Source: Aliiruegeria haliotis (GTDB taxonomy: Bacteria; Pseudomonadota; Alphaproteobacteria; Rhodobacterales; Rhodobacteraceae). Taken from it: DNA of 64,000 nucleotides. Each line of letters starts with the position of its first letter. Position 1 is the first letter of the stretch. Below the pieces are notes generated by a model. It was not told the DNA's origin, made no database searches, and worked only from the letters and a program-made list of their open reading frames with translations. Below, piece after piece: positions 1 through 64,000 of the stretch. Location of the stretch: assembly GCF_003003255.1 (NCBI RefSeq), contig NZ_PVTD01000002.1:744001-808000 (forward strand), in the 5' to 3' direction. A program made the translations under genes and the position numbers.

Positions 1-535
1 CCGGCGCGGCCTTCCGGGTAATCATCGCGTTGGGGAAGTTCCAGGGCGTGATCGCGGCCGCAACCCCAATGGGCTGCTTGATCACGGTAATCCGCTTGTC
101 GGCCTGATGGCCAGGAATGGTCTCCCCGTAAATCCGCTTCGCCTCCTCGGCGAACCACTCGATGAAGGAGGCGCCATAGCCGATCTCGCCCCGCGCCTCG
201 GCCAGCGGCTTGCCCATCTCGGCGGTGAGGATGACAGCAAGGTCTTCCTGGTTCTCCATGATCAGGTCGTACCAGCGACGCAGCATGCCGGCGCGTTCCT
301 TGGCCGTTCTCGCGGCCCAGTCCTTTTGTGCGGCCTCGGCCAGCGCAATAGCTCGGGCCACCTCGGCGCGGCCCAGATGGGGCACCGTGGCCAGCGTGCC
401 GCCATTTGCCGGGTTTATGACGTCGTGGGTCTCGCCACTGTCGGCATCCACCCATTCACCACCCAGATAGGCCTGGGTCCGGAGAAGATCGGGGTCGGAA
501 AGGCGAGCCTTCAGGCTGTCCATGGAATCGAGCAT
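1..535 (-). CDS. gabD: NAD(P)-dependent succinate-semialdehyde dehydrogenase, N-terminal part
   Basis: Only the first 178 codons are present; the gene runs off the left edge. The visible part is the N-terminal NAD(P)-binding half of an aldehyde dehydrogenase: '[22 protein letters not shown]' type opening split over residues 23-44, then '[11 protein letters not shown]' and, near the edge, '[14 protein letters not shown]', the cofactor-binding segment typical of GabD proteins. GabD oxidises succinate semialdehyde to succinate, the last step of GABA and putrescine degradation, in the cytoplasm. The catalytic Glu and Cys lie outside the window, so the assignment to GabD rather than another dehydrogenase of this superfamily rests on the N-terminal sequence. 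It diverges from the formamidase-like gene across an 85-base promoter region. An alternative Met lies five codons into the frame. Confidence 0.85.
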
Positions 536-620
536 CGCGGTATCCTCCGTTGCATGGCTCTGGCGTGTCTGTGAGGGTGATGCTTAACTCACTGCCGGCC
601 CAGACGCGAGAGACAAGAGA

Positions 621-1427
621 ATGACTGACCCGACTGCCTATGACAACGCGGACTTCATCCCCGACGGGCACAGCTATTTTCCCAGATGGGCCGCGGCGGC
701 AGAGGCCTTTCGCGCCGCGCTTCCTGCCTCACGCCAGCGTCTCGACAGGGTCTACGGACCGCATCCGTCCCAGGCATTCGACTTGTTCCTGCCCGAGGGG
801 ACGCCCGAGGGGCTGATGGTCTTCATCCACGGTGGTTTCTGGCGGCTTAGTGGTCGAAAGGACTGGTCCCACCTCGCAAAGGGATTCCTGGGCAATGGCT
901 GGGCGGTCGCGATTCCCTCCTATCCGCTTGCCCCGGAGGTCCGGATCGCGGAGATCACCCGCTCCATCGCCCATGCAATGCCGGTCATGGCGGCCGAGGT
1001 CGCCGGACCGATCATCATCTCGGGTCACTCGGCCGGCGGCCACCTGACCTGCCGGATGCTGTGCCCGGACGTTGACCTGCCACGGGACGTGTCCGCGCGG
1101 ATCTCCGGCATCCTGCCAATCTCGCCGCTGGCCGACCTCAACCCGTTGATCATGCTCCCAATGAATGCCGATCTCCGGATCGACGCGGCGGAGGCCGATA
1201 CCGAGAGCCCGATCCTGCACCCGGAGCCCACCTGCCCGGTCCAGATCGTCGTGGGTTCTGCCGAGCGCCAGTCCTTCATAGATCAGGCGATCCGGCTGGC
1301 CGATGTCTGGAATCGCTCCGATCTTTCCATTTCCGATGGATGCCACCATTTCGATGTCATCGACCCGCTGGAGGATCCCCGGAGCGAGATGGTCCTGAAA
1401 GCCATTTCAATGGCTTCTACCGACTAG
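621..1427 (+). CDS. alpha/beta hydrolase, kynurenine formamidase-like
   Basis: A 268-residue cytoplasmic alpha/beta hydrolase. The oxyanion motif HGGFW is at residues 70-74 and the nucleophile elbow GHSAGG puts the catalytic Ser at residue 137; a late Asp and the His in 'DGCHHFDVID' can complete the triad. This layout matches the arylformamidase family, which hydrolyses N-formylkynurenine in tryptophan breakdown. No other kynurenine-pathway gene is near, so the substrate is an inference and another carboxylesterase is possible. The ATG is preceded by a purine-rich stretch (AGACAAGAGA). It is transcribed away from gabD and stands alone, converging on the next gene. Confidence 0.7.
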   Translation: MTDPTAYDNADFIPDGHSYFPRWAAAAEAFRAALPASRQRLDRVYGPHPSQAFDLFLPEGTPEGLMVFIHGGFWRLSGRKDWSHLAKGFLGNGWAVAIPSYPLAPEVRIAEITRSIAHAMPVMAAEVAGPIIISGHSAGGHLTCRMLCPDVDLPRDVSARISGILPISPLADLNPLIMLPMNADLRIDAAEADTESPILHPEPTCPVQIVVGSAERQSFIDQAIRLADVWNRSDLSISDGCHHFDVIDPLEDPRSEMVLKAISMASTD

Positions 1428-1519
1428 GTGCAGCTGGCCCCAACCGATCGACAGGCGCAAAGGTCCCAATCCGGGTTCAGGACTTCTGGCCGAGGAAGCA
1501 GGGCACCTCCGTCGCCCGT

Positions 1520-2080
1520 TCAGCGTCCGAAACCGCCCATCGCCTCGAAGTCGATCTGCTCCAGCACCGGGATCATGACTTCGACGGCGGCGCCGCTGGC
1601 CTGCACGAGAATGCGGTTGTCCACCAGCCCGGTCAGCTCACCGTCCTGGTTCATGAACTTCTCGCTTCCGACGCGCACCCGTTTTCCCATGAGCTGTCCA
1701 ACACCGCTCAACATGCCTGCGAAGCCCTGAACCATGGCATTGTCGGCCATGATCGTCACATTGAAGCTCTCTCCGTTGCCGGCATATGTCGCTTCGGCAC
1801 CGACGCCGCCGCCGAACATCGCCATCGCGGCACCCATGTCGGTGTTGATCTCGCGCGTCCAGCCATCGGGGGCGGGTGGCAGGAAATCAGTGAAGCCGGC
1901 GGTCTTCATGTCGCGCACGATCTGCTGGGCATAGGCCAGCTCTTCCAGCGTGTCCTGGATGTTCCCATCCTCGTAGGCGACCCGGGCCGCGTCGAGTGTC
2001 TCCAGGAACTCGTCGGCGACGGCCGTGTGCGCGCAGAGCGACACGCCAAGTGCAAAGGGCAAAAGGGTTTTACGAAGCAT
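1520..2080 (-). CDS. exported protein of unknown function
   Basis: A 186-residue protein with a clear Sec signal peptide (Lys/Arg at residues 3-4, hydrophobic stretch, predicted cleavage after 'HTAVA' near residue 22), so it is probably periplasmic. The mature part starts with a helical segment (about residues 25-60, 'TLDAARVAYEDGNIQDTLEELAYAQ') like a short tetratricopeptide-type helix pair, followed by a beta-rich domain ending near the C-terminus. I do not recognise a functional family. It lies downstream of the SDR-peptidase operon but is separated from it by a GC-rich hairpin, so it may have its own promoter. Confidence 0.75.
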   Translation of the reverse strand: MLRKTLLPFALGVSLCAHTAVADEFLETLDAARVAYEDGNIQDTLEELAYAQQIVRDMKTAGFTDFLPPAPDGWTREINTDMGAAMAMFGGGVGAEATYAGNGESFNVTIMADNAMVQGFAGMLSGVGQLMGKRVRVGSEKFMNQDGELTGLVDNRILVQASGAAVEVMIPVLEQIDFEAMGGFGR

Positions 2081-2107
2081 TTTCTATCTCGTTCGTTGGA
2101 AATTCAC

Positions 2108-2131
2108 GGGGGACGCTAGCGGACGTCCCCC
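2108..2131 (-). terminator. GC-rich hairpin downstream of the P1 peptidase gene
   Basis: An exact 8-bp inverted repeat, GGGGGACG and CGTCCCCC, with an 8-base loop. It sits in the 64 bases between the stop of the P1 peptidase gene and the start of the exported-protein gene. There is no U-run after it on the minus strand, so it may be an attenuator, an mRNA 3'-end stabiliser or a Rho-assisted terminator rather than a classic intrinsic terminator. Confidence 0.45.
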
Positions 2132-2144
2132 GGCCGCACAATTG

Positions 2145-3140
2145 TCAAACCATCGTGGTCCCGAATTTCTCCTGCCATGTGGGAACCGGGTCTCCCGGCG
2201 CAGTGGAGGCATGGTAGACTCCACGCGCAATCGCCCGAGCAAGGCAGCACGCGGCGGCGTGACCGAGCGCCGTCGGGCCCAGCAACGGATCCTCAACCTT
2301 CCGCGCACCGGTTGCCGCCGCGAAGACAAGATCGCCGTCGAACGGCGTGTGTGAGGGCACCAGCGCCCGCGCCATGCCATCATGGGCAGCGGTCGCCATG
2401 CGCTGCGCCTCGGCCTGCGTAAGCGCGGCATCGGTCGCGACAATCGCGATCGTGGTCGCCTGCCCCTCCTTGAGCTGCGGTTCCTCGCCGGGGCGTGGGT
2501 CGGTAACGGGACCCAGCCCGCCGAACTCCTCGCCGAACTCCCAGGACCCGGCCCAGAACGCCGCACCGTCCCCACCGGTAGGATTGCCGATCGCATTGAC
2601 CGCCACGAGCGCCCCGACGGCAATGCCGTTGTCGAGCACCAGCGAGGAAGACCCCAGCCCGCCCTTCAGGCTGCGGGTTGTCGCACCGGTCCCGGCGCCC
2701 TCCGTCCCGAGAGCGAAACGGTCCGACGCTGACGCCAGTGCGGCCCGGCCGAGATCCTTGTAGGGGTTTGTCGCCCAAGCCTTGTCGCCGCCATTGAGCA
2801 GGTCGAAGAGGATGGCGCCGGGCACGATTGGCACGATCTGGTCGCCCACGGGAAATCCGCGCCCCATGCTGCGCAAGCCGTCCGCCACGCCGGACGCCGC
2901 ATCGAGGCCGAATGCCGAGCCACCCGAAAGCACCAGCGCGTCGACCTGCTGCACCATCTTGTCCGGGGCTAGCAGGTCGGTCTCCCGCGTTCCGGGGGCA
3001 CCTCCCATGACGTGCACCGCCGCGGTGAAGGGCGCCTCGCCCAGCAGAACGGTCACCCCGGATTTCACGCGCGCGTCGCTTGCATTGCCAACCCGCAAGC
3101 CGGGCACATCGGTGATCAGGTTGGTCTTGCCGGGGCGCAT
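2145..3140 (-). CDS. P1 (S58/DmpA) family aminopeptidase
   Basis: A 331-residue member of the self-processing P1/DmpA peptidase family, which includes L-aminopeptidase D-Ala-esterase/amidases and beta-peptidyl aminopeptidases. Family blocks are visible: 'ITDVPGLRVGNA' at the N-terminus, 'VLSGGSAFGLDAASGV' (about 70-85), 'LKGGLGSSSLV' and 'GALVAVNAIGNP', and 'TTIAIVATDAAL'. In this family the chain cuts itself just before the Ser or Thr that becomes the new N-terminal nucleophile; here that should be Thr229 (Thr230 follows), with Ala rather than Gly or Asn before it. The frame is open 37 codons further upstream, but the ATG at 3140 starts the conserved domain. It is the last gene of a three-gene operon with the small protein and the SDR. 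Confidence 0.85.
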   Translation of the reverse strand: MRPGKTNLITDVPGLRVGNASDARVKSGVTVLLGEAPFTAAVHVMGGAPGTRETDLLAPDKMVQQVDALVLSGGSAFGLDAASGVADGLRSMGRGFPVGDQIVPIVPGAILFDLLNGGDKAWATNPYKDLGRAALASASDRFALGTEGAGTGATTRSLKGGLGSSSLVLDNGIAVGALVAVNAIGNPTGGDGAAFWAGSWEFGEEFGGLGPVTDPRPGEEPQLKEGQATTIAIVATDAALTQAEAQRMATAAHDGMARALVPSHTPFDGDLVFAAATGARKVEDPLLGPTALGHAAACCLARAIARGVYHASTAPGDPVPTWQEKFGTTMV

Positions 3141-3150
3141 GGCGCGTTCC

Positions 3151-3477
3151 TCATTCTGGTTCGGGACGATGGCGATGCCCGTCGAAAGTGCCGAGGTGCC
3201 GCAACAGGTCGGTGGCATCGGGCAAAGCACCGGGCATGGTTGCCACTGCATCGGGAAAAATCAGCACGCATGTATCGTCCAGCCCCATGGCATCCTCGAC
3301 CGCCTCCGCTGCTTCGGCAAGAAAAGCATGCGCCAGCCTCCGCCGCGGATCGACACCGCAGATCACCTCGACATCGTCCAGCCGAAGCCCGGGCATTGCC
3401 GCACCGAGATGGGCGAAGACCAGCGGCTGGCTGGCAAAGCTGCCGGAATACACATCTATGCGGCAGACCTCACGCAT
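3151..3477 (-). CDS. small protein, possible tautomerase-like
   Basis: A 108-residue protein squeezed between the SDR (its ATG follows the SDR stop by 3 bases) and the P1 peptidase. No family is certain. Residues 28 onward (MPGLRLDD, then a helix ending 'VEDAMGLDD' and the strand 'TCVLIF') follow the pattern of 4-oxalocrotonate tautomerase/MIF proteins, which begin with a catalytic N-terminal proline. An internal ATG at 3396 would start the protein exactly at that Met-Pro, giving 81 residues; the longer start would bury the proline and make such activity unlikely. Neither start has a strong ribosome-binding site. Operon position suggests a part in the same small-molecule pathway as the SDR and peptidase. 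Confidence 0.55.
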   Translation of the reverse strand: MREVCRIDVYSGSFASQPLVFAHLGAAMPGLRLDDVEVICGVDPRRRLAHAFLAEAAEAVEDAMGLDDTCVLIFPDAVATMPGALPDATDLLRHLGTFDGHRHRPEPE

Positions 3478-3480
3478 GGC

Positions 3481-4221
3481 TCAGATACAGCGCCCGCCAT
3501 CGACCTCCAGCACGGCCCCGGTGACCATGCTGGCCTCGTCCGAACAGAGGAACGCCGCCGTGTTCCCCATGTCCTCCGGCGTGGAGAACCGTCCAAGAGG
3601 GATCGTAGAAAGGAACTTCGCCCGCATTTCCGGCGTGTCCTCGCCCAGGAAGGAGGACAACAAGGGCGTTTCACCGGCGACCGGAGCGAGGGCGTTCACG
3701 CGCACACCCGAAGGCGCGAGTTCCACCGCCATCGCCTTGGTCGCCGTCACCATCCAGCCCTTCGATGCATTGTACCAGTTGAGCCGCGGCCGCGGCGACA
3801 GTCCTGCGGTGGAGGCAACATTGAGGATCGCTCCGGCGCCGCGTGCCTTCATGGCCGGCACAAGTTCTACCGCCGTCAGGTAGACGGACTTGGCATTCAC
3901 CGCCAGCACGCGATCGAACTCCTCCTCCGTGACCTCCTCCATCGGCTTGGGCAGATGGGTGATGCCTGCGTTGTTCACGAGGATGTCGACGTCACCGAAC
4001 GCCGCCGCAGCAGCACCGCCCATGGCCTTGACGCTGGCCCGATCCGCGACGTCCACGACCTGCGCGATACCGCCGACCTCCGCCGCGATGGCCTCGGCCG
4101 CCTCCCGGTTGATATCAGCCACCATGACCCGCGCGCCTTCGGCTGCGAACTTGCGCACGATGCCGGCTCCGAATCCCGAACCGCCCCCTGTGACGATCGC
4201 GGTTTTTCCTTCCAGTCTCAT
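3481..4221 (-). CDS. short-chain dehydrogenase/reductase, FabG-like
   Basis: A 246-residue classical SDR. The glycine-rich nucleotide-binding motif TGGGSGFG is at residues 11-18, NNAG at 83-86, and the catalytic set Asn109, Ser137, Tyr150, Lys154 (YNASK) is complete. Asp36 after the second strand suggests a preference for NAD(H). Sequences of this type are annotated as 3-oxoacyl-ACP reductase or glucose dehydrogenase, but neither substrate can be inferred here. A strong GGGAGG ribosome-binding site precedes the ATG. It is the first gene of the operon with the small protein and P1 peptidase and diverges from the aldo/keto reductase, with only 50 bases between starts. Confidence 0.88.
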   Translation of the reverse strand: MRLEGKTAIVTGGGSGFGAGIVRKFAAEGARVMVADINREAAEAIAAEVGGIAQVVDVADRASVKAMGGAAAAAFGDVDILVNNAGITHLPKPMEEVTEEEFDRVLAVNAKSVYLTAVELVPAMKARGAGAILNVASTAGLSPRPRLNWYNASKGWMVTATKAMAVELAPSGVRVNALAPVAGETPLLSSFLGEDTPEMRAKFLSTIPLGRFSTPEDMGNTAAFLCSDEASMVTGAVLEVDGGRCI

Positions 4222-4271
4222 GCAATACCTCCCTATGATCGCACGTGAGCCACGAGCGCAGGAGACACCCG

Positions 4272-5258
4272 ATGACGCTGGACCTCAATAGCAATCCGAG
4301 ACTTGGACTAGGGTGTTGGGCCATAGGCGGCCCCTTCTGGGAAGGGGAGACGCCGCTTGGCTATGGCGAAATCGAGGACAGCACATCCATTCGCGCGATT
4401 CACGCCGCGCTCGATGCGGGCGTTCGGTTTTTTGACACGGCATCGGTCTATGGCGCCGGCCATTCGGAGGTGGTGTTGGGAGAGGCGCTTGCCGGGCGGG
4501 ACCACGTTGTGATCTCCACCAAGATCGGCCCGCTTGCCGACGAACGGAGCAAGCAGGTCACCGGGGCGATCACGTCGCGGGACGAGGCACTCGCGGAAAT
4601 CGATCGCTGCCTGCACCGGCTTGGGCGCGACCATGTCGACATGGTTTTCCTTCACCTGAACGAGATGTCGCCGGACGACGCCCTTCAGATTTTCGATGCG
4701 CTCGAATCCGCGCGCGAGGTGGGCAAGATCGGCAACTTCGGGTGGAGCACCGACTTCCCTGACTCGGTGCGGGCCTATTCCGATTGGCGCGGGTTCACGG
4801 CAGTGCAACACACGATGAACCTCTGGGTGCCTGCAAGCCAGGTCCTTGATGCGGTCGAGGAAAACGGCCTGCTATCGGTCAATCGCATGCCGCTCGCGCA
4901 GGGCGTGTTTGCCGGAAAATACACCGCCGACACGACGTTGCAGCCCTCTGACATCCGCACCAACTCCCTGGACTGGATGGAGTATTTCAAGGGCGGCAAG
5001 GTGGTGCCGGAGGTGCTGGACATGCTGGAGGCGGTCCGCGAGTTGCTTCAGACCGATGGGCGGACGGTGGCGCAGGGTGCGCTCGGCTGGATCTGGGCAA
5101 AAAGCCCCAACACCTGCCCCATCCCGGGTTTCCGCACGGTGGAACAGGCCGAACAGAACGCGCGCGCGCTGGAATTCGGCCCCCTGCCCGACAGCGTCAT
5201 GGCAGAGATCGAGGCGCTGGTGTCCCGACCGCCGGAGGGCGCCCCGCGCGCACGCTAG
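4272..5258 (+). CDS. aldo/keto reductase
   Basis: A 328-residue NADPH-dependent aldo/keto reductase with a TIM-barrel fold. The catalytic tetrad is visible: Asp55, Tyr60, Lys84 and His128 in 'FFDTASVYG', 'ISTKIG' and 'FLHLN'. The C-terminal phosphate-binding segment 'CPIPGFRTVEQAEQN' is present. I chose the ATG at 4272 because a good AGGAGA site lies just upstream; an in-frame GTG at 4245 is the alternative. The gene shares a very short divergent promoter region with the SDR, so the two redox enzymes may be co-regulated. Substrate unknown. Confidence 0.88.
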   Translation: MTLDLNSNPRLGLGCWAIGGPFWEGETPLGYGEIEDSTSIRAIHAALDAGVRFFDTASVYGAGHSEVVLGEALAGRDHVVISTKIGPLADERSKQVTGAITSRDEALAEIDRCLHRLGRDHVDMVFLHLNEMSPDDALQIFDALESAREVGKIGNFGWSTDFPDSVRAYSDWRGFTAVQHTMNLWVPASQVLDAVEENGLLSVNRMPLAQGVFAGKYTADTTLQPSDIRTNSLDWMEYFKGGKVVPEVLDMLEAVRELLQTDGRTVAQGALGWIWAKSPNTCPIPGFRTVEQAEQNARALEFGPLPDSVMAEIEALVSRPPEGAPRAR

Positions 5259-5325
5259 GGCCCGCCCGTTGCGCCACATGGGACGGCGGCTATACTTGGC
5301 TCCTGGCAAGTAGGAGGGGTGAGAC

Positions 5326-5595
5326 ATGGCTGGTGGCTGGGCGAAGGACGGCGCGGTGAACGAGCAGATCGAGGCCTCGATCCAGGACGAGCTGGCACGG
5401 ATGCGCACCCATGCCGGGCCCGCCGGCGAAAGCGCGACCCATTGCGTTGAATGCGAGGAGCCCATCCCTGAGGCGCGGCGCGCGGCGATCCCCGGCGTGA
5501 AGATCTGCATCGACTGCGCTCAACAGCGGGACAGCGCTCCGGTTCTGCGTGCCGGTATCAACCGGCGCGGCAGCAAGGACAGCCAGCTCAAGTAG
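5326..5595 (+). CDS. DksA/TraR-type C4 zinc-finger protein
   Basis: An 89-residue protein whose C-terminal half carries the four-cysteine zinc finger Cys40-x2-Cys43 and Cys61-x2-Cys64 with the connecting 'PIPEARRAAIPG' segment, as in the short YbiI-type members of the DksA/TraR family. DksA proteins act in the secondary channel of RNA polymerase in the stringent response, but the short members lack the long coiled coil and acidic tip, and no role is established for them. It follows the aldo/keto reductase on the same strand, 67 bases downstream. The ATG is preceded by a good site (AGGAGGGG). Confidence 0.85.
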   Translation: MAGGWAKDGAVNEQIEASIQDELARMRTHAGPAGESATHCVECEEPIPEARRAAIPGVKICIDCAQQRDSAPVLRAGINRRGSKDSQLK

Positions 5596-5642
5596 TGCCC
5601 CGCCCACCCGGGCCAGCCATCGCACCGCTACACGCCGGCCTG

Positions 5643-7112
5643 TCAGCCGTGCAGGCAGGCCACTGTTTTGAGTTCCGAAAACGCATAGAGCGCCTCGAAT
5701 CCCTTCTCCCGGCCATGGCCCGATTTCCCGACCCCGCCGAAGGGAAGCTCCACACCGCCGCCAGCACCGTAGTTGTTCACAAAGACCTGCCCGGCGCGAA
5801 GCTTCCTGGCCATTCGCATCTGCCGTGCCCCGTCGCGTGTCCAGACCGAAGCGACCAGCCCAAGCCCGGTACCGTTTGCGATGGCAACGGCCTCCTGCTC
5901 CGAGCCGAAGGGTAGCAGGATCTGCGCGGGGCCGAAGATCTCCTCCTGCTCTAGCACGTGCCCGGGCTGTGCGCCGGCAATCAGGTGCGGGGCAACGTAG
6001 TGACCGCCCGCGGGCGCGCCGTCGGCGATCTGACCGGTGGCAAGCACCTCCAGATCGGAGCCGAGGCGCAGATAGCCCTCCACGATCTGCTTTTGGCGGG
6101 CGGAAATCAGCGGCCCGACCTCAAGGTCATCCAGTGCCGGACCGACACGCAAGGCGGCATACCGCTCGGCCATTCGGGCCGCGACCTCCGCAAACCGGCT
6201 CTCGTGGACGAGGATGCGCGAAGAGGCGGAACAGGTCTGCCCGGCGTTCTGGATGCCCGCATTGACAAGAAACGGCAGCGCGGCATCGAGATCGACATCC
6301 TCGAACACCACCTGCGGGGACTTGCCACCCAGTTCAAGCGTGACCGGCACGACATTCCCGGCGGCCGCCTTCTGCACCATCTGCCCCACGGGAAGTGAAC
6401 CCGTGAAGGAGACATGGTTGATACCGGGATGGGCCGACAGAGCGGCACCGGCTTCCTCGCCCAGACCGGGCACCACGTTCAGGGCACCCGCGAGCAAGCC
6501 GGCCTCTTCGGCCAGCCGCGCGAAGGCGAGCGCCGTGAGGCACGCCTCCTCCGCCGGCTTCAGCACCGCCGCATTGCCCATGCAGAGCGCCGCGCCAACC
6601 GACCGGCCGATGATCTGCATCGGGTAGTTCCAGGGCACGATATGCGCCGTCACCCCCAGCGGCTCGCGCAGGGTATAGACGGTGTAACCCTCCATGTAGG
6701 GGATCGTCTCCCCCATGATCTTGTCAGCCGCGCCGCCGTAGAATTCCATGTAGCGAGCAAGGGCGATGGCATCGTTGCGGGCCTGTGTCAGCGGCTTTCC
6801 GACATCCTGCGATTCCAGTTTCGCCAGGTCGTCGACCCGTTCGAGCACGAGTTGGCCGATACGCGACAGAATGCGCCCGCGTTCGGCTGCGGTCGTCCTG
6901 CCCCAGGGACCGTCAATCGCGGCGCGTGCGGCTGCCACCGCCTCGTCGACCTCCGCCGTTCCCGCGCGCGCAATCTCACCAATCTCCTGACCGGTGGAGG
7001 GGTCTTCCAACGGCAGCGTCGCAGGCGGCTGGCGCCAGCTGCCGCCAATGAACATTTCCCGGCTGTCGAACCAGCCTGCGGTCGCTTCCCTCATGGGCTT
7101 CCCTTTCATCAT
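5643..7112 (-). CDS. aldehyde dehydrogenase, betaine/aminobutyraldehyde type
   Basis: A complete 489-residue NAD(P)-dependent aldehyde dehydrogenase. The catalytic Glu260 (LELGGKS) and Cys294 (GQTCSASSRI) are present, as is the cofactor motif 'FTGSLPVGQ'. The sequence resembles enzymes that oxidise betaine aldehyde or 4-aminobutyraldehyde, but I cannot fix the substrate. Its first ATG overlaps the stop codon of the upstream ABC ATPase gene (ATGA), so the two are probably translationally coupled; a second ATG at 7094 has a better Shine-Dalgarno (AAGGGAAG) and would shorten the protein by six residues. Being last in a peptide-type importer operon suggests the transporter brings in a compound that yields an aldehyde. 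Confidence 0.88.
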   Translation of the reverse strand: MMKGKPMREATAGWFDSREMFIGGSWRQPPATLPLEDPSTGQEIGEIARAGTAEVDEAVAAARAAIDGPWGRTTAAERGRILSRIGQLVLERVDDLAKLESQDVGKPLTQARNDAIALARYMEFYGGAADKIMGETIPYMEGYTVYTLREPLGVTAHIVPWNYPMQIIGRSVGAALCMGNAAVLKPAEEACLTALAFARLAEEAGLLAGALNVVPGLGEEAGAALSAHPGINHVSFTGSLPVGQMVQKAAAGNVVPVTLELGGKSPQVVFEDVDLDAALPFLVNAGIQNAGQTCSASSRILVHESRFAEVAARMAERYAALRVGPALDDLEVGPLISARQKQIVEGYLRLGSDLEVLATGQIADGAPAGGHYVAPHLIAGAQPGHVLEQEEIFGPAQILLPFGSEQEAVAIANGTGLGLVASVWTRDGARQMRMARKLRAGQVFVNNYGAGGGVELPFGGVGKSGHGREKGFEALYAFSELKTVACLHG

Positions 7113-8677
7113 TCGGCCGCCAGAGGCAGCACTGGCGCTGCCTCCAGCAGCGCACGGGTATATGGATGAGACGGGGCATTGAAGACTGCCTCGGTCTCTC
7201 CCTGTTCCACGATCCTGCCGGCCTTCATCACCAGCACACGGTCAGTGATCGCACGCACAACCGTGAGATCGTGCGAGATGAAGAGGTATGTCAGACCGTG
7301 CCGGTGTTGCAGCTCCGCCAGAAGGTCGAGTATCTGCGCCCGGATCGAAACATCGAGGGCGGAGACCGCCTCGTCCAGAACGATCAGTTCAGGCCGGGTG
7401 ATCAGCGCGCGCGCGATCGCGATGCGTTGGCGCTGGCCGCCGGAGAACTCGTGCGGAAACCGGTCGGCATCGGCGGACGACAGCCCCACCTGCTCCAGCA
7501 CCTCGCCGATCCGTGCATCGAGATCCGCGGGCCGGCCCAGAAGGTGGAACGGTTCGGACAGCAGGCGGCTGACCTTGTGGCGGGGATTGAACGAGCCGTA
7601 GGGGTCCTGGAACACCACCTGCATGCGGCGGCGCAGATCGGCGGGCATATCGGGTGTGACGGTCTGGCCGTCGAGCCTGATCTCTCCGCCTTGCAATGGC
7701 TCTAGCCCGAGGATCGCGCGTGTCAGCGTAGACTTCCCGCAACCGGATTCGCCAACCAGCCCCAGGCTTTCACCTCGACGGATCCGAAGGTCGACCCCAT
7801 CGACGGCCCGAAAACTCGGGCGCGGACCGAACAGGCGCTGTCGGCGGAGGGTGTAGTCGCGCACCGCGCCGGACACTTCGAGCAAATGCGCCTCGTCCAT
7901 CTGGGGAATGCGGACCGGGCAGTGCCGGGATGCCTCAAAAAGCGCCTTCGTGTAGGGATGCTGCATGTCGTGCAGCAACGCGTCGGTCGCACCCCGCTCC
8001 ACCACCTGACCGGCCTTCATCACCGCCACGTCGTCCGCCATCTCCGCCACCACGGCCAGATCGTGGGTGATGAACAGGCATCCCATCCCCTCCTCCCGCA
8101 CCAGTTCGCGGATCAAGCCGAGAATCTGGGCCTGGGTCGTCACGTCCAGCGCGGTCGTCGGTTCGTCCGCGATCAGCAACTTCGGGCGCAGGGCGATGGC
8201 CAGCGCAATGCAGACCCGCTGGCGCTGCCCTCCCGACAGCTCATGCGGATAACGGTCGAGCGGGAAGCGGTCCGACGTGAGGCCGACACGGGCGAGCCGT
8301 TCCCGGGCAATCCTCGCGGCTTCGGACCGGCTGGCCGCCCCGTGGATCAACAACGTCTCCGCCACCTGGTCGCCGATGCTCTGCACAGGGTTCAGCGCGG
8401 TCATCGGCTCCTGGAAGATCATCCCGACTTCCGCGCCACGCACCGCGCACATCTGCCGCTCTCCAAGGGCCGTCAGCTCGCGCTCCTCCAGCGTCACCTT
8501 GCCTGACAGCTCCGCGCCTTGCGGCAGCAGGCGCATGATCGACAGCGCGGTCATCGACTTCCCCGACCCGCTCTCGCCGACGATCCCGAGCGTCTTGCCG
8601 GCCTGCAGCCGCAGGGAGACATCGCGCAGGATCGGCTTGCCGCCGATGGAAAGGTTGATCTGGTCGAGCGTGATCAC
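7109..8677 (-). CDS. peptide/nickel-type ABC transporter ATPase, DppD-DppF fusion
   Basis: A 522-residue protein with two complete ABC ATPase domains in one chain. The first has Walker A GESGSGKS, signature LSGGQRQR and Walker B with DEPTTALD; the second has [16 protein letters not shown] and LDEAVSALD. Such fusions replace the separate DppD and DppF subunits that power peptide, opine or glutathione importers at the inner membrane. The C-terminal extension after each domain matches oligopeptide-type ATPases. The true start is a GTG that overlaps the dppC stop (GTGA), with GGAGGG eight bases upstream; the open frame continues upstream but only as a shadow of dppC. Confidence 0.93.
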
Positions 8678-9495
8678 TTCATCGCCCTCCGCAGCCGTGG
8701 ATCCAGCAGATCCCGCAGGCCGTCCCCCATGAGGTTCAACCCCAGGACCGTCATCACGATGCACAGGCCCGGTAGGATCGCCAGCCGCGGATAGGCGTAG
8801 AAGAAGGTCTGCGCATCGGCCAGCATCCGTCCCCACGACGGCGTCGGCGGCTGTGCACCGAGGCCGACATAAGACAATCCCGCCTCCGCCAGGATGCCCA
8901 TGGAGAACTGGATCGTGCCCTGCACCACCAGCAGGTTGGCGATATTCGGCAGGATGTGCTCGGCGGAGATCAGCGCCCGCCCCTTGCCGGCCACCCGCGC
9001 AGCCATGATGAACTCCCGCGGCCAGATCGTCAGCGCCGCCCCCCGGGATACACGGGCAAAGACGGGGATGTTGAAGATCCCGATGGCAATGATCGCGTTG
9101 AGGGCGGACGGGCCGAACACGGCGGTGATCAGGATGGCGATGACGAGCGACGGAAAGGCAAAGACAAGGTCATTGCCGCGCATGATGATCTCGTCCAGCA
9201 GCCCGCCACGATTGGCTGCTGCCGAAAGCCCGAGCGGCACGCCGAGGACGATGCCAATGCCGACAGCCACCAGGGCCACCGCGATGGAGGTTCGCGCCCC
9301 AGCCATGAGCATCGACAGCATGTCGCGCCCGAGGTGATCGGTCCCAAGCAGGTAGCCATCACCGGAGGGCGACAGCTTGGCGGCGATGTTGAGGTCGGTG
9401 ACGTCATGGGGCGTCCAGCCGAGTGACACAATGGCCGCCACGAGAAAGACGCCGAAGAGGATCGCACCCGCGACGAGTTGAACCGGCCACTTCAT
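8674..9495 (-). CDS. peptide/nickel-type ABC transporter permease, DppC-like
   Basis: A 273-residue inner-membrane permease with an N-terminal membrane segment, a periplasmic stretch ('YLLGTDHLGRDMLSMLMAGA') typical of DppC/OppC subunits, and five more hydrophobic segments. The cytoplasmic EAA loop that contacts the ATPase lies around residues 175-200 ('AARVAGKGRALISAEHILPN'). It pairs with DppB to form the channel. Start and stop codons overlap both neighbours by four bases. Confidence 0.93.
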   Translation of the reverse strand: MKWPVQLVAGAILFGVFLVAAIVSLGWTPHDVTDLNIAAKLSPSGDGYLLGTDHLGRDMLSMLMAGARTSIAVALVAVGIGIVLGVPLGLSAAANRGGLLDEIIMRGNDLVFAFPSLVIAILITAVFGPSALNAIIAIGIFNIPVFARVSRGAALTIWPREFIMAARVAGKGRALISAEHILPNIANLLVVQGTIQFSMGILAEAGLSYVGLGAQPPTPSWGRMLADAQTFFYAYPRLAILPGLCIVMTVLGLNLMGDGLRDLLDPRLRRAMK

Positions 9496-10439
9496 CTACC
9501 GTGCCTCAGGCGTGGGTCGACGAGCGCATAGGCAAGATCGACGAGGAAGGTCACGAGGATCACGGCAAAGACCAGTAGCATCACGACGGATTCCACCACG
9601 ATCAGGTCACGCTGGGTGATCCCCTGGAAGATCAGCAACCCGAGTCCCGGCAGGAAGAAGACCTTCTCGATGATGATCGCCCCGGCCAGAAGAAAAGAGA
9701 ATTGCATGCCGATGATCGTCAGCACCGGGATCATCGCATTGCGCATCCCGTGCCGCCGGATCGCCTGCCCCTCGGTCAGGCCCTTGGCGCGAGCGGTACG
9801 GATGTAATCCTGGTTCAGAGTTTCGATCAAAGCCGATCGCATGACCCGTGCAAGGATCGATGCTTGCGGCAGCGCCAGCGCCACCGCGGGCAGGGTCAGC
9901 GCCCGGAGCGCCGGGCCGATGCCTCCGTCCCACCCGGGGAAGCCGCCGGACGGGAAGATCGGCCAGGTGATGGCGAGGAGCACCACGAGCAGCATCGCAA
10001 ACCAGAAGTTCGGCACCGCGATCCCGAGTTGCGTGGCCCCCATGATCCCGTAATCCGTAGGCCGTCCCCGGCGCGCGGCCGCCAGCATCCCCACCGGCAA
10101 TGCGATCACAGTGGAGAGCGCGAGCGCGTAGAGTGCCAGCGGCAATGACACCCAGAGCCGCGCCGCCACCAGTTCTGAGACGGGCACGCGATAGGTGTAT
10201 GAGGTCCCGAAATCCCCAGTGAGCATGCCTCCGACCCAAGCGACGTAACGTTCCAGAAGGCCTCCGGACAAACCAAGGTCGTCTCGCAGGGCGGCCACCG
10301 TGTCTTCGGAGGCATTGAGCCCCAGCATGAACGAAGCGGGATCGCCCGGAATGACCTCAACCACCGCAAAGATCACAAGGCTTGCCGCCAGCAGCGACAA
10401 TGCCAGAGAGATCAACCGGGTGGCGGCATAGTGGATCAT
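9492..10439 (-). CDS. peptide/nickel-type ABC transporter permease, DppB-like
   Basis: A 315-residue inner-membrane permease. It begins with the DppB-type first membrane segment ('RLISLALSLLAASLVIF') followed by 'VIPGDPASFMLG', and has the conserved 'DYIRTARAKGL' segment of the EAA loop at about residues 205-215. The open frame extends 71 codons upstream, but the ATG at 10439 is where family similarity begins. It is the first gene of the operon dppB-dppC-dppDF-aldehyde dehydrogenase. No solute-binding protein gene accompanies it in the window. Confidence 0.92.
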   Translation of the reverse strand: MIHYAATRLISLALSLLAASLVIFAVVEVIPGDPASFMLGLNASEDTVAALRDDLGLSGGLLERYVAWVGGMLTGDFGTSYTYRVPVSELVAARLWVSLPLALYALALSTVIALPVGMLAAARRGRPTDYGIMGATQLGIAVPNFWFAMLLVVLLAITWPIFPSGGFPGWDGGIGPALRALTLPAVALALPQASILARVMRSALIETLNQDYIRTARAKGLTEGQAIRRHGMRNAMIPVLTIIGMQFSFLLAGAIIIEKVFFLPGLGLLIFQGITQRDLIVVESVVMLLVFAVILVTFLVDLAYALVDPRLRHGR

Positions 10440-10777
10440 GGGGCGGACGTTAGTGCCCCCCACGGCGCGATGCCAGAGGGAAGCGTCGCGGGATGCCATC
10501 CGGGATGGCATTCCGGGATCGCCTTCACCTCGCAAGCAGGTCCGCGGCATACCCGAGGACAGGTGGGATATGGGAAACCGGATGTCCCGAAGGACGCGGT
10601 GAGGCATTGGACGGGGTACTCGGCAATTCTCCAGAACTTGCCGCTGCATCAAAGATATCCGGCAGGCAGTGCGCGGAAGGCGCGGCGCTTTGCCGGTCCC
10701 GCGGGTGTGGCCGGGATCCCGCCAGCCCGTATGGACGGGGCCCGCCGCAGGATCGCGGCGAGCCGATTGAACGCGAC
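10440..10777. other. intergenic region between potD and dppB
   Basis: 338 bases with no convincing gene. It holds the 3' end of the potD transcript and the promoter of the dpp operon. The only clear structure is the palindrome at 10493-10511, described separately. Confidence 0.6.
10493..10511. promoter_or_regulatory. perfect 8-3-8 palindrome upstream of dppB
   Basis: ATGCCATCCGGGATGGCAT: arms ATGCCATC and GATGGCAT are exact inverted repeats with a CGG centre. It lies 54-72 bases upstream of the dppB start, the distance expected of an operator, possibly for a GntR- or LacI-type regulator. There is no T-run, so a terminator for potD is less likely. Confidence 0.5.
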
Positions 10778-11815
10778 CTACTTCTTCAGGTTGGTCCAGA
10801 TCTGGTCATACACCGCCTGGGTCTGCTCGTCGCAGACTGCGATAAAGGCACCGGGGCCGGCATCGGCCGGCGGGTTCGCTTCCGGCAGGGTCGCCAGTTC
10901 CGGGTCGAGGAATTCTTCCACGCCCTTCACCCCGGCGCCGTAACGGGCATAGTTGGAGACTGCGGCGATATTCTCCGGTTCCAGAAGGAAATCCATGAAC
11001 TTCAACGCGTTCTCCCGGTTCGGCGCATCCTTCAGCAGCACGACATTGTCCATCCAGACCACATATCCCTGCTTGGGGAAGGCGTATTCGAGCGAGGCAC
11101 GTTCGGCGCGGGCCTTGGCACCGAACCCGTCATAGATCTGGCCCACGGCGGCATCGCCCGAGACCAGCACTTCCTTGGCGGTGTCCGAGTTGAAGGACGC
11201 CCAGTGCGCCTTTGCCTCCGTCAACATCGCGTTCAGCGCCTTGAGCTTGTCGCGATCCTGGCTGCATTGCTCGATCCCCATGTGGATCGCGGCCATGGCA
11301 AGAACCTCGCCCTGGCTGTCCAGCATGTTGATCTTGCCAGACAGCTCGGCTGGCGGGTTGAACAGGATGTCCGTGGTGCTGATGTCGCCATCGTAGACCT
11401 CGCGGTCGACCATGAACGAGGTCGAGCCCCACTGGTAGGGGATCGAGTGCTTCCGGCCCGGATCGAAGGCCGGATCTGCCCAGTCGGCGGTGACGTTGCC
11501 GATATTGGCCAGTTCGCCGTCGCCGATCTCGTCGAGGATGCCCTCGTTTGCCATGATCTCGACCATGTAGTCGCCCGGCACCGCAACGTCATAGGTCCCC
11601 AGGCCGCCGGCCTTCAGGCTGGCCAGCATCGCCTCGTTGGAATCGTAGGTGTCCATTGTCACCTCGATGCCGGTCTCGGCGCTGAACTTGTCGAGAAGCT
11701 CCTGCGGCATGTATTCGAACCAGTGATAGATCACGAGCTTGCCCTCGGCGCTCGCGCCCTGCGCGGCGACCGAAAGGGCGAGAGCGGCTGCGCTTGCCTT
11801 CAGAAGTGTCTTCAT
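10778..11815 (-). CDS. potD: spermidine/putrescine-type ABC transporter binding protein
   Basis: A 345-residue periplasmic binding protein with a Sec signal peptide cleaved after 'QGASA' near residue 23. The mature start 'EGKLVIYHWFEYMPQELL' is typical of PotD/PotF polyamine receptors, followed by 'FSAETGIEVTMDTYDSNE'. The family binds linear polyamines; the ligand here is not certain, and related proteins take up other cationic amines. The ATG at 11815 has a GGGGAA site just upstream; the frame is open further upstream only as a shadow of potC. It is the last gene of a potABCD operon, 19 bases after potC. Confidence 0.9.
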   Translation of the reverse strand: MKTLLKASAAALALSVAAQGASAEGKLVIYHWFEYMPQELLDKFSAETGIEVTMDTYDSNEAMLASLKAGGLGTYDVAVPGDYMVEIMANEGILDEIGDGELANIGNVTADWADPAFDPGRKHSIPYQWGSTSFMVDREVYDGDISTTDILFNPPAELSGKINMLDSQGEVLAMAAIHMGIEQCSQDRDKLKALNAMLTEAKAHWASFNSDTAKEVLVSGDAAVGQIYDGFGAKARAERASLEYAFPKQGYVVWMDNVVLLKDAPNRENALKFMDFLLEPENIAAVSNYARYGAGVKGVEEFLDPELATLPEANPPADAGPGAFIAVCDEQTQAVYDQIWTNLKK

Positions 11816-11834
11816 TGCATTTCCCCTTGCTGGA

Positions 11835-12641
11835 CTATTGTGTGTTGTCTTTCTTCGAAACGAAGTAGCTGATCGTGACCATGACGACGGACACACCAAG
11901 CAACATGGTCGAGATCGCCATGATATTCGGCTTGATCCCCTGTTTGACCGATCCGAAGATCGCCGTCGGCAGGGTCTCCACCCCGGCGCCCTTCACGAAA
12001 TTGGTGATGATGAAGTCATCGAGCGAGATAATGAAGGCGAGCAGGAACCCGGAAATGATGCCCGGCCCCATGAGCGGTAGCAATACATATCGGAACGCCT
12101 GCACCTTGGTGGCATAGAGGTCCTGAGCCGCCTGTTCGTAGGTGCCCTCGATCCCCTGCATCCGGGCCGCGATCGGGAGATATGCGAAGGGAATGCAGAA
12201 AGCGATATGTGCCGCCAGGATCGTGGTGTAGCCGCGCGTGAACCCGATTGCGTTGAAGAAGATCAGCGTGGCAACAGCGGTCACGATCTCAGGCACCATG
12301 AGCGGCAGCGATATCAGCCCGAAGGAGAGGGTCCGCCCCCTGAACCTGCCCCCGCGCACCATGGCCGTCGCGGCGCAGGTCGCGATCACCGTCGCCGTAG
12401 TCGCCGCCATGATCGCGATGGAGAAGGAGTTGACGGCCGCGGTCTTGAATTTCTCGCTGTCAGGGCCGGTGAAGACATCGGCATACCAGCGCAGCGACAC
12501 GCCCTCCCAGACCGTGATCGAGGCCGAGGCGTTGAAGGAATAGACAGTGACGACAATCAGCGGCGCATAGAGAATCACAAGGCAGAGAATGGTGATGCCG
12601 ACGAAGCCGGGATAGTTGCGGACATCGGTGTTCGACGCCAT
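11835..12641 (-). CDS. potC: polyamine-type ABC transporter permease, PotC-like
   Basis: A 268-residue inner-membrane permease with six hydrophobic segments. The EAA loop '[20 protein letters not shown]' (about residues 165-185) and the following '[14 protein letters not shown]' are hallmarks of PotC/PotI. The ATG overlaps the potB stop by one base (TGATG), with an AGGAGG-like site inside potB (GGAAAGGAGGC). It pairs with PotB. Confidence 0.93.
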
Positions 12642-13570
12642 CAGCCTGCCTCCTTTCCGGACTTCGCCTGCTGGCGCGCAAAGACCATCAGGATGACCAG
12701 CACCATGCTCAGAAGGATCATCGCGGCGGCCGCACCGAACGGCCAGTTGCCCGCACTGCCCTTGAACTGCTCCTCGATCAACGAGCCGATCATGAAGTTC
12801 TTCGCCCCCCCCAGCAGGTCCGGCGCGAGGAAGGAGCCCAGAGACGGGACGAAGACGAGGATACAGCCCGCAATCACGCCGGGTTTGACCGTTGGCAGAA
12901 GCACGCGACGGAGCGTGGTCCATTTGCTGGCATACAGGTCGGCCGCCGCTTCGGAGAGGGTGAAGTTGTAGCGCTCCACCGATGCGTAGACCGGCAATAC
13001 CATGAACGGCAGGTAGGAATAGAACAGCCCCAGCTGCACGGCGAAGTTGGTGTTGATGATGTGAATGGGTTCGGAGACCACGCCAACCGACATCAGGAAC
13101 TCGTTCAGCGGCCCGTTGTCGCGAAGCAGGAACTTCATCGAGACGGTCCGGATCAGCAGGTTGACCCAGTAGGGAATGGTGATCAGGAAGACCCAGATCG
13201 GGCGCACCTTTTCCGGTCGCGTGGCAATGAAGTAGGCCGTCGGGAACCCGATCAGAAGCGACATCACCGTCGCCAGCCCCGCCTGCCAGATCGAGCGCCA
13301 GAAGATGTTGATATAGGTCCACTCGATCTTCGGCGCCTCGTCCCCGAACAGCCCGCGGTCGAAGAAGAACTGGTCATAGGCGGCGAGGCTGAACTCCCAG
13401 ATAACGCCACCGCGGAATTCCTTGGTCAGGAAGGAATAGACGAGCATCATGCCGACGGGCGCCAGCACGAAGAACCCCAGAACCGCCCAGGCCGGAAGCA
13501 GCAGCCAGGTCCGCGCCTCGGCGTATGTGTCGGTGGTGACGCTGGCGCCTGTTGCTGCTCCGCCCGCCAT
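12641..13570 (-). CDS. potB: polyamine-type ABC transporter permease, PotB-like
   Basis: A 309-residue inner-membrane permease of the PotB/PotH type: N-terminal membrane segment, a long periplasmic stretch, then '[11 protein letters not shown]' and '[11 protein letters not shown]', which are characteristic, and an EAA loop '[19 protein letters not shown]'. The start overlaps the potA stop in TGATG. It forms the channel with PotC and is energised by PotA. Confidence 0.93.
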
Positions 13571-14658
13571 CAGTCCACCAACAGGCGCGCCGCGCCCCTG
13601 TCCCCGTTGACGAAGACCGGGCTGCCCTCGGGAAAGACCCTGGCGTTGCCACGGTCGGAGTTTGCCGCCCGGATGGTGAAATTCGGCCCGTCGTCCAGAT
13701 CGACGATGGTCATGATGTTGGTGCCGACAAAGACATTCTCCAGCACCGTCGCATGCAATGCGTCCGGGTCGATCTTCTCATCGGTCAGGAACAGCCGTTC
13801 GGGCCGGACCGAAAGGTGGACCTTGGACCCGACGCCGATCCCCTCGACCGCATCGACCTTCATCTCGTGTCCGCCACCGAGGTGACAGACCGCCCGCCCT
13901 TCGGCGAAGGCATCGACCGACACTTCCAGCAGGTTCGTTTCGCCGATGAAATCGGCCACGAACATGTTGCGGGGGTATTCGTAGATCTCCCCCGGAGTCC
14001 CCAGTTGCTGCAACTCGCCGGCTGACATGACAGCAATGCGATCCGACATGGTCAGCGCCTCTTCCTGGTCATGTGTGACGAAAATGAAGGTAATTCCGGT
14101 CTCGCGTTGAATATGCTTCAGCTCGATCTGCATTGCCTTGCGCAGCTTCAGATCCAGCGCCGAAAGCGGCTCGTCCAGCAGAAGCACCTTGGGTTGCGGG
14201 GCGAGGGCACGTGCAAGGGCCACCCGTTGCTGCTGCCCGCCCGAAAGCTGGTTGGGCTTGCGGTTTGCAAACTGGGACAGCTGAACCAACTCCAACATCT
14301 CGCCAGCCCGCGCCCTGGCCTCGCGCCCCTTGCCGAGCATCTCCAGCGGGAACATGACGTTTTCGAGGACGGTCATGTGAGGAAAGAGCGCGTAGTTCTG
14401 GAAAACCGTGTTCACCGGGCGCCGGTTCGGCGGCAGGTCCTCGATTTCCTTGCCATACAGGAAGATCCCGCCTTCGGTGACGTCCTCGAAACCGGCAATC
14501 ATGCGGAGCAAGGTTGTCTTGCCGCAGCCCGAAGGCCCCAACAGGGTGAAGAACTCGTTGTCGTGGATCGACAGCGAAATCCGCTTGAGTGCAGTGAAGT
14601 CGCCATAGCGTTTCACCGCATCGCGAACATCGATCGCGATCTGTCTTGCCTCGGCCAC
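13570..14658 (-). CDS. potA: polyamine-type ABC transporter ATPase
   Basis: A 362-residue importer ATPase: Walker [10 protein letters not shown], signature LSGGQQQR, Walker [13 protein letters not shown] and a C-terminal TOBE domain that senses or regulates. This is the PotA/PotG type. The true start is a GTG at 14658 with AGGGAGA six bases upstream; the open frame extends 52 codons further but into non-conserved sequence. It is the first gene of potABCD and diverges from the flavin monooxygenase. Confidence 0.92.
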
Positions 14659-14741
14659 GCACGTCTCCCTGGCAGATCGGTTTTGGGCAATGGTTAGCGC
14701 TGACGCCGGAAATTGCGGAGTAATCTGTTCCGCAGGGCACA

Positions 14742-14756
14742 TTAGGTATTTCCTAA
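14742..14756. promoter_or_regulatory. palindrome TTAGG-N5-CCTAA, copy 1
   Basis: TTAGGTATTTCCTAA, a perfect inverted repeat with a 5-base centre, lying about 84 bases upstream of the potA GTG. The TTA..TAA ends and spacing fit a LysR-type recognition site. A second, longer copy lies 197 bases away. Confidence 0.6.
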
Positions 14757-14936
14757 GCGCGGCCGAACTCGAGGGCAAGTCAGGCGCGTGCCACCACGCA
14801 CAACCGCCCTGCACAGGCTCTCAGCACATAAGCCGGAATTTCGTGCGGAATGCAAAAAGCCTTCACGCAGGATGCTCCGATGCGTGTGCTTGTGGAACTC
14901 TGGCGCAAACTCTCGCGCTGGCGCCGCCCGCCTGCT

Positions 14937-14955
14937 GATTAGGGCCAGCCTAATC
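14937..14955. promoter_or_regulatory. palindrome GATTAGG-N5-CCTAATC, copy 2
   Basis: GATTAGGGCCAGCCTAATC, a perfect 7-base inverted repeat around a 5-base centre, containing the same TTAGG/CCTAA core as copy 1. It lies 139 bases upstream of the flavin monooxygenase start. A half-conserved third copy precedes the aminotransferase gene. Confidence 0.65.
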
Positions 14956-15093
14956 TTCGCTGTCGCAGGTTGTACTTTTTCGGCGCGACGGTGCTGTGAC
15001 TTTTGAGGGGACGACATCGCGCAGTCATCTCCAGAACGGGTCAACCTGCATCCTGCGCGATCGACACGGCCGGACAGCCGGGAAAGGCGCGAC

Positions 15094-16362
15094 ATGCAGA
15101 CAGAGACGACAGATACGCTGGTTGTCGGCGGCGGTCAGGCCGGGATCGCCATGAGCGAGCATCTCGGCAAGGCCGGTGTGCCGCACCTGGTGCTGGAGCG
15201 GAACCGTATTGCCGAACGTTGGCGGTCGCAGCGGTGGGATTCCCTCGTGGCCAATGGCCCCGCCTGGCACGACCGTTTTCCCGGCCTCGAGTTCAAGGGA
15301 ATGAGCCCGGACGCCTTTGCCCCGAAGGAGGACGTGGCCGACTATCTTGCTGCCTATGCCGAAAAGATCGGCGCGCCGATCCGCTCGGGCGTGGATGTGA
15401 GGTCCGTGCGCCGACTTGAAGGCAGCGCTGGGTTTCGCATTGAAACATCGCAGGGGGTGATCGAGGCAGTGCGTGTGGTTGCAGCCACCGGCCCCTTCCA
15501 GAAACCCGTCATCCCGCAGATCGTGCCGCCGACGCCGGGCATCACGCAGATCCATTCCGCCGACTACCGCAACCCGGGTGCGCTGCCGCCAGGCGGGGTG
15601 CTGGTTGTCGGCGCCGGGTCGTCCGGTGTCCAGATCGCGGAGGAACTGATGCAGGCGGGCCGCAAGGTCTTCCTTTCCGTCGGGCCGCACGACCGTCCGC
15701 CGCGGCGCTACCGCGGGCGGGATTTCGTCTGGTGGCTCGGTGTGCTGGGTCTCTGGGATGCCGAGGCGCCAGGCAACGAGCATGTCACGATATCGGTCAG
15801 CGGAGCACATGGCGGCAAGACCGTCGATTTCCGCAAGCTGGCCCATCAGGGCATGACGCTGGTGGGGCGCACTGAGCGCCATGCCGAGGGCGCGTTGCAT
15901 TTTGCACTGGACCTGGCGGAGAACCTGGCCCGGGGCGATCTGAATTACCTCTCGGTTCTGGACGCCGCCGATGAATATGTCCGGCGCAACGGGCTTGACT
16001 TGCCCGAGGAACCGGAAGCGCGCACCACCCTGCCCGAGCCCGATTGCGTGACCACGCCGCTCCGGTCTCTCGATCTCTCGTCGGCCGGGATTTCCACCAT
16101 TATCTGGGCGACCGGGTTTGCACAGGACTACGGCTGGTTGCAGGTCGATGCCTTCGATGCCGATGGAAAGCCGGCCCACCAGAGGGGGGTGTCAAACGAG
16201 CCGGGGGTCTATTTCCTCGGCCTGCCATGGCAGTCCCGCCGGGGGTCCTCCTTCATCTGGGGGGTGTGGCACGACGCGAAATTCATCGCCGATCAGATCG
16301 CGATCCAGAGGAGCTATGCGGCCTACGTGCCCAGCCCGGAACGCGAAACCGAAAACGCTTGA
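15094..16362 (+). CDS. FAD-dependent monooxygenase (flavin-containing, CzcO-like)
   Basis: A 422-residue flavoprotein with two dinucleotide-binding motifs: GGGQAG near residue 11 for FAD and GAGSSG around residue 173 for NADPH, plus the C-terminal 'IIWATGF' that closes the FAD site. This arrangement is that of class B flavin monooxygenases, which insert oxygen at N or S atoms or do Baeyer-Villiger oxidations. The long form resembles proteins annotated CzcO or indole-pyruvate monooxygenase-like. A GGGAAAGG site precedes the ATG. It begins a run of genes (RidA, DUF1028) and diverges from potABCD, so I infer it oxidises an imported amine or a product of one. Confidence 0.88.
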   Translation: MQTETTDTLVVGGGQAGIAMSEHLGKAGVPHLVLERNRIAERWRSQRWDSLVANGPAWHDRFPGLEFKGMSPDAFAPKEDVADYLAAYAEKIGAPIRSGVDVRSVRRLEGSAGFRIETSQGVIEAVRVVAATGPFQKPVIPQIVPPTPGITQIHSADYRNPGALPPGGVLVVGAGSSGVQIAEELMQAGRKVFLSVGPHDRPPRRYRGRDFVWWLGVLGLWDAEAPGNEHVTISVSGAHGGKTVDFRKLAHQGMTLVGRTERHAEGALHFALDLAENLARGDLNYLSVLDAADEYVRRNGLDLPEEPEARTTLPEPDCVTTPLRSLDLSSAGISTIIWATGFAQDYGWLQVDAFDADGKPAHQRGVSNEPGVYFLGLPWQSRRGSSFIWGVWHDAKFIADQIAIQRSYAAYVPSPERETENA

Positions 16363-16436
16363 AGCCACAACGCGCCAGCCGCTTTCCGGAACATGATGCC
16401 GGGGCGTTTGCCGCGACAAGGAAATTGGAGCACCGA

Positions 16437-16853
16437 ATGGCCCATACCCGTATCCGGAAATTCAACACTGCGCAGACATACCCGGAACAGGCCCTCGACA
16501 ACGATCTCTGCCAGGCCGTTGTCACGCGGGGCGGCAGAACGGTCTGGCTGCGTGGGCAGTGCCCGCAGGATCTCGATGATGCCCGGAACATCGACAGTCA
16601 CGACCCGGTGGAGCAAACGCACAAGGTCATGCAGAATATCCGGCAGTTGATCGAGGAAGCCGGCGGGTCGATGGAACACCTGGTGAAGGTCGTTGTCTAC
16701 ATCACCGATATTCGGCACCGGGAGGCCGTCTACCGGACGATGGGCGAATACATCCAAGGCGTGCACCCTGTTTCCACCGGGCTCGTCGTCTCCGCTCTGG
16801 CGCGCCCCGAATGGCTGGTTGAAATCGACGGCACCGCCGTCATACCGGATTGA
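16437..16853 (+). CDS. RidA/YjgF family protein
   Basis: A 138-residue member of the RidA superfamily, which hydrolyses reactive enamine/imine intermediates released by PLP enzymes or amine oxidation. The C-terminal 'ALARPEWLVEIDGTAV' holds the conserved Arg that binds the substrate carboxylate in active members. The ATG has GGAG seven bases upstream; the frame is open through the end of the monooxygenase gene but only as a shadow. Its place between a monooxygenase and DUF1028 suggests a specialised deaminase for this pathway rather than the general housekeeping RidA. Confidence 0.88.
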   Translation: MAHTRIRKFNTAQTYPEQALDNDLCQAVVTRGGRTVWLRGQCPQDLDDARNIDSHDPVEQTHKVMQNIRQLIEEAGGSMEHLVKVVVYITDIRHREAVYRTMGEYIQGVHPVSTGLVVSALARPEWLVEIDGTAVIPD

Positions 16854-16857
16854 GCTG

Positions 16858-17532
16858 ATGACCTTCTCCCTTGTCGCCCGCTGCGCCGAAACGGGCATGT
16901 TCGGCATCGCCATCTCGTCCTCCTCCCCCGCCGTTGCCGCGCGGTGCTCCTACGCCCGTGCCGGAGTCGGCGCCGTTGCCTCGCAGAACGTGACCGACCC
17001 GACGCTCGGTCCACTCACACTCGACCTGATGGAACAGGGGGCGTCAGCGACGGAAGCCATCGCGGCCATCGTCGCACAGGGCCGGTTCATCGAGTACCGG
17101 CAGGTTCTGGCGGTGGACGGCACCGGTGATACAGCAATCCACTCGGGGCCGAATTCGCTCGGCATCTGGACGCAGGCGCAGGCTGACAACGTGGCCTCCG
17201 GCGGCAACTTGCTGGCCAACGAGGGAGTGCCACAGGCCATCGTGGACGGGTTCCTCGCTGCCTCAGGCCATCTTGGAGATCGCCTGATCGCGGCGATGCG
17301 GTCCGGACTGGCGGCGGGTGGAGAGGCCGGGCCGGTGCATTCGGCGGGCCTGAAGATCGTCGATATGGTTGCGTGGCCTGTGGCCGACCTGCGCTGCGAC
17401 TGGACGGAGGACTGCCCGATCGAGGCCGTGGCCAAAACCTGGGACGTCTACAAACCGCAACTGGACGCCTATGTTCAGCGCGCGCTCGACCCGCGCGCGG
17501 CACCTTCGTACGGCGTACCGGGCGACGAATAG
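16858..17532 (+). CDS. DUF1028 family protein (Ntn-hydrolase-like)
   Basis: A 224-residue protein of the DUF1028 family. The start 'MTFSLVARCAETGMFGIAI' and the segment 'VASGGNLLANEGVPQAIVDGF' (about 118-138) are family signatures. DUF1028 proteins adopt an Ntn-hydrolase-like fold; Thr2 is in the place of an N-terminal nucleophile, but the reaction is not established. The gene starts 4 bases after the RidA stop, so the two are co-transcribed. RidA-DUF1028 pairs suggest a shared substrate, probably an amide or imine. Confidence 0.87.
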   Translation: MTFSLVARCAETGMFGIAISSSSPAVAARCSYARAGVGAVASQNVTDPTLGPLTLDLMEQGASATEAIAAIVAQGRFIEYRQVLAVDGTGDTAIHSGPNSLGIWTQAQADNVASGGNLLANEGVPQAIVDGFLAASGHLGDRLIAAMRSGLAAGGEAGPVHSAGLKIVDMVAWPVADLRCDWTEDCPIEAVAKTWDVYKPQLDAYVQRALDPRAAPSYGVPGDE

Positions 17533-17548
17533 CGCGACGGAGACGTCC

Positions 17549-18106
17549 ATGCCGGACCTTTCTCGCGCCCAGAGGCACGCCGGGGCCGCGGCGATGCGGC
17601 CGGGCGTTCCGCTCCCCCCGACCTCGAGTATGGGCGCCATCATGGACGGACAGCAGACCGAGCGAAGCATTCGATTTGCTGACGAAGGCCAGAAATCCGC
17701 CAATCGGGTCGCGAGCGGCAAACAAGTGACCGTCGAGGGCAAGGGGCTTTTTGTGCAGCCGACGAACTTTGACGACGTAGGCCATGATAGTCCGCTGATA
17801 GGAGACGAGGTTTTCGGCCCCGATTGCGCCACTACGCCCATCGACACCGAGGCAGGTTTGATCGTGATGACCAACGACTCGATATTTGGCACTAGCTGTT
17901 TTGCCCGGACCTGCAACCTGAGCCGCGCGCTTCGAACCGCCGAGCCGCTGGATGCGGGTAGCTGCCACCTCGCCACGGTGGATGCTCTCCTGACACGGAC
18001 GCCGTTTGGCGGGTTGACCCGATCCGGCTTCGGGCGTGAACCGTCGATGCACTGTTCCGACAGGCCCGCCGCACTGAAGACCATCTCGGTTCAGTATCGC
18101 TCTTGA
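17549..18106 (+). pseudogene. aldehyde dehydrogenase, degraded C-terminal remnant
   Basis: An open frame of 185 codons that aligns by eye with the C-terminal third of an aldehyde dehydrogenase: 'MGAIMDGQQTERS' (usual MGPLI..), 'FVQPTNFDDV', 'DEVFGPD', 'MTNDSIFGTSCFARTCNLSRA', and 'TPFGGLTRSGFGRE'. The N-terminal two thirds, with the cofactor site and the catalytic Glu and Cys, are gone, and several normally fixed positions are changed (EEIFGPV to DEVFGPD; VNxx to HLAT). It cannot be an active dehydrogenase. The frame is still open, so the decay may be recent or the fragment may be expressed. It follows DUF1028 by 16 bases and once may have oxidised the aldehyde formed in this pathway. Confidence 0.75.
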
Positions 18107-18138
18107 AGCCCCGGAACCGCATAGGCTACTTCGGCACC

Positions 18139-19080
18139 ATGCCATTGCGGTTTACCCTTCGCCAACTGGAATACTTCGTCGCCGTTGGCGAGGCGGGGTC
18201 GATCTCGCTTGCCTCCGACAAGGTCAATGTCTCCTCCCCCTCCATCTCCGCGGCTATCAGCCAACTCGAAGAGGAGTTCGGCATTCCGTTGTTCGTGCGA
18301 AAACACGCCCATGGGCTGTCGCTCAGCCAGGCCGGGCGCCAATTCATGGTTCAGGCCAAGAAGGTGCTGGAGGAAGCGAACTCGCTCAACCATCTGGCCG
18401 GGGACGTGATGGGCAAGGTGCAGGGGCCGTTGTCAGTTGGATGCCTGTTGACCTTTGCGCAGCTACTGGTGCCCCGGTTGCGCCGGTCCTTCCAGGACCG
18501 ATTTCCGGGTGTTGCCGTCAGCCAGCACGAGCTCACGCAGGCACAGATATTCGACTGGCTGCGCCGCGCCGAGATCGACATTGCCCTGTCCTATGACCTT
18601 GAGGTCCCGGCGGAGCTGGAATTCGTGCCGCTTGCCGAACTGCCGCCCTATGTGCTCGTAGGGGAGGACCATCCGCTTGCCGAACGGTCCGAGGTTTCCA
18701 TCCCCGAACTGGTCGACCACCAGATGATCCTGCTGGATCTGCCCTATTCCTCGGGCTATTTCCTGTCACTTTTCACCGAACTGGGGGTCAAGGCCCGGAT
18801 CGCGGAGCGTACGCGCGACATGGCCGTGATGCGATCGCTGGTCGGCAATGGGTTTGGATATTCCATCGCCAACATCCGTGCCATTTCGGAGCGTTCGCCC
18901 GACGGGCGCGTCCTGCGTTCCATTCCGCTGTCCGGAGACGTGCGGCCAATGAAACTTGGCCTGCTCATGACGCAGGGCGCCCGTTCGATCCTGAATATCT
19001 CGGCCTTTGTGGAGCATTGCCGGGAGATCGTCGACGTCAACAGCTTCCCGGGGTTGCAAGCGCCGAAGGGGCGCCCTTAG
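18139..19080 (+). CDS. LysR-type transcriptional regulator
   Basis: A 313-residue LysR regulator. The winged helix-turn-helix fills residues 1-60 ('FTLRQLEYFVAVGEAGSIS', 'SSPSISAAISQLEEEFGIPL'), followed by the linker helix and a periplasmic-binding-like effector domain from about residue 90. An in-frame TTG at 18103 is possible, but the ATG at 18139 matches the family start. Standing inside the amine locus, it is the best candidate to bind the TTAGG-N5-CCTAA palindromes upstream of potA, the monooxygenase and, in weaker form, the aminotransferase. The inducer is unknown. Confidence 0.92.
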   Translation: MPLRFTLRQLEYFVAVGEAGSISLASDKVNVSSPSISAAISQLEEEFGIPLFVRKHAHGLSLSQAGRQFMVQAKKVLEEANSLNHLAGDVMGKVQGPLSVGCLLTFAQLLVPRLRRSFQDRFPGVAVSQHELTQAQIFDWLRRAEIDIALSYDLEVPAELEFVPLAELPPYVLVGEDHPLAERSEVSIPELVDHQMILLDLPYSSGYFLSLFTELGVKARIAERTRDMAVMRSLVGNGFGYSIANIRAISERSPDGRVLRSIPLSGDVRPMKLGLLMTQGARSILNISAFVEHCREIVDVNSFPGLQAPKGRP

Positions 19081-19095
19081 CGTCGCGACCGCGAG

Positions 19096-19112
19096 TTAAC
19101 CGCAGCCTAATC
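19096..19112. promoter_or_regulatory. imperfect third copy of the TTA..CCTAATC palindrome
   Basis: TTAACCGCAGCCTAATC: the right arm CCTAATC is identical to copy 2 and the left arm keeps only TTA at the correct spacing. It lies 77 bases upstream of the aminotransferase ATG, in the 108-base gap after the LysR gene. Confidence 0.4.
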
Positions 19113-19188
19113 CGTGCTTTCGACCGTGATGCTTTAACCTGCCCTACGGATCCGGGAAACTTGCCCGAAACCCAAACAGGGAAACGCC

Positions 19189-20559
19189 ATGACCAAGATG
19201 CCCTCGACGGACGAGATCCTGACCAAGGATGCTCACCTGATCCAGTCTTTCGCCAACCTTGACGCCCTCAAACAGGCCGACGCGCGCACGGCCATTGTCG
19301 GGGCAGACGGTGTCCATGTCATCGATAGCGAAGGCAATCGCCTGCTCGACGGTATCGGGGGGTTGTGGTGCGTAAATGTCGGCCACAAGCGTCGGGAGAT
19401 TATCGACGCCATCACGGAGCAACTGGAAACGCTCGATTACTATTCCACCTTCTACAACTTCACCCACCCCAAGGCCGCCGCCCTCGCCGCCAAGGTGGCG
19501 TCGCTTGCCCCGGGCAATCTCAACCGCGTGCATTTCGGCAACTCCGGTTCTGTTGCCAACGATTCCGCCGTGCGTATGCTGCACCACTATTTCAACCGTC
19601 TCGGCAAGCCGAAGAAGAAGAAGGTCCTGTCACGTCACGGTGCCTACCACGGCTCGACCCACCTCGCGATGGCGATGACGACGCCGGCCTATTCCGATGG
19701 CTGGGACACCGCCGCCGATGGGCTGGTGCATCACCTGATGGAGCCTTGCCACTACCACAGGACCGATCCGGAGATGACCGAAGCCGAGTTCCTCGACGTG
19801 CTGATCGAGGATGCGCGCAAGGCGATACACGACATCGGACCGGAGAACATCGCCTGTTTCATTGCAGAACCGATCCAGGGAGCCGGCGGCGTGCTGGTGG
19901 CACCGGATGGCTATAACAAGGCGATGCGGGAGCTGACGGCCGAGAACGAGATCAAGTACATCGCCGATGAAGTGGTGACCGCCTTTGGCCGGCTGGGGGC
20001 GATGTTCGCCAGCCAGGACGTGTTTGGCATGACCCCCGATATCATCACGACGGCAAAAGGCCTGACATCAGGCTACCAGCCCCTGTCGGCGACCATCATC
20101 GACGACGAGATCTACGAAGTGATCTCCGAGCCCGGCGCGATGTTCCTTCACGGCATGACCTATTCGGGGCACCCGGCCGCCGCCGCAGCCGCGTTGGCCA
20201 ATATCGAGATCATGGAGCGCGAGGATATCCCGGGCCGGGTAAAAACAACCGGCAAGCAGTTCGAAACCGGCCTGAAGGGCCTTATCGATCTGGACATCGT
20301 CGGAGACGTTCGGGGCAGCCACTTCATGATCGGGCTTGAGTTCGTGCGGGACAAGGCAACCCGTACACCGTTCGAGGCCGACGCCAATGTCGGGATGGCG
20401 GTCGCGCAGCATTGCCAGAAACGCGGTCTTGTTGCGCGTGCACTTGGAAACAGCCTGATCCTGTCGCCGACGTTGGTGATGACGCCGGAACAGATCGACG
20501 TCGTTGTCGGGACTGTCGGCGAGAGCATCCGGGCGACGATGGCCGACCTTGGCCGGTGA
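19189..20559 (+). CDS. class III omega-aminotransferase, polyamine/putrescine type
   Basis: A 456-residue PLP enzyme of fold type I, subgroup III. The PLP lysine is Lys290 (TTAKGLTSGYQP), with Asp260 (ADEVVTAFGR) contacting the pyridine nitrogen and the phosphate-binding 'NSGSVANDSAV' at 118-128. The early 'GIGGLWCVNVGH' block and 'FYNFTHPKAAALA' resemble SpuC-type putrescine and omega-amino acid:pyruvate aminotransferases. Such enzymes convert a terminal amine to an aldehyde. With a polyamine-type importer close by, an amine substrate is likely; taurine, beta-alanine or another omega-amine cannot be ruled out. The next gene, a deacylase, follows by 18 bases. Confidence 0.88.
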   Translation: MTKMPSTDEILTKDAHLIQSFANLDALKQADARTAIVGADGVHVIDSEGNRLLDGIGGLWCVNVGHKRREIIDAITEQLETLDYYSTFYNFTHPKAAALAAKVASLAPGNLNRVHFGNSGSVANDSAVRMLHHYFNRLGKPKKKKVLSRHGAYHGSTHLAMAMTTPAYSDGWDTAADGLVHHLMEPCHYHRTDPEMTEAEFLDVLIEDARKAIHDIGPENIACFIAEPIQGAGGVLVAPDGYNKAMRELTAENEIKYIADEVVTAFGRLGAMFASQDVFGMTPDIITTAKGLTSGYQPLSATIIDDEIYEVISEPGAMFLHGMTYSGHPAAAAAALANIEIMEREDIPGRVKTTGKQFETGLKGLIDLDIVGDVRGSHFMIGLEFVRDKATRTPFEADANVGMAVAQHCQKRGLVARALGNSLILSPTLVMTPEQIDVVVGTVGESIRATMADLGR

Positions 20560-20577
20560 TCAGGACCCGGAGCAGGC

Positions 20578-21744
20578 ATGAGCCGAACGCTTGAGATTCT
20601 CGATCGGTTGATCGCCTTTCCGACTGTCAGCGCCGACAGCAACCTGTCGTTGATCGACTACGTGCAGGAGTTGCTGCAAGGTTGTGGCTTCCAAACGCAC
20701 CGAATGAACGACGAGTCCGGCACCAAGGCCGGGCTCTTCGCGTCCATTGGACCAGCAGGTGCAGGCGGCGTGATGCTCTCTGCCCATTCCGATGTCGTGC
20801 CGGTCGATGGGCAGCGCTGGCGCCGCGACCCGTTTCGGTTGACCCGGGACGGCTCGCGCCTCCATGGCCGCGGCGCGACCGACATGAAGGGGTTTCTCGC
20901 CTCGGCGCTCGCCCTTGCGGAACGTGTCCGTGCGGAGAGGCTCCGGGAGCCCCTCAAGTTTTCGATTTCCTGGGACGAGGAAGTCGGCTGCAAAGGCCTG
21001 CCGCAGATGCTGCCATTTCTTGACGGGACCATCGGTGCCCCGAGACTGTGTATCGTCGGCGAACCGACTTCGTTAAAGGTCGGCATCGGCCACAAGGGCA
21101 AGGCGGTGTTCCGCGCCAAATGCCATGGACAGGCCGGGCATTCGGCAATGGCCCCCGATCATGTGAACGCGCTGCATCTCGCCGCGGAGTTCATTCAGGG
21201 CATACGGGGGCTACAGGCCGACCTTGCCGTGAACGGTGCCCGGGATCCGGGGTACGAAATCCCCTACACAACGGTGCATGTGGGGAGGATAAGCGGAGGA
21301 ACGGCTCTGAACATCGTCCCTGAGCTTGCCATTCTTGACCTTGAGTACCGCAATATCGCCGGGGATCCTCCCGAGACAATTGCGGACGCGATCGGGGACA
21401 TCGCACGCGTCGCGGCGGCAAGCGTAGCGGCGGGACAGCCCGGGATCGGGATAGAAGTGGAGAAAGTCGGCGGATACCCGGGGCTGGACGTGCCGGAGCA
21501 TTCGCCCGCGATCGCCGAGGTCGCCCGCTGCGCCCGCGCGACCGGGACCCTGAAGGTCGGCTACGGAACGGAGGCCGGGTATTTTGCCGGCCTTGGCATT
21601 CCCACACTTGTCTGCGGACCGGGATCGATGGCGCAGGGGCATGTCGCCGACGAATACATCGAACGTGCGCAGATCGATGCATGCGACAGATTCATGGAAA
21701 GGCTTCACGAGCGGCTCCGAAAGGGCGTGCATGAAGTGGGATAA
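20578..21744 (+). CDS. M20 family deacylase, acetylornithine deacetylase-like
   Basis: A 388-residue zinc metallohydrolase. Zinc ligands and base are visible: His70 and Asp72 (AHSDVVPVDG), Asp102 (RGATDMKGF), Glu134/Glu135 (DEEVGCKG), and a C-terminal 'CGPGSMAQGHVADEY' where the His binds zinc. The sequence is closest in feel to ArgE acetylornithine deacetylases, which remove acetyl groups from ornithine. Here, far from arginine genes and co-directional with an omega-aminotransferase, it more likely releases an acyl group from a pathway intermediate such as an N-acylated amine. Start ATG follows AGGACCCGGAGCAGGC. Confidence 0.85.
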   Translation: MSRTLEILDRLIAFPTVSADSNLSLIDYVQELLQGCGFQTHRMNDESGTKAGLFASIGPAGAGGVMLSAHSDVVPVDGQRWRRDPFRLTRDGSRLHGRGATDMKGFLASALALAERVRAERLREPLKFSISWDEEVGCKGLPQMLPFLDGTIGAPRLCIVGEPTSLKVGIGHKGKAVFRAKCHGQAGHSAMAPDHVNALHLAAEFIQGIRGLQADLAVNGARDPGYEIPYTTVHVGRISGGTALNIVPELAILDLEYRNIAGDPPETIADAIGDIARVAAASVAAGQPGIGIEVEKVGGYPGLDVPEHSPAIAEVARCARATGTLKVGYGTEAGYFAGLGIPTLVCGPGSMAQGHVADEYIERAQIDACDRFMERLHERLRKGVHEVG

Positions 21745-22130
21745 ACTGCTCGCCGACCCTCATACGGCGCTCGCGCATTTCGCTGGGTGTCAGAGGTGAG
21801 CTGACCGCGAGCGAAACTGACCCTCTGCCTGTGGGGTGACAGTGCCACGCTCGTCCGATGTCGGGTGCACGAACGGTTCCGCCCCAGTGCCGATGACGAT
21901 GCGTACGCGTCTGCCGCTGCGGAGACTGTCGGTGGTCGTTCCGAGTGTCCGGTTGTGAGTTGCTTTCGGATGGTGCCACGAGACGGCCACGAGACCACGA
22001 AGGACGGAACCAACCGACACCGGTTGTCCAAACGCCAATCGGGTTGGAAGCCAAAGCCCGGGACGGCGTTGCACAAAACAGGTCGAACGCGTGTTTCCAG
22101 CCACCATGTGGCGAAACCGCCGCGCCCCGC
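21745..22130. other. non-coding stretch between deacylase and SDR genes
   Basis: 386 bases with no credible gene. Open frames here show no recognisable protein motif and the composition differs slightly from the flanking genes (less GC at third positions). It may be a decayed gene or mobile-element scar, but I see no inverted repeats, target duplication or transposase motif to prove it. Confidence 0.4.
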
Positions 22131-22901
22131 TCAGAAACGCGGGATCAGCATACCACCGTCGGCGGCGATCACCTGCCCGGTTGTATAGGGCACCTTTCCG
22201 GAGGCGAGCGATGCGATGATCCGACCGACCTCCCAAGAATGCCCCACTCGTGGCAACACCGTCAGCCCATCTTCGGCCCGCTGCCGGTAGTGCTCGATCA
22301 CCGGCGTTGTCATGGCGGTCTCGATCAGGCCCGGACGGATGTCGTAGACGTGGATTCCCTCGCCTCCCAATCGAACCGCAAAGGCCTGTGTCGTCATCGC
22401 TGCCGACGCTTTCGACGCGCAGTATTCCGAGCGAGCGACAGAGACCGCGGCGGCATTGGAGGAGGTCACGTTGACAATGGAATGGAACAGGTCGCCATCC
22501 CGGTCCCGTGCCAGAAGCTGCCGCGAGAAAGCCTGGCAGAGAAAGAACACAGCCTTGGCATTGACGGCCTGGCAACGGTCATAGCTTTCCTCTGACACAT
22601 CCAGCGGATCGCCGCGCGACATCACTCCGACACCGGCATTGTTGACCAGGGTGGTCAGGGGACCGATGGCTGCCTCGATCGCCGCCAGGTGCCCGCCATG
22701 CGCTCCGACCTCGGAGACATCGAAGGCGGCAGCGACCACGGGTACCCCCTCGGCCCGGACGGTCTCAACCGCGGCCGCGAGCTCGTCGTCTTCCGCCGGG
22801 CCGTTGATCGCAATGGCGAAACCTTCACGGGCAAGTTCGACGGCAGTCGCGAGCCCGATCCCACGGCTGGAGCCTGTTACCAACGCAGCCTGCATCGTCA
22901 T
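22131..22901 (-). CDS. short-chain dehydrogenase/reductase
   Basis: A 256-residue classical SDR: glycine motif TGSSRGIG (9-16), NNAG (87-90), and catalytic Ser147, Tyr160, Lys164 (EYCASK). It starts within the stop of the acyl-CoA dehydrogenase gene (ATGA), so it is the last gene of that transcript and translationally coupled. In such a setting it probably oxidises a 3-hydroxyacyl-CoA or a related alcohol; FabG-like and 3-hydroxy-acid dehydrogenase roles are alternatives. Confidence 0.88.
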   Translation of the reverse strand: MTMQAALVTGSSRGIGLATAVELAREGFAIAINGPAEDDELAAAVETVRAEGVPVVAAAFDVSEVGAHGGHLAAIEAAIGPLTTLVNNAGVGVMSRGDPLDVSEESYDRCQAVNAKAVFFLCQAFSRQLLARDRDGDLFHSIVNVTSSNAAAVSVARSEYCASKASAAMTTQAFAVRLGGEGIHVYDIRPGLIETAMTTPVIEHYRQRAEDGLTVLPRVGHSWEVGRIIASLASGKVPYTTGQVIAADGGMLIPRF

Positions 22902-24052
22902 TGGACCTCTGCCCCGTTCTTCAGCAACTCTCGGGCGATGATCATCCGCTGGATCTGGTTCGTCCCCTCATAGATCTGGCAGATCTTGGCATCGCGATAG
23001 AGACGCTCGACCTCGAACCCTCGAATATACCCCGACCCGCCGAACACCTGTACCGCGTCGGCACTACGGGCGACGGCCATGTCGCCGGCAAAGCACTTCG
23101 CCATCGAGCAGGCCATGGTCGCATCCTCGCCCGCGTCGATCTTCATTGCCGCCGAGCGAACCAGAAGGCGTGCGGCCTCGATATCCTTGGCCATGTCCGC
23201 AAGAAGCCACTGCACCCCCTGGAAATCGGCAATCGGGCGTTTGAACTGGCGTCGTTCCTGTGCATAGTCCACCGCCGCTTCAAGGCCGCCCTGACCGATC
23301 CCGACGGCAAGCGCCCCGATACCGACACGCCCCTTGTCGAGCACGCTCATCATCATGTGGAAACCGCGCCCTTCCTCGCCCAGCAGCGCATCCGCCGGAA
23401 GCCGCACGTCATCGAATGTCAGGCCTCCGACCTGGCTGGCGCGCTGTCCCATCTTGTGCTCTTTCGGCCCACGGGAGACGCCGTCGGCATGAAGGTCGAC
23501 GATGAAGATCGACATGCCACGGTGGCCGGCCTCCTTGTCCGTCCGCGCCAACACGAAGCCGATATCGGCCACCGGAGCATTGTGTATCCAGATCTTGCCG
23601 CCGTTCAGGATCCAGCCGTCACCATCGCGTCGCGCCTCGGTCCGGATGCCAGAGACATCCGTGCCGGCCTCCGGTTCGGTGATGCAATAGGCGACGAGGG
23701 TCTTGGCCGTCATCACATCAGCCAGCCACCGATCCCGCTGCGCCTCGGTGCCGTGCCGGACAAGCAGAGTGGTGATCAGTTCGACCAAACCGCATTGATC
23801 GGCGACGGAGGCATACCCACGGGAGAGTTCTTCCATAATCAGCGCATAGGTCAGTGTATCGAAACCGGGTCCGCCCATCTCTTCGGGAACACCGATGCCG
23901 AAGAGCCCGAGGTCGCCCATTTGGCGGAATATCTCCGCTGCAAAGCGCTCCTCCCGATCAAGTGCCTCGGCGGCAGGCCGGATCACGTCGTTTGCGAAAT
24001 GTCGGGCCATGTCTCGGACCTGAATATGCGTCTCGCTCAGCTGCATCGTCAT
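22898..24052 (-). CDS. acyl-CoA dehydrogenase
   Basis: A 384-residue FAD acyl-CoA dehydrogenase. FAD/substrate loops 'YCITEPEAGTDVSG' and 'KIWIHNAPVADI', the arginine-rich 'AQERRQFKRPIADFQGVQ', and 'QVFGGSGYIRGFEVERLYRD' are all present; the catalytic base is Glu362 in 'IYEGTNQIQ'. It introduces the alpha,beta double bond of acyl-CoA and passes electrons to ETF. Short- or branched-chain substrates are likely from the general resemblance to butyryl/isovaleryl enzymes, but this is inference. A TetR-type operator lies just upstream (24060-24075). Confidence 0.92.
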   Translation of the reverse strand: MTMQLSETHIQVRDMARHFANDVIRPAAEALDREERFAAEIFRQMGDLGLFGIGVPEEMGGPGFDTLTYALIMEELSRGYASVADQCGLVELITTLLVRHGTEAQRDRWLADVMTAKTLVAYCITEPEAGTDVSGIRTEARRDGDGWILNGGKIWIHNAPVADIGFVLARTDKEAGHRGMSIFIVDLHADGVSRGPKEHKMGQRASQVGGLTFDDVRLPADALLGEEGRGFHMMMSVLDKGRVGIGALAVGIGQGGLEAAVDYAQERRQFKRPIADFQGVQWLLADMAKDIEAARLLVRSAAMKIDAGEDATMACSMAKCFAGDMAVARSADAVQVFGGSGYIRGFEVERLYRDAKICQIYEGTNQIQRMIIARELLKNGAEVQ

Positions 24053-24059
24053 CCCCTAT

Positions 24060-24075
24060 GTAACTATATGGTTAC
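24060..24075. promoter_or_regulatory. GTAAC-N6-GTTAC palindrome upstream of the acyl-CoA dehydrogenase gene
   Basis: GTAACTATATGGTTAC, arms GTAAC and GTTAC exact, only 8 bases upstream of the acyl-CoA dehydrogenase ATG. It matches the palindrome at 26549-26564 in 14 of 16 positions and is a probable operator for the TetR regulator of this cluster. Confidence 0.75.
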
Positions 24076-24158
24076 TTATCTGGAAGTCGCTCGCTCGCGT
24101 CAAGACGCACAGGCGACGAGACCAGCGACCGGTTGCCGCCCTGCCCACGTCACCGGAC

Positions 24159-24935
24159 CTACCCTTCGTCGCCCGGAAAGACCGCAGGACGCTTCTCCCG
24201 AAAGGCCGCCGTTCCCTCGGCAACTTCGGGGGTATCACTGGCAGCGGCACTTGCGAGGACATCCAGAACCCGTTCACGCTCTTCGCCTTCTGCCGCGTTC
24301 ACCAGCATTTTGGTCAGTTCCGTCGCCCTGGGCCCCCGCGCCACGACCCGTTCGGCTAGCTGAAGCGCGGCCTTCATACCGGCCCCGCTTTCGACCACCT
24401 GATCCACAAGGCCGAGGTCAAGCGCCCGCGCCGCCGGGAACACGTCTCCGAAGATGGTCATGCGCCGGACGACCTGTTGACCGAACCGGCGGACCGCACG
24501 CTGGGTTCCGGACCAGCCCGGGATCATGCCAAGGCCCGTCTCCGGCTGCCCGAGCTTCACGTGCTCTTCGGCGATGCGGTAGTCGGCACAGGCCGCAAGC
24601 TCCAGCCCGCCGCCAAGCGCATGTCCGTTCAGCACCGCAATGACCGGCAAGCGCAATCGCGCCAATGCGTCAAAGGCGTCGTGCCCATCCCGGATCCAGC
24701 GCCGACTGAACTCGGTTGCACCAAGCCCGCCCCAGGAGGTGATGTCGCCGCCAGCACAGAACGCCTTTCCTTCACCGGTGAGAACAACGCCCCGCAGGCC
24801 CGGCATCCGCTCGATCTCCGCGCAGCACCTGGCAAGATTTGCAATGGCCTCGGTCGCGAGCGCATTCAGCTTCTCGGGCCGGTTCAGCCTCAGGATCGCA
24901 ACAGGACCTTCGACTTCGAGAACGATCCCGGTCAT
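24159..24935 (-). CDS. enoyl-CoA hydratase/isomerase
   Basis: A 258-residue crotonase-family enzyme. The oxyanion hole is formed by the 'FCAGGD' loop (59-64) and 'HALGGGLELA' (105-114). Both catalytic glutamates of hydratases are in place, Glu112 and Glu132 (GQPETGLGMIPG). It adds water to trans-2-enoyl-CoA, the step after acyl-CoA dehydrogenase. It lies 5 bases downstream of the CoA-transferase gene and is surely co-transcribed with it. Confidence 0.92.
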   Translation of the reverse strand: MTGIVLEVEGPVAILRLNRPEKLNALATEAIANLARCCAEIERMPGLRGVVLTGEGKAFCAGGDITSWGGLGATEFSRRWIRDGHDAFDALARLRLPVIAVLNGHALGGGLELAACADYRIAEEHVKLGQPETGLGMIPGWSGTQRAVRRFGQQVVRRMTIFGDVFPAARALDLGLVDQVVESGAGMKAALQLAERVVARGPRATELTKMLVNAAEGEERERVLDVLASAAASDTPEVAEGTAAFREKRPAVFPGDEG

Positions 24936-24940
24936 GCCGA

Positions 24941-26524
24941 TCAGCCCGCCCCGGCGAGCGAGAGTCCCATGGGCGTGTCCCGGAACAGGCGGGCGTCCAT
25001 CTCCCGCAAGTCGTGGGCCACCCGAAGCGGTGTTTGCGCCTGATCCAGAATGTCACGCTGCAAATCGATGCCGGGAGCGATTTCCGCCACGGTCAGCCCC
25101 TCCGGTTCCAGACGCAGAACGCACCGCTCGGTTACATAGGTCACGTCCTGACCCAGTTCCCGCGCCCTCCGGCCCGAGAAGGATACCTGGTCTACTTTCT
25201 CCACGATCTTGGCGACCTTGCCCTCCTGGTGGATGACCAGCCGCCCGTCCTCGATGGACATCTTCGCACCAGCGTTGAAATTCCCGGAATAGACGATCTT
25301 GCGCGCCCGGGAAGTGATATCCACGAAGCCGCCAGCCCCCGCCGTGCGATGCGGCACGGCGGACAATCTGGAGACATTGACCGACCCGTCGCTGTCGATT
25401 TCGAGGAACGACAACAGCGCGGCGTCAAAACCACCGGCCTGGAAATAGGCAAACTGGTGTGGCGAGGTGACGAAAGCTTCCGCATTGGCGGCACAGCCGA
25501 ACTTGAAACCCAGCAGCGGCACACCACCGACCGGCCCCTGCTCGATGACCCATGTCACCGCGCCGTGCAGCCCCTCCTCGATGAAGATCCGCGGCACGTT
25601 GGCCGAAATGCCAAACCCGACATTGACCGCCCAGCCGTCCTGCAACTCCTGTGCCACACGCCGGGCCAACACCTTTCCAATGCCGAATTCCGGGATCTCG
25701 AAACTTTCCAAAGGCACGATGAGTTCGCCCGAGATCGCGGGATCATACGGGGTTGCGGTGGTTTGCAGCATGTCCGGCGCCTCCACCACGACATCCACCA
25801 GTATCCCCGGAACCCGCACGTCGTGAGGTCGGATCGATCCGTTTTGGGCAATCCGCCGGACCTGTGCAATCACGATGCCGCCATTGTTGCGCGCCGCCAG
25901 AGCCATCTCCATGGCGCCAAGGTACGCGCCCTCCTGTTCGAAGCTGAGGTTGCCGCGTTCATCGGCGGTGGTGGCCCGGATGATGGCCACATCCGGAACA
26001 ATGGCCGGGAAATAGAGCCATTCCTCCCCATCGAAGTCCCGTCTTTGCACTATGGGTTGCGCGCGCGCCCTGCCATTCATCGCACAGCCTTCGAGCTCCG
26101 GATCGGCATATGTGCCCATACCCACTTTCGTAAGAACTCCCGGACGTTGCCCTGCCGCTTCCCGAAGCATGTCGAAAACGATCCCGGAGGGGACATTGTA
26201 TGCCGCGACCTGGTCGGCCGTGATCATCTGCCAGATTTTGGGAGGCTCCGCATTTGTCGGCCCCGACGCGTAGGAACCGCCTACGATTCTGGACAGTTGC
26301 CCGGGTTTGGCGATGTGGTCGGTTCCCGCAGTGCCGAACATGTCCCCCGCAGCGATCGGGTGAATCGTGGTCAGGTTCCCGGGCGCCCCGGTTTCGTCGA
26401 ACCTGGCGCCGACAGCCTCCAGGATGGTATCCGGGCAGCAAAGGCCGCTGGAGGAATTCACGGCGACAACCGCGCCGTCTGCGACCAGTTCCGCCGCCTG
26501 CCTTGCAGTTTTGACCTTGGACAT
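24941..26524 (-). CDS. CoA-transferase family I, propionate/acetate CoA-transferase type
   Basis: A 527-residue single-chain CoA-transferase combining alpha and beta halves, as in YdiF and propionate CoA-transferases. The active-site glutamate that forms the CoA thioester is Glu328 in 'VIEQGPVGGVP'. These enzymes move CoA between a donor such as acetyl-CoA and a carboxylic acid, so here it would activate the acid that the hydratase, dehydrogenase and SDR then degrade. It diverges from the TetR gene and a matching operator lies 25 bases before its ATG. Confidence 0.9.
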   Translation of the reverse strand: MSKVKTARQAAELVADGAVVAVNSSSGLCCPDTILEAVGARFDETGAPGNLTTIHPIAAGDMFGTAGTDHIAKPGQLSRIVGGSYASGPTNAEPPKIWQMITADQVAAYNVPSGIVFDMLREAAGQRPGVLTKVGMGTYADPELEGCAMNGRARAQPIVQRRDFDGEEWLYFPAIVPDVAIIRATTADERGNLSFEQEGAYLGAMEMALAARNNGGIVIAQVRRIAQNGSIRPHDVRVPGILVDVVVEAPDMLQTTATPYDPAISGELIVPLESFEIPEFGIGKVLARRVAQELQDGWAVNVGFGISANVPRIFIEEGLHGAVTWVIEQGPVGGVPLLGFKFGCAANAEAFVTSPHQFAYFQAGGFDAALLSFLEIDSDGSVNVSRLSAVPHRTAGAGGFVDITSRARKIVYSGNFNAGAKMSIEDGRLVIHQEGKVAKIVEKVDQVSFSGRRARELGQDVTYVTERCVLRLEPEGLTVAEIAPGIDLQRDILDQAQTPLRVAHDLREMDARLFRDTPMGLSLAGAG

Positions 26525-26548
26525 TTTCTCGCGCCTCCGGACCCATAA

Positions 26549-26564
26549 GTAACCATTTGGTTAT
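26549..26564. promoter_or_regulatory. GTAAC-N6-GTTAT palindrome between CoA-transferase and TetR genes
   Basis: GTAACCATTTGGTTAT, with inner arms AACC and GGTT exact. It sits in the divergent promoter region, 25 bases upstream of the CoA-transferase ATG, and matches the palindrome before the acyl-CoA dehydrogenase. A TetR dimer here would control both its own gene and the catabolic genes. Confidence 0.75.
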
Positions 26565-26762
26565 TTATTTCACGATCCGATCTGTCGTACAAGAAGATCC
26601 GGAAGGGAATGCCGCAGAGTCGCAGGTCCAGGCCGACCGGGATCCCGGCCCGTAGGTTTGACACCTCCGATGACGGGTGCGACGCCTGTGCCTGTCGATG
26701 CAAGCCAGCGCGGGACGGCGGCAGCCCCACGCGAAACCGCCGATCACTGGAGGCAATCAGTC

Positions 26763-27395
26763 TTGGAAAGCGAACCCCGCAAGACACGTGACGCAGAAGC
26801 AACGAAGGCACGCATCCTCTTGGCCGCGAAGCATGAGTTCGCCGAGAATGGCCTCGGGGGAGCGCGGGTCGACGAGATTGCGCAGCGCGCAAACTCCAAC
26901 AAGCGCATGATCTACCACTATTTCGGCAACAAGGATGCGTTGTTCCAGGCCGTGCTGGTCCAAGCCTATGTCGATATCCGGTCCGCTGAGCAGGAACTCG
27001 AACTCGACCACCTCTCGCCGGAAGATGCCCTGATCCGGCTCGTGACCTTCACCTGGTCCTACTATCTCGACAACCCGGAATTCCTGACGCTGGTCAACAG
27101 TGCCAACCTGCACAAGGGGCGCCACCTGGAGGGCTCCGACACCATACGGACGGTCAGCCGACGTTTCGTCGGCATGGTGAAGGCCATTCTCGACCGGGGC
27201 GTTGCGGACGGCACGTTTCGACCCGGCGTCGACCCGGTACAACTCAACATCACGATCGCGGCGATCGGCTACTACTACCTGACAAATCGCTTCACCGGGT
27301 CGATCCAGTTCGAGCGTGACCTGATGGCTCCGGACACGCTTCGGGAAAGGCTGTCCTTCAATATCGAGACAGTATTGAGCATTGTGAGAGCATGA
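26763..27395 (+). CDS. TetR family transcriptional regulator
   Basis: A 210-residue TetR regulator: after a short basic tail the helix-turn-helix spans about residues 14-60 ('ATKARILLAAKHEFAENG', 'VDEIAQRANSNKRMIYHYF'), followed by an all-helical ligand domain. I chose the TTG at 26763 because GGAGG lies nine bases before it and the product begins at the usual family position; in-frame ATG at 26670 and TTG at 26658 are possible. It diverges from the CoA-transferase gene. The two shared palindromes suggest it represses the acyl-CoA genes and itself, with an acyl-CoA or the free acid as inducer. Confidence 0.85.
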   Translation: MESEPRKTRDAEATKARILLAAKHEFAENGLGGARVDEIAQRANSNKRMIYHYFGNKDALFQAVLVQAYVDIRSAEQELELDHLSPEDALIRLVTFTWSYYLDNPEFLTLVNSANLHKGRHLEGSDTIRTVSRRFVGMVKAILDRGVADGTFRPGVDPVQLNITIAAIGYYYLTNRFTGSIQFERDLMAPDTLRERLSFNIETVLSIVRA

Positions 27396-27700
27396 CCGGA
27401 AGCCGCTGTGGCGGACCGGCCACCAAGCCCTGGGGGGCTTTGGGGGTTCATCCTGCGACCTGAAAAAACTTGAAACGACCGTCTGCTCCACGACGCTGGG
27501 CAAAACGACCTCGCTCCGCCCCTCAAGCCACCGGAATCTGGGAACAATGCGTCATCAACAAGATGTCAGCCAGTGACTTGCCAGTAGGGGCGCTTCAGCT
27601 TCGGTGCAGCGCAAACAGGGCACGAAACCGGCACCCGGCTTGAACTGGCGCTCAGCCTCGACCGGGCAAGCAAACGGTGAAGGACTGCAAACGCGTCGCG
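27396..27700. other. intergenic region between convergent TetR and Nudix genes
   Basis: 305 bases. At 27425-27440 a 6-bp hairpin (AAGCCC, loop TGGG, GGGCTT) 29 bases after the TetR stop may end that transcript, though the U-run is poor. The rest shows no convincing gene; a short minus-strand frame with a CxxC near 27600 lacks a start site and is not called. Confidence 0.4.
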
Positions 27701-28174
27701 CTATCCTTCCTCTATCCGAGCTCGCATCTTCTTTTTCTTCAGCTTCCGGAGCAGCGACGCCAGTTGCGGCTCCTGAACCAACCGCGCGGCGCGATCTGCC
27801 GGGAACCATACCCGCTTTCGTTCGTTTTTTTCCTTCCACGCCGGGATGAGATCTTCCACAACCATGGGGAACACCTCCACGTCGCAGATCATTCCCGACC
27901 CGTCGCGCAGGATCTTGATGTATTCGTAGCTTCCAATCGGGTTTGGTCGAACCTTGCCCTTCGCGCCGGCCTCTTCGTGGGCCTCTATCCCCGCGGCTTT
28001 CCACGGTTTCTTGCCTTCCATCGTCCAGCCCTTCGGGATGATCCAACGGCGGGTCGTGCGGGATGTGACCAGAAGCACCTCGGGCTCGCCATCCGCATTC
28101 CAGCGCACCGGCAAGGCAGCGATCTGCCGTCCTTTCGGGCCTCTTCGAATACGTGTCGGCTTGCGTTGCTTCAT
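27701..28174 (-). CDS. Nudix hydrolase, diphosphoinositol-polyphosphatase-like
   Basis: A 157-residue Nudix protein of the DIPP type, with 'RWIIPKGW' leading into the Nudix helix (about residues 44-73). The metal-binding glutamates of 'IEAHEEAG' are present, but the Arg that starts the REUXEEXGU consensus is Ile and the earlier Glu is Lys, so activity may differ from classical Nudix enzymes. The family hydrolyses phosphoanhydrides such as diadenosine or diphosphoinositol polyphosphates and long polyphosphate. A very basic tail (KLKKKKMRAR) could bind such polyanions. It diverges from a phosphate transporter, which fits a phosphate-related role. Confidence 0.82.
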   Translation of the reverse strand: MKQRKPTRIRRGPKGRQIAALPVRWNADGEPEVLLVTSRTTRRWIIPKGWTMEGKKPWKAAGIEAHEEAGAKGKVRPNPIGSYEYIKILRDGSGMICDVEVFPMVVEDLIPAWKEKNERKRVWFPADRAARLVQEPQLASLLRKLKKKKMRARIEEG

Positions 28175-28414
28175 CGGTCTCCACCTTCGGCGAACAGTCT
28201 CTGCCCGGCAAGTTGAGGGGCGTTCGCCTGCGGAACTACCAGCGCGGACTGAACGTCCGCCCTGTTTAGGCGCGACACACGCCCGCAACAACCACGCAAG
28301 GCCTCGAAACGCCAAGCGAACCGAAAGTGCGGCATATTGCCGTTACGAATCTGTTACGCGAAGCGCCGACCGGCTGTATTGAGGCGACCAAATGCAAGCT
28401 GCAAGGGGCACCCC

Positions 28415-29899
28415 GTGGCCGACAAGAACTTCGAACCGCGTCATTTCGAGACCCTGGACCGGGACCTCGACCGCATCTCCAAATTGGAAGCTGCCAACGC
28501 CTTCGTTGCCCGCCCGATGGCTGCCCCGGCACTCGCCGCGGCTTTCATCCTTCTGGCCGGGCTTTTTGCCGCCTTTCTGGTGGACGGCTCCAACGGAGCA
28601 CTGGTGACCGTCCTTGCGGCGGCAATTGGCGCCTATATGGCCGTGAACATCGGCGCGAACGATGTCGCCAACAACATGGGACCCGCGGTCGGGGCAAATG
28701 TCCTGACGATGGGCGGGGCGATCGGGATCGCCATTGTCTTTGAAAGCGCCGGGGCGCTGATCGCGGGCGGAGACGTGGTCTCGACGGTTGCGAAGGGCAT
28801 CGTCTCGCCGGAATCGACCGCATCGGCGGATGTGTTCGTCCAGGCCATGATGGCCGCGCTCTTCTCGGCCGCATTGTGGGTGAATATCGCGACATGGGTC
28901 GGAGCCCCGGTTTCGACCACCCATTCCGTTGTCGGCGGCGTCATGGGCGCAGGGATTGCGGCGGCCGGGTTCGGCGCCGTCAACTGGTCGACGATGTCGG
29001 CAATCGCCGCAAGCTGGGTGATCTCTCCCGTGCTTGGCGGGGTCATCGCGGCAGGGTTTCTGTGGTTCATCAAGGAACGCATCATCTACCAGCCGGACAA
29101 GATCGCGGCGGCGCGCACCTGGGTGCCGGTGCTCGTTGGCATCATGGCCGGCGCCTTCTCGGCCTATCTCGCGCTGAAGGGGCTGAAGAAGATCATCAAA
29201 ATCGATTTCGGCACGGCGCTCGGGGCCGGGCTGCTCATCGGCATCGCCGTCTGGCTGCTTCTCATTCCCGTCATCCGCAATCAATCGAAGGGACTCGAAA
29301 ACCGGAACAGGTCCCTGAAGAAACTGTTCTCTATCCCCCTGATCTTCTCCGCCGCGTTCCTGAGCTTTGCACATGGCGCGAACGACGTTGCAAATGCTGT
29401 TGGCCCGCTCGCGGCCATTGTCAGCGCCAACTCCAGCGGCGACTTCACCTCGGCGATCAATATCCCGTTCTGGGTGATGATGATCGGGGCTTTCGGCATC
29501 TCCTTCGGGTTGTTCCTGTTTGGACCGAAACTCATCCGAATGGTCGGAAACGAGATCACGCGGCTTAACCCCATGCGCGCATTCTGCGTTGCCCTGTCCG
29601 CCGCGATCACGGTCATCATCGCAAGCTGGTTGGGCCTTCCGGTCAGTTCGACCCACATCGCCGTCGGCGGCATTTTCGGGGTCGGGTTCTTCCGCGAATG
29701 GTATGCGGAACGGAGGCTGGTGCGCGCGCGACAGATGGTGCCGGATCGTCCCGTCCACACGCCGAGCGAACGACGCCAGCGGAAACTGGTTCGACGTGCG
29801 CACATGATGACGATCGCCGCGGCATGGATCATCACAGTACCTGCGGCTGCCATCCTGTCCGGGGTTGTCTTCTTCAGCATCCGCCTTGTCGCCAGCTAA
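28415..29899 (+). CDS. PiT family inorganic phosphate transporter
   Basis: A 494-residue membrane protein of the PiT family (Pi symport with H+ or Na+). The duplicated signature GANDVAN occurs twice, 'GANDVANNMGPAVGA' (about residue 78) and 'GANDVANAVGPLAAI' (about 328), each half followed by several membrane segments. An N-terminal cytoplasmic arm of about 40 residues precedes the first helix. The start is a GTG with AAGGGG seven bases upstream; the open frame upstream is not conserved. It is one of two PiT paralogues in this locus. Confidence 0.9.
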   Translation: MADKNFEPRHFETLDRDLDRISKLEAANAFVARPMAAPALAAAFILLAGLFAAFLVDGSNGALVTVLAAAIGAYMAVNIGANDVANNMGPAVGANVLTMGGAIGIAIVFESAGALIAGGDVVSTVAKGIVSPESTASADVFVQAMMAALFSAALWVNIATWVGAPVSTTHSVVGGVMGAGIAAAGFGAVNWSTMSAIAASWVISPVLGGVIAAGFLWFIKERIIYQPDKIAAARTWVPVLVGIMAGAFSAYLALKGLKKIIKIDFGTALGAGLLIGIAVWLLLIPVIRNQSKGLENRNRSLKKLFSIPLIFSAAFLSFAHGANDVANAVGPLAAIVSANSSGDFTSAINIPFWVMMIGAFGISFGLFLFGPKLIRMVGNEITRLNPMRAFCVALSAAITVIIASWLGLPVSSTHIAVGGIFGVGFFREWYAERRLVRARQMVPDRPVHTPSERRQRKLVRRAHMMTIAAAWIITVPAAAILSGVVFFSIRLVAS

Positions 29900-30022
29900 G
29901 CGCGGGACTTGGCGGAGTTTTGCAAGGCCGGCGTGGCGTGGGTTCATCATGCCGGACTTGCAGAGGGGTTTGCAGGAACCGACTGACCTGGGTGCCCTGG
30001 CGCAGACGCTGCACGGCAGGAA

Positions 30023-30280
30023 TCAGTCGCCCTTCTTGATTTCCTTGCGCAGCCATCGCGCCCGCGCGATCTGGTTTCGGACGACCTTCTGCTTCGCCTT
30101 CAGGCGCTCTTTCTTGCCCGGCTTCTTCGCCTCCTCAAGGCGCCGGTTCAGGTCAACCTCCTTGGCCTCAAGCTTCTCGATGACCTTGTCGACGTGGCTC
30201 ACCTTGATCCGGTGAGCTTCCTTTCCCTGCAAGCGGTCGTGGTACTCGTTCAGCCGGGCGATCGTTTTCTTCAGAGCCAT
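30023..30280 (-). CDS. small basic coiled-coil protein
   Basis: An 85-residue protein with roughly one third Lys/Arg and a heptad-like helical pattern through most of its length ('KVIEKLEAKEVDLNRRLEEA', then 'LKAKQKVVRNQIARARWLR'). No signal or membrane segment. I do not recognise a family. Its length, good ATG context and placement directly downstream of the Na/Pi cotransporter gene (60 bases, same strand) support a real gene. It might bind nucleic acid or another polyanion such as polyphosphate; this is speculation. Confidence 0.6.
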   Translation of the reverse strand: MALKKTIARLNEYHDRLQGKEAHRIKVSHVDKVIEKLEAKEVDLNRRLEEAKKPGKKERLKAKQKVVRNQIARARWLRKEIKKGD

Positions 30281-30340
30281 CTTGCGCGCCTCCAGATACG
30301 TCGTTTCGCTTGTGGATCGACACCGCGATCCCCTTCCGGA

Positions 30341-32149
30341 TCACCGGCCATTGGCCGACAGTTCCTCGATTTCATCCTCTTCGAGCGCAAGGATCCGTTC
30401 GACTTCGGCAATAGCTCCATCTGTCTCGATATAGAAGACACGAGCCGCCTCGATCAGATCCGACATTGCCTCGTATGCATAGTCGGAATCGTTGAGGAAC
30501 GACGTCGCCGTTGCCGCACCTATCTGGCGCTCGCGGATCAGACCCTCAATCATCCTCGTCGAGTTCTTCTTGTCGCGTTCCACCTGCACGCGCTCGTCGT
30601 CCAGCCAAAGGCTCGACCGGAGCTCCGGATCGCTCTCGTCGAGTTTGTGGATCTCCACCAGGATCCGCGCGATCTCCGTCCGCAGACCATTATAGAGATC
30701 GGTCGCCTTTCCTTGCGGATGGCTCGTATACGCAGTCGCGTTTCGGCGCATGTGCTTCACTGCCTTCACCGCACGCACATTGCGCTGTGCGGAATCCCGC
30801 AGCAGATAGATCCGCTCCATGAAATCCGCCGGCAGGTTTCTGGTCCCCGCCCGCGTGGCAAACTCGACAATCGCGGAATAGAGGGTCTTGACCCTTGTCT
30901 CGTAAGTCTCGTCGATATCCAGTTCCATCGGACTGGTACTCGCCGCCACGGTCGCGGCGACATCGTCACTCTCGTAAAGGTCGTGCCGGTGCAGGTTCAA
31001 CCCATGCGCAATCAACTCGATTGCATTGTCTTGCAGGTGCTTGACCTCCTTGCGCATCGCGACCTCCATCGTCGCCGGGAACCCGTCGACCGCCTCGCTC
31101 AGGTAGCGCGGCTTGCTGACATCGGGCTCCGGCTCCGGGATTGTTCGCTCAAGGAATGACAACAGCCGTTGCATCATCGGCACCATGATCGCGACACCGA
31201 TCACATTGAACATCGTGTGGAACACGGCCAGTTTGAGCGCGTAATCTTCCGCCCCGATCCCGAGCCAACCGCTGATCCGGTCCACCCCGGCAACCAACTG
31301 GTTGATCAGAACAAGGCAGACGACCGCGGTCACCAGCTTGAAGATCACATGTGCTAGCGCCAGGCGCTTGCCCTGGAAATTCGCCGTCAGGGACGCGAGA
31401 ATCGCGGTGATCGTCGTGCCGACATTCGCCCCGACCACAAGCGCAATGGCATTCTCATAGGAGACCTGGTTGGCGGCCATCGCGGTGATAACCAGCACCA
31501 TCGTGGCGTGGCTGGACTGCATGACAACGGTTGCCAGAGCGCCAATCAGCGTGAACACAACCAGTCCGACAGCACCGGTCATCGCAAACTGCGCCAGATC
31601 GAGCTGTTCGTTGAAAGCGGCGAACCCTTCCTTCATGTGGTGAATGCCGAGGAACAGAAACCCAAGCCCGGCAAGCACGTATCCCGCCCCGCGGATATAC
31701 TTCGAGCGTTGGAATACCAGCACGATGCTGATGGCCAGCATGGGCATCGCATAGGTCGATATCTTCACCTTGAGTCCGAACCCCGCCACCAGCCACGCCC
31801 CCGTCGTGGTGCCGATATCGGCGCCGTACATCAGGCCGACGCCGGCGGCGAGCTTCATAAGGTCCGCGCTCAGAAACGAGATCGCGATCACGGAGACCAG
31901 CGAGCTTGACTGCATCGCTGTCGCCGCGACAAAGCCCGTGCACAGCGCCTTTGGCGTGGAGTCGGTTATTTTCTTGAGGATCGATTCCAGTGTGCCGCCG
32001 CTATACAGCTTGAAGCCGTCTTCGAGCATGAGCATTCCGAAGAGGAAGATTGCCACGCCGGCCGCGATCTCCTGGAAGTCCTGGCTGTTCCAGAACCCAA
32101 GGATGAGCGCCGCGAGAATGACCGGCAAGAGGAGTTTCTTCATCGACAC
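30341..32149 (-). CDS. Na/Pi cotransporter family protein with PhoU-like tail
   Basis: A 602-residue protein of the NptA/YjbB type. The first half has about ten membrane segments and the paired 'QSSS' motif of Na+-phosphate cotransporters ('ATAMQSSSLVSV' near residue 77 and 'VMQSSHATMV' near 211). From about residue 345 a long soluble helical region resembles PhoU ('MRKEVKHLQDNAIELIAHGL', 'RIYLLRDSAQRNVRAVKAVK'), which in other proteins governs transport or Pho signalling. Family members import or export phosphate. It starts 9 bases after the second PiT stop, in one operon. Confidence 0.9.
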   Translation of the reverse strand: MSMKKLLLPVILAALILGFWNSQDFQEIAAGVAIFLFGMLMLEDGFKLYSGGTLESILKKITDSTPKALCTGFVAATAMQSSSLVSVIAISFLSADLMKLAAGVGLMYGADIGTTTGAWLVAGFGLKVKISTYAMPMLAISIVLVFQRSKYIRGAGYVLAGLGFLFLGIHHMKEGFAAFNEQLDLAQFAMTGAVGLVVFTLIGALATVVMQSSHATMVLVITAMAANQVSYENAIALVVGANVGTTITAILASLTANFQGKRLALAHVIFKLVTAVVCLVLINQLVAGVDRISGWLGIGAEDYALKLAVFHTMFNVIGVAIMVPMMQRLLSFLERTIPEPEPDVSKPRYLSEAVDGFPATMEVAMRKEVKHLQDNAIELIAHGLNLHRHDLYESDDVAATVAASTSPMELDIDETYETRVKTLYSAIVEFATRAGTRNLPADFMERIYLLRDSAQRNVRAVKAVKHMRRNATAYTSHPQGKATDLYNGLRTEIARILVEIHKLDESDPELRSSLWLDDERVQVERDKKNSTRMIEGLIRERQIGAATATSFLNDSDYAYEAMSDLIEAARVFYIETDGAIAEVERILALEEDEIEELSANGR

Positions 32150-32158
32150 CTGGGAATC

Positions 32159-33730
32159 CTATGGCAGCATCATGCCACGCAGGGCGAAAAAGAACAGCGC
32201 GGCCATGAGTGCGGCCACGGGAACGGTTATGATCCACGCCGAAACGATCTTCAGCAGAGACGAGCGCTTCACCAACTGCCGCTTCAGCGCGACGCGCAAT
32301 TCCTTGCGCTGTGCCTTGGTGATAACAGCCTCGGCACCCATTTCCTTGATCTGGCTGAGCATCTCGACCTTGGCCTCGGGCTGGGCATTCTCGAAGTCCC
32401 TCAACACTCTCTCGACCTCGTCGAAATGCGGATCGCCCTCGTGCTGCGCCAGCACGTTTTCGACGACACGGTGCATCCGCTGTTCCAGGAACTCCCGCAG
32501 GAAACCGACCCCGAACACAGCGCCAAGGGCGACGTGGGTCGAGGAGATCGGCATACCCAACTGACTGGCGATGATCACCGTGATGGCCGCTGACAGCGCG
32601 ATGCAGAACGCACGCGATCTGTCGAGCTCAGTGATCTCCGATCCCACCGTGCGGATCAGCTTGGGTCCGAAAAGCGCAAGGCCGACGGAAATTCCCAGCG
32701 CGCCAATCCCCATGACCCAGAATGGAATGGCGACCTTTGCGCCGCCGTCGCCTTCGGTCAGGACATCGACGATCCCAGCCAGCGGCCCAACGGCGTTGGC
32801 CACATCGTTTGCACCATGTGCAAAGCTGAGCAGCGCCGCCGCAAAGATCAGGGGCACGGTGAACAGCTTGTTCACGCCATTCCGGTCTCCGGAGAGGCTC
32901 GGCACGGCCCGACGCACCATCGGCGTCACGATGGCCCAGGTTAGAATTGCCGCGACCAGCCCGAACAGCAAAGCCGCCGGAAACGAGATCGCAACGAGTT
33001 TCTTGATGCCTTTCAGGCAAATATAGGTCGTGAATGCCCAGGACATGATCGCAATCATGATCGGCACGACGCCTTGCGCCGCTTGCAGGGGATCTTTCTT
33101 GAAGAACACCAGCCGTTTCAGCAGGTAAAGCGTGAGGGCCGCAATGATCCCGCCGGTCAACGGGGAGACCACCCAGCTCAGCGCGATCTTGCCCATCGAG
33201 TCCCAGTTGACGATCTCCCATCCGGCCGCCGCGATCCCCGCACCCATCACGCCACCAACGATCGAATGTGTCGTTGAAACCGGCGCCCCGAGCCAGGTCG
33301 CGAGGTTCAACCAGATCGCCGCCCCGAGCAATGCCCCCATCATGACCCAAACAAAGGTGTCGGGATTGTCGATGTCCGCCGGATCGATAATGCCCTTCTT
33401 GACTGTCGCGACCACGTCTCCCCCGGCGACAATCGCACCTGCGGCTTCGAACACCGCCGCAATCACAATCGCCCCTGTGAGGGTCAAAGCGAAGGAGCCA
33501 ACGGCAGGCCCGACATTGTTCGCCACGTCGTTTGCGCCGATGTTCAGTGCCATGTAGGCCCCGATCACGGCCGCCGCGACCAGCAGGTAGGATTGCTCGA
33601 CATGGGCGAAACGCGTTCCGGTGAAGATCATCACCGCCACGATGAAGATAACCGCCGTGCCCAGCCGCCCCACTTCAGTGCGACTGAGATCGGCCGCGCT
33701 TTCAATCTTGAGGTATTCCTTGACCTTCAT
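32159..33730 (-). CDS. PiT family inorganic phosphate transporter, second copy
   Basis: A 523-residue PiT protein with both signatures ('GANDVANNVGPAVG' near residue 75 and 'GANDVANAVGPLAG' near 318). It differs from the other copy by a longer charged cytoplasmic loop late in the chain ('LEQRMHRVVENVLAQHEGD', 'ALKRQLVKRSS'). The ATG at 33730 is preceded by a run of eight G (33733-33740) in the Shine-Dalgarno position. It is the first gene of a unit with the Na/Pi cotransporter and the coiled-coil protein. Confidence 0.9.
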   Translation of the reverse strand: MKVKEYLKIESAADLSRTEVGRLGTAVIFIVAVMIFTGTRFAHVEQSYLLVAAAVIGAYMALNIGANDVANNVGPAVGSFALTLTGAIVIAAVFEAAGAIVAGGDVVATVKKGIIDPADIDNPDTFVWVMMGALLGAAIWLNLATWLGAPVSTTHSIVGGVMGAGIAAAGWEIVNWDSMGKIALSWVVSPLTGGIIAALTLYLLKRLVFFKKDPLQAAQGVVPIMIAIMSWAFTTYICLKGIKKLVAISFPAALLFGLVAAILTWAIVTPMVRRAVPSLSGDRNGVNKLFTVPLIFAAALLSFAHGANDVANAVGPLAGIVDVLTEGDGGAKVAIPFWVMGIGALGISVGLALFGPKLIRTVGSEITELDRSRAFCIALSAAITVIIASQLGMPISSTHVALGAVFGVGFLREFLEQRMHRVVENVLAQHEGDPHFDEVERVLRDFENAQPEAKVEMLSQIKEMGAEAVITKAQRKELRVALKRQLVKRSSLLKIVSAWIITVPVAALMAALFFFALRGMMLP

Positions 33731-34077
33731 GTCCCCCCCCATCTGGCATTGAGCCAAGCTCAAACCTGCACGACGCGAGGCAGCGGTCGTAGCAAACGAG
33801 CCTTGTCAACTGGATGCTAGAGGCCATCGCCGTCGGGACACCTTGATGCGAATCAACACGTGATCAATGCCGCCCGCATATGTCACTATTTTGTGACAGG
33901 CCGGCAACGCTGCACCGGGCGGCAAGTCGACTCGCGCAGCCGAATCCAACCCGCGCAGATCCGGTGACGGCCCGTCGACGCCAGAAGACTCAGCAGGCAA
34001 GTCTCAGTCAGTCAGATTTTACGGGCCTGACATTGGCGCGCAGCGGCTTTGGCCGCAAAGCGTACCGAGGCAGGTTG
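33731..34077. other. promoter region of the second phosphate operon
   Basis: 347 bases without a gene. Holds the G8 tract next to the start codon and a perfect palindrome at 33881-33898. The part beyond about 33900 is downstream of a convergent-free minus-strand hydrolase upstream boundary and shows nothing further. Confidence 0.5.
33881..33898. promoter_or_regulatory. perfect palindrome TGTCAC-N6-GTGACA
   Basis: TGTCACTATTTTGTGACA, 6-base arms around an AT-rich centre, about 150 bases upstream of the second PiT gene. The complement includes CTGTCAC, one mismatch from a PHO-box half site (CTGTCAT), but the second half-site repeat is not there, so an unrelated regulator, for instance of the CRP/FNR type (TGTNAN6), is as likely. 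Confidence 0.45.
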
Positions 34078-34788
34078 TCAGCGCAGGACCAGCGGGCTGT
34101 CCAGCCATGCCTCCAACGCGGCGCTTGTTGCGTCCGGTTGCTCCAGGGTCGGCAGGTGACCCGCGTCAGGGATGATCTCCAACGTGGCGTTCGGGATCAG
34201 CTCCGCCATGAACTCATGCCGTTTGACCGGGCAAAGCGCATCATGCTCGCCACAAAGGACGAGCGTCGGAACCCTGGTGGTGCGCAGCGTCTTCTGTTGG
34301 TCCGGACGACGCTGAAGTGCACGCGATTGCGAGATGAAGATCTCGGGACCGAGCGCCTCTGCCATCTCCATCACAAGGCTCAACACATCGCTGCGACGCG
34401 GCCCCGGCGCAAGGTAGCGCGGCTTCATCTCCTCCCGCATCACCTCCAGCAGGCGCCCGGTCCGGGCGGCGACGATCTGAGGCTCTCGGGCGGCCGCGAC
34501 CTGTGGAGTTTCAGGCAACGGGTTGGTGTCCATCAACGCGATCCGGGTCACGCGTTCCGGTGCCCGGCGCAGCACTTCCATCGCGACGATGCCCCCCATG
34601 GAAAGACCTGCCAGCGCAAACCTGCGTGGTGCGGCCTCCAGCACGGACGCGGCAATCGCCCCGATGGACGAAGCCCCCGTCACCGGGGCCACCATGACGG
34701 CGCGACGGCTGCCGAAGTGCAGCAATTGGGGCCAGAAGAGCCGGGCATCGCACATCATGCCGGGCAGAAGCACCAGTGGTTCGTTCAT
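34078..34788 (-). CDS. alpha/beta fold hydrolase
   Basis: A 236-residue alpha/beta hydrolase. It opens directly with the first strand and oxyanion loop ('LVLLPGMMCDARLF'), has the nucleophile elbow GLSMGG (Ser at about 63), an acid in 'LCGEHDALCP', and His in 'DAGHLPTLEQP' near the C-terminus. Cytoplasmic, no signal peptide. The substrate cannot be inferred; family relatives include esterases and haloperoxidase-like proteins. It is a single gene, with 209 bases of apparently empty sequence upstream. Confidence 0.85.
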   Translation of the reverse strand: MNEPLVLLPGMMCDARLFWPQLLHFGSRRAVMVAPVTGASSIGAIAASVLEAAPRRFALAGLSMGGIVAMEVLRRAPERVTRIALMDTNPLPETPQVAAAREPQIVAARTGRLLEVMREEMKPRYLAPGPRRSDVLSLVMEMAEALGPEIFISQSRALQRRPDQQKTLRTTRVPTLVLCGEHDALCPVKRHEFMAELIPNATLEIIPDAGHLPTLEQPDATSAALEAWLDSPLVLR

Positions 34789-34997
34789 CTAGGTGAAGCC
34801 TCGCTGTCCTCGTGTCCGGCCCGCTGCGGGACCTTGGCACCATGCTATTGTGCGGGATCGAAATGCGGAAGCGTTGAATGACGTTTCCACCTTCATTCCC
34901 GCCCTGCGTCAAGGTTGGCACACCATTGTGACCAAGGGATATGCATCGCTGTTCGCCCAGGTGCGGGAAACACGCGGACGGACGCCATCCAGCGGTG

Positions 34998-35978
34998 CTA
35001 GAGCCCCTGCACCCATTTCGTGATCACGGCACTTGCGCGGTCGGTCTGCCCCGGGCTCATGATATCCCCTGCAATGACATGACTGCCTGGATCGTCGCCC
35101 GGCCCCATGACCAGCAGTTCCCGCGCCTTTGCCTCGCCCCATGCGTCATACACCGCAAAGGTGGCCTCGGGGGACACGATTACATCATCTTCCGAATAGA
35201 CGAAGAGCGCCGGGACCCTCGCCCTTCCGAAGTCCAGAGATGCAGCATGGTCCACCAGGGCCGCCATCGGCACCGTGGCAGCGATCGGATAGCGCGTTGT
35301 CCAGTAGGTCGAATGACCCTCGTTGCGGGGTTCGAATCCCCGCTCCGCACCGGCGACAACCGGCCCCCAATGCCGCACGAACGGCAGGCTCAACAGCTTT
35401 GCCGCCGGGTTGCGCAACCCGAAATTGGGGGAGACAAAGACAATTCCGGCAACATCCCTCGACAGGGCTTCGTCCACAGCCGCAAGGGAAGCAAGCGTAC
35501 CACCGGTGGAGGTCGCGACGATGACCACCCTCTCCCCGATCCGCCGTCCAATGGCCAGCGCCTCGGCCAAATCCTCGATCCAGTCGCCGACCACCGGTTC
35601 GGCCATTGCAGCCGATCCGCGCCCATGGCCGGACAGGCGGGTATAGAACAGGTTGGCACCCAACGCCTCGGCCACCCTGTCGGGCACCGGCCGGATCTCC
35701 TCCGAAGTGGCGGAGAACCCGTGCAGGTAGATCACCGACACGGGTGTCACGGCACCCGGTGCACCAGCCCAGTGGATCCGCCTTTCCACGCCCGGCGTGA
35801 CATCGCCCAATGCAGCCTCCCGCTCGGCCAGCCAGCTGTCCAGATCCTCGGGAAGGTCCGCGGCATCAAAGGTGACCTCGGTTTCGACAGGTTCCCGGGG
35901 CCCGAACAGCAACACCGCGCCGATCCCCAGAATCAGTACCACCAGTATCCAGCCCAACACCCGCAATACCTCGATCAT
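34998..35978 (-). CDS. membrane-anchored alpha/beta hydrolase
   Basis: A 326-residue protein with an N-terminal membrane anchor (about residues 6-26) and an alpha/beta hydrolase domain: 'VIYLHGFSAT' oxyanion strand, nucleophile Ser in 'VATSTGGT', acid in 'FVYSEDDVIV' and His in 'GSHVIAG'. The anchor would keep the domain at the inner membrane, probably facing the periplasm, where it could act as a lipase or esterase. It begins within the stop of the upstream hydrolase (ATGA), so the two are coupled. Confidence 0.83.
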   Translation of the reverse strand: MIEVLRVLGWILVVLILGIGAVLLFGPREPVETEVTFDAADLPEDLDSWLAEREAALGDVTPGVERRIHWAGAPGAVTPVSVIYLHGFSATSEEIRPVPDRVAEALGANLFYTRLSGHGRGSAAMAEPVVGDWIEDLAEALAIGRRIGERVVIVATSTGGTLASLAAVDEALSRDVAGIVFVSPNFGLRNPAAKLLSLPFVRHWGPVVAGAERGFEPRNEGHSTYWTTRYPIAATVPMAALVDHAASLDFGRARVPALFVYSEDDVIVSPEATFAVYDAWGEAKARELLVMGPGDDPGSHVIAGDIMSPGQTDRASAVITKWVQGL

Positions 35979-36727
35979 GCCGCTTCCCCCCGGGCCAGAA
36001 CCTCTTCAATCGCAGCCTCGATCATGGACAGGTTTTGAGGTCTGGAGAACCTGTGGTCGGCGCCCTTGACCAGCCTGAGTTGAATATCGCCCCCCTCCGC
36101 ATGCTCCAGCAAGCGTAGCGCAACCGACATATCCACATCCGCGTCCGCGGTGCCATGCAGCGACCGCACCGGGAAAGGCAGCACCAGCGGGCTGCGCAGG
36201 ACCAACTGGGTGCGACCGTCTTCGATGAGCCGCCGGCTGATCTTCAGGTCACCGTATTCGGTCGGCACAACCGTATAACCCCGCTCCTTGACCTCCGTTT
36301 TCCGGGCGTCCGGCAGGGCCGCCCACATGGAATCCTCTGTGAAATCGGGCGCAGCAGCAATGGTCACCATTCCGGCAATCCGCTCTGGCATCAGCCGCGC
36401 CAGAAGCAGCGATATCCACGCCCCCATGGACGACCCGACAAGGACCATCGGCCCCGATTGCGCCCGCAACACCGCCGCCGCATCGGTCGCCCAATCCCCG
36501 ATGCATCCATCTTCGAACTCGCCGGAGCTTTTCCCGTGCCCGGAGTAATCCAACCGCAGAAAGGCGCGCTGGCGTCTCTCTGCCCAGTTCTGCAAATGCA
36601 GCGCCTTGGTTCCGGACATGTCCGAACGGAACCCTCCGAGGAAGACCACAAGCGGCCCGGCGCCGCAGGTCAGGTGAAAGGCGATACGTCGCCCCTGCGG
36701 GGTTTCAAAACATTCTGGATCGCTCAT
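35975..36727 (-). CDS. alpha/beta hydrolase, thioesterase-like
   Basis: A 250-residue cytoplasmic alpha/beta hydrolase of the type related to YqiA and ABHD10: 'VVFLGGFRSDMSGTKA', 'FLRLDYSGHGKSSG', nucleophile Ser in 'LVGSSMGAW', acid in 'SLHGTADADV', and His in 'KGADHRFS'. Human ABHD10 is a depalmitoylating thioesterase, but a bacterial substrate is unknown. The ATG at 36727 has an AGGAC site; a longer frame upstream overlaps the divergent gene's promoter. First gene of a two-hydrolase operon. Confidence 0.84.
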   Translation of the reverse strand: MSDPECFETPQGRRIAFHLTCGAGPLVVFLGGFRSDMSGTKALHLQNWAERRQRAFLRLDYSGHGKSSGEFEDGCIGDWATDAAAVLRAQSGPMVLVGSSMGAWISLLLARLMPERIAGMVTIAAAPDFTEDSMWAALPDARKTEVKERGYTVVPTEYGDLKISRRLIEDGRTQLVLRSPLVLPFPVRSLHGTADADVDMSVALRLLEHAEGGDIQLRLVKGADHRFSRPQNLSMIEAAIEEVLARGEAA

Positions 36728-36831
36728 GTCCTGGTCCCGCACCCTCTCCGAGATCGTTGCGGCCACCCTAGCCATGCCCGCCGCCCTCGCAAGCCTTGCC
36801 GTGGCGTGCTGCATTCGCCACAAAGGCGGTC

Positions 36832-37935
36832 ATGACCGGACCCCGACTGACACCGCTTGCCGCCTCGCTTCCCGCAACCGTACCCTTCGTGGGGCCGGAA
36901 ACGCAGGAGCGCCAACGCGGCCGCCCCTTTGCTGCGCGTGTCGGTGCGAACGAAAGCGGCTTCGGACCGGCGCCATCGGTGGTGCAGGCCATCCGCAACG
37001 CAGCGCCGGATGCCTGGATGTACGGCGATCCGGAGAGCCACGACCTGCGCCACGCACTGGCCGCGCATCATGGCATCGCACCGGAGACCATCGTCGTCGG
37101 CGAGGGCATCGACGGGTTGCTGGGGTACCTGGTGCGATTGCTGGTCGGACCGGGGGACAGCGTCGTCACGTCCGACGGTGCCTATCCGACCTTCAACTAC
37201 CACGTGGCGGGTTTCGGCGGCACTCTTCACAAGGTGCCCTATCGCGACGACCACGAGGATCCCGAAGCGCTCGTTGTCCGGGCAGCGGAGACGGGCGCCA
37301 AGCTGATCTACCTCTCGAATCCCGACAATCCGATGGGCACCTGGCATGACGCCGAAACAATCGCCCGCACAATCGCGGCCGTGCCGGAGGGCTGCGTGCT
37401 GCTCCTCGACGAAGCCTACGTGGAATTCGCTCCCGACGGGACCGCCCCACCGATTGACCCGAGCGACGCGCGGGTGATCCGCATGCGCACATTCTCCAAG
37501 GCACACGGGCTTGCCGGCATGCGGATCGGCTACGCCATCGGCCACCCGGAGTTGATCCTTGCCTTCAACAAGGTCCGCAACCATTTCGGCATGTCGCGAC
37601 TGTCACAGCAAGCCGCGCTGGCGAGCCTCGCCGACCAGGCCCACCTTGCCGGAACACTCCAACGCGTTGCCAGTGCCAGATCGCGCATTGCCGAAATCGG
37701 TGCGGCAAACGGGCTACGCGCGCTTCCCTCCGCCACCAATTTCGTGACCCTCGACTGCGGTCGCGATGGCGAACACGCACGGGCGCTTCTCGCGGCACTG
37801 GTCGCCCGCGACGTCTTTGTGCGCATGCCCTTCGTCGCCCCGGAGGATCGCTGCATTCGCATTTCCTGCGCGCCGGACGCCGAACTCGACATCGTCGCAG
37901 AGGCACTTCGCAAGGCGCTCGCCGAACTCCGCTGA
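36832..37935 (+). CDS. pyridoxal phosphate aminotransferase, HisC-like
   Basis: A 367-residue class I/II aminotransferase close to histidinol-phosphate aminotransferases. The PLP lysine is Lys223 ('TFSKAHGLAGMRIGY'); Asn166 and Asp193 ('SNPDNPMGT', 'LLDEAYVEF') are the usual PLP contacts, and the C-terminal 'RISCAPDAE' Arg binds the substrate carboxylate. Being away from histidine genes and beginning with an unusual N-terminus, it may act on aromatic or other amino acids instead. The ATG at 36832 follows AAAGG; the upstream ATG at 36796 is less likely. It diverges from the hydrolase pair. Confidence 0.85.
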   Translation: MTGPRLTPLAASLPATVPFVGPETQERQRGRPFAARVGANESGFGPAPSVVQAIRNAAPDAWMYGDPESHDLRHALAAHHGIAPETIVVGEGIDGLLGYLVRLLVGPGDSVVTSDGAYPTFNYHVAGFGGTLHKVPYRDDHEDPEALVVRAAETGAKLIYLSNPDNPMGTWHDAETIARTIAAVPEGCVLLLDEAYVEFAPDGTAPPIDPSDARVIRMRTFSKAHGLAGMRIGYAIGHPELILAFNKVRNHFGMSRLSQQAALASLADQAHLAGTLQRVASARSRIAEIGAANGLRALPSATNFVTLDCGRDGEHARALLAALVARDVFVRMPFVAPEDRCIRISCAPDAELDIVAEALRKALAELR

Positions 37936-38006
37936 GGTCGCAAAAAAGTCACCACCCGGTGCCCGAAACCGCGGTATCCTATCGCACGTCTTTGTGGGAG
38001 GTCGGG

Positions 38007-38189
38007 ATGAATCGCCACAATCTTGGCAGCGCGCCGAACTACACCACCGCCGCCCTGATCACACTTGGGGTCAATGTCTTCTGCGCGATGTACCTTCTGT
38101 GGGCCACGTTGGGATTCGCGGCGGTGCTGTTCGTGGCCTTCGCCGCAAATGTGGTCCTGACCCGCATCGATCGCCACCGAACCCGGTAG
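38007..38189 (+). CDS. small membrane protein of unknown function
   Basis: A 60-residue protein with two adjacent hydrophobic stretches (about 12-28 and 32-50) between a short N-terminus and a basic tail (RIDRHRTR). An excellent GGGAGG site precedes the ATG at 38007, which supports translation. I recognise no family. It follows the HisC-like gene by 71 bases and converges on the class V aminotransferase. Confidence 0.65.
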   Translation: MNRHNLGSAPNYTTAALITLGVNVFCAMYLLWATLGFAAVLFVAFAANVVLTRIDRHRTR

Positions 38190-38235
38190 CACTGGACACT
38201 GGCGCTCCCCCGAGGCAATCGGTGCGCGCATATCG

Positions 38236-38254
38236 AAGGCCGGATCGTGGCCTT
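38236..38254. terminator. hairpin between convergent genes
   Basis: AAGGCC and GGCCTT with a 7-base loop in the 71 bases between the small membrane protein and the class V aminotransferase. No U-run on either strand, so a terminator role is tentative. Confidence 0.3.
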
Positions 38255-38260
38255 GCCAGT

Positions 38261-39457
38261 TCAGGCTCGGGCCAGAACGGCGGTCGCGGCTTCCAACGCC
38301 CCATGTCCATGCGGGATCCCAAGTGCCTTGAGCCCCGTATCGATGCTGCCCAGCGCACCGAGCACCATCTGCGCATTCACATGGCCCATGTGCCCAATCC
38401 GAAAGTAACCGTCGGCGGCCGGATCCTCGTCGCTGGCCATGCCAAGTCCGATCCCCAAGGTGACGCCCGCATGCTCGCTCACCCAGTCCCGAAGCCGCGC
38501 GCCATTTTCCTTGCCGATCCGGATCGCGGTCACGCCATGGCTGCGGATTGCCGGATCGCTGAGGTTCATCTCCAGCGGTCCCTCCGCCCCCCAGGCATCG
38601 AGCGCCGCCCAGATCGCCCTCGCCAGCGCGGCGTGCCGATACCATACCGCTTCCATCCCCTCGTCATGGATCAGATCCAGCGCCGCTCGCAGGCCATAAA
38701 GATGATGCGTCGGCGCCGTGCCGCAGAAATACTGGTAGAACCGCTCGGCATTCACCCTCGGACGCCAGTCCCAGTATGCGGTCGCGAGGTCGGCACCATC
38801 CCGTGCAGCATCGGCCCGACCGTTGAAGTAGACAAACCCAAGCCCCGGCGGGGTCATCAACCCCTTCTGCGACCCTGTCACCATGACATCCACGCCCCAA
38901 TCGTCCATGCGGAGCTCGTCGACACCGAGGCAGGCAATGCAATCCACCATCAGGAGCGCAGGATGGCCGACCCGATCCAGAACCGCGCGGAGACCGCGGA
39001 TATCGTTCCTCACCGATGTTGCCGTATCCACCTGCACGCACATCACTGCCTTCAGCCGGTGATCGACATCGGCTCGCAGCGCCGCCTCCACCTTGTCGAG
39101 ATCGATCGCGGCGCGCCGTCCGAAGTCCAGCCGTTCGACCGCGATCCCCAACTGCTCGGCCACATTCGCCCAGCCATGGGCGAAATGCCCCGTCGCCAGT
39201 GCCAGAGCCGAGTCACCGCGGCTGAAGACGTTGGAAAGGGCCGCCTCCCAAGCACCGTGCCCGTTGCAGATGTAGATCGCCACATCGCCCGATGTCATCG
39301 CCACCCGCTTCAGGTCCGGGATGATCGTGTCCACGATCTCGTGCAACTCACCGGTGTATATGTTGGGCGCCGGACGATGCATCGCGCGAAGGACCTCGTC
39401 GGGAATGACCGATGGACCCGGAATCGCAAGATAGTGGCTGCCGCGCGAAAGCGTCAT
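38261..39457 (-). CDS. class V aminotransferase, alanine/serine-glyoxylate type
   Basis: A 398-residue PLP enzyme of the alanine-glyoxylate/serine-glyoxylate aminotransferase group. PLP lysine Lys198 in 'TGSQKGLMTPPGLGF', 'TATSVRND' and 'VDCIACLGVDEL' (the PLP Asp) are typical. These enzymes transfer an amino group to glyoxylate and feed serine-cycle, photorespiration-like or purine catabolic routes. No partner gene is adjacent, so its pathway is unsettled; an aspartate or (S)-ureidoglycine-glyoxylate variant is possible. Confidence 0.85.
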   Translation of the reverse strand: MTLSRGSHYLAIPGPSVIPDEVLRAMHRPAPNIYTGELHEIVDTIIPDLKRVAMTSGDVAIYICNGHGAWEAALSNVFSRGDSALALATGHFAHGWANVAEQLGIAVERLDFGRRAAIDLDKVEAALRADVDHRLKAVMCVQVDTATSVRNDIRGLRAVLDRVGHPALLMVDCIACLGVDELRMDDWGVDVMVTGSQKGLMTPPGLGFVYFNGRADAARDGADLATAYWDWRPRVNAERFYQYFCGTAPTHHLYGLRAALDLIHDEGMEAVWYRHAALARAIWAALDAWGAEGPLEMNLSDPAIRSHGVTAIRIGKENGARLRDWVSEHAGVTLGIGLGMASDEDPAADGYFRIGHMGHVNAQMVLGALGSIDTGLKALGIPHGHGALEAATAVLARA

Positions 39458-39827
39458 CGAAGGTCTCCTGAAAATCCGACGGACAGCCGGGGATAGGACG
39501 CGCCCACCATATCGTCAATTGGTGTCGGCCGCCGGCGCCGGAACAGGCCCGCCAAGCGGGCGGATACTCACCGTGTTGCCCGAAAGATGGGCAGGGCGCA
39601 TGGCTGTTTGGGCACCGGCCCCGGCGCTGCCGGCGGCGCCCGCCCGCCCCGCGCACCGCGCCCTTATGACTCCGTGATTGCCCGGGGCAACACCGCGTCC
39701 CGTGCCCTGTCTAGATGGCCGCCCATGCGCCACGGCCTTCCCCGCTTGCTCTGCGCCCCTTTTTGGGGATAGACCGCATCAATCCAAGCTCGACCTTTCC
39801 CGCGCGCGTCCCAACCCGATCAGGCCC
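39458..39827. other. divergent promoter region, aminotransferase and phosphatase genes
   Basis: 370 bases with no convincing gene. Contains a small perfect hairpin at 39547-39561 (GCCCGC-CAA-GCGGGC), perhaps just local GC symmetry. I cannot place promoters. Confidence 0.4.
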
Positions 39828-40529
39828 ATGTTCAAACGACTTCACGATTGGTTCGACACCACCGAGCGGCGCCTGCGCAACTCCTTTGGCGACGACCTTT
39901 CCACACCTCGGACCCGCCGACAGGCCTGGTGGCATTTCAACCTTTTCGATCACGCCTTCCTGCGGATCCTGTGGACCAATTTCGACGAGGTCGCGCCGGG
40001 CGTCTATCGGTCCAACCACCCGGGCCCGCAGAGGTTGGAAAAGTACAAGGAGATGGGAATCCGCTCGATCCTCAACCTGCGCGGGGTAGACGGCCGGTCT
40101 CCCTGGCTGTTCGAGAAAGAGGCCTGCGACGAGCTTGGCATGGAGCTGAAAGTGGCAAAGATCTACGCCCGCAAACCGGCGAAACGCAAGGAGATCCTCC
40201 ACCTCATCGACACCATGCGCGAGATGGATAAACCCTTTGTCATGCATTGCAAGTCCGGTGCCGACCGCGCGGGCTTCGCATCGGTTTTGTACAAGGCCAT
40301 TATTGAGGGCGCTCCGCTGGAGGAGGCCAGAAAGCACCTTTCCCTGCGCTATATCCATACCGATTGGACCGAAACGGGCATCGTGGACCACATCATCGAC
40401 ATGTACGAGCAACGCAACGCGCAGTCGCCGATCACGATGGAGGAGTGGTTCCGCACCGAGTACGACCACAAGGAAGCAGCCGCGAGTTTCGCAGCCAGGC
40501 GCGCCGGCAAACGGGCAAAGGCCGCATGA
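39828..40529 (+). CDS. dual-specificity/tyrosine phosphatase
   Basis: A 233-residue cysteine phosphatase. The P-loop HCKSGADR (C-x5-R) gives Cys141 and Arg147, and the general acid is probably an Asp in the preceding loop. The 'EVAPGVYRSNHPGPQRLEKY' block is typical of bacterial DSP-like proteins, some of which act on phosphoinositides or on lipid-linked phosphates rather than proteins. Its stop overlaps the start of an MsbA-like exporter (ATGA), so the two are translationally coupled; a lipid or envelope phosphate substrate is therefore an attractive guess. The ATG at 39828 is 50 codons into an open frame but starts the conserved part. Confidence 0.83.
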   Translation: MFKRLHDWFDTTERRLRNSFGDDLSTPRTRRQAWWHFNLFDHAFLRILWTNFDEVAPGVYRSNHPGPQRLEKYKEMGIRSILNLRGVDGRSPWLFEKEACDELGMELKVAKIYARKPAKRKEILHLIDTMREMDKPFVMHCKSGADRAGFASVLYKAIIEGAPLEEARKHLSLRYIHTDWTETGIVDHIIDMYEQRNAQSPITMEEWFRTEYDHKEAAASFAARRAGKRAKAA

Positions 40530-42319
40530 GCAAACTTACAGATTTCGACTCCGCTGAACTGACGGCCTCCAAGCAGCGGGAACTCTTCGGCTGGCTCTGG
40601 CATGGCTGGATGAAGCCCTACTGGCCCGCCATCTTGCTCGCAGGGATCCTGATGTCGGTCGAAGGCTCCATGCTCGGGCTCATGTCCTACATGATGAAGC
40701 CGATGTTCGACGACGTCTTCATCGGCGGGAACACCGACGCGCTCGCCTGGGTCGGCGCAGTGGTCATGGGCATCTTTCTGACCCGAGCGATCACCAATAT
40801 CTGCCAGAGGGTGCTGATCACCCGCACAGCGTCGCGCATCGTCTTCCAATTGCAGACCGAACTCCTTCAACACGTGATGAAGCTGGACACGCTGTTCCAC
40901 CAGGCAAACCCGCCAGGCGCCCTGATGGACCGCATCCGGGGAGACACCGGTGCAATTCGCAACGTGTCCAACGTGATCATCACCGGTGTCGGCCGGGACG
41001 TGATGTCCCTTTTCTCCCTGATGGCCGTCGTCCTCTATATAGACTGGCGCTGGACCATCATCGCTTTCATCGGTGCCCCGCTGATCGTGGCGCCCTCGCT
41101 GATGGTGCAGCGTTTCGTGCGCCGCACCGCGCTGCGCAACCGTCAGAATGCGGGCAAGATGACCACGCGCCTTGACGAGATCTTCCACGGCATCACGCCG
41201 ATCAAGCTCAATGCGCTGGAAGCCTATCAGGCCGGGCGCTTCCGGGAACTTGCCGACAACCAGATCCAGACCGAGATCCGCGCAAGCTTCGGCAAGGCCC
41301 TGATCCCCGCGATGATCGACATCATGTCCGGGATCGGCTTCCTGGCCGTCCTCTACTATGGCGGCTCCCAGATCATCGAGGGCGAGAAATCCGTCGGTGA
41401 GTTCATGTCGTTCTTCGTCGCCATGGCCCTTGCCTTCGAGCCGCTGCGTCGGCTCGGCGCCGTGTCCGGTGTCTGGCAAACCACCGCCGTCAGCCTCAAC
41501 CGGCTTCAGACGCTGTTCTACATGGAACCCGGCCTCAAGAGCCCACCCGACCCCGTGCGCCTGCCCGAGGCCCTGGGCAATATCCGGTTCGATGACGTGT
41601 CGCTCTCCTACGGCACCCTGCCTGTCCTGAATGGCACCAGTTTCACGGCGGAGGCGGGAAAGACCACCGCGCTCGTGGGACTGTCCGGCGCCGGCAAGAG
41701 CACGGTCTTCAACGTGCTCACACGTTTGGTTGACATCAACGGTGGGGTCGTATCGCTTTCGGACACCGACATCCGAAATTTCGACCTGGCAGAGCTGCGC
41801 GGGCAGTTTTCCGTGGTCACGCAGGATGCGCTCCTGTTTGACGAGAGCCTGCGGGACAACATCCTGCTCGGGCGCACCGATGTCTCCGAAGAGGAGTTGC
41901 GGCGCGCGATGGATGGCGCCCATATCTCGGATTTTGTCGGCAACCTGCCTAACGGGCTGGATAGCCCGGCGGGACCGCGCGGCTCCTCGCTTTCCGGCGG
42001 CCAGCGGCAACGGGTGGCAATTGCTCGGGCGCTGCTTCGGGACACGCCGATTTTGCTTCTGGACGAAGCAACCTCGGCGCTCGACGCACAGTCGGAACAC
42101 ATCGTGCAGGAGGCACTGGAGCGCCTTTCCGAGGGACGCACGACTCTGGTGATCGCCCACCGGCTTTCGACGGTGCGTAACGCCGACAAGATCGTTGTCA
42201 TGGAGGCCGGACAGGTTGTCGAAGAGGGATCGCACGATTCGTTGATCGCCCGGAATGGCGCCTATGCAGAGCTCTACCGGTTGCAATTCAACGAAGCCGA
42301 GGAGCAGGAGAACGACTGA
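40526..42319 (+). CDS. ABC exporter, MsbA/lipid-flippase-like
   Basis: A 597-residue half-transporter: about six membrane helices in residues 35-330 and a C-terminal ATPase with Walker A GLSGAGKST, signature LSGGQRQR, Walker B ILLLDEATSALD and the switch His in 'IAHRLSTVRNADKIVV'. It would work as a homodimer in the inner membrane, exporting lipid A, another lipid or a drug. MsbA proper is the nearest well-known relative, but the roseobacter paralogues are many. Coupled to the phosphatase upstream. Confidence 0.87.
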   Translation: MSKLTDFDSAELTASKQRELFGWLWHGWMKPYWPAILLAGILMSVEGSMLGLMSYMMKPMFDDVFIGGNTDALAWVGAVVMGIFLTRAITNICQRVLITRTASRIVFQLQTELLQHVMKLDTLFHQANPPGALMDRIRGDTGAIRNVSNVIITGVGRDVMSLFSLMAVVLYIDWRWTIIAFIGAPLIVAPSLMVQRFVRRTALRNRQNAGKMTTRLDEIFHGITPIKLNALEAYQAGRFRELADNQIQTEIRASFGKALIPAMIDIMSGIGFLAVLYYGGSQIIEGEKSVGEFMSFFVAMALAFEPLRRLGAVSGVWQTTAVSLNRLQTLFYMEPGLKSPPDPVRLPEALGNIRFDDVSLSYGTLPVLNGTSFTAEAGKTTALVGLSGAGKSTVFNVLTRLVDINGGVVSLSDTDIRNFDLAELRGQFSVVTQDALLFDESLRDNILLGRTDVSEEELRRAMDGAHISDFVGNLPNGLDSPAGPRGSSLSGGQRQRVAIARALLRDTPILLLDEATSALDAQSEHIVQEALERLSEGRTTLVIAHRLSTVRNADKIVVMEAGQVVEEGSHDSLIARNGAYAELYRLQFNEAEEQEND

Positions 42320-42391
42320 CCACCCCGGTGGACCCTGACGTGCAGCAACTCGGCCCTGCCTGTCCCCGGAACACCCGCCAGGCAAGCGTCT

Positions 42392-43117
42392 TCAGGTGTC
42401 AGAACGTCCCCTGGCCGCTGCGCCGGAGCCGGTTCTCCGGGTCTCGTAGCGCGCGACCAGTGTCTCGGGAGCGGTCCCGGCCAGGTAGCGCGCAAGCGTT
42501 CCAAGGTTGCGCGCCCCTCGACGTATCCAGCCCTCGGCCTCGTAGCGCGTCGCGCTTGTCGTCACCGTGGCAGGCAACATCCGCAGGCGCCCACGCAAGG
42601 CCCGCGCCAAGGCCACGTCTTCCATCAATGGAATGTCCGGATAGCCACCGACCTCATCATAGAGACTTCGGGAGATCAGCATTCCCTGATCACCATAGGG
42701 CAGGCCCAGAAACCGTGTGCGCAGGTTCGCCCAACCGGCGACGCAGGCAGCCGGCATCCCCCTCGACCGAAACGCCAGCCGGAAAACATGTGCCTTCGTC
42801 GGCGCCTCCATGGCTTCCCGGACCTGTTCCGGCCAACCGGTGGGAAGTTGGCTGTCGGCATGGAGAGCCAGGATCCATCCCCCACGCGAGGCTGCGATTC
42901 CCCGCGCCAGTTGCCCGCCTCGTCCGGCGGTGCCCTCTATCACGACGGCCCCTGTCGCGCGGGCAAGCCTGACGCTCGCGTCCGTCGAACCACCGTCCGA
43001 CACCACGACTTCGCGGACCAACCCCGTGGCAACACCCTCCATGACCCCAGGCAAGCATTCGCGCAGGGCTGCCTCCGCATTGAGGGTGGGAATGACGACA
43101 CTGAGGGGTGCGGGCAT
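42392..43117 (-). CDS. glycosyltransferase family 2, TIGR04283-like
   Basis: A 241-residue GT-A glycosyltransferase: 'LSVVIPTLNAEAALRECL' at the start, nucleotide-binding 'VVVSDGGSTDASV', the DxD-like 'LHADSQLP', and 'GLPYGDQGMLISRSLYDEVG' with 'MEDVALARALR', all marks of the TIGR04283 subfamily, often found beside related sugar-phosphate genes. The acceptor is unknown. The ATG at 43117 is chosen because the conserved domain begins there, though the frame is open for 46 more codons. It converges on the exporter gene. Confidence 0.83.
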   Translation of the reverse strand: MPAPLSVVIPTLNAEAALRECLPGVMEGVATGLVREVVVSDGGSTDASVRLARATGAVVIEGTAGRGGQLARGIAASRGGWILALHADSQLPTGWPEQVREAMEAPTKAHVFRLAFRSRGMPAACVAGWANLRTRFLGLPYGDQGMLISRSLYDEVGGYPDIPLMEDVALARALRGRLRMLPATVTTSATRYEAEGWIRRGARNLGTLARYLAGTAPETLVARYETRRTGSGAAARGRSDT

Positions 43118-43249
43118 CGGCCGATCCTTGGACTTCGCCCTTGTCATGCGCCAAGCCGGCTCCCAGTTCAACGCCCGATCTAGGCATTGCCGCCCGGTGC
43201 TCCGAATGGCAAATGTCAACGACAGCCACGGCGCGAAGGACGCAAGACC

Positions 43250-44017
43250 ATGCAAGGCGAACGCATCGACAACCGTACCATCCTCGCCATATCCGGCACC
43301 GACAGGGAGAAATACCTCCAGGGTCTGGTGACCAACGACACCGCCCGGCTCGCCGATGGCCTCGTCTATGCCGCGATGCTCAGCCCGCAGGGCAAGTATC
43401 TGGCCGATTTCTTCCTGAAGGCCGACGGCGACCGCATCTTGCTCGATGTGGCCAGCCCGCTTGCCCCGGATCTGGCCAAACGGCTTGCCATGTACAAGCT
43501 GAGGGCCGACGTGGCGATCGAGGAAACAGACTTGTTTGTCTCGCGCGGCATCGGTCCCGCCCCCGCCGGAGCGCTGTCAGACCCCCGCCATCCATCGCTT
43601 GGTTGGCGCCTCTACGGCGACACGCCGGGCGAAGCGTCAGAAACGGATTGGGAGGCGCTGAGGGTGGCCGCCGGTGTGCCGGAAGCCGGGGTCGAGTTGC
43701 TCCCGAACGACAGCTACATCCTGGAGGCCGGGTTCGAGCGTCTGAACGGTGTGGACTTTCGCAAGGGCTGCTACGTCGGGCAGGAAGTCACCGCACGGAT
43801 GAAGCACAAGACCGAATTGCGCAAAGGTCTGGCCATCGTGGAGGTCGAGGGAACCGCCGCGCCCGGAACTGAGATCACGGCGGATGGCAAGCCGGCCGGG
43901 ACGCTTTTCACCCAGGCAAACGGACGGGCGCTGGCGCACTTGCGGTTCGATCGTGCCGGCGAGGGGATGCGGGCCGGCGACGCCTTGGTCAACTGGAAGG
44001 GTTCCCGCGCAGACTGA
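43250..44017 (+). CDS. ygfZ: folate-binding YgfZ/GcvT-like protein
   Basis: A 255-residue member of the YgfZ/COG0354 family with the hallmark 'KGCYVGQEVTARMKHKTELRK' segment split here as KGCYVGQE around residue 195. YgfZ uses folate to help repair or assemble certain Fe-S enzymes under oxidative conditions; the signature cysteine is essential in E. coli. The N-terminal part has the 'FLQGLVTND'-like block ('YLQGLVTNDT'). The frame is open upstream but an ATG at 43250 fits. It diverges from the glycosyltransferase and precedes the kinase-like gene. Confidence 0.88.
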   Translation: MQGERIDNRTILAISGTDREKYLQGLVTNDTARLADGLVYAAMLSPQGKYLADFFLKADGDRILLDVASPLAPDLAKRLAMYKLRADVAIEETDLFVSRGIGPAPAGALSDPRHPSLGWRLYGDTPGEASETDWEALRVAAGVPEAGVELLPNDSYILEAGFERLNGVDFRKGCYVGQEVTARMKHKTELRKGLAIVEVEGTAAPGTEITADGKPAGTLFTQANGRALAHLRFDRAGEGMRAGDALVNWKGSRAD

Positions 44018-44074
44018 CCCCGCAAACCGGGCCGGTTGCACGGGACTTCCCCATAGGGCACTTCTGGGCCGAAC

Positions 44075-44878
44075 ATGCCCCTTAAACACGCCACCCGACT
44101 TATCTTCGGACACCCCGCTGCCACCATTCGCCCGCTCCATGGCGGAGACCTGTCGACGGTGTCGCTCCTGACGTTGCCGTCCGGGCGCAAGATCGTTGCG
44201 AAGCAGGGCCCGCAGGTTGCACGAGAGGCCCGTATGCTGTCAGCGATGGCCCGCGCCGGGGCCCCGGTGCCGGAGGTGCTGGGTCTGTCCGGTACCGTAC
44301 TCTTCCTCGAGTTCCTCAGGGAAATCACTCCGGATGCGGATGGCTGGTCCACGCTCGGGCACGCGTTGCGCCGTTTGCATGGAAACCTGTCGCCAACTTT
44401 CGGCTGGAACGAGGACTATGCCTTCGGCGCAGTCGCCATCCCCAACACGCCACGGGAAAACTGGCCTGATTTCTGGGCCGAGCAGCGACTTTTCGCCGCG
44501 CCAGAAGCCCTTCCAACAGAGATTTCCCGCAGGCTGGATCAAGTTTGCAAGCATCTGGACACCTTGCTGCCCGCGCGACCTCCAGCCGCCCTGCTGCACG
44601 GAGATCTGTGGTCCGGCAACCTGCTGTTTGGCCCAAACTGCCGAGCCGCCTTCATCGATCCGGCCTGCTACTATGGCGACGCGGAGGTGGATCTTGCGAT
44701 GCTGCACTTGTTCGGGGCGCCTCCCGGCGAGTTTCTTCGGGCCTACGGCCCCCTCGCTCCCGGGTGGGATGTTCGCAGAAACATCTATCAGCTCTGGCCG
44801 GCGCTAGTGCACCTGCGCCTGTTCGGGAACGGCTACCTGCCGATGATCTACAGCCGTCTGTCGGCATTGGGCTTCTGA
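44075..44878 (+). CDS. fructosamine kinase family protein
   Basis: A 267-residue protein of the fructosamine/ketosamine-3-kinase family. Kinase-like motifs are visible: Lys43 and Glu52 ('IVAKQGPQVAREARML'), the catalytic 'LLHGDLWSGNLLF' (HGD at about 176-178), and the metal-binding 'FIDPACYYGDAEVDLAM'. The enzymes phosphorylate fructosamines on glycated proteins or small amines so that the sugar falls off. It is about 57 bases downstream of ygfZ and may share its transcript. Confidence 0.86.
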   Translation: MPLKHATRLIFGHPAATIRPLHGGDLSTVSLLTLPSGRKIVAKQGPQVAREARMLSAMARAGAPVPEVLGLSGTVLFLEFLREITPDADGWSTLGHALRRLHGNLSPTFGWNEDYAFGAVAIPNTPRENWPDFWAEQRLFAAPEALPTEISRRLDQVCKHLDTLLPARPPAALLHGDLWSGNLLFGPNCRAAFIDPACYYGDAEVDLAMLHLFGAPPGEFLRAYGPLAPGWDVRRNIYQLWPALVHLRLFGNGYLPMIYSRLSALGF

Positions 44879-44929
44879 CCGATCGCCCGGCACGCCATAG
44901 CGGCCGTTCAGCCTTTTGGCGTGGCGTGC

Positions 44930-44955
44930 AAAAAAGGGCCGCCCAATGGCGACCC
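44930..44955 (-). terminator. intrinsic terminator of efp
   Basis: On the minus strand GGGTCGCC, loop ATTG, GGCGGCCC and then six T: an 8-bp stem with one G-U pair followed by a U-run, 42 bases after the efp stop. This is a textbook Rho-independent terminator. It lies between convergent genes. Confidence 0.85.
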
Positions 44956-44996
44956 TGTGTGACGCGTTCCGGCTCAGCCGGACCAGCGCAAATCCA

Positions 44997-45560
44997 TCAC
45001 GCGCGTTCAGCGTATTCCATTGTCTCGGTGTTGACGATGATATCTTCATCCTGACCGACGAATGGCGGCACCATGACCTTCACGCCATTGTCCAGAACGG
45101 CGGGCTTGAAGGAATTCGCCGCCGTCTGGCCCTTCACCACCGGTTCCGTCTCGATGACTTTGCAGGTGACCTTCTGCGGCAGCGTCGCGTTCAACGCCTC
45201 GTGCTCGTAGTACTCGATGACGATGGTCATTCCGTCCTGCAGGAACGGGCGACGCTCCCCAAGGATTTCCACCGGAAGCTCGATCTGCTCGAAGGTTTCA
45301 TTGTCCATGAACACGAGCATCCCGTCGGATTCATAGAGAAACTGCTGGTCCTTCTGCTCCAGCCGGACCCGCTCGACCTTGTCTGCACTCCGAAAACGCT
45401 CGTTGAGCTTGGACCCGTTGCGCAGGTTACGCAGTTCAACCTGCGCGAACGCGCCGCCCTTTCCGGGCTTCACGTGGTCGACCTTCACGGCGGCCCAGAG
45501 ACCATCATTGTGCTCCAGCACGTTGCCGGGGCGGATTTCATTTCCGTTGATCTTTGGCAT
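44997..45560 (-). CDS. efp: elongation factor P
   Basis: A 187-residue EF-P, the usual length. It relieves ribosomes stalled at polyproline runs by reaching the peptidyl-transferase centre. Three beta domains are present: KOW-like N-terminus, the OB domain ('[14 protein letters not shown]'), and C-terminal OB domain ending '[14 protein letters not shown]'. The tip loop '[10 protein letters not shown]' has Lys34, the residue modified with beta-lysine in species that carry EpmA/EpmB; no modification gene is seen here. The start at 45560 is fixed by the conserved '[12 protein letters not shown]' opening and an AAGG site. Confidence 0.97.
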
Positions 45561-45772
45561 AAAGAAAACCTTGCGGAGGTTGAACGCAATCTGGCGGCCT
45601 CTATATCTGGGAGGCACGCTGCTGACAAGCCGACGATATACGGCTCGCGGCGACACAAGCCATGCGCAAGGCGCATAGGAGACATTCCGAAACGGAAATA
45701 CCGAATCGCAACAAAACCGTCATATTCGGCCCTACGCCGAAAAGACAAGAGCAAGAATAAAAGGACGACGAG
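45561..45772. promoter_or_regulatory. divergent promoter region, efp and DUF6280-like gene
   Basis: 212 bases, AT-richer than the genes, between divergent start codons. It must contain both promoters. I cannot assign boxes with confidence and see no palindrome. Confidence 0.5.
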
Positions 45773-46093
45773 ATGACCGATTTCGTTGACGGCACGGCTT
45801 TCAACTACGAACAAGGCCAACGAGCCCGCAAGCTCTTTGCTGCTGTTGTTCTGGCCGCGCTGGACGACGCCATTGCCGACGACAAGAAATACGGCAATGG
45901 TCCTGAGCAAATAGCCCGCTGGGCACGGTCTCGTGACGGCCGTGAAGTGCTCAGCTGTGCCGGCATCGACCCCAATGAACGGGTCGTGTCGGGACTTATG
46001 GAGTTCGTCTCCAATGGTGTTCGCACGTCGGTGGCCCTGTCCCGCGAAGAAAGCGAGCGCCGTCAGGCCGCAGAGCAGGCAGAAGCCCCCTAG
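45773..46093 (+). CDS. DUF6280-like conserved small protein
   Basis: A 106-residue soluble, acidic protein ('FNYEQGQRARKLFAAVVLAALDDAIADDKKYG', split here by words; then 'GREVLSCAGIDPNERVV'). I recall this as a family confined to Rhodobacteraceae (DUF6280), strongly conserved but of unknown role; the name is from memory and not certain. It has a very good AAAGGACG site, stands alone, diverges from efp, and ends at a long hairpin. Strong conservation and single-gene status suggest a core function rather than an accessory one. Confidence 0.75.
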   Translation: MTDFVDGTAFNYEQGQRARKLFAAVVLAALDDAIADDKKYGNGPEQIARWARSRDGREVLSCAGIDPNERVVSGLMEFVSNGVRTSVALSREESERRQAAEQAEAP

Positions 46094-46100
46094 CGTTTTG

Positions 46101-46119
46101 GCTTCGGTTCAGCCGAAGC
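46101..46119 (+). terminator. small hairpin after the DUF6280-like gene
   Basis: GCTTCGG, loop TTCAG, CCGAAGC, 8 bases after the stop codon. No U-run; probably protects the 3' end or cooperates with the long hairpin 28 bases further on. Confidence 0.4.
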
Positions 46120-46144
46120 AGCCGACGAGCCCTTGGGAAGACCA

Positions 46145-46184
46145 AGAAGAACAGCCGCGATCAAGTGATCGCGGCTGTTCTTTT
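46145..46184. terminator. long perfect hairpin, bidirectional terminator
   Basis: A 17-bp exact inverted repeat from 46147 to 46182, AAGAACAGCCGCGATCA and its complement, separated by only two bases, so the real loop is at least four. The plus-strand RNA ends in UUCUUUU and the minus-strand RNA in a purine-flanked UUCUUCUU, so it can stop transcripts from both sides. It ends the DUF6280-like gene and faces the dead esterase gene. Confidence 0.8.
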
Positions 46185-46623
46185 GGGCTGGAAGCAACAA
46201 GGTCGCCCGATTGTCCAATGCCGGCCAGTGTCGGAACCGGCGTAAAATCAACTTGATCGCGCGGACGCCCGATTAAATGGCGAAGCCCTTTGATTGACCT
46301 GCGGAGCGCTCCTCGGCCGAGCTGGATCACGTTGGGAAAACCGTCGAATTCCGGAGCCGGTCGCAGCTCCGTCCGACAGACATGCCAGCATGTACCCGGC
46401 GTCTGGACGACGGCGAATGGCAGGATGTGCGGCGTATTGACCGGCGTGGAACTGGTGAGTGTTTCGTTTGCCGGTGTCAATCGACGTAAAGATCGCGGCT
46501 CACACCTGCCTCCCGATATCGTTTCCGGCACAGAATTCACCGTGCGATCCGGGCCTCCGATCCGCCCGACGCGTGTCGTGCTAGAGGCAAAGCGATCATC
46601 GCCACCATCCGTGCACCGATCCG
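46185..46623. other. non-coding region between terminator and esterase pseudogene
   Basis: 439 bases of lower GC and poor coding character. Open frames on both strands show no family motif. It may include remains of another gene or of an inserted element next to the esterase pseudogene; I find no terminal repeats to support that. Confidence 0.4.
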
Positions 46624-47479
46624 TCACTCCCCCTTTGCCGACGCCAATTGCGCCAGAAGCCGCTCTATGAACGCCGCGATCCATCGAAGTGTTTGGCGGG
46701 CTTCCGGTACATAGCCGTCGAAGATCGGCCAGATATGCGGCGCTTCTGTCCATTCGGTCAGCGAGACCTGCCCCCTGCATTTCGCAATACCTCTGCAACG
46801 CGCCTGGCATCGTCGCGAAAGAGCTCCGTGGTCCTGACGTGCAAGGCCACTGGCGGTGGATCCCTGAACGAGGCGAAGAGTGGTGACACCCGCGGATCGC
46901 GCGGGTCGAATGCCCCGAGTGCAAACGTCGCCGCTTCGCTCATACGGTTGGCTGGCAGGAAGGGGTCGTTGCGGCGTTGGACGAAAGGCTCACTCCCGAC
47001 AGCGATAGGTCCACCCAAGGCGACAGGGCAAAGACCCCAGCCGGGCGCAGGTCCCGCGCGCAAAGATCGGAAAGCAAGGCGAGCGCAAGTCCCCCTCCCG
47101 CACTGTCACCTCCCAGTATGATCCGATCGGGGCAATATCCCAGGTCGAGAAGTGCCGCATGGGCGGCCCGTGTGTCCTCGAACGCGGCCGGTGCCTAGTG
47201 TTTCGGTGCCAGGCGGTAGGCAGGTGCGGCCACGCGCAAGCCTGTGAGTTTCGACAGACGAGCGATCATGCCCGCATGCGTGTCCGGGCTTCTGGCGATA
47301 TAGGCTCCCCCATGCAGATACAGGATCACGTGATCCCTCTGCACCGGCCCGACGTTGATCCAGTGCAAAGGCGGATGCCCAGGTGTCACGAGGTGCAACA
47401 TGTGGGGCGGCGCGCGAAATGTCCGGCGAGCAAATCGCGCGAACTCCCGCCGCGCCTCTTGCGGTCTTGCCGTCGCCAC
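46624..47479 (-). pseudogene. alpha/beta hydrolase (hormone-sensitive lipase family), disrupted
   Basis: Reading the minus strand from a GTG at 47479, the protein is a typical HSL-family esterase: 'ILYLHGGAYIARSP', then 'YRLAPKH'. A TAG at 47195-47197 stops it where the family continues 'APAAFEDT'. The same frame then gives 'ILGGDSAGGGLALAL' with the nucleophile, 'SPWVDLSLSG', after which one base is missing in a G run and the frame moves to 'EPFVQRRNDPFLP'. A second one-base loss in a GGGGG run near 46770 moves it again to 'VSLTEWTEAPHIWPIFDGYV', ending at a TGA at 46624. One stop and two frameshifts make it non-functional. Sequencing errors in G runs could explain the frameshifts but not the stop. 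Confidence 0.85.
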
Positions 47480-47537
47480 AAGGCGTGGGCGGACCGAAAA
47501 GCGTTGAGCCCCCGGAGCCGTCGACTTGGCTGCATGC

Positions 47538-48482
47538 CTATCCGGCCCGACGTGCCTCGATCACCTGCCAGATGCGTTCGGCCACGTTGATCCCATCGAA
47601 ACGCTCAAGCTCCTGGATCCCGGTCGGTGAGGTCACGTTGATCTCTGTCAGGTAGTCGCCGATGACGTCAATTCCGACGAAAATCTGTCCCCGTTCGCGC
47701 AATGTCGGCCCGATGGCCTCGCATATCAACTGATCACGCTCGGTCAGGCCGATCTTCTCCGGACGGCCGCCGACATGCATGTTGGAGCGAGTCTCGCCGG
47801 CGGCGGGGACGCGATTGATCGCACCAACAGGGTCGCCATCAACCAGAATGATCCGCTTGTCGCCATTTGACACGTCGGGAATGAACTTCTGCGCGATCAA
47901 CGGCTCGCGTGAAAGCGACGCAAAGAGCTCATGGAGCGATGCAAGGTTGCGGTCGTTCGGATCCAACCGGAACACACCGGCGCCGCCATTGCCATAAAGT
48001 GGCTTGAGGATGATATCGCCGTGCGTCTCCTTGAAGGCCCGCAGATCCACCAAATCTCGCGCAATCATGGTCGGCGGGATCAGGTCCTCGAATTGCAGTA
48101 CCAGCAGTTTTTCCGGGCAATTGCGGACCCAAAACGGATCATTGGCCACCAGCACATCCGGGGACAACTGCTCCAACAAGTGAGTCGTGGTGATGTAGCC
48201 CATATCGAACGGCGGATCCTGACGAAGCCAGACAACATCCATTCCGCTCAGATCCGCTTCGAACGCCGTGCCAAGGGTGACATGGTCACCTACAACGCGT
48301 CGCACTTCCATGGGCTGGACCCACGCAAGTACCTTTCCTTCTCTCCAGACCAAACGATCCGGGGAATAGAAGAACAGCTCATGCCCGCGTGACTGCGCCT
48401 CTTCGGCAAGGCGAAACGTGCTGTCGGCGTTGATATCGACCCCGGCAATCGGGTCCATCTGGAACGCGATCTTCAATGACAT
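47538..48482 (-). CDS. gshB: glutathione synthetase
   Basis: A 314-residue ATP-grasp enzyme that joins gamma-glutamylcysteine and glycine. The family blocks '[17 protein letters not shown]', '[19 protein letters not shown]', '[14 protein letters not shown]', '[18 protein letters not shown]' and '[12 protein letters not shown]' are clear, as is '[13 protein letters not shown]' at the end. Normal length. It is downstream of rsmI and yraN on the same strand, a common arrangement in Rhodobacteraceae. Confidence 0.96.
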
Positions 48483-48546
48483 GGCGGTACCTCTTGTGGA
48501 CTTCGGCCTTCATGGCCGAACTGCCGGAGCGAGGCAACATCGGTAT

Positions 48547-48903
48547 TTAGAAGCCGATTGCGTTCTCCACGACCTGAACCCGCCCGACACCATCTACAAG
48601 CGCGACATCGAACCTGACATCGGTCATCTGCCCGTCAGGTAAATTCCCGAGGTATTCGGATGCGGTGGCATAAATCCTCTGCATCTGCCGACGCGAAACG
48701 CGCTCGGCCGCACGCGCGAAATCGCGCGCTTTCTTGACCTCAACAAAAACAAGCCTCTCCCCTTCCTGCACCACGAGGTCCAACTCGCCACCACTTCCGC
48801 GCCAGCGGCGATCGGCGATCCGCCAGCCATTTGCTTCGTAGTGTCGCCCGACGATGTCTTCGGCCTTCAAGCCGGAATGGTATCGAACGGATCCGCTTTT
48901 CAT
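48547..48903 (-). CDS. yraN: UPF0102/YraN family protein
   Basis: A 118-residue YraN protein with a restriction-endonuclease-like core: 'GLKAEDIVGRHYEANGW', 'GSGGELDLVVQEGERLVFVEVK' (Asp and the E-x-K catalytic-like pair). Its function is unknown although a nuclease role is suspected. Its ATG overlaps the rsmI stop (ATGA), a very common gene pair in bacteria. Confidence 0.93.
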   Translation of the reverse strand: MKSGSVRYHSGLKAEDIVGRHYEANGWRIADRRWRGSGGELDLVVQEGERLVFVEVKKARDFARAAERVSRRQMQRIYATASEYLGNLPDGQMTDVRFDVALVDGVGRVQVVENAIGF

Positions 48904-49802
48904 GGCTGCTCGTCACCGCCTTCTTTCAGTTGCAACGCCGCCTGGTACACATCGCGCCGCTTCATTCCGAGGCTTTGAGCAACCTGAGTTGCCGCCTCTT
49001 TCACCGAATGATCTGCCAACGCCTTGCGCAAGGCGTCTTCCAGATCGTCGGCCGATACCTCCCGCTGGCCCGGTCGGTCGACAACGAGAACGATCTCCCC
49101 CTTCAGTGTCTTGCCGTCGAGCGATTCTGCCAACTCGCCCAAACTGCCGCGCAGCGCCTCCTCGAATCGCTTGGTCAGTTCGCGACAGACGGCTGCCTGC
49201 CTCTCTGCGCCGAAGACTTGCACCATGGACCCTAACAATCGGCTAATTCGCTTGGGGGATTCGAAGAGCACAATCGTTGCGTCGACGCCGGCGAGCCCTT
49301 CGAGCCAGGACTTGCGCGCGCCCTTTGCAGTTGGCGGAAACCCCGCGAACAGAAACCGGTCACTCGGCAAGCCCGACAGGGACAGTGCCGCAAGGACAGC
49401 CGATGGGCCCGGCGCGCTGGTGACCATCAAACCCTCCGCAATTGCAGCGCGCCCGAGTTGAAACCCGGGATCGGCAACCAGCGGCGTACCGGCCTCCGAT
49501 GCATATGCCACCGACTTCCCCTCTCGGATCAATCCCATAATCCGGGGCCGCTGTGCAGCGCCATTGTGGTCGTGGTAGGCAATCATCGGGCGCCCGCGCA
49601 GGGGCACGCCATGCAGATCCATCAGGTGCCGCGTCGTCCGCGTGTCCTCCGCCGCGATCACATCGGCAGAGGCCAGGATATCGAGCCCCCTGAGTGTGAT
49701 ATCCCGGGCGCTTCCAATCGGGGTCGCAACAAAGTGGATGCCTGGTTCCAGCGTCACTTCACGGAACGCACGGCTTCCTCGGGTCTCATCTGCTTGGGAC
49801 AT
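48900..49802 (-). CDS. rsmI: 16S rRNA (cytidine-1402-2'-O)-methyltransferase
   Basis: A 300-residue RsmI, which methylates C1402 in the ribosomal P site using SAM. The tetrapyrrole-methylase-like fold is shown by 'FVATPIGSARDITLRGLDIL', 'AEDTRTTRHLM', 'ASEAGTPLVADPG', 'SAPGPSAVLAALSLSGLP' and 'LFESPKRI'. First gene of the rsmI-yraN-gshB run and divergent from the lipoprotein gene. Confidence 0.96.
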   Translation of the reverse strand: MSQADETRGSRAFREVTLEPGIHFVATPIGSARDITLRGLDILASADVIAAEDTRTTRHLMDLHGVPLRGRPMIAYHDHNGAAQRPRIMGLIREGKSVAYASEAGTPLVADPGFQLGRAAIAEGLMVTSAPGPSAVLAALSLSGLPSDRFLFAGFPPTAKGARKSWLEGLAGVDATIVLFESPKRISRLLGSMVQVFGAERQAAVCRELTKRFEEALRGSLGELAESLDGKTLKGEIVLVVDRPGQREVSADDLEDALRKALADHSVKEAATQVAQSLGMKRRDVYQAALQLKEGGDEQP

Positions 49803-49895
49803 TTACTTGCCGCCTTCCACGGAATACGGTCGGGTCGACCAGGGCCCAGCTTTGCCCGTGCCCTCAGCCTGACCTGGAAGAGCGAGATTTAACCC

Positions 49896-51071
49896 ATGTT
49901 TTCTGCATTTAGAAACCCTTTCGCGCTGGCCACCCGCGGTCTTGCGCTTGCCGGCGCCCTGTTGCTGGCGGCCTGTGACGGCGTTCCCAACGCTTCAGGA
50001 GGCGGCGGCCCCTCGATCGATACGAGCGCGCCGGTCCCGGTTGCGTTGCTTGTGCCCGGTGGGGCTGGCGGTGACGCGATCGTCTCTCAAAGCCTCGAAA
50101 ATGCAGCCCGCCTTGCGATTGCAGATCTCGACAAGGTCCAGATCGACCTCCGGGTCTACCAGACGGGCGGCAATGCCGGCGGCGCCTCTGCAGCCGCCTC
50201 CCGCGCCGCCGACGAGGGCGCGAAGATCATCCTGGGACCGCTTTACTCCGAGGCTGCCAACGCCGCCGGTCTCGCTGTGGCGAATCGCGGTCTGAACGTG
50301 CTGGCCTTCTCCAACAACGCCTCGATCGCCGGCGGAAATGTCTTTGTCCTCGGCAATCTCTTCCAGAACACCTCCGACCGGTTGACCCGCTACGCCGCCT
50401 CCCGCGGCAAGGGCAACATCTTCGTGGTCAATGCCCGCACCACCGCCGAGGAAATCGGCCGGGATGCGATTCTGAACTCCATCAACAGCAGCCGCGCGAA
50501 CCTCGCCGGCAGCGCCTCCTTCGATTTCTCCCAGCAGGGCATCGTTGCCGCCGTGCCGCAGATCTCGCAACAGGTTCAGGCCTCCGGCGCCAACTCGGTC
50601 TTCTTCACCTCGGACAACGACGGCGCCATGTCCTTCCTCGCCCAGATGCTGCCGGAGAACGGCGTCGGTGCGCCGAACCACCAGTTCATCGGCCTCGCGC
50701 GGCTGGATATCCCGCCCGAGGCACTCTCGCAGCCCGGTCTTCAGGGCGCCTGGATGGCACTTCCGGATCCCGGGCTCTCGGCCAATTTCCGCTCCCGCTA
50801 CGCTTCGGCCTACGGTGGCGCTCCGCACCCGCTCGCCGGGCTCTCCTACGACGGCATCGCCGCCGTGGGCGCGCTCGTCGGCAAGGGCAAGTCGGACGCC
50901 CTGACCCGCGCTGCCTTGACACAGGGCTCCGGTTTCGTCGGCGTCAACGGCATCTTCCGCCTCCTCCCGGACGGCACAAACCAGCGCGGCCTCGCGGTCG
51001 GGCAGATCCAGAACAGCCAGGTTACAGTCATTGACGCTGCCCCAAGAAGCTTCGGCGGATTCGGTTTCTAA
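49896..51071 (+). CDS. penicillin-binding protein activator LpoA-like lipoprotein
   Basis: A 391-residue lipoprotein: signal peptide with lipobox LLAAC (Cys at about residue 28), then a Gly/Ser-rich linker and a periplasmic-binding fold of the Leu/Ile/Val-receptor type ('VPVALLVPGGAGGDAIVSQSL', 'GAKIILGPLYSEAANAAGL', 'VLAFSNNASIAG'). This is the LpoA/LppC-type domain that in gammaproteobacteria activates PBP1A from the outer membrane; alphaproteobacterial members beside rsmI are annotated likewise, though not proven. An old role as a general binding protein cannot be excluded. Confidence 0.85.
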   Translation: MFSAFRNPFALATRGLALAGALLLAACDGVPNASGGGGPSIDTSAPVPVALLVPGGAGGDAIVSQSLENAARLAIADLDKVQIDLRVYQTGGNAGGASAAASRAADEGAKIILGPLYSEAANAAGLAVANRGLNVLAFSNNASIAGGNVFVLGNLFQNTSDRLTRYAASRGKGNIFVVNARTTAEEIGRDAILNSINSSRANLAGSASFDFSQQGIVAAVPQISQQVQASGANSVFFTSDNDGAMSFLAQMLPENGVGAPNHQFIGLARLDIPPEALSQPGLQGAWMALPDPGLSANFRSRYASAYGGAPHPLAGLSYDGIAAVGALVGKGKSDALTRAALTQGSGFVGVNGIFRLLPDGTNQRGLAVGQIQNSQVTVIDAAPRSFGGFGF

Positions 51072-53847
51072 ACCGGCCCCCGCCATCACGACCCCGCCGC
51101 TCCCGCAGGACCTCATCTGTCCCGCAGACAGGATATTCGACGTCAACGGCCTGAACGAACGCCTCGCCGCCGCGGTTGACGGCGGCGAAGGCACGGGCCG
51201 GCGCGTCCGTGCCATTGGCGTGCTGGCCGAGGCGCTTGCCAACGGGCGCGCCGCCATCGAGGAGGCTTTCGAGGCCTCGCCGCGGTCCGCCCGTCCGCTG
51301 GTGCATTCCTATGCCTGGCTTACCGATTGTATCATCCGTTCGGCCTTCTGGACTGCGAAGTTCCTGCTGGTGGAGGGCGGTGCCGACGCCAGTGACCAGC
51401 ACATGTCGGTGATTGCCGTGGGCGGCTATGGCCGGGCGGAGATGGCGCCCCACTCGGACGTCGACCTGCTGTTCCTGGCCGAGGACAAGATCAGCCCTCG
51501 CATCGAGTGCATCGTGGAGGAGATGCTCTACATCCTCTGGGACCTGCGCCTGAAGGTTGGCCATGCCACCCGCACGATCCGGGAATGCCTCAAGCTGGGG
51601 CGTGAGGACTACACGATCCGAACCTCGCTGCTGGAGATGCGGCATGTCGATGGCGATGCGATCCTGACGGAGATGCTCACCTCCCGGCTGTGGAACGAAC
51701 TCTTCAAGGGGTCGTCAAAAGACTACATCGAGGCCAAGCTCTCCGAACGTGCAGAACGCCACCGCAAACAGGGCGGGCAGCGCTACATGCTCGAACCCAA
51801 CATCAAGGAGGGCAAGGGCGGCCTGCGCGACCTGCAATCGCTGTTCTGGATTGCGAAATACGTGCATCGCGTGAACCGGATCGAGGACCTCGTCGGGATC
51901 GGTGTGTTCACACCGGAGGAGTTCTGGTCTTTCGAACAGGCCGAGACCTTCCTGTGGGCCGCACGCGGGCATCTGCACCTGATCGCCGGGCGACCTGCCG
52001 AACAGTTGACCTTCGACATGCAGGTTCCGGTGGCCGAGCGGCTCGGCTATTCCGATCACTCTGGTCGCCGGTCCGTCGAGCATTTCATGCAGGACTACTT
52101 CCGCCACGCTACCCGGGTCGGCGAACTGACGCGAATTTTCCTGACCTCTCTGGAGGCCGCCCACGCGAAGCGCGAGCCCATGCTCGCCGGGCTTTTCCGC
52201 CGCCGAAAGGTCGAGCGGGAGGGGTTTGTCTGGCAGGGCGGGCGGCTTGCCATTGCGGACGACACAGCCTTCCTCGCCGACAAGTTGAACATCCTGCGGC
52301 TCTTTGACGAGGCACTTCAGACCGACACCCTGATCCACCCTGACGCCATGCGGCTCGTCTCTGCCAATCTGCATCTGATCGACGCGGAAATGCGCCGCGA
52401 TCCCGAAGCGGCCAAGATCTTTCTGCGCCTGATGCTTGATCACGGAAACCCCGAACGGGCGTTGCGACGTATGAACGAAGTGGGAGTGCTCGCCGCTTTC
52501 GTGCCGGAATTCGAACCCATCGTCGCGATGATGCAGTTCAACTTCTACCACGCCTATACCGTGGACGAGCACACGATCCAGTGCATCCGCGTCCTCGCCC
52601 AGATCGAACACGGCGAGTTGGTGGAAGAGCTTCCCGTCGCCTCGCGAATCCTCGAAAGGGGCGTGGACCGAAAGGTGCTCTACCTTGCCGTTTTCCTGCA
52701 CGATATCGGCAAGGGCCGCGTGGAGGATCACTCGGTTCTGGGCGCCCGTATCGCCCGCCCGGTGTGCAAGCGCCTCGGGTTGACGAGCGAGGAGGCCGAT
52801 ACCGTCGAATGGCTGGTACGGGCGCATCTGGTCATGTCCGACATGGCTCAGAAACGGGATATCGCCGACCCACGCACTGTCAGCGACTTCGCAAAGATCG
52901 TGAAAACCCGCAAGCGGCTCGACCTGTTGACGGTTCTGACGGTCTGCGACATCCGCGGCGTGGGCCCCAATGTCTGGAACAACTGGAAGGCGCAGCTTTT
53001 GCGCACACTCCACCGCCAGACCGCCGACGCGCTGGATGGCGGGATGGAGGACCTCAACCGCGAGAACATAGGCGAGGAAGCCCAGACCGCGTTGCGCGCC
53101 GCCCTGTCCGACTGGAGCGAGCAGGAGATCGAAACCGAGATCGAGCGCCACTATTCACCCTATTGGCAAGGCCTGCCCGAAGCTGCCTATGTCACCTTTG
53201 CCAAGCAGCTCAGGGGCCTGAGCGATGACGAGATCCGCATCGACCTGACGCCGGAAGCGGACCGCGACGCCACCCGCGCCTGCTTCGCGCTGGTCGACCA
53301 TCCGGGTGTTTTTTCCCGATTGGCCGGGTCCCTTGCGCTGGTTGGTGCGAACGTCGTCGACGCGCGGACCTATACGTCGAAGGACGGCTATGCCACGGCG
53401 ATCTTCTGGATCCAGGATGGCGATGGCGCGCCTTACGAGGCGAGCCGCCTGCCCCGCCTGACGCAAATGATCGAGAAGTGCCTGAAAGGCGAGATCATCA
53501 CTGGCGAAGCCCTGCGCAAGCGCGACAAGCAGAAGAAACGGGAGCGCGATTTCCGTTTCCCGACCTCGGTGCATTTCGACAACAACGGTTCGGAGATCTA
53601 CACGTTGATCGAGGTCGACACACGCGACCGTCCCGGCCTGTTGTTCGATCTCACACGGACGCTGGCCAACTCGCATATCTACATCGCTTCCGCCGTGATC
53701 GCGACCTACGGTGCCCAGGCGGTGGACACCTTCTATGTCAAGGACATGTTCGGCCTGAAGATCCACAGCAAATCCAAACAGAAAGCGCTTGAAAAGAAAC
53801 TGGTCAAGGCCATCGAGCGTGGCGCCGAAAGGGCCAGAAGCGAATGA
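51031..53847 (+). CDS. glnD: PII uridylyltransferase / uridylyl-removing enzyme
   Basis: A 938-residue GlnD, the sensor that uridylylates PII when glutamine is low and removes UMP when it is high. Domains in order: nucleotidyltransferase ('VGGYGRAEMAPHSDVDLLFL' near 130-150), helical linker, HD domain ('FLHDIGKGRVEDHSVLG' near 555-570), and two C-terminal ACT domains ('HPGVFSRLAGSLALVGANVV'; 'RPGLLFDLTRTLANSHIYIA'). The first available start is a TTG at 51031, which overlaps the lipoprotein gene by 41 bases; a start inside the next 40 codons would not be ATG or GTG either. Its stop overlaps murJ. Confidence 0.93.
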   Translation: MTLPQEASADSVSKPAPAITTPPLPQDLICPADRIFDVNGLNERLAAAVDGGEGTGRRVRAIGVLAEALANGRAAIEEAFEASPRSARPLVHSYAWLTDCIIRSAFWTAKFLLVEGGADASDQHMSVIAVGGYGRAEMAPHSDVDLLFLAEDKISPRIECIVEEMLYILWDLRLKVGHATRTIRECLKLGREDYTIRTSLLEMRHVDGDAILTEMLTSRLWNELFKGSSKDYIEAKLSERAERHRKQGGQRYMLEPNIKEGKGGLRDLQSLFWIAKYVHRVNRIEDLVGIGVFTPEEFWSFEQAETFLWAARGHLHLIAGRPAEQLTFDMQVPVAERLGYSDHSGRRSVEHFMQDYFRHATRVGELTRIFLTSLEAAHAKREPMLAGLFRRRKVEREGFVWQGGRLAIADDTAFLADKLNILRLFDEALQTDTLIHPDAMRLVSANLHLIDAEMRRDPEAAKIFLRLMLDHGNPERALRRMNEVGVLAAFVPEFEPIVAMMQFNFYHAYTVDEHTIQCIRVLAQIEHGELVEELPVASRILERGVDRKVLYLAVFLHDIGKGRVEDHSVLGARIARPVCKRLGLTSEEADTVEWLVRAHLVMSDMAQKRDIADPRTVSDFAKIVKTRKRLDLLTVLTVCDIRGVGPNVWNNWKAQLLRTLHRQTADALDGGMEDLNRENIGEEAQTALRAALSDWSEQEIETEIERHYSPYWQGLPEAAYVTFAKQLRGLSDDEIRIDLTPEADRDATRACFALVDHPGVFSRLAGSLALVGANVVDARTYTSKDGYATAIFWIQDGDGAPYEASRLPRLTQMIEKCLKGEIITGEALRKRDKQKKRERDFRFPTSVHFDNNGSEIYTLIEVDTRDRPGLLFDLTRTLANSHIYIASAVIATYGAQAVDTFYVKDMFGLKIHSKSKQKALEKKLVKAIERGAERARSE

Positions 53848-55397
53848 AACCGATCCGCCTTGTGGCGGGCTTCCTGACAGTGGGCTTCTGGACGCTCATG
53901 TCACGGATCCTCGGCTTTGTGCGTGACATCGTCTTCGCGGCCAAACTCGGTGACGGGCCGGTAGCGGAGGCATTCCTGATCGCCTTCTCCCTGCCCAACA
54001 TGTTCCGCCGTTTCTTCGCCGAGGGCGCCTTCAACATGGCCTTCGTGCCGATGTTTTCCAAGAAGCTGGAGACAGGCGAGGATCCGAAGACATTTGCCAA
54101 CGACGCCTTCAGTGGCCTTGCTGGCGTGCTCATCATTCTGACCCTGTTGGCTCAGGCGGCGATGCCGTGGCTGGTGATGGCGATGGCCTCGGGCTTTCGT
54201 GGCGACGAACGTTTCGACCTCGCCGTGGATTTCGGCCGCATCGCCTTTCCCTACATCCTGTTCATCTCGCTGGCTGCACTGCTGTCTGGCGTGCTCAATG
54301 CCACGGGACGCTTCGTGGCTGCTGCCGCCGCGCCGGTCTTGCTGAACATCATTCTCGTTTCGGCCATGGTCATGGCAGAGATCACCGGTGGCGATTTTGG
54401 CACCTGGTTGATCTGGGGCGTGCCCATCGCGGGCATTGCCCAGATGATGCTGGTCTGGACTGCTGCCTTCCGGGCCGGGTTCCGGCTGGTGCCGCGCCGC
54501 CCCAGGCTCACACCCGAACTCAAACGGTTGGCGAAGATCGCGGCCCCGGCAATGCTGGCGGGCGGCGTCGTGCAGATCAACCTGCTCGTCGGGCGCCAGG
54601 TTGCATCGTATTTCGAGGGCGCAATCCAGTACCTGAACCTCGCAGACCGGCTGTATCAACTGCCCCTCGGCGTGGTCGCGATTGCCATTGGCGTGGTGCT
54701 GCTGCCGGATCTCTCCCGCAGGCTCGCGGCCGGGGACACCACCGGCGGTCAGGACGCGCTCAACCGCGCGGCCGAATTTGCGCTTCTGTTGACCCTGCCG
54801 GCATCCGTGGCACTCGTCCTGATCCCCGAGCCCATCGTCTCCGTGCTCTACCAGCGTGGCGCTTTCGGGGAACAGGCCGCCGCCCGCACAGCAATCGTCA
54901 CCGCGATCTACGGCGCCGGCCTGCCGGCCTTCGTTCTGCAAAAGGTGTTCCAGCCACTGTACTTCGCCCGCCATGACACCAAAACGCCGTTCTACTACGC
55001 CCTTGTCGCCATGGTGCTGAACGCGGCGATCGCCATCGGCGGCGCGATCTACTTCGGCTTCTACGCCGCCGCATGGGCCACCACGCTGGCAGGTTGGGCA
55101 ATGGTCGCGCTGCTTTGGGCGGGATCGCGGTCGATGGGCGAGGCCGCCGTTCTGGACGCCCGCCTCAAGCGCCGTGCCGTGCGTATCCTTGCGGCCTGCG
55201 CCGTGATGGGGGCCTGTCTTTTGGGAACAGAGGCGATACTCGGCGACGTTCTTTACCAGGACGGCATTCGGTATGTCGCGCTGCTCTTGCTCGTGGGGGT
55301 CGGCATCGTCAGCTACTTCGCCGCCGCGCAGGTGCTGGGCGCAACAAACCTGGGCGAGATGCACCGGTCAATGCGCCGGGCACGGAAAGTGGAGTAG
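53844..55397 (+). CDS. murJ: lipid II flippase
   Basis: A 517-residue polytopic membrane protein with about 14 helices, of the MurJ/MviN family, which flips lipid II across the inner membrane for peptidoglycan synthesis. Key segments: 'SRILGFVRDIVFAAKLGDG', 'FSLPNMFRRFFAEGAFNMAF' with the conserved arginines and the first 'FVPMFS', and 'LYQLPLGVVAIAIGVVLLP'. ATGA overlap with glnD indicates coupling. Confidence 0.95.
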   Translation: MKPIRLVAGFLTVGFWTLMSRILGFVRDIVFAAKLGDGPVAEAFLIAFSLPNMFRRFFAEGAFNMAFVPMFSKKLETGEDPKTFANDAFSGLAGVLIILTLLAQAAMPWLVMAMASGFRGDERFDLAVDFGRIAFPYILFISLAALLSGVLNATGRFVAAAAAPVLLNIILVSAMVMAEITGGDFGTWLIWGVPIAGIAQMMLVWTAAFRAGFRLVPRRPRLTPELKRLAKIAAPAMLAGGVVQINLLVGRQVASYFEGAIQYLNLADRLYQLPLGVVAIAIGVVLLPDLSRRLAAGDTTGGQDALNRAAEFALLLTLPASVALVLIPEPIVSVLYQRGAFGEQAAARTAIVTAIYGAGLPAFVLQKVFQPLYFARHDTKTPFYYALVAMVLNAAIAIGGAIYFGFYAAAWATTLAGWAMVALLWAGSRSMGEAAVLDARLKRRAVRILAACAVMGACLLGTEAILGDVLYQDGIRYVALLLLVGVGIVSYFAAAQVLGATNLGEMHRSMRRARKVE

Positions 55398-55491
55398 TCA
55401 GCCCGCCCATGAGGTTCGGATGCATGTCCGGTCGAGATCGCCGATGCAGGGCTATCCGTATTGGGCGGACTTGGTAGGATGCGCCCTCTGC

Positions 55492-56181
55492 CTACCGCTG
55501 GCGCATCGTCCGCAGCAACGCAGCCCAACCACCCGGCTGCACAACACTGGACAGCACAAAGCCCGTGGCAAACCCGGCCAACTCGGCGACCCAGTCCTTG
55601 TTGGCACCGAAGATCAGCCCGAACAGCAACTGGATCCCCATCAGGAAACCGATCAACCGAAAGGCCTGCAACTGGTTCTCGCCCGCACGGCCGTAGCCGA
55701 CCCAGAGGATGAAGGTGAACGCTCCAATCAACCCGTAGGCACCGGTGTACCCACCATAAAGCGGCTGCGTCGCGCCCGAAAGCAGACCGTAGGCCAACGC
55801 CCCGACCACGCCGGACCCAAGGAAAATCGCCGCCACGGTCCATTGCCGGAACGTCTCTCCTACCATCTTGCCAAGCGCCAGCACGAAGACGCAGACCATC
55901 ACCATGTGGGTGAAGGAGCCATGCACGAAGAGATAGGTCACAAAGCGCTTCACATGCTCCAGCGGCCAGCGGGAGGTCTCCATCATCCAGTGCAGGATCT
56001 CGGAGGAAAAGGCATAGTTCTGGATCGCGAAGATTCGCCAGTCGTCACCGCCCCGCGTCCCCGCGATCAGCCCCGAGCGCGACAGGCCAAAGAGCAGCTC
56101 GACCCCGAAGATCACCGCCACCAGCACCACCACGACTGGTGGCAGTGCGTTGAACGGGCTCTGTGAGTTCGGGTCCTGCAT
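55492..56181 (-). CDS. rhomboid-family membrane protein, probably inactive
   Basis: A 229-residue protein with about six membrane helices and the rhomboid layout: 'FLFVHG..THMVM' helix 2 ('YLFVHGSFTHMVMVCVFVLA', residues 83-102), the L1 region, 'YGGYTGAYGLIGAFTF' in helix 4, and 'AELAGFATGF' in helix 6. The catalytic Ser of GxSG is Thr146 (GYTGAYG) and the catalytic His of helix 6 is Glu200. With both residues lost it should be a pseudoprotease, like iRhoms, that binds or stabilises membrane partners. Converges on murJ. Confidence 0.82.
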   Translation of the reverse strand: MQDPNSQSPFNALPPVVVVLVAVIFGVELLFGLSRSGLIAGTRGGDDWRIFAIQNYAFSSEILHWMMETSRWPLEHVKRFVTYLFVHGSFTHMVMVCVFVLALGKMVGETFRQWTVAAIFLGSGVVGALAYGLLSGATQPLYGGYTGAYGLIGAFTFILWVGYGRAGENQLQAFRLIGFLMGIQLLFGLIFGANKDWVAELAGFATGFVLSSVVQPGGWAALLRTMRQR

Positions 56182-56254
56182 GGCTGCCTCCGGTTGACGC
56201 GATATGCCGGCATGGGTAAGCGGTCGCAGCCTGAATTTCCAGCCGGAGACTCCG

Positions 56255-57277
56255 ATGTCTGACGAATCCAAGTTCACCCCGCGCGTCTTTTCCGGGATCA
56301 AGCCCTCGGGCGGCCTGACGCTCGGCAACTACCTCGGTGCGATCAAGCGGTTCGTGGACTGGCAGGATGCCGGCACCCACGAGACGATCTACTGCGTCGT
56401 CGACCTGCACGCGATCACCGTCTGGCAGGACCCCAAGGAACTGCATGCCGCCACCCGCGAAGTGGCCGCGGGCTTCATCGCTTCTGGCATCGATCCAACG
56501 AAATCGATCCTGTTCAACCAGTCCCAGGTTTCGGCCCACGCCGAGCTGGGCTGGATCTTCAGCTGCGTGGCGCGTGTGGGCTGGATGAACCGCATGACCC
56601 AGTTCAAGGACAAGGCCGGCGCAAACGCCGAGAAGGTCAGCCTCGGGCTCTATGCCTACCCGGCGCTCATGGCAGCCGACATCCTGATCTACCACGCCAC
56701 CCACGTCCCGGTGGGCGAGGATCAGAAACAGCATGTCGAGTTGACCCGCGACATCGCGCAGAAGTTCAATCATGACTACAAGGTCGATTTCTTCCCCGAG
56801 ACGGAACCCGTCATCGAGGGGCCCGCGACGCGCGTGATGAACCTGCGCGATGGCACGAAGAAGATGTCGAAGTCCGGCGAGTCGGATATGGAGCGGATCA
56901 ACATGACCGACACCGCCGACACGATCGCCAAGAAATTCAAGAAGGCCCGAACAGATCCCGAGCCCCTTCCCGAAACGCTTGACGGGTTGAAGGGACGCCC
57001 GGAGGCACGGAACCTCGTCGATATCTATGCCGGTCTCTCCGGGCTGACGGACGAACAGGTGATCGCGGAATATGCCGGCGCCGGCTGGGGCAGGTTCAAG
57101 CCTGCGCTGGCAGATCTTGCAGTCGAGAAACTCGCGCCGATCTCGACGGAGATGGCCCGCCTGATGAACGATCCGGCAGAGATTGACCGCATTCTTGGTC
57201 ATGGTGCGGAGCAGGCCCGGGCACTCGCCGAGCCCATCCTGAAAGAAGCATACGAGATCGTCGGCCTCGTCCGCTGA
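56255..57277 (+). CDS. trpS: tryptophanyl-tRNA synthetase
   Basis: A 340-residue class I aminoacyl-tRNA synthetase. HIGH-like motif in '[16 protein letters not shown]' and KMSKS in '[12 protein letters not shown]', plus '[22 protein letters not shown]', are TrpRS hallmarks. The ATG at 56255 has a GGAGAC site; the longer open frame is not conserved. Divergent from the rhomboid gene. Confidence 0.97.
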
Positions 57278-57787
57278 TCGCAGCGATTCCGGACGCGAGA
57301 TCACTCGACCTGTGGTAGTGCGCCAGTGTCGGGTTCACCCGGCGGGCATCGGTGGCTGCCCGCAGGCTGGGCCGCGGCCGGACAGGTCGAGTGGCAGCGG
57401 CCGACTTCCGCTCCCCACGCGGCGGAGGCCGAAATTGCGGCCATTTGCAGGACCGGGCTTCACAAAAGCGTTTCAGGTCCGACACGTCGGTAGGACAGGC
57501 CGTTGTCAGGTTTCATATGCGTGACCATTGCGCGCTTTGCTATGTGCTTCCGACGTGTGGAAATCTGTCTGCCCGGATTTGTCCGCAAGGATGCGCAGGC
57601 TTCGCCCGCCAGCCCCGCCTATCGCCCCACTCAGCCCGTGCGGATCGGGGGGTGCCGGAGCCCGACCCTTCCCCGGCTTCCAGTTTCCGACAGCCATTCC
57701 CGACGCCTCAAGGCCACGCGCGACAGCCACTGGACGCGTCCTTCGGACAGGCATAGTGTCGCGCGGCGCGCTCAACCGGAGGAAGCC
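57278..57787. other. long intergenic region between trpS and the branched-chain aminotransferase
   Basis: 510 bases with no supported gene. After trpS a perfect hairpin GCGGGCA-N8-TGCCCGC lies at 57342-57363, 64 bases past the stop; without a U-run its role is unclear. The rest should hold the aminotransferase promoter, and from 57485 to 57560 the base composition drops in GC. Nothing else recognised; long frames here are shadows. Confidence 0.45.
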
Positions 57788-58651
57788 ATGGCAGTCGGCA
57801 CCAACATCCGCACCTATTTCGAAGGCACCTGGCACGATGGTAATGTGCCGATCATGCGGGCGGCCGACCACGGGTCCTGGTTGGGTTCGACTGTTTTTGA
57901 TGGCGCCCGGTTCTTCGAAGGGGTGAGCCCTGACCTCGACAAGCACTGCGCCCGCGTCAATCGCTCCGCTGAGGCTCTGATGGTCGACCCGACCGTGTCC
58001 ACCGAGGAGATGATGGAGATCACCCGGGAAGGGCTGGCGCAATATGACGCCGGTGCCGCGGTCTACATTCGGCCGATGTACTGGGCGATCGACAGTGACA
58101 AGAGCGGTGTGCTTCCCAAGAAGGGTGCCACCGGCTTCGCGGTCTGCCTTGAGGAAATCCCGATGTCGCCCGCCGGCACCTCCACGACGCTGACGCGCAC
58201 ACGCTTTCGCCGCCCGGTCCTGGAATCCTCGGTCTGCAACGCCAAGGCCGGCTGCCTCTATCCCAACAACGGACGTATGTTGGCGGAGGCCTATGCCAAG
58301 GGCTTTGGCAATGCACTCGTGGCGGATGCGCTCGGCAATGTCGCCGAAACCGCAACCGCGAACGTGTTCATGGTGAAGGATGGGGTCGCCTTCACACCCG
58401 TTGCCAATGGCACCTTCCTGTCCGGCATCACACGGGCCCGGCATATCACGAACCTGCGCGCCGATGGCGTCGAGGTGGTGGAGACCGTGCTGTCCTTCGA
58501 AGACTTCGAAGTCGCCGACGAAGTCTTCCTGACCGGGAACATGACCAAGGTCACGCCGGTGACAGCCTTTGACGACGTCACCTACCAGGTTGGTCCCATC
58601 GCCCGCCGCGCCCGCGATCTCTACTGGGACTGGGCGCTCTCGGGCCGCTGA
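57788..58651 (+). CDS. ilvE: branched-chain amino acid aminotransferase (class IV)
   Basis: A 287-residue fold-type IV PLP enzyme. Lys153 in 'SSVCNAKAGCLYPNNGRMLAEA' binds PLP; 'VAETATANVFMVKDG' and 'FLSGITRARHITN' are typical. IlvE transfers amino groups between glutamate and branched-chain keto acids. Relatives also act on D-amino acids or other amines, so the symbol is probable rather than certain. The ATG has a strong CGGAGGAAG site. A hypothetical gene follows 3 bases later. Confidence 0.87.
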   Translation: MAVGTNIRTYFEGTWHDGNVPIMRAADHGSWLGSTVFDGARFFEGVSPDLDKHCARVNRSAEALMVDPTVSTEEMMEITREGLAQYDAGAAVYIRPMYWAIDSDKSGVLPKKGATGFAVCLEEIPMSPAGTSTTLTRTRFRRPVLESSVCNAKAGCLYPNNGRMLAEAYAKGFGNALVADALGNVAETATANVFMVKDGVAFTPVANGTFLSGITRARHITNLRADGVEVVETVLSFEDFEVADEVFLTGNMTKVTPVTAFDDVTYQVGPIARRARDLYWDWALSGR

Positions 58652-58654
58652 CCC

Positions 58655-59650
58655 GTGCGTCGGCGGCTGAGGCAGCTGCTGACCCTCGGCACGCTCGTCT
58701 CCGGAGCGCTGTCGCTTTGGTTGCTGTCGCAGTCTCCGTTCGCCTCCCCCTTCGTGCTGCGAAGCGAGGCGGCGGCGCAACGTGCGCTGGACCGAATGCT
58801 TGCCCGCGAGATCGACACCGCCTGGTTGCAACCAAGGATCGATGACGCACTGGCGCGTGAGGATCTCCTCGCGCTCGGCGACTATGTCGCGCTGGCCGAG
58901 AAAACCGGCACCGAAATTCCCCGCCACCAATCGGAACAGATTGACGCGCTGACAGCCCGGTCCGAGAGCTTGATCGGTCAGACAGAGGCGTGCCTTCAAT
59001 GTGCCTGGGACATCACCTCCTGCGAAAGCCTCACCCTCATGGCCGGTTGCGCCATCCCTATCGAGCTGACGCCGGTCGGTGACGCCAATGCCCTGAGGCG
59101 CGCGGCCGTGGCATGGGGCACCGGAAAGGAAGTGGATCAACTGGAGGTCGGGCTGGCCTCCCTCGGGCTTGGCGCAAGCGCGGCGGTGCTGGTCACGGCG
59201 GGCGGTTCCGGGCTTGCCAAGCTCGGCGCAACCAGTCTGCGGCTGTCCCGTCGGCTCGGCACGATGACGCCAGGATTCACCCGCACCCTGCGTGCCGCGA
59301 CGCCGCCGATTGGCGTCATGGTGCGTGGTGAGGGATTGCAGCCGCTTGCCCGGATTGCCGGCGATCTCGGGACGGTGCAACGCAATACATCGCTGCCGGA
59401 CACGTTGCTGATGATGCGGCATGTCGACTCGGCCGAGGACGCGGCACGCCTTGCCCGGCTTTCCAGCGTCGCCGGAGACGGAACCCGCCCGGCCCTGCGA
59501 GCCATGGGCAAAAGCCGCACCTTCAGAGCCCTGGTACGGCTCAGCGACATGGCCCGCGCAACCATTGCCGCGCTCATCGCCTTTGCCCTTCAACTCTGCG
59601 GGTTTGCGGTTTCGCTTGTCCTGCGCGCCTTGCGACGTCAGATTGCCTGA
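58655..59650 (+). CDS. hypothetical membrane protein downstream of ilvE
   Basis: A 331-residue protein starting at a GTG 3 bases after the ilvE stop. It has an N-terminal membrane segment (about residues 8-26), a soluble region with four cysteines in two pairs ('EACLQCAWD', 'TSCESLTLMAGCAIP', about 112-132), a long Ala/Gly-rich part with a hydrophobic segment near 165-185, and a final membrane helix near 305-325. I do not recognise the family. The cysteine cluster suggests disulfides in a periplasmic domain. Its coupling to ilvE may be only positional. Confidence 0.7.
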   Translation: MRRRLRQLLTLGTLVSGALSLWLLSQSPFASPFVLRSEAAAQRALDRMLAREIDTAWLQPRIDDALAREDLLALGDYVALAEKTGTEIPRHQSEQIDALTARSESLIGQTEACLQCAWDITSCESLTLMAGCAIPIELTPVGDANALRRAAVAWGTGKEVDQLEVGLASLGLGASAAVLVTAGGSGLAKLGATSLRLSRRLGTMTPGFTRTLRAATPPIGVMVRGEGLQPLARIAGDLGTVQRNTSLPDTLLMMRHVDSAEDAARLARLSSVAGDGTRPALRAMGKSRTFRALVRLSDMARATIAALIAFALQLCGFAVSLVLRALRRQIA

Positions 59651-59691
59651 GGCGGCACGGATTTCGGATTGTGCCTTTGGGGAGACGACAG

Positions 59692-60147
59692 ATGCGCAAG
59701 TTCCTTGTGGTGCTGGACGACAGCCGCGAATGCCTGAACGCGATGCGGTACGCCGCAATGCGGGCCGCCAACACAGGCGGTGGTGTCGAGATCCTGTCCA
59801 TCATCCCACCGGAGGAATTCCAGCACTGGATCGGCATTGGCGACATCATGCGCGCCGAGGCCCGAGAGCGGATCGAAGTTCATTTCGAGGTCTTTGCCAA
59901 GTGGATGCGTGACCGACAGGGCGTCGACCCGCACCTTGTCATTCGCGAGGGCGAACCTGTGCCCGAACTCATGGCCCAGATCCGGGATGATGGCGATATC
60001 GGCGTGCTGGTTCTTGGTGCGGGTACCGGCAAGGGGGGGCCCGGACCGCTTGTCACCCAACTGACCAAGACCTCCGGAACCCTGCCAATCCCCATCACGA
60101 TCGTTCCCGGCGGCCTCAGCAAGGAGCAGTTGGAGGCGATTACCTGA
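59692..60147 (+). CDS. universal stress protein (UspA family)
   Basis: A 151-residue UspA domain: 'KFLVVLDDSRECLNAMRYAA' at the start, and near the end a variant ATP-binding loop 'VLGAGTGKGGPGPLVTQL' in place of G-2x-G-9x-G(S/T). Usp proteins bind ATP and help survival in stress and growth arrest. ATG at 59692 with a GGGGAGA site. Confidence 0.9.
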   Translation: MRKFLVVLDDSRECLNAMRYAAMRAANTGGGVEILSIIPPEEFQHWIGIGDIMRAEARERIEVHFEVFAKWMRDRQGVDPHLVIREGEPVPELMAQIRDDGDIGVLVLGAGTGKGGPGPLVTQLTKTSGTLPIPITIVPGGLSKEQLEAIT

Positions 60148-60228
60148 CCAACTTAGAATCGTTCCAGATGGATTGACTTCGCGGCCTTGCAGGCGCATAT
60201 ACGAAGCCGACCCAGAAAGGCTTCCGAC

Positions 60229-60792
60229 ATGTTCATCCAGACTGAATCGACCCCGAACCCGGCCACCCTGAAATTCCTGCCCGGTCAGACCGTGCTCGAT
60301 GCCGGCACCGCGGATTTTCCCAGCTCCGATGCAGCGGATCGGTCGCCTCTTGCCAGCCGCATCTTCTCCGTGGCGGGTGTGACCGGCGTGTTCTTCGGCA
60401 ACGATTTCGTCACGGTCACCAAGTCCGACGAGGTGGAGTGGGATCACGTGAAACCCTCGATCCTGGGGGCGATCATGGAGCATTTCCAATCGGGCCAGCC
60501 GGTGATTGCCGAAGACGGCGCCGGGGCTGGCGGTCATGCCGAACACAGCGGCGAGGATGCCGAGATAGTCGGCCAGATCAAGGATCTGCTGGACACTCGC
60601 GTCCGCCCGGCAGTGGCACAGGATGGCGGTGACATCACCTTCCACGGGTTCGATCGCGGCGTCGTCTACCTTCACATGCAGGGCGCCTGTGCTGGCTGCC
60701 CCTCCTCCACGCTCACGCTGAAGATGGGGATCGAGAACCTGCTGCGCCACTACATTCCCGAAGTTGTCGAGGTGCGCCCCGTCGCCGTCTGA
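60229..60792 (+). CDS. NifU-like Fe-S cluster scaffold
   Basis: A 187-residue NFU protein: an N-terminal Nfu_N domain ('FIQTESTPNPATLKFLPGQTV') and a C-terminal NifU domain with the cluster cysteines C-x2-C in 'QGACAGCPSSTLTLKMGIE'. It carries or delivers a [4Fe-4S] cluster. ATG at 60229 after AGAAAGG. It stands ahead of tsaB. Confidence 0.95.
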   Translation: MFIQTESTPNPATLKFLPGQTVLDAGTADFPSSDAADRSPLASRIFSVAGVTGVFFGNDFVTVTKSDEVEWDHVKPSILGAIMEHFQSGQPVIAEDGAGAGGHAEHSGEDAEIVGQIKDLLDTRVRPAVAQDGGDITFHGFDRGVVYLHMQGACAGCPSSTLTLKMGIENLLRHYIPEVVEVRPVAV

Positions 60793-60818
60793 AGACGGAC
60801 AGGGCAGGAACTGACGTC

Positions 60819-61505
60819 GTGACCGAAACCACCCCGCCTCCTGCCACGACCGGCCATTCCCACATCACCCTGGCCTTCGACACATCCGCCGCGCATTGCA
60901 CGGCGGCTGTCCTGGCCGGGGGTGACATCCTGGCGCATCGCCATGAGGAGATGGCGCGCGGACAGGCGGAGCGACTGGCGCCACTGATCGAGGAGCTTCT
61001 GGCCGAGGCAGGTATTGCGCCATCGGATCTTGACGCCATTGGCACGGGCATCGGTCCGGGCAATTTCACTGGCGTCCGGATCTCCGTCGCGCTTGCGCGC
61101 GGCCTGTCGCTCTCTGTCGGGATCCCCGCGGTTGGGGTTTCCAGCCTCGAAGCCCTTGCGCTCGACCTGCCCCGACCGGTGCTCTCCAGCCTGGATGCGC
61201 GCCGTGCCGGTGTTTACCTGCAACTGGCCGATCCAGAGCCAGAGCCGCCCCAACTCTGCCCGCTCGATGCGCTTCCCGCGACGCTGTTCCGCGACGGGCT
61301 CGTCTGCGTGGGCGATCATGCCGAGACCCTCGCGGGGAACCTGTCGGCGGAGGTCGCGAAACCGGTGCACCCGCTCGCAGTCGCCATCGCCCGGATCGCG
61401 GCGAGTCGCCGCCATCTGACGGACCTGCCACGTCCCGCACCGCTCTACCTTCGGGCAGCCGATGCCGCACCGCCGGCCGACCCTCCGCCAGAGATACTCC
61501 CGTGA
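60819..61505 (+). CDS. tsaB: tRNA threonylcarbamoyladenosine biosynthesis protein TsaB
   Basis: A 228-residue TsaB of the ASKHA fold ('ITLAFDTSAAHCTAAVLAGG', 'GTGIGPGNFTGVRISVALA', 'VGVSSLEALA'). It partners with TsaD and TsaE to make t6A on ANN-decoding tRNAs. GTG start. It overlaps rimI by four bases (GTGA). Confidence 0.93.
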   Translation: MTETTPPPATTGHSHITLAFDTSAAHCTAAVLAGGDILAHRHEEMARGQAERLAPLIEELLAEAGIAPSDLDAIGTGIGPGNFTGVRISVALARGLSLSVGIPAVGVSSLEALALDLPRPVLSSLDARRAGVYLQLADPEPEPPQLCPLDALPATLFRDGLVCVGDHAETLAGNLSAEVAKPVHPLAVAIARIAASRRHLTDLPRPAPLYLRAADAAPPADPPPEILP

Positions 61506-61915
61506 CCCCCGCCGCCATGGCCGCATTGCACACGGCCTGTTTCACCACGCCACGCCCGTGGTCGGCCTGCGAACTGACCGGGATCATGGGCACGCCCGGC
61601 GTATTCCTGAGCGAGTCGGCCTTCGGCTTTGCCCTTGGCCGCGTCGTGGTCGACGAGGCGGAATTGCTCACGCTCGCGGTCTCTCCCGCTCACCGCAGAC
61701 ATGGCACCGGGCGCGCCCTGCTGGCCGCCTTCGAGGCGGAAGCACGCGCAGAAGGTGCCCGGACCGCCTTTCTGGAGGTCAGCGCCGACAATGCCGCTGC
61801 CTTGGCGCTCTACGAATCGAGCGACTATCGACAGACGGGACAGCGGCCAGGCTACTACACCGGACCCGACGGCACCCGGATCGACGCATTGATCTACGCC
61901 AAGTCATTGGACTGA
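61502..61915 (+). CDS. rimI: GNAT N-acetyltransferase, RimI-like
   Basis: A 137-residue GNAT enzyme: acetyl-CoA motif 'VSPAHRRHGTGRALLAAFE' (with the Q/RxxGxG/A pattern), then 'FLEVSADNAAALALYESSDY' typical of RimI. It is expected to acetylate the N-terminus of ribosomal protein S18. Coupled to tsaB, the usual gene pair. Confidence 0.9.
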   Translation: MTPAAMAALHTACFTTPRPWSACELTGIMGTPGVFLSESAFGFALGRVVVDEAELLTLAVSPAHRRHGTGRALLAAFEAEARAEGARTAFLEVSADNAAALALYESSDYRQTGQRPGYYTGPDGTRIDALIYAKSLD

Positions 61916-62077
61916 ATCGGCAAAAGCTGCGGCCTTGATCCGTGCGGAAGTGTTAAAACCGGTTGACCCCCCTCGCACGCTGCGGCCTTATTCTTCCGTG
62001 ATCCGGAAAGAGATCCAGTCGCTTTCACGGTTCGGGCCATCCGGCCCGGCGAGACAAACCCAACCGGGAGACAACTT

Positions 62078-63082
62078 ATGACATTCATGCGGAGCATTCT
62101 CGGCGCAGCAGCCACGATGGCGCTGGCCGCTGGCGCAGCGCTGGCCGAGCCGGCGTTGATTTACGACCTTGGCGGCAAGTTCGACAAATCCTTCAACGAG
62201 GCGGCCTTCAACGGCGCCGAAAGATGGGCGAAGGACACCGGCGGTTCCTACCGCGAGATCGAGATCCAGTCCGAAGCCCAGCGGGAACAGGCGTTGCGCC
62301 GCTTCGCCGAGGCGGGATTCAATCCGGTCGTCACAACCGGCTTCGCCATTGCGGAAATCATGGGCGAGGTTGCCAAGGACTACCCCGACACCAAGTTCGT
62401 GAATGTCGACGGCTTCCTGCCGGAGATTCCCGACAACGTACTGCTGATCAGCTTCCAGGAGCACCAGGGCTCCTACCTCGTGGGCATGCTGGCCGCGATG
62501 GCCTCCGAAAGCGACACGGTCGGCTTCATCGGCGGAATGGACATTCCGCTGATCCGGCATTTCGGCTGCGGCTACGCGCAGGGCGTCAAGTCCGTGAAGC
62601 CCGACGCCAAGATCATTGCCAACATGACGGGGACAACGCCTGCGGCATGGAATGATCCGGTCAAGGGCTCCGAGCTTGCCAAGGCCCAGATTTCCCAGGG
62701 CGCGGACGTGATTTACGCGGCCGCAGGCGGCACCGGTGTCGGCGTGCTGCAGACCGCCGCAGACGAGAACATCCTCTCGATCGGTGTCGACAGCAACCAG
62801 AACCACCTGCATCCGGGCAAGGTCCTGACCTCGATGCTGAAGCGCGTCGACGTCGCCGTCTATGACGCGATGACAGCTGGTCCCGACATCGAAACCGGAA
62901 AGAGCATGACTCTCGGACTCGCCGAAGATGGCGTCGGCTACGCCGTGGACGAGAACAACGCCGAACTGCTCAGCGACGACATGAAGGCAGCTGTCGAAGA
63001 CGCCAAGGCAAAGATCATTGCCGGCGAGATTTCAGTCGTCAGTTACTACGAAAACAGCTCCTGCCCGGCCTACGATTTCTGA
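62078..63082 (+). CDS. BMP family nucleoside ABC transporter binding protein
   Basis: A 334-residue periplasmic lipid-free binding protein with a signal peptide (cleavage after 'AGAALA', about residue 23). The BMP/PnrA signature 'DLGGKFDKSFNEAAFNGAER' opens the mature part, followed by 'VVTTGFAIAEIM', 'FVNVDGFLPEIPDNV' and 'GFIGGMDIPLIRHF'. BMP proteins bind purine nucleosides for import. The next gene is the ATPase of the same system. Confidence 0.9.
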   Translation: MTFMRSILGAAATMALAAGAALAEPALIYDLGGKFDKSFNEAAFNGAERWAKDTGGSYREIEIQSEAQREQALRRFAEAGFNPVVTTGFAIAEIMGEVAKDYPDTKFVNVDGFLPEIPDNVLLISFQEHQGSYLVGMLAAMASESDTVGFIGGMDIPLIRHFGCGYAQGVKSVKPDAKIIANMTGTTPAAWNDPVKGSELAKAQISQGADVIYAAAGGTGVGVLQTAADENILSIGVDSNQNHLHPGKVLTSMLKRVDVAVYDAMTAGPDIETGKSMTLGLAEDGVGYAVDENNAELLSDDMKAAVEDAKAKIIAGEISVVSYYENSSCPAYDF

Positions 63083-63159
63083 TCCCCGCCGGATCCAAGA
63101 CAACCACCGGGGCCGCGCGACACGTTGCGGCCCCGATGGCCAGAAATGAGGGGATGGAC

Positions 63160-64000
63160 ATGAAGGATCTCGCCGACAATTCCGCAGGAGCAGCGGGTGC
63201 CGCTCCGGGATCCCCGCCCGCGATCGAGCTGCGCGGCATATCCAAGGCGTTTGGCCCGGTACAGGCCAACAAGGATATTTCGCTCTCTGTTGCCAAGGGT
63301 GCAATTCACGGCATCATCGGCGAGAACGGCGCCGGGAAGTCTACCCTGATGTCGATCCTCTATGGCTTCTACAAGGCAGATCGGGGCGAGATCCTGATCA
63401 ACGGCCAGCCGACGGAAATACCCGACAGCCAGGCCGCGATTGCCGCGGGCATTGGCATGGTGTTCCAGCATTTCAAGCTGGTGGAGAACTTCACGGTCCT
63501 GGAAAACGTGGTTCTTGGCGCCGAGGAGGGCGCCCTTCTGGCGACCACGATGTCCAATGCACGCAAGCACCTTACGGAAATTGCAGAAGAATACGAGATG
63601 AACGTCGACCCCGACGCAGTTATCGAGGAGATCGGCGTCGGACAGCAACAGCGTGTGGAGATCCTTAAGTCGCTCTACCGCAATGCCGAGATCCTGATCC
63701 TCGATGAGCCGACGGGCGTGCTGACCCCGGCCGAGGCCGACCACCTGTTCCGCATTCTTCGTGGTCTGCGCGACGAGGGGAAGACGATCATCCTGATCAC
63801 CCACAAGCTGCGCGAGATCATGGATGTCACGGACACGGTATCTGTCATGCGACGCGGCGAGATGACCGCGACCGTCAAGACGGCCGAGACCTCTCCTGAA
63901 GAACTCGCGGAGCTTATGGTCGGACGAAAGGTCCTGCTGCGAGTGGACAAGAAGCCCGCCCAACCTGGTGCCACGATTGTCAAAGTCGAGAACCTGAGAG
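63160..64000 (+). CDS. nucleoside ABC transporter ATPase, N-terminal part
   Basis: The first 280 codons of an ATPase of the BMP-linked, ribose-type tandem-domain family; the gene leaves the window. Walker A 'GENGAGKSTLM', 'VFQHFKLVENFTVLENV' Q-loop, a signature-like 'IGVGQQQRVEILKSLY' and Walker B 'ILILDEPTGVLTPAEAD' are all seen. The second ATPase half is expected beyond the edge. I chose the ATG at 63160 because GAGGGG lies six bases before it; ATG at 63154 and 63136 are in the same frame. It follows the binding protein by 77 bases. Confidence 0.9.
   Translation, partial: MKDLADNSAGAAGAAPGSPPAIELRGISKAFGPVQANKDISLSVAKGAIHGIIGENGAGKSTLMSILYGFYKADRGEILINGQPTEIPDSQAAIAAGIGMVFQHFKLVENFTVLENVVLGAEEGALLATTMSNARKHLTEIAEEYEMNVDPDAVIEEIGVGQQQRVEILKSLYRNAEILILDEPTGVLTPAEADHLFRILRGLRDEGKTIILITHKLREIMDVTDTVSVMRRGEMTATVKTAETSPEELAELMVGRKVLLRVDKKPAQPGATIVKVENLR

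Follow-up and report, generated by a model that had tools for sequence, protein, structure and literature searches.

LysR-type regulators generally bind a recognition site near position -65 and an activation site near -35. In Pseudomonas aeruginosa, the LysR regulator HinK is linked to the hin pathway of histamine breakdown; the excerpts of PMC8231116 and PMC6467879 available to us list hinFLHG, in this order, as encoding a flavin monooxygenase (FMO), a Rid protein and two hydrolases, which turn imidazole acetate into aspartate (PMC8231116). Promoters to which HinK binds include those of hinD and hinF (same excerpt of PMC8231116), and HinK T-N11-A boxes are reported at other promoters in the portion of PMC10912698 that we could access.

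We compared these systems to a locus in a 64-kb stretch of Aliiruegeria haliotis DNA (the window), which the preliminary description had taken to serve an amine and to contain a LysR gene. This gene is indeed present at 18139-19080 on the plus strand (Pfam HTH_1 and LysR_substrate). Of 61 matched PDB sequences, 6m5f ranks best and 3fzv second (best match 6m5f/3fzv, E 1.3e-50, residues 4-297), and we take both entries to be HinK. The genes preceding it on the same strand encode a HinF-like FMO and proposed imidazoleacetate monooxygenase (15094-16362; TIGR04046 below cut-off), a HinL-like Rid family protein (16437-16853; PF01042), a HinH-like DUF1028 protein (16858-17532; PF06267) and the C-terminal third of an aldehyde dehydrogenase (17549-18106; Aldedh profile positions 293-453 of 461), a slot that holds a full-length gene in many relatives; an intact aldehyde dehydrogenase at 5643-7112 might stand in for HinD. 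LysR is followed by a class III aminotransferase with a proposed HinC-like role (19189-20559, +; PF00202) and by a HinG-like, ArgE-like amidohydrolase (20578-21744, +; TIGR01892 above cut-off). A Pot-type ABC importer occupies 10778-14658 on the minus strand, with potA at 13570-14658 (TIGR01187 above cut-off), potB at 12641-13570, potC at 11835-12722 (family scan run on the longer frame 11835-13322) and a solute-binding protein at 10778-11899, the latter three falling into BPD_transp_1 and SBP families.

The order FMO-Rid-DUF1028-ArgE matches hinFLHG as given in the excerpts of PMC8231116 and PMC6467879, in a comparison based on gene order and annotation, and it recurs in distant genomes. A search of 398 genomes of the phylum gave 31 FMO matches, at 61-73% identity. 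The LysR gene is linked to those for FMO, Rid, DUF1028, ArgE and the aminotransferase, and several distant genomes also link an FMO with a HinK-like LysR. Compared with the hin system as far as the sources describe it, the importer is of the Pot type rather than a HinA permease, the place of the HinC aminotransferase is often taken by a histamine dehydrogenase in loci of this group, and lysR lies inside its own proposed target operon.

Two exact TTAGG-N5-CCTAA palindromes, TTAGGTATTTCCTAA (14742-14756) and TTAGGGCCAGCCTAA (14939-14953, inside GATTAGGGCCAGCCTAATC at 14937-14955), lie 197 bases apart, start to start, between potA (-) and the FMO gene (+), just as had been described. The third site, said to precede the aminotransferase gene with CCTAATC intact and TTA at the same spacing, is likewise present as the imperfect palindrome TTAACCGCAGCCTAA (19096-19110), followed by TC. 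In both exact sites TAGG-N5-CCTA yields T-N11-A, the dyad form of LysR-type regulators. Scanning the window with up to two mismatches returned 5 palindromes against 5.85 expected, no excess over chance, and the third site could thus not be claimed from its palindrome alone. The footprint extends 3' of the palindrome in relatives, with a conserved GCT-N3-GCA followed by CTTT. The operator toward potA spans 14728-14756 on the minus strand, with conserved downstream T, G and A at 14734, 14730 and 14728; that toward the FMO gene spans 14939-14978 (+), with GCTGTCGCA at 14959-14967 and CTTT at 14975-14978; and that toward the aminotransferase gene spans 19096-19135 (+), with GCTTTCG at 19116-19122 and CTTT at 19132-19135.

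A position-weight matrix, an approach also proposed in the preliminary description, recovers all three sites. A composite matrix trained without Tropicimonas and scored at 127,916 positions places exactly these sites at ranks 1-3, each oriented to its own gene: the FMO-side site, 141 bp from the ATG, ranks first, the aminotransferase-side site second, and the potA-side site, on the minus strand and 84 bp away from the start assumed for potA, third. Scored alone at 127,950 positions, the downstream part ranks 1st, 17th and only 1,917th, respectively. The aminotransferase-side site comes shortly after the LysR stop and lies 79 bp 5' of the ATG, a usual distance to histamine dehydrogenase in relatives; in a congener (L035) a like site (TTAA...CCTAA, at 12180) is found 83 bp before the histamine dehydrogenase gene. 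The second-ranking matrix score and the site in the congener thus support the imperfect third site as a probably genuine operator, too. The L035 site is located about 1.25 kb after lysR, unlike the window site.

Random commonness in the genome and loss in relatives had been named as points to check. The exact pattern is rare: the 5,044,743-base genome contains three copies, two in the window and one on contig C11 (L003), and none of a reversed control. Inspection by eye around the C11 site found no recognizable target gene; its composite score is 10.9, while the window sites score 40.7, 23.1 and 18.9. The 198 family genomes, including this one, contain 70 exact sites and 54 LysR matches; 21 of the sites are no more than 10 kb from such a match, where a uniform rate would give 0.08. 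An unbiased scan of 64 dereplicated relatives ranked TTAG-N7-CTAA first of 5,376 dyads (91 observed versus 1.67 expected). This dyad occurs in 67 of the 80 loci bearing a LysR orthologue (n = 123, none within mapped genes), mostly 75-140 bp 5' of potA, FMO, Rid, Rieske or the gene after LysR, and in these 80 loci TTAG and CTAA at other spacers from 0 to 15 occur 0-3 times each, except for spacer 1 (n = 17). The core is TTAG-N7-CTAA, and the full element measures about 40 bp. A leave-one-locus-out composite matrix finds matches upstream of FMO in 62/69 cases, of histamine dehydrogenase in 46/49, of PotA in 24/39, of RieskeA in 12/27 and of Rid in 21/70; DUF1028 (0/69), LysR (0/77) and ArgE (0/57) have none. 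With upstream regions masked, the full matrix yields 5 background matches in 2,500,294 positions. LysR-bearing genomes contain 19 exact sites far from lysR; of six examined, in 6 of 14 genomes, four are followed, after 85-105 bp, by an unlinked FMO copy, two of the six having already been known to be FMO-adjacent.

The operator is found in Rhodobacterales, in one other alphaproteobacterial family and in one of 12 distant, partly Pseudomonas-like loci. Thirteen of the 80 loci lack the core; near-core composite matches scoring at least 19 occur in eight of them, L071 has a weak one, and L061, L078, L085 and L093 have none. L227, which has a histamine dehydrogenase and a LysR at 53%, lacks a site (best score 10.4), and a Salipiger abyssi plasmid with Rid-DUF1028-ALDH-LysR (59% identity)-aminotransferase-ArgE gives no matrix match; on this plasmid a LuxR-type gene adjoins the aminotransferase gene. 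Among the 12 distant loci, 34 upstream stretches had no dyad in common, and a composite match of at least 15 was found only in L219, where it is flanked by a HinK-like LysR and a divergently oriented gene for an ABC transporter. As the window LysR shares only 33-39% identity with the LysR proteins of Pseudomonas-like clusters and the composite element matches only at L219, HinK's own operator may be a different one. A LysR tree of 53 rows, part of the available set and subject to a long-branch warning, has the core in the locus for 32 of 41 alphaproteobacterial-clade rows versus 2 of 12 outside, in loci of unequal length; the motif label needs 11 changes and hence marks no single clean clade. 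Several rows labelled core-less carry near-core sites.

Which amine the locus handles has to be argued from relatives, as the window contains no histamine dehydrogenase. In 51 of 80 relatives the gene after lysR encodes a homologue of the Rhizobium sp. histamine dehydrogenase (PDB 6de6; 1248 and 1211 bits for two relatives), where the window has the aminotransferase instead. Nine residues at or near the active site, named in the accessible part of PMC10180351, are all retained in 52 of 56 homologues checked. Our search of the A. haliotis genome found no close histamine dehydrogenase (best 29%); a genome of the same genus (G007) has one at 79%. Histamine is most likely the amine. Homarine or another methylated amine had been suggested by Rieske oxygenases and an apparent trimethylamine dehydrogenase relative in related loci, until the histamine dehydrogenase match pointed elsewhere. 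Literature searches matched no paper for the motif strings or DUF1028 and, among the matches listed for histamine and LysR, none on Rhodobacterales; the portions seen of PMC13390433, PMC9723723 and PMC9038784 gave no lead for the locus.

The same operator and LysR could serve agmatine, diaminopropane or putrescine instead, as the importer is of the Pot type and the aminotransferase has similarity to putrescine and polyamine aminotransferases as well. To our knowledge, polyamine breakdown requires no ring-opening set like FMO-Rid-DUF1028-ArgE, which counts against this reading. The Rhizobium enzyme does oxidize agmatine and 1,3-diaminopropane, reaching 10% and 13%, respectively, of its rate with histamine (excerpt of PMC10180351), but the gene order is that of hinFLHG, assigned to the route from imidazole acetate to aspartate in the excerpt of PMC8231116, and relatives place histamine dehydrogenase under the same operator; we consider another amine unlikely.

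It is also conceivable, though we rate it as improbable, that the sites serve an unlinked transcription factor and that LysR has a different target. Among 49 exact sites far from LysR matches, 30 are in genomes without a LysR match at E 1e-60, and one genome with a best LysR of 26% (G013) has a strong composite match (33.0), but this site is near a gene that looks IS66-like by eye and is perhaps a relic. The enrichment near the LysR gene, the T-N11-A shape, the placement near -65, the concentration of the core in the alphaproteobacterial LysR clade (in loci of unequal length) and the position of the L219 site next to a HinK-like LysR all favor the linked regulator. Chance palindromes or RNA hairpins acting as terminators, with no regulator involved, would be consistent with the two-mismatch scan and with a terminator-like stem at 14981-14996, yet the region contains 2 such stems against a shuffle mean of 3.7. 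The genome-wide rarity, the conserved spacing, place and orientation, and the conserved downstream extension leave almost no room for this explanation, which conservation already refutes.

We thus favor the view, with a probability of roughly 0.78, that the palindromes form the operator of a regulon under a HinK-like LysR that serves the uptake and breakdown of histamine. From the sites, their conservation, spacing and orientation, and the gene content, we infer LysR binding, activation, the inducer and the substrate. The palindrome would be the recognition part of an operator-promoter: the LysR of the locus probably binds TTAG-N7-CTAA, a T-N11-A box centered some 65 bp upstream of the transcription start, and may contact GCT-N3-GCA as a second element between the palindrome and a weak -35 (CTTT). 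Palindrome, downstream GCT-N3-GCA and CTTT fit the layout of LysR-type promoters, with CTTT and -10-like positions at the distances expected from the general model when starts are placed by spacing; a sigma-70 consensus scan of 14600-19250 found no promoter. The inducer may be imidazole-4-acetate, a histamine-breakdown intermediate, by analogy with HinK. Inducer-bound LysR would activate three transcripts, whose limits are likewise putative: potABCD for uptake; FMO-Rid-DUF1028-...-lysR for ring oxidation and opening and for the regulator itself, for which we saw no separate promoter element; and aminotransferase-argE for the first step and the last hydrolysis. The earlier suggestion of one regulator for uptake and breakdown of the same amine is supported by a single operator conserved across genera before potA, FMO and the gene after LysR, and its layout agrees with an activator of the LysR type whose gene lies in the locus.

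Systems of this kind, a LysR regulator plus its operator, are well known. There is an even chance, in our estimate, that Roseobacters and their kin have a histamine regulon in which a LysR encoded inside its own target operon drives a dedicated Pot-type histamine importer and the hin ring-opening enzymes, in which the first step has seen dehydrogenase exchanged for aminotransferase under a retained operator, and whose site is largely unshared with HinK-like clusters of distant Proteobacteria. The sequence element, with its 5 background matches in 2.5 million positions, is sharp enough for finding further target genes. A polyamine-type importer is tied to a new likely substrate, and histamine is relevant to seafood spoilage and is also a bacterial signal. 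An unnamed amine locus would thereby become a testable histamine uptake-and-breakdown regulon of marine Alphaproteobacteria.

We located the two palindromes of the TTAGG-N5-CCTAA type and the partial third site where the preliminary description had placed them. It had proposed that one regulator, encoded by the lysR gene inside the locus, controls both uptake and breakdown of the same amine. The uptake genes (potA-potB-potC-solute-binding protein) lie on the reverse strand of the window, which also contains, in this order, genes for a flavin monooxygenase (FMO), Rid, DUF1028, an aldehyde dehydrogenase remnant (17549-18106; family match confined to the C-terminal third), LysR, a class III aminotransferase and an ArgE-like hydrolase. 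The motif is not common: the exact 15-base pattern has three copies in the 5.04 Mb genome, two of them at the locus, and the reversed control has none. The third copy (contig C11, 3394-3408) is found in a stretch with no recognizable target genes. Palindromes with up to two mismatches showed no excess over shuffled sequences in the window, and conservation was therefore needed to decide.

We scanned with the LysR protein and kept the best 80 of 175 loci encoding a relative, mainly from Rhodobacterales and totaling 1.46 Mb. TTAGG-N5-CCTAA in its exact form has 41 occurrences, spread over 32 of these 80 loci; the same half-sites were absent at spacers 0-4 and 6-10 and occurred once at spacer 11. 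Because the motif was not to be chosen beforehand, all 256 four-base words were counted with their reverse complements at spacings of 0-20 in 64 dereplicated loci. TTAG-N7-CTAA tops the 5,376 dyads, with 91 occurrences observed versus 1.67 expected. This looser core is kept in 67 of the 80 loci encoding LysR orthologs (123 sites). None of these sites falls within a mapped gene; for 115 a mapped gene starts no more than 400 bp away (8 lie farther off), with 75-140 bp the usual distance. The site-gene pairs involve FMO (47), histamine dehydrogenase (37), PotA (32), Rid (20) and Rieske oxygenase (9) genes, and rarely lysR (3), the aminotransferase (1) or ArgE (1).

Alignment of 96 dereplicated site-gene rows, oriented toward the gene and 60-145 bp from its start, revealed conservation beyond the palindrome, at G21, T23, G27 and A29 and in a CTTT at 37-40, with a weak A/T signal at positions 62 and 66. 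T23 lies one N7 step past CTAA and would fit a third half-site for a LysR tetramer. TAT-like -10 stretches are present near 61-66 in the histamine dehydrogenase and PotA subsets. Taking 37-42 as the -35 and 61-66 as the -10 element places the transcription start near 73 and the palindrome center near -65. LysR recognition sites usually lie around -65, and the predicted center would match this general model.

A composite matrix covering positions 0-42 was built from 94 training rows, with two Tropicimonas loci left out, and used to scan both strands of the window. The putative operators toward FMO (14939, forward strand), the aminotransferase (19096, forward) and potA (14756, reverse) take the top three ranks among 127,916 positions, ending 141, 79 and 84 bp before their genes, respectively. 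With the palindrome removed from the matrix, they rank 1st, 17th and 1,917th of 127,950. The partial third site is thus backed by its downstream part; for the potA site, the support comes from the palindrome. In the congener locus (L035), potA, FMO and histamine dehydrogenase are each preceded by a site. The one before histamine dehydrogenase likewise starts with TTAA and ends 83 bp before its gene, but ~1.25 kb from lysR. Among the 13 of 80 loci lacking the core, eight contain near-core composite matches scoring at least 19, one has a weak match (L071, 11.7), and none was found in L061, L078, L085 and L093.

In a leave-one-locus-out analysis with a score cut-off of 15, composite matches were found upstream of FMO (62/69), histamine dehydrogenase (46/49), PotA (24/39), RieskeA (12/27) and Rid (21/70), and upstream of none of the DUF1028 (0/69), LysR (0/77) or ArgE (0/57) genes; the full matrix gave 5 background matches in 2,500,294 positions. 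Since no LysR upstream region was matched, lysR appears to lack a separate promoter element and to share the expression of its target operon. Directly after lysR (mapped genes within 400 bp), 51 of 80 loci carry a histamine dehydrogenase homologue, 16 carry ArgE and one an aminotransferase; in 10 another gene or none is mapped, and in 2 the contig ends. In 198 family genomes, a set overlapping the 80 loci, 21 of 70 exact sites are no more than 10 kb from one of 54 LysR matches (0.08 expected). Nineteen of the other 49 are in LysR-bearing genomes. We examined six of these (6 of 14 genomes), a choice that partly followed an FMO gene already found beside two, and in four an unlinked FMO copy starts 85-105 bp downstream, consistent with a regulator that acts in trans. 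The other sites far from LysR may reflect chance or an unexplained cause. A strong composite operator in a genome lacking a close LysR or FMO match (L127, 1501-1515) may be left over from a cluster since lost; a gene near it looks IS66-like by eye.

The best PDB matches of the window LysR are 6m5f and 3fzv, which we take to be HinK. Two histamine dehydrogenase homologues align nearly full length with the Rhizobium sp. enzyme (PDB 6de6; 1248 and 1211 bits). Of 56 homologues whose alignments start by residue 20 and reach residue 400, 52 keep all nine active-site or near-site residues named in PMC10180351. The congener encodes a homologue at 79% identity; in our organism's genome, which lacks the enzyme, the best match is 29%. 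According to PMC8231116 and PMC6467879, hinF encodes a FAD monooxygenase, hinL an enamine deaminase, and hinH and hinG hydrolases, on a route from imidazole acetate to aspartate, and the LysR regulator HinK senses imidazole-4-acetate. The FMO-Rid-DUF1028-ArgE arrangement also occurs in distant genomes, some Pseudomonas-like, several times beside a HinK-like LysR. In relatives such as Leisingera (L055, 8531-9967), a full-length aldehyde dehydrogenase occupies the slot of the remnant, and the congener also has a short piece. In 30 of 80 relatives, the cluster includes Rieske oxygenases (for example L035, 7228-8391; L062, 6446-7591 and 8817-9929) akin to glycine betaine and carnitine monooxygenases; none was found in the window. 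Downstream of potABCD, on the same strand, are genes for a dipeptide-type ABC transporter and for an intact aldehyde dehydrogenase (5643-10652). Close relatives of the OppDF (65%) and aldehyde dehydrogenase (74%) lie near a hin-like cluster in Pararhodobacter (L102), and the window genes may thus belong to the regulon.

In a family of the same class, probably Rhizobiaceae (LysR 53-56% identical), the core precedes histamine dehydrogenase in 6/6 loci and FMO in 5/6; no site was found in L227 (LysR 53%, histamine dehydrogenase present). In the LysR tree, the core occurs in the locus examined for 32 of 41 alphaproteobacterial-clade rows versus 2 of 12 outside. Among 12 distant loci (33-39% LysR identity in those that have one), L219 and L232 contain the core, and only L219 reaches a composite score of 15 (23.0). 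There, in a Pseudomonas-like genome, an exact TTAGGTTTTTCCTAA (10957-10971) separates the gene for a HinK-like LysR (33% identical) from a divergent ABC transporter gene, at which the site points from ~110 bp; this could be an ancient common site or a chance match. A similar cluster in Salipiger abyssi (LysR 59%, aminotransferase 68%) gave no matrix match, which counts against the regulon reading. On its plasmid, a LuxR-type regulator gene (L237, 7071-7895) is divergent to the aminotransferase, and helix-turn-helix genes occupy the matching place in L238 and L239. Two other plasmids with the aminotransferase have no annotated hin-type neighbors within 8 kb. The window aminotransferase could have originated in a setting of this kind and then been inserted behind the LysR operator.

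The preliminary observation is correct, and its interpretation holds up in that one operator would serve both uptake and breakdown of an amine. A LysR regulator acting on its operator is itself a well-known kind of system. The regulon reading is well supported by sequence, and the locus most likely represents a HinK-like histamine regulon.
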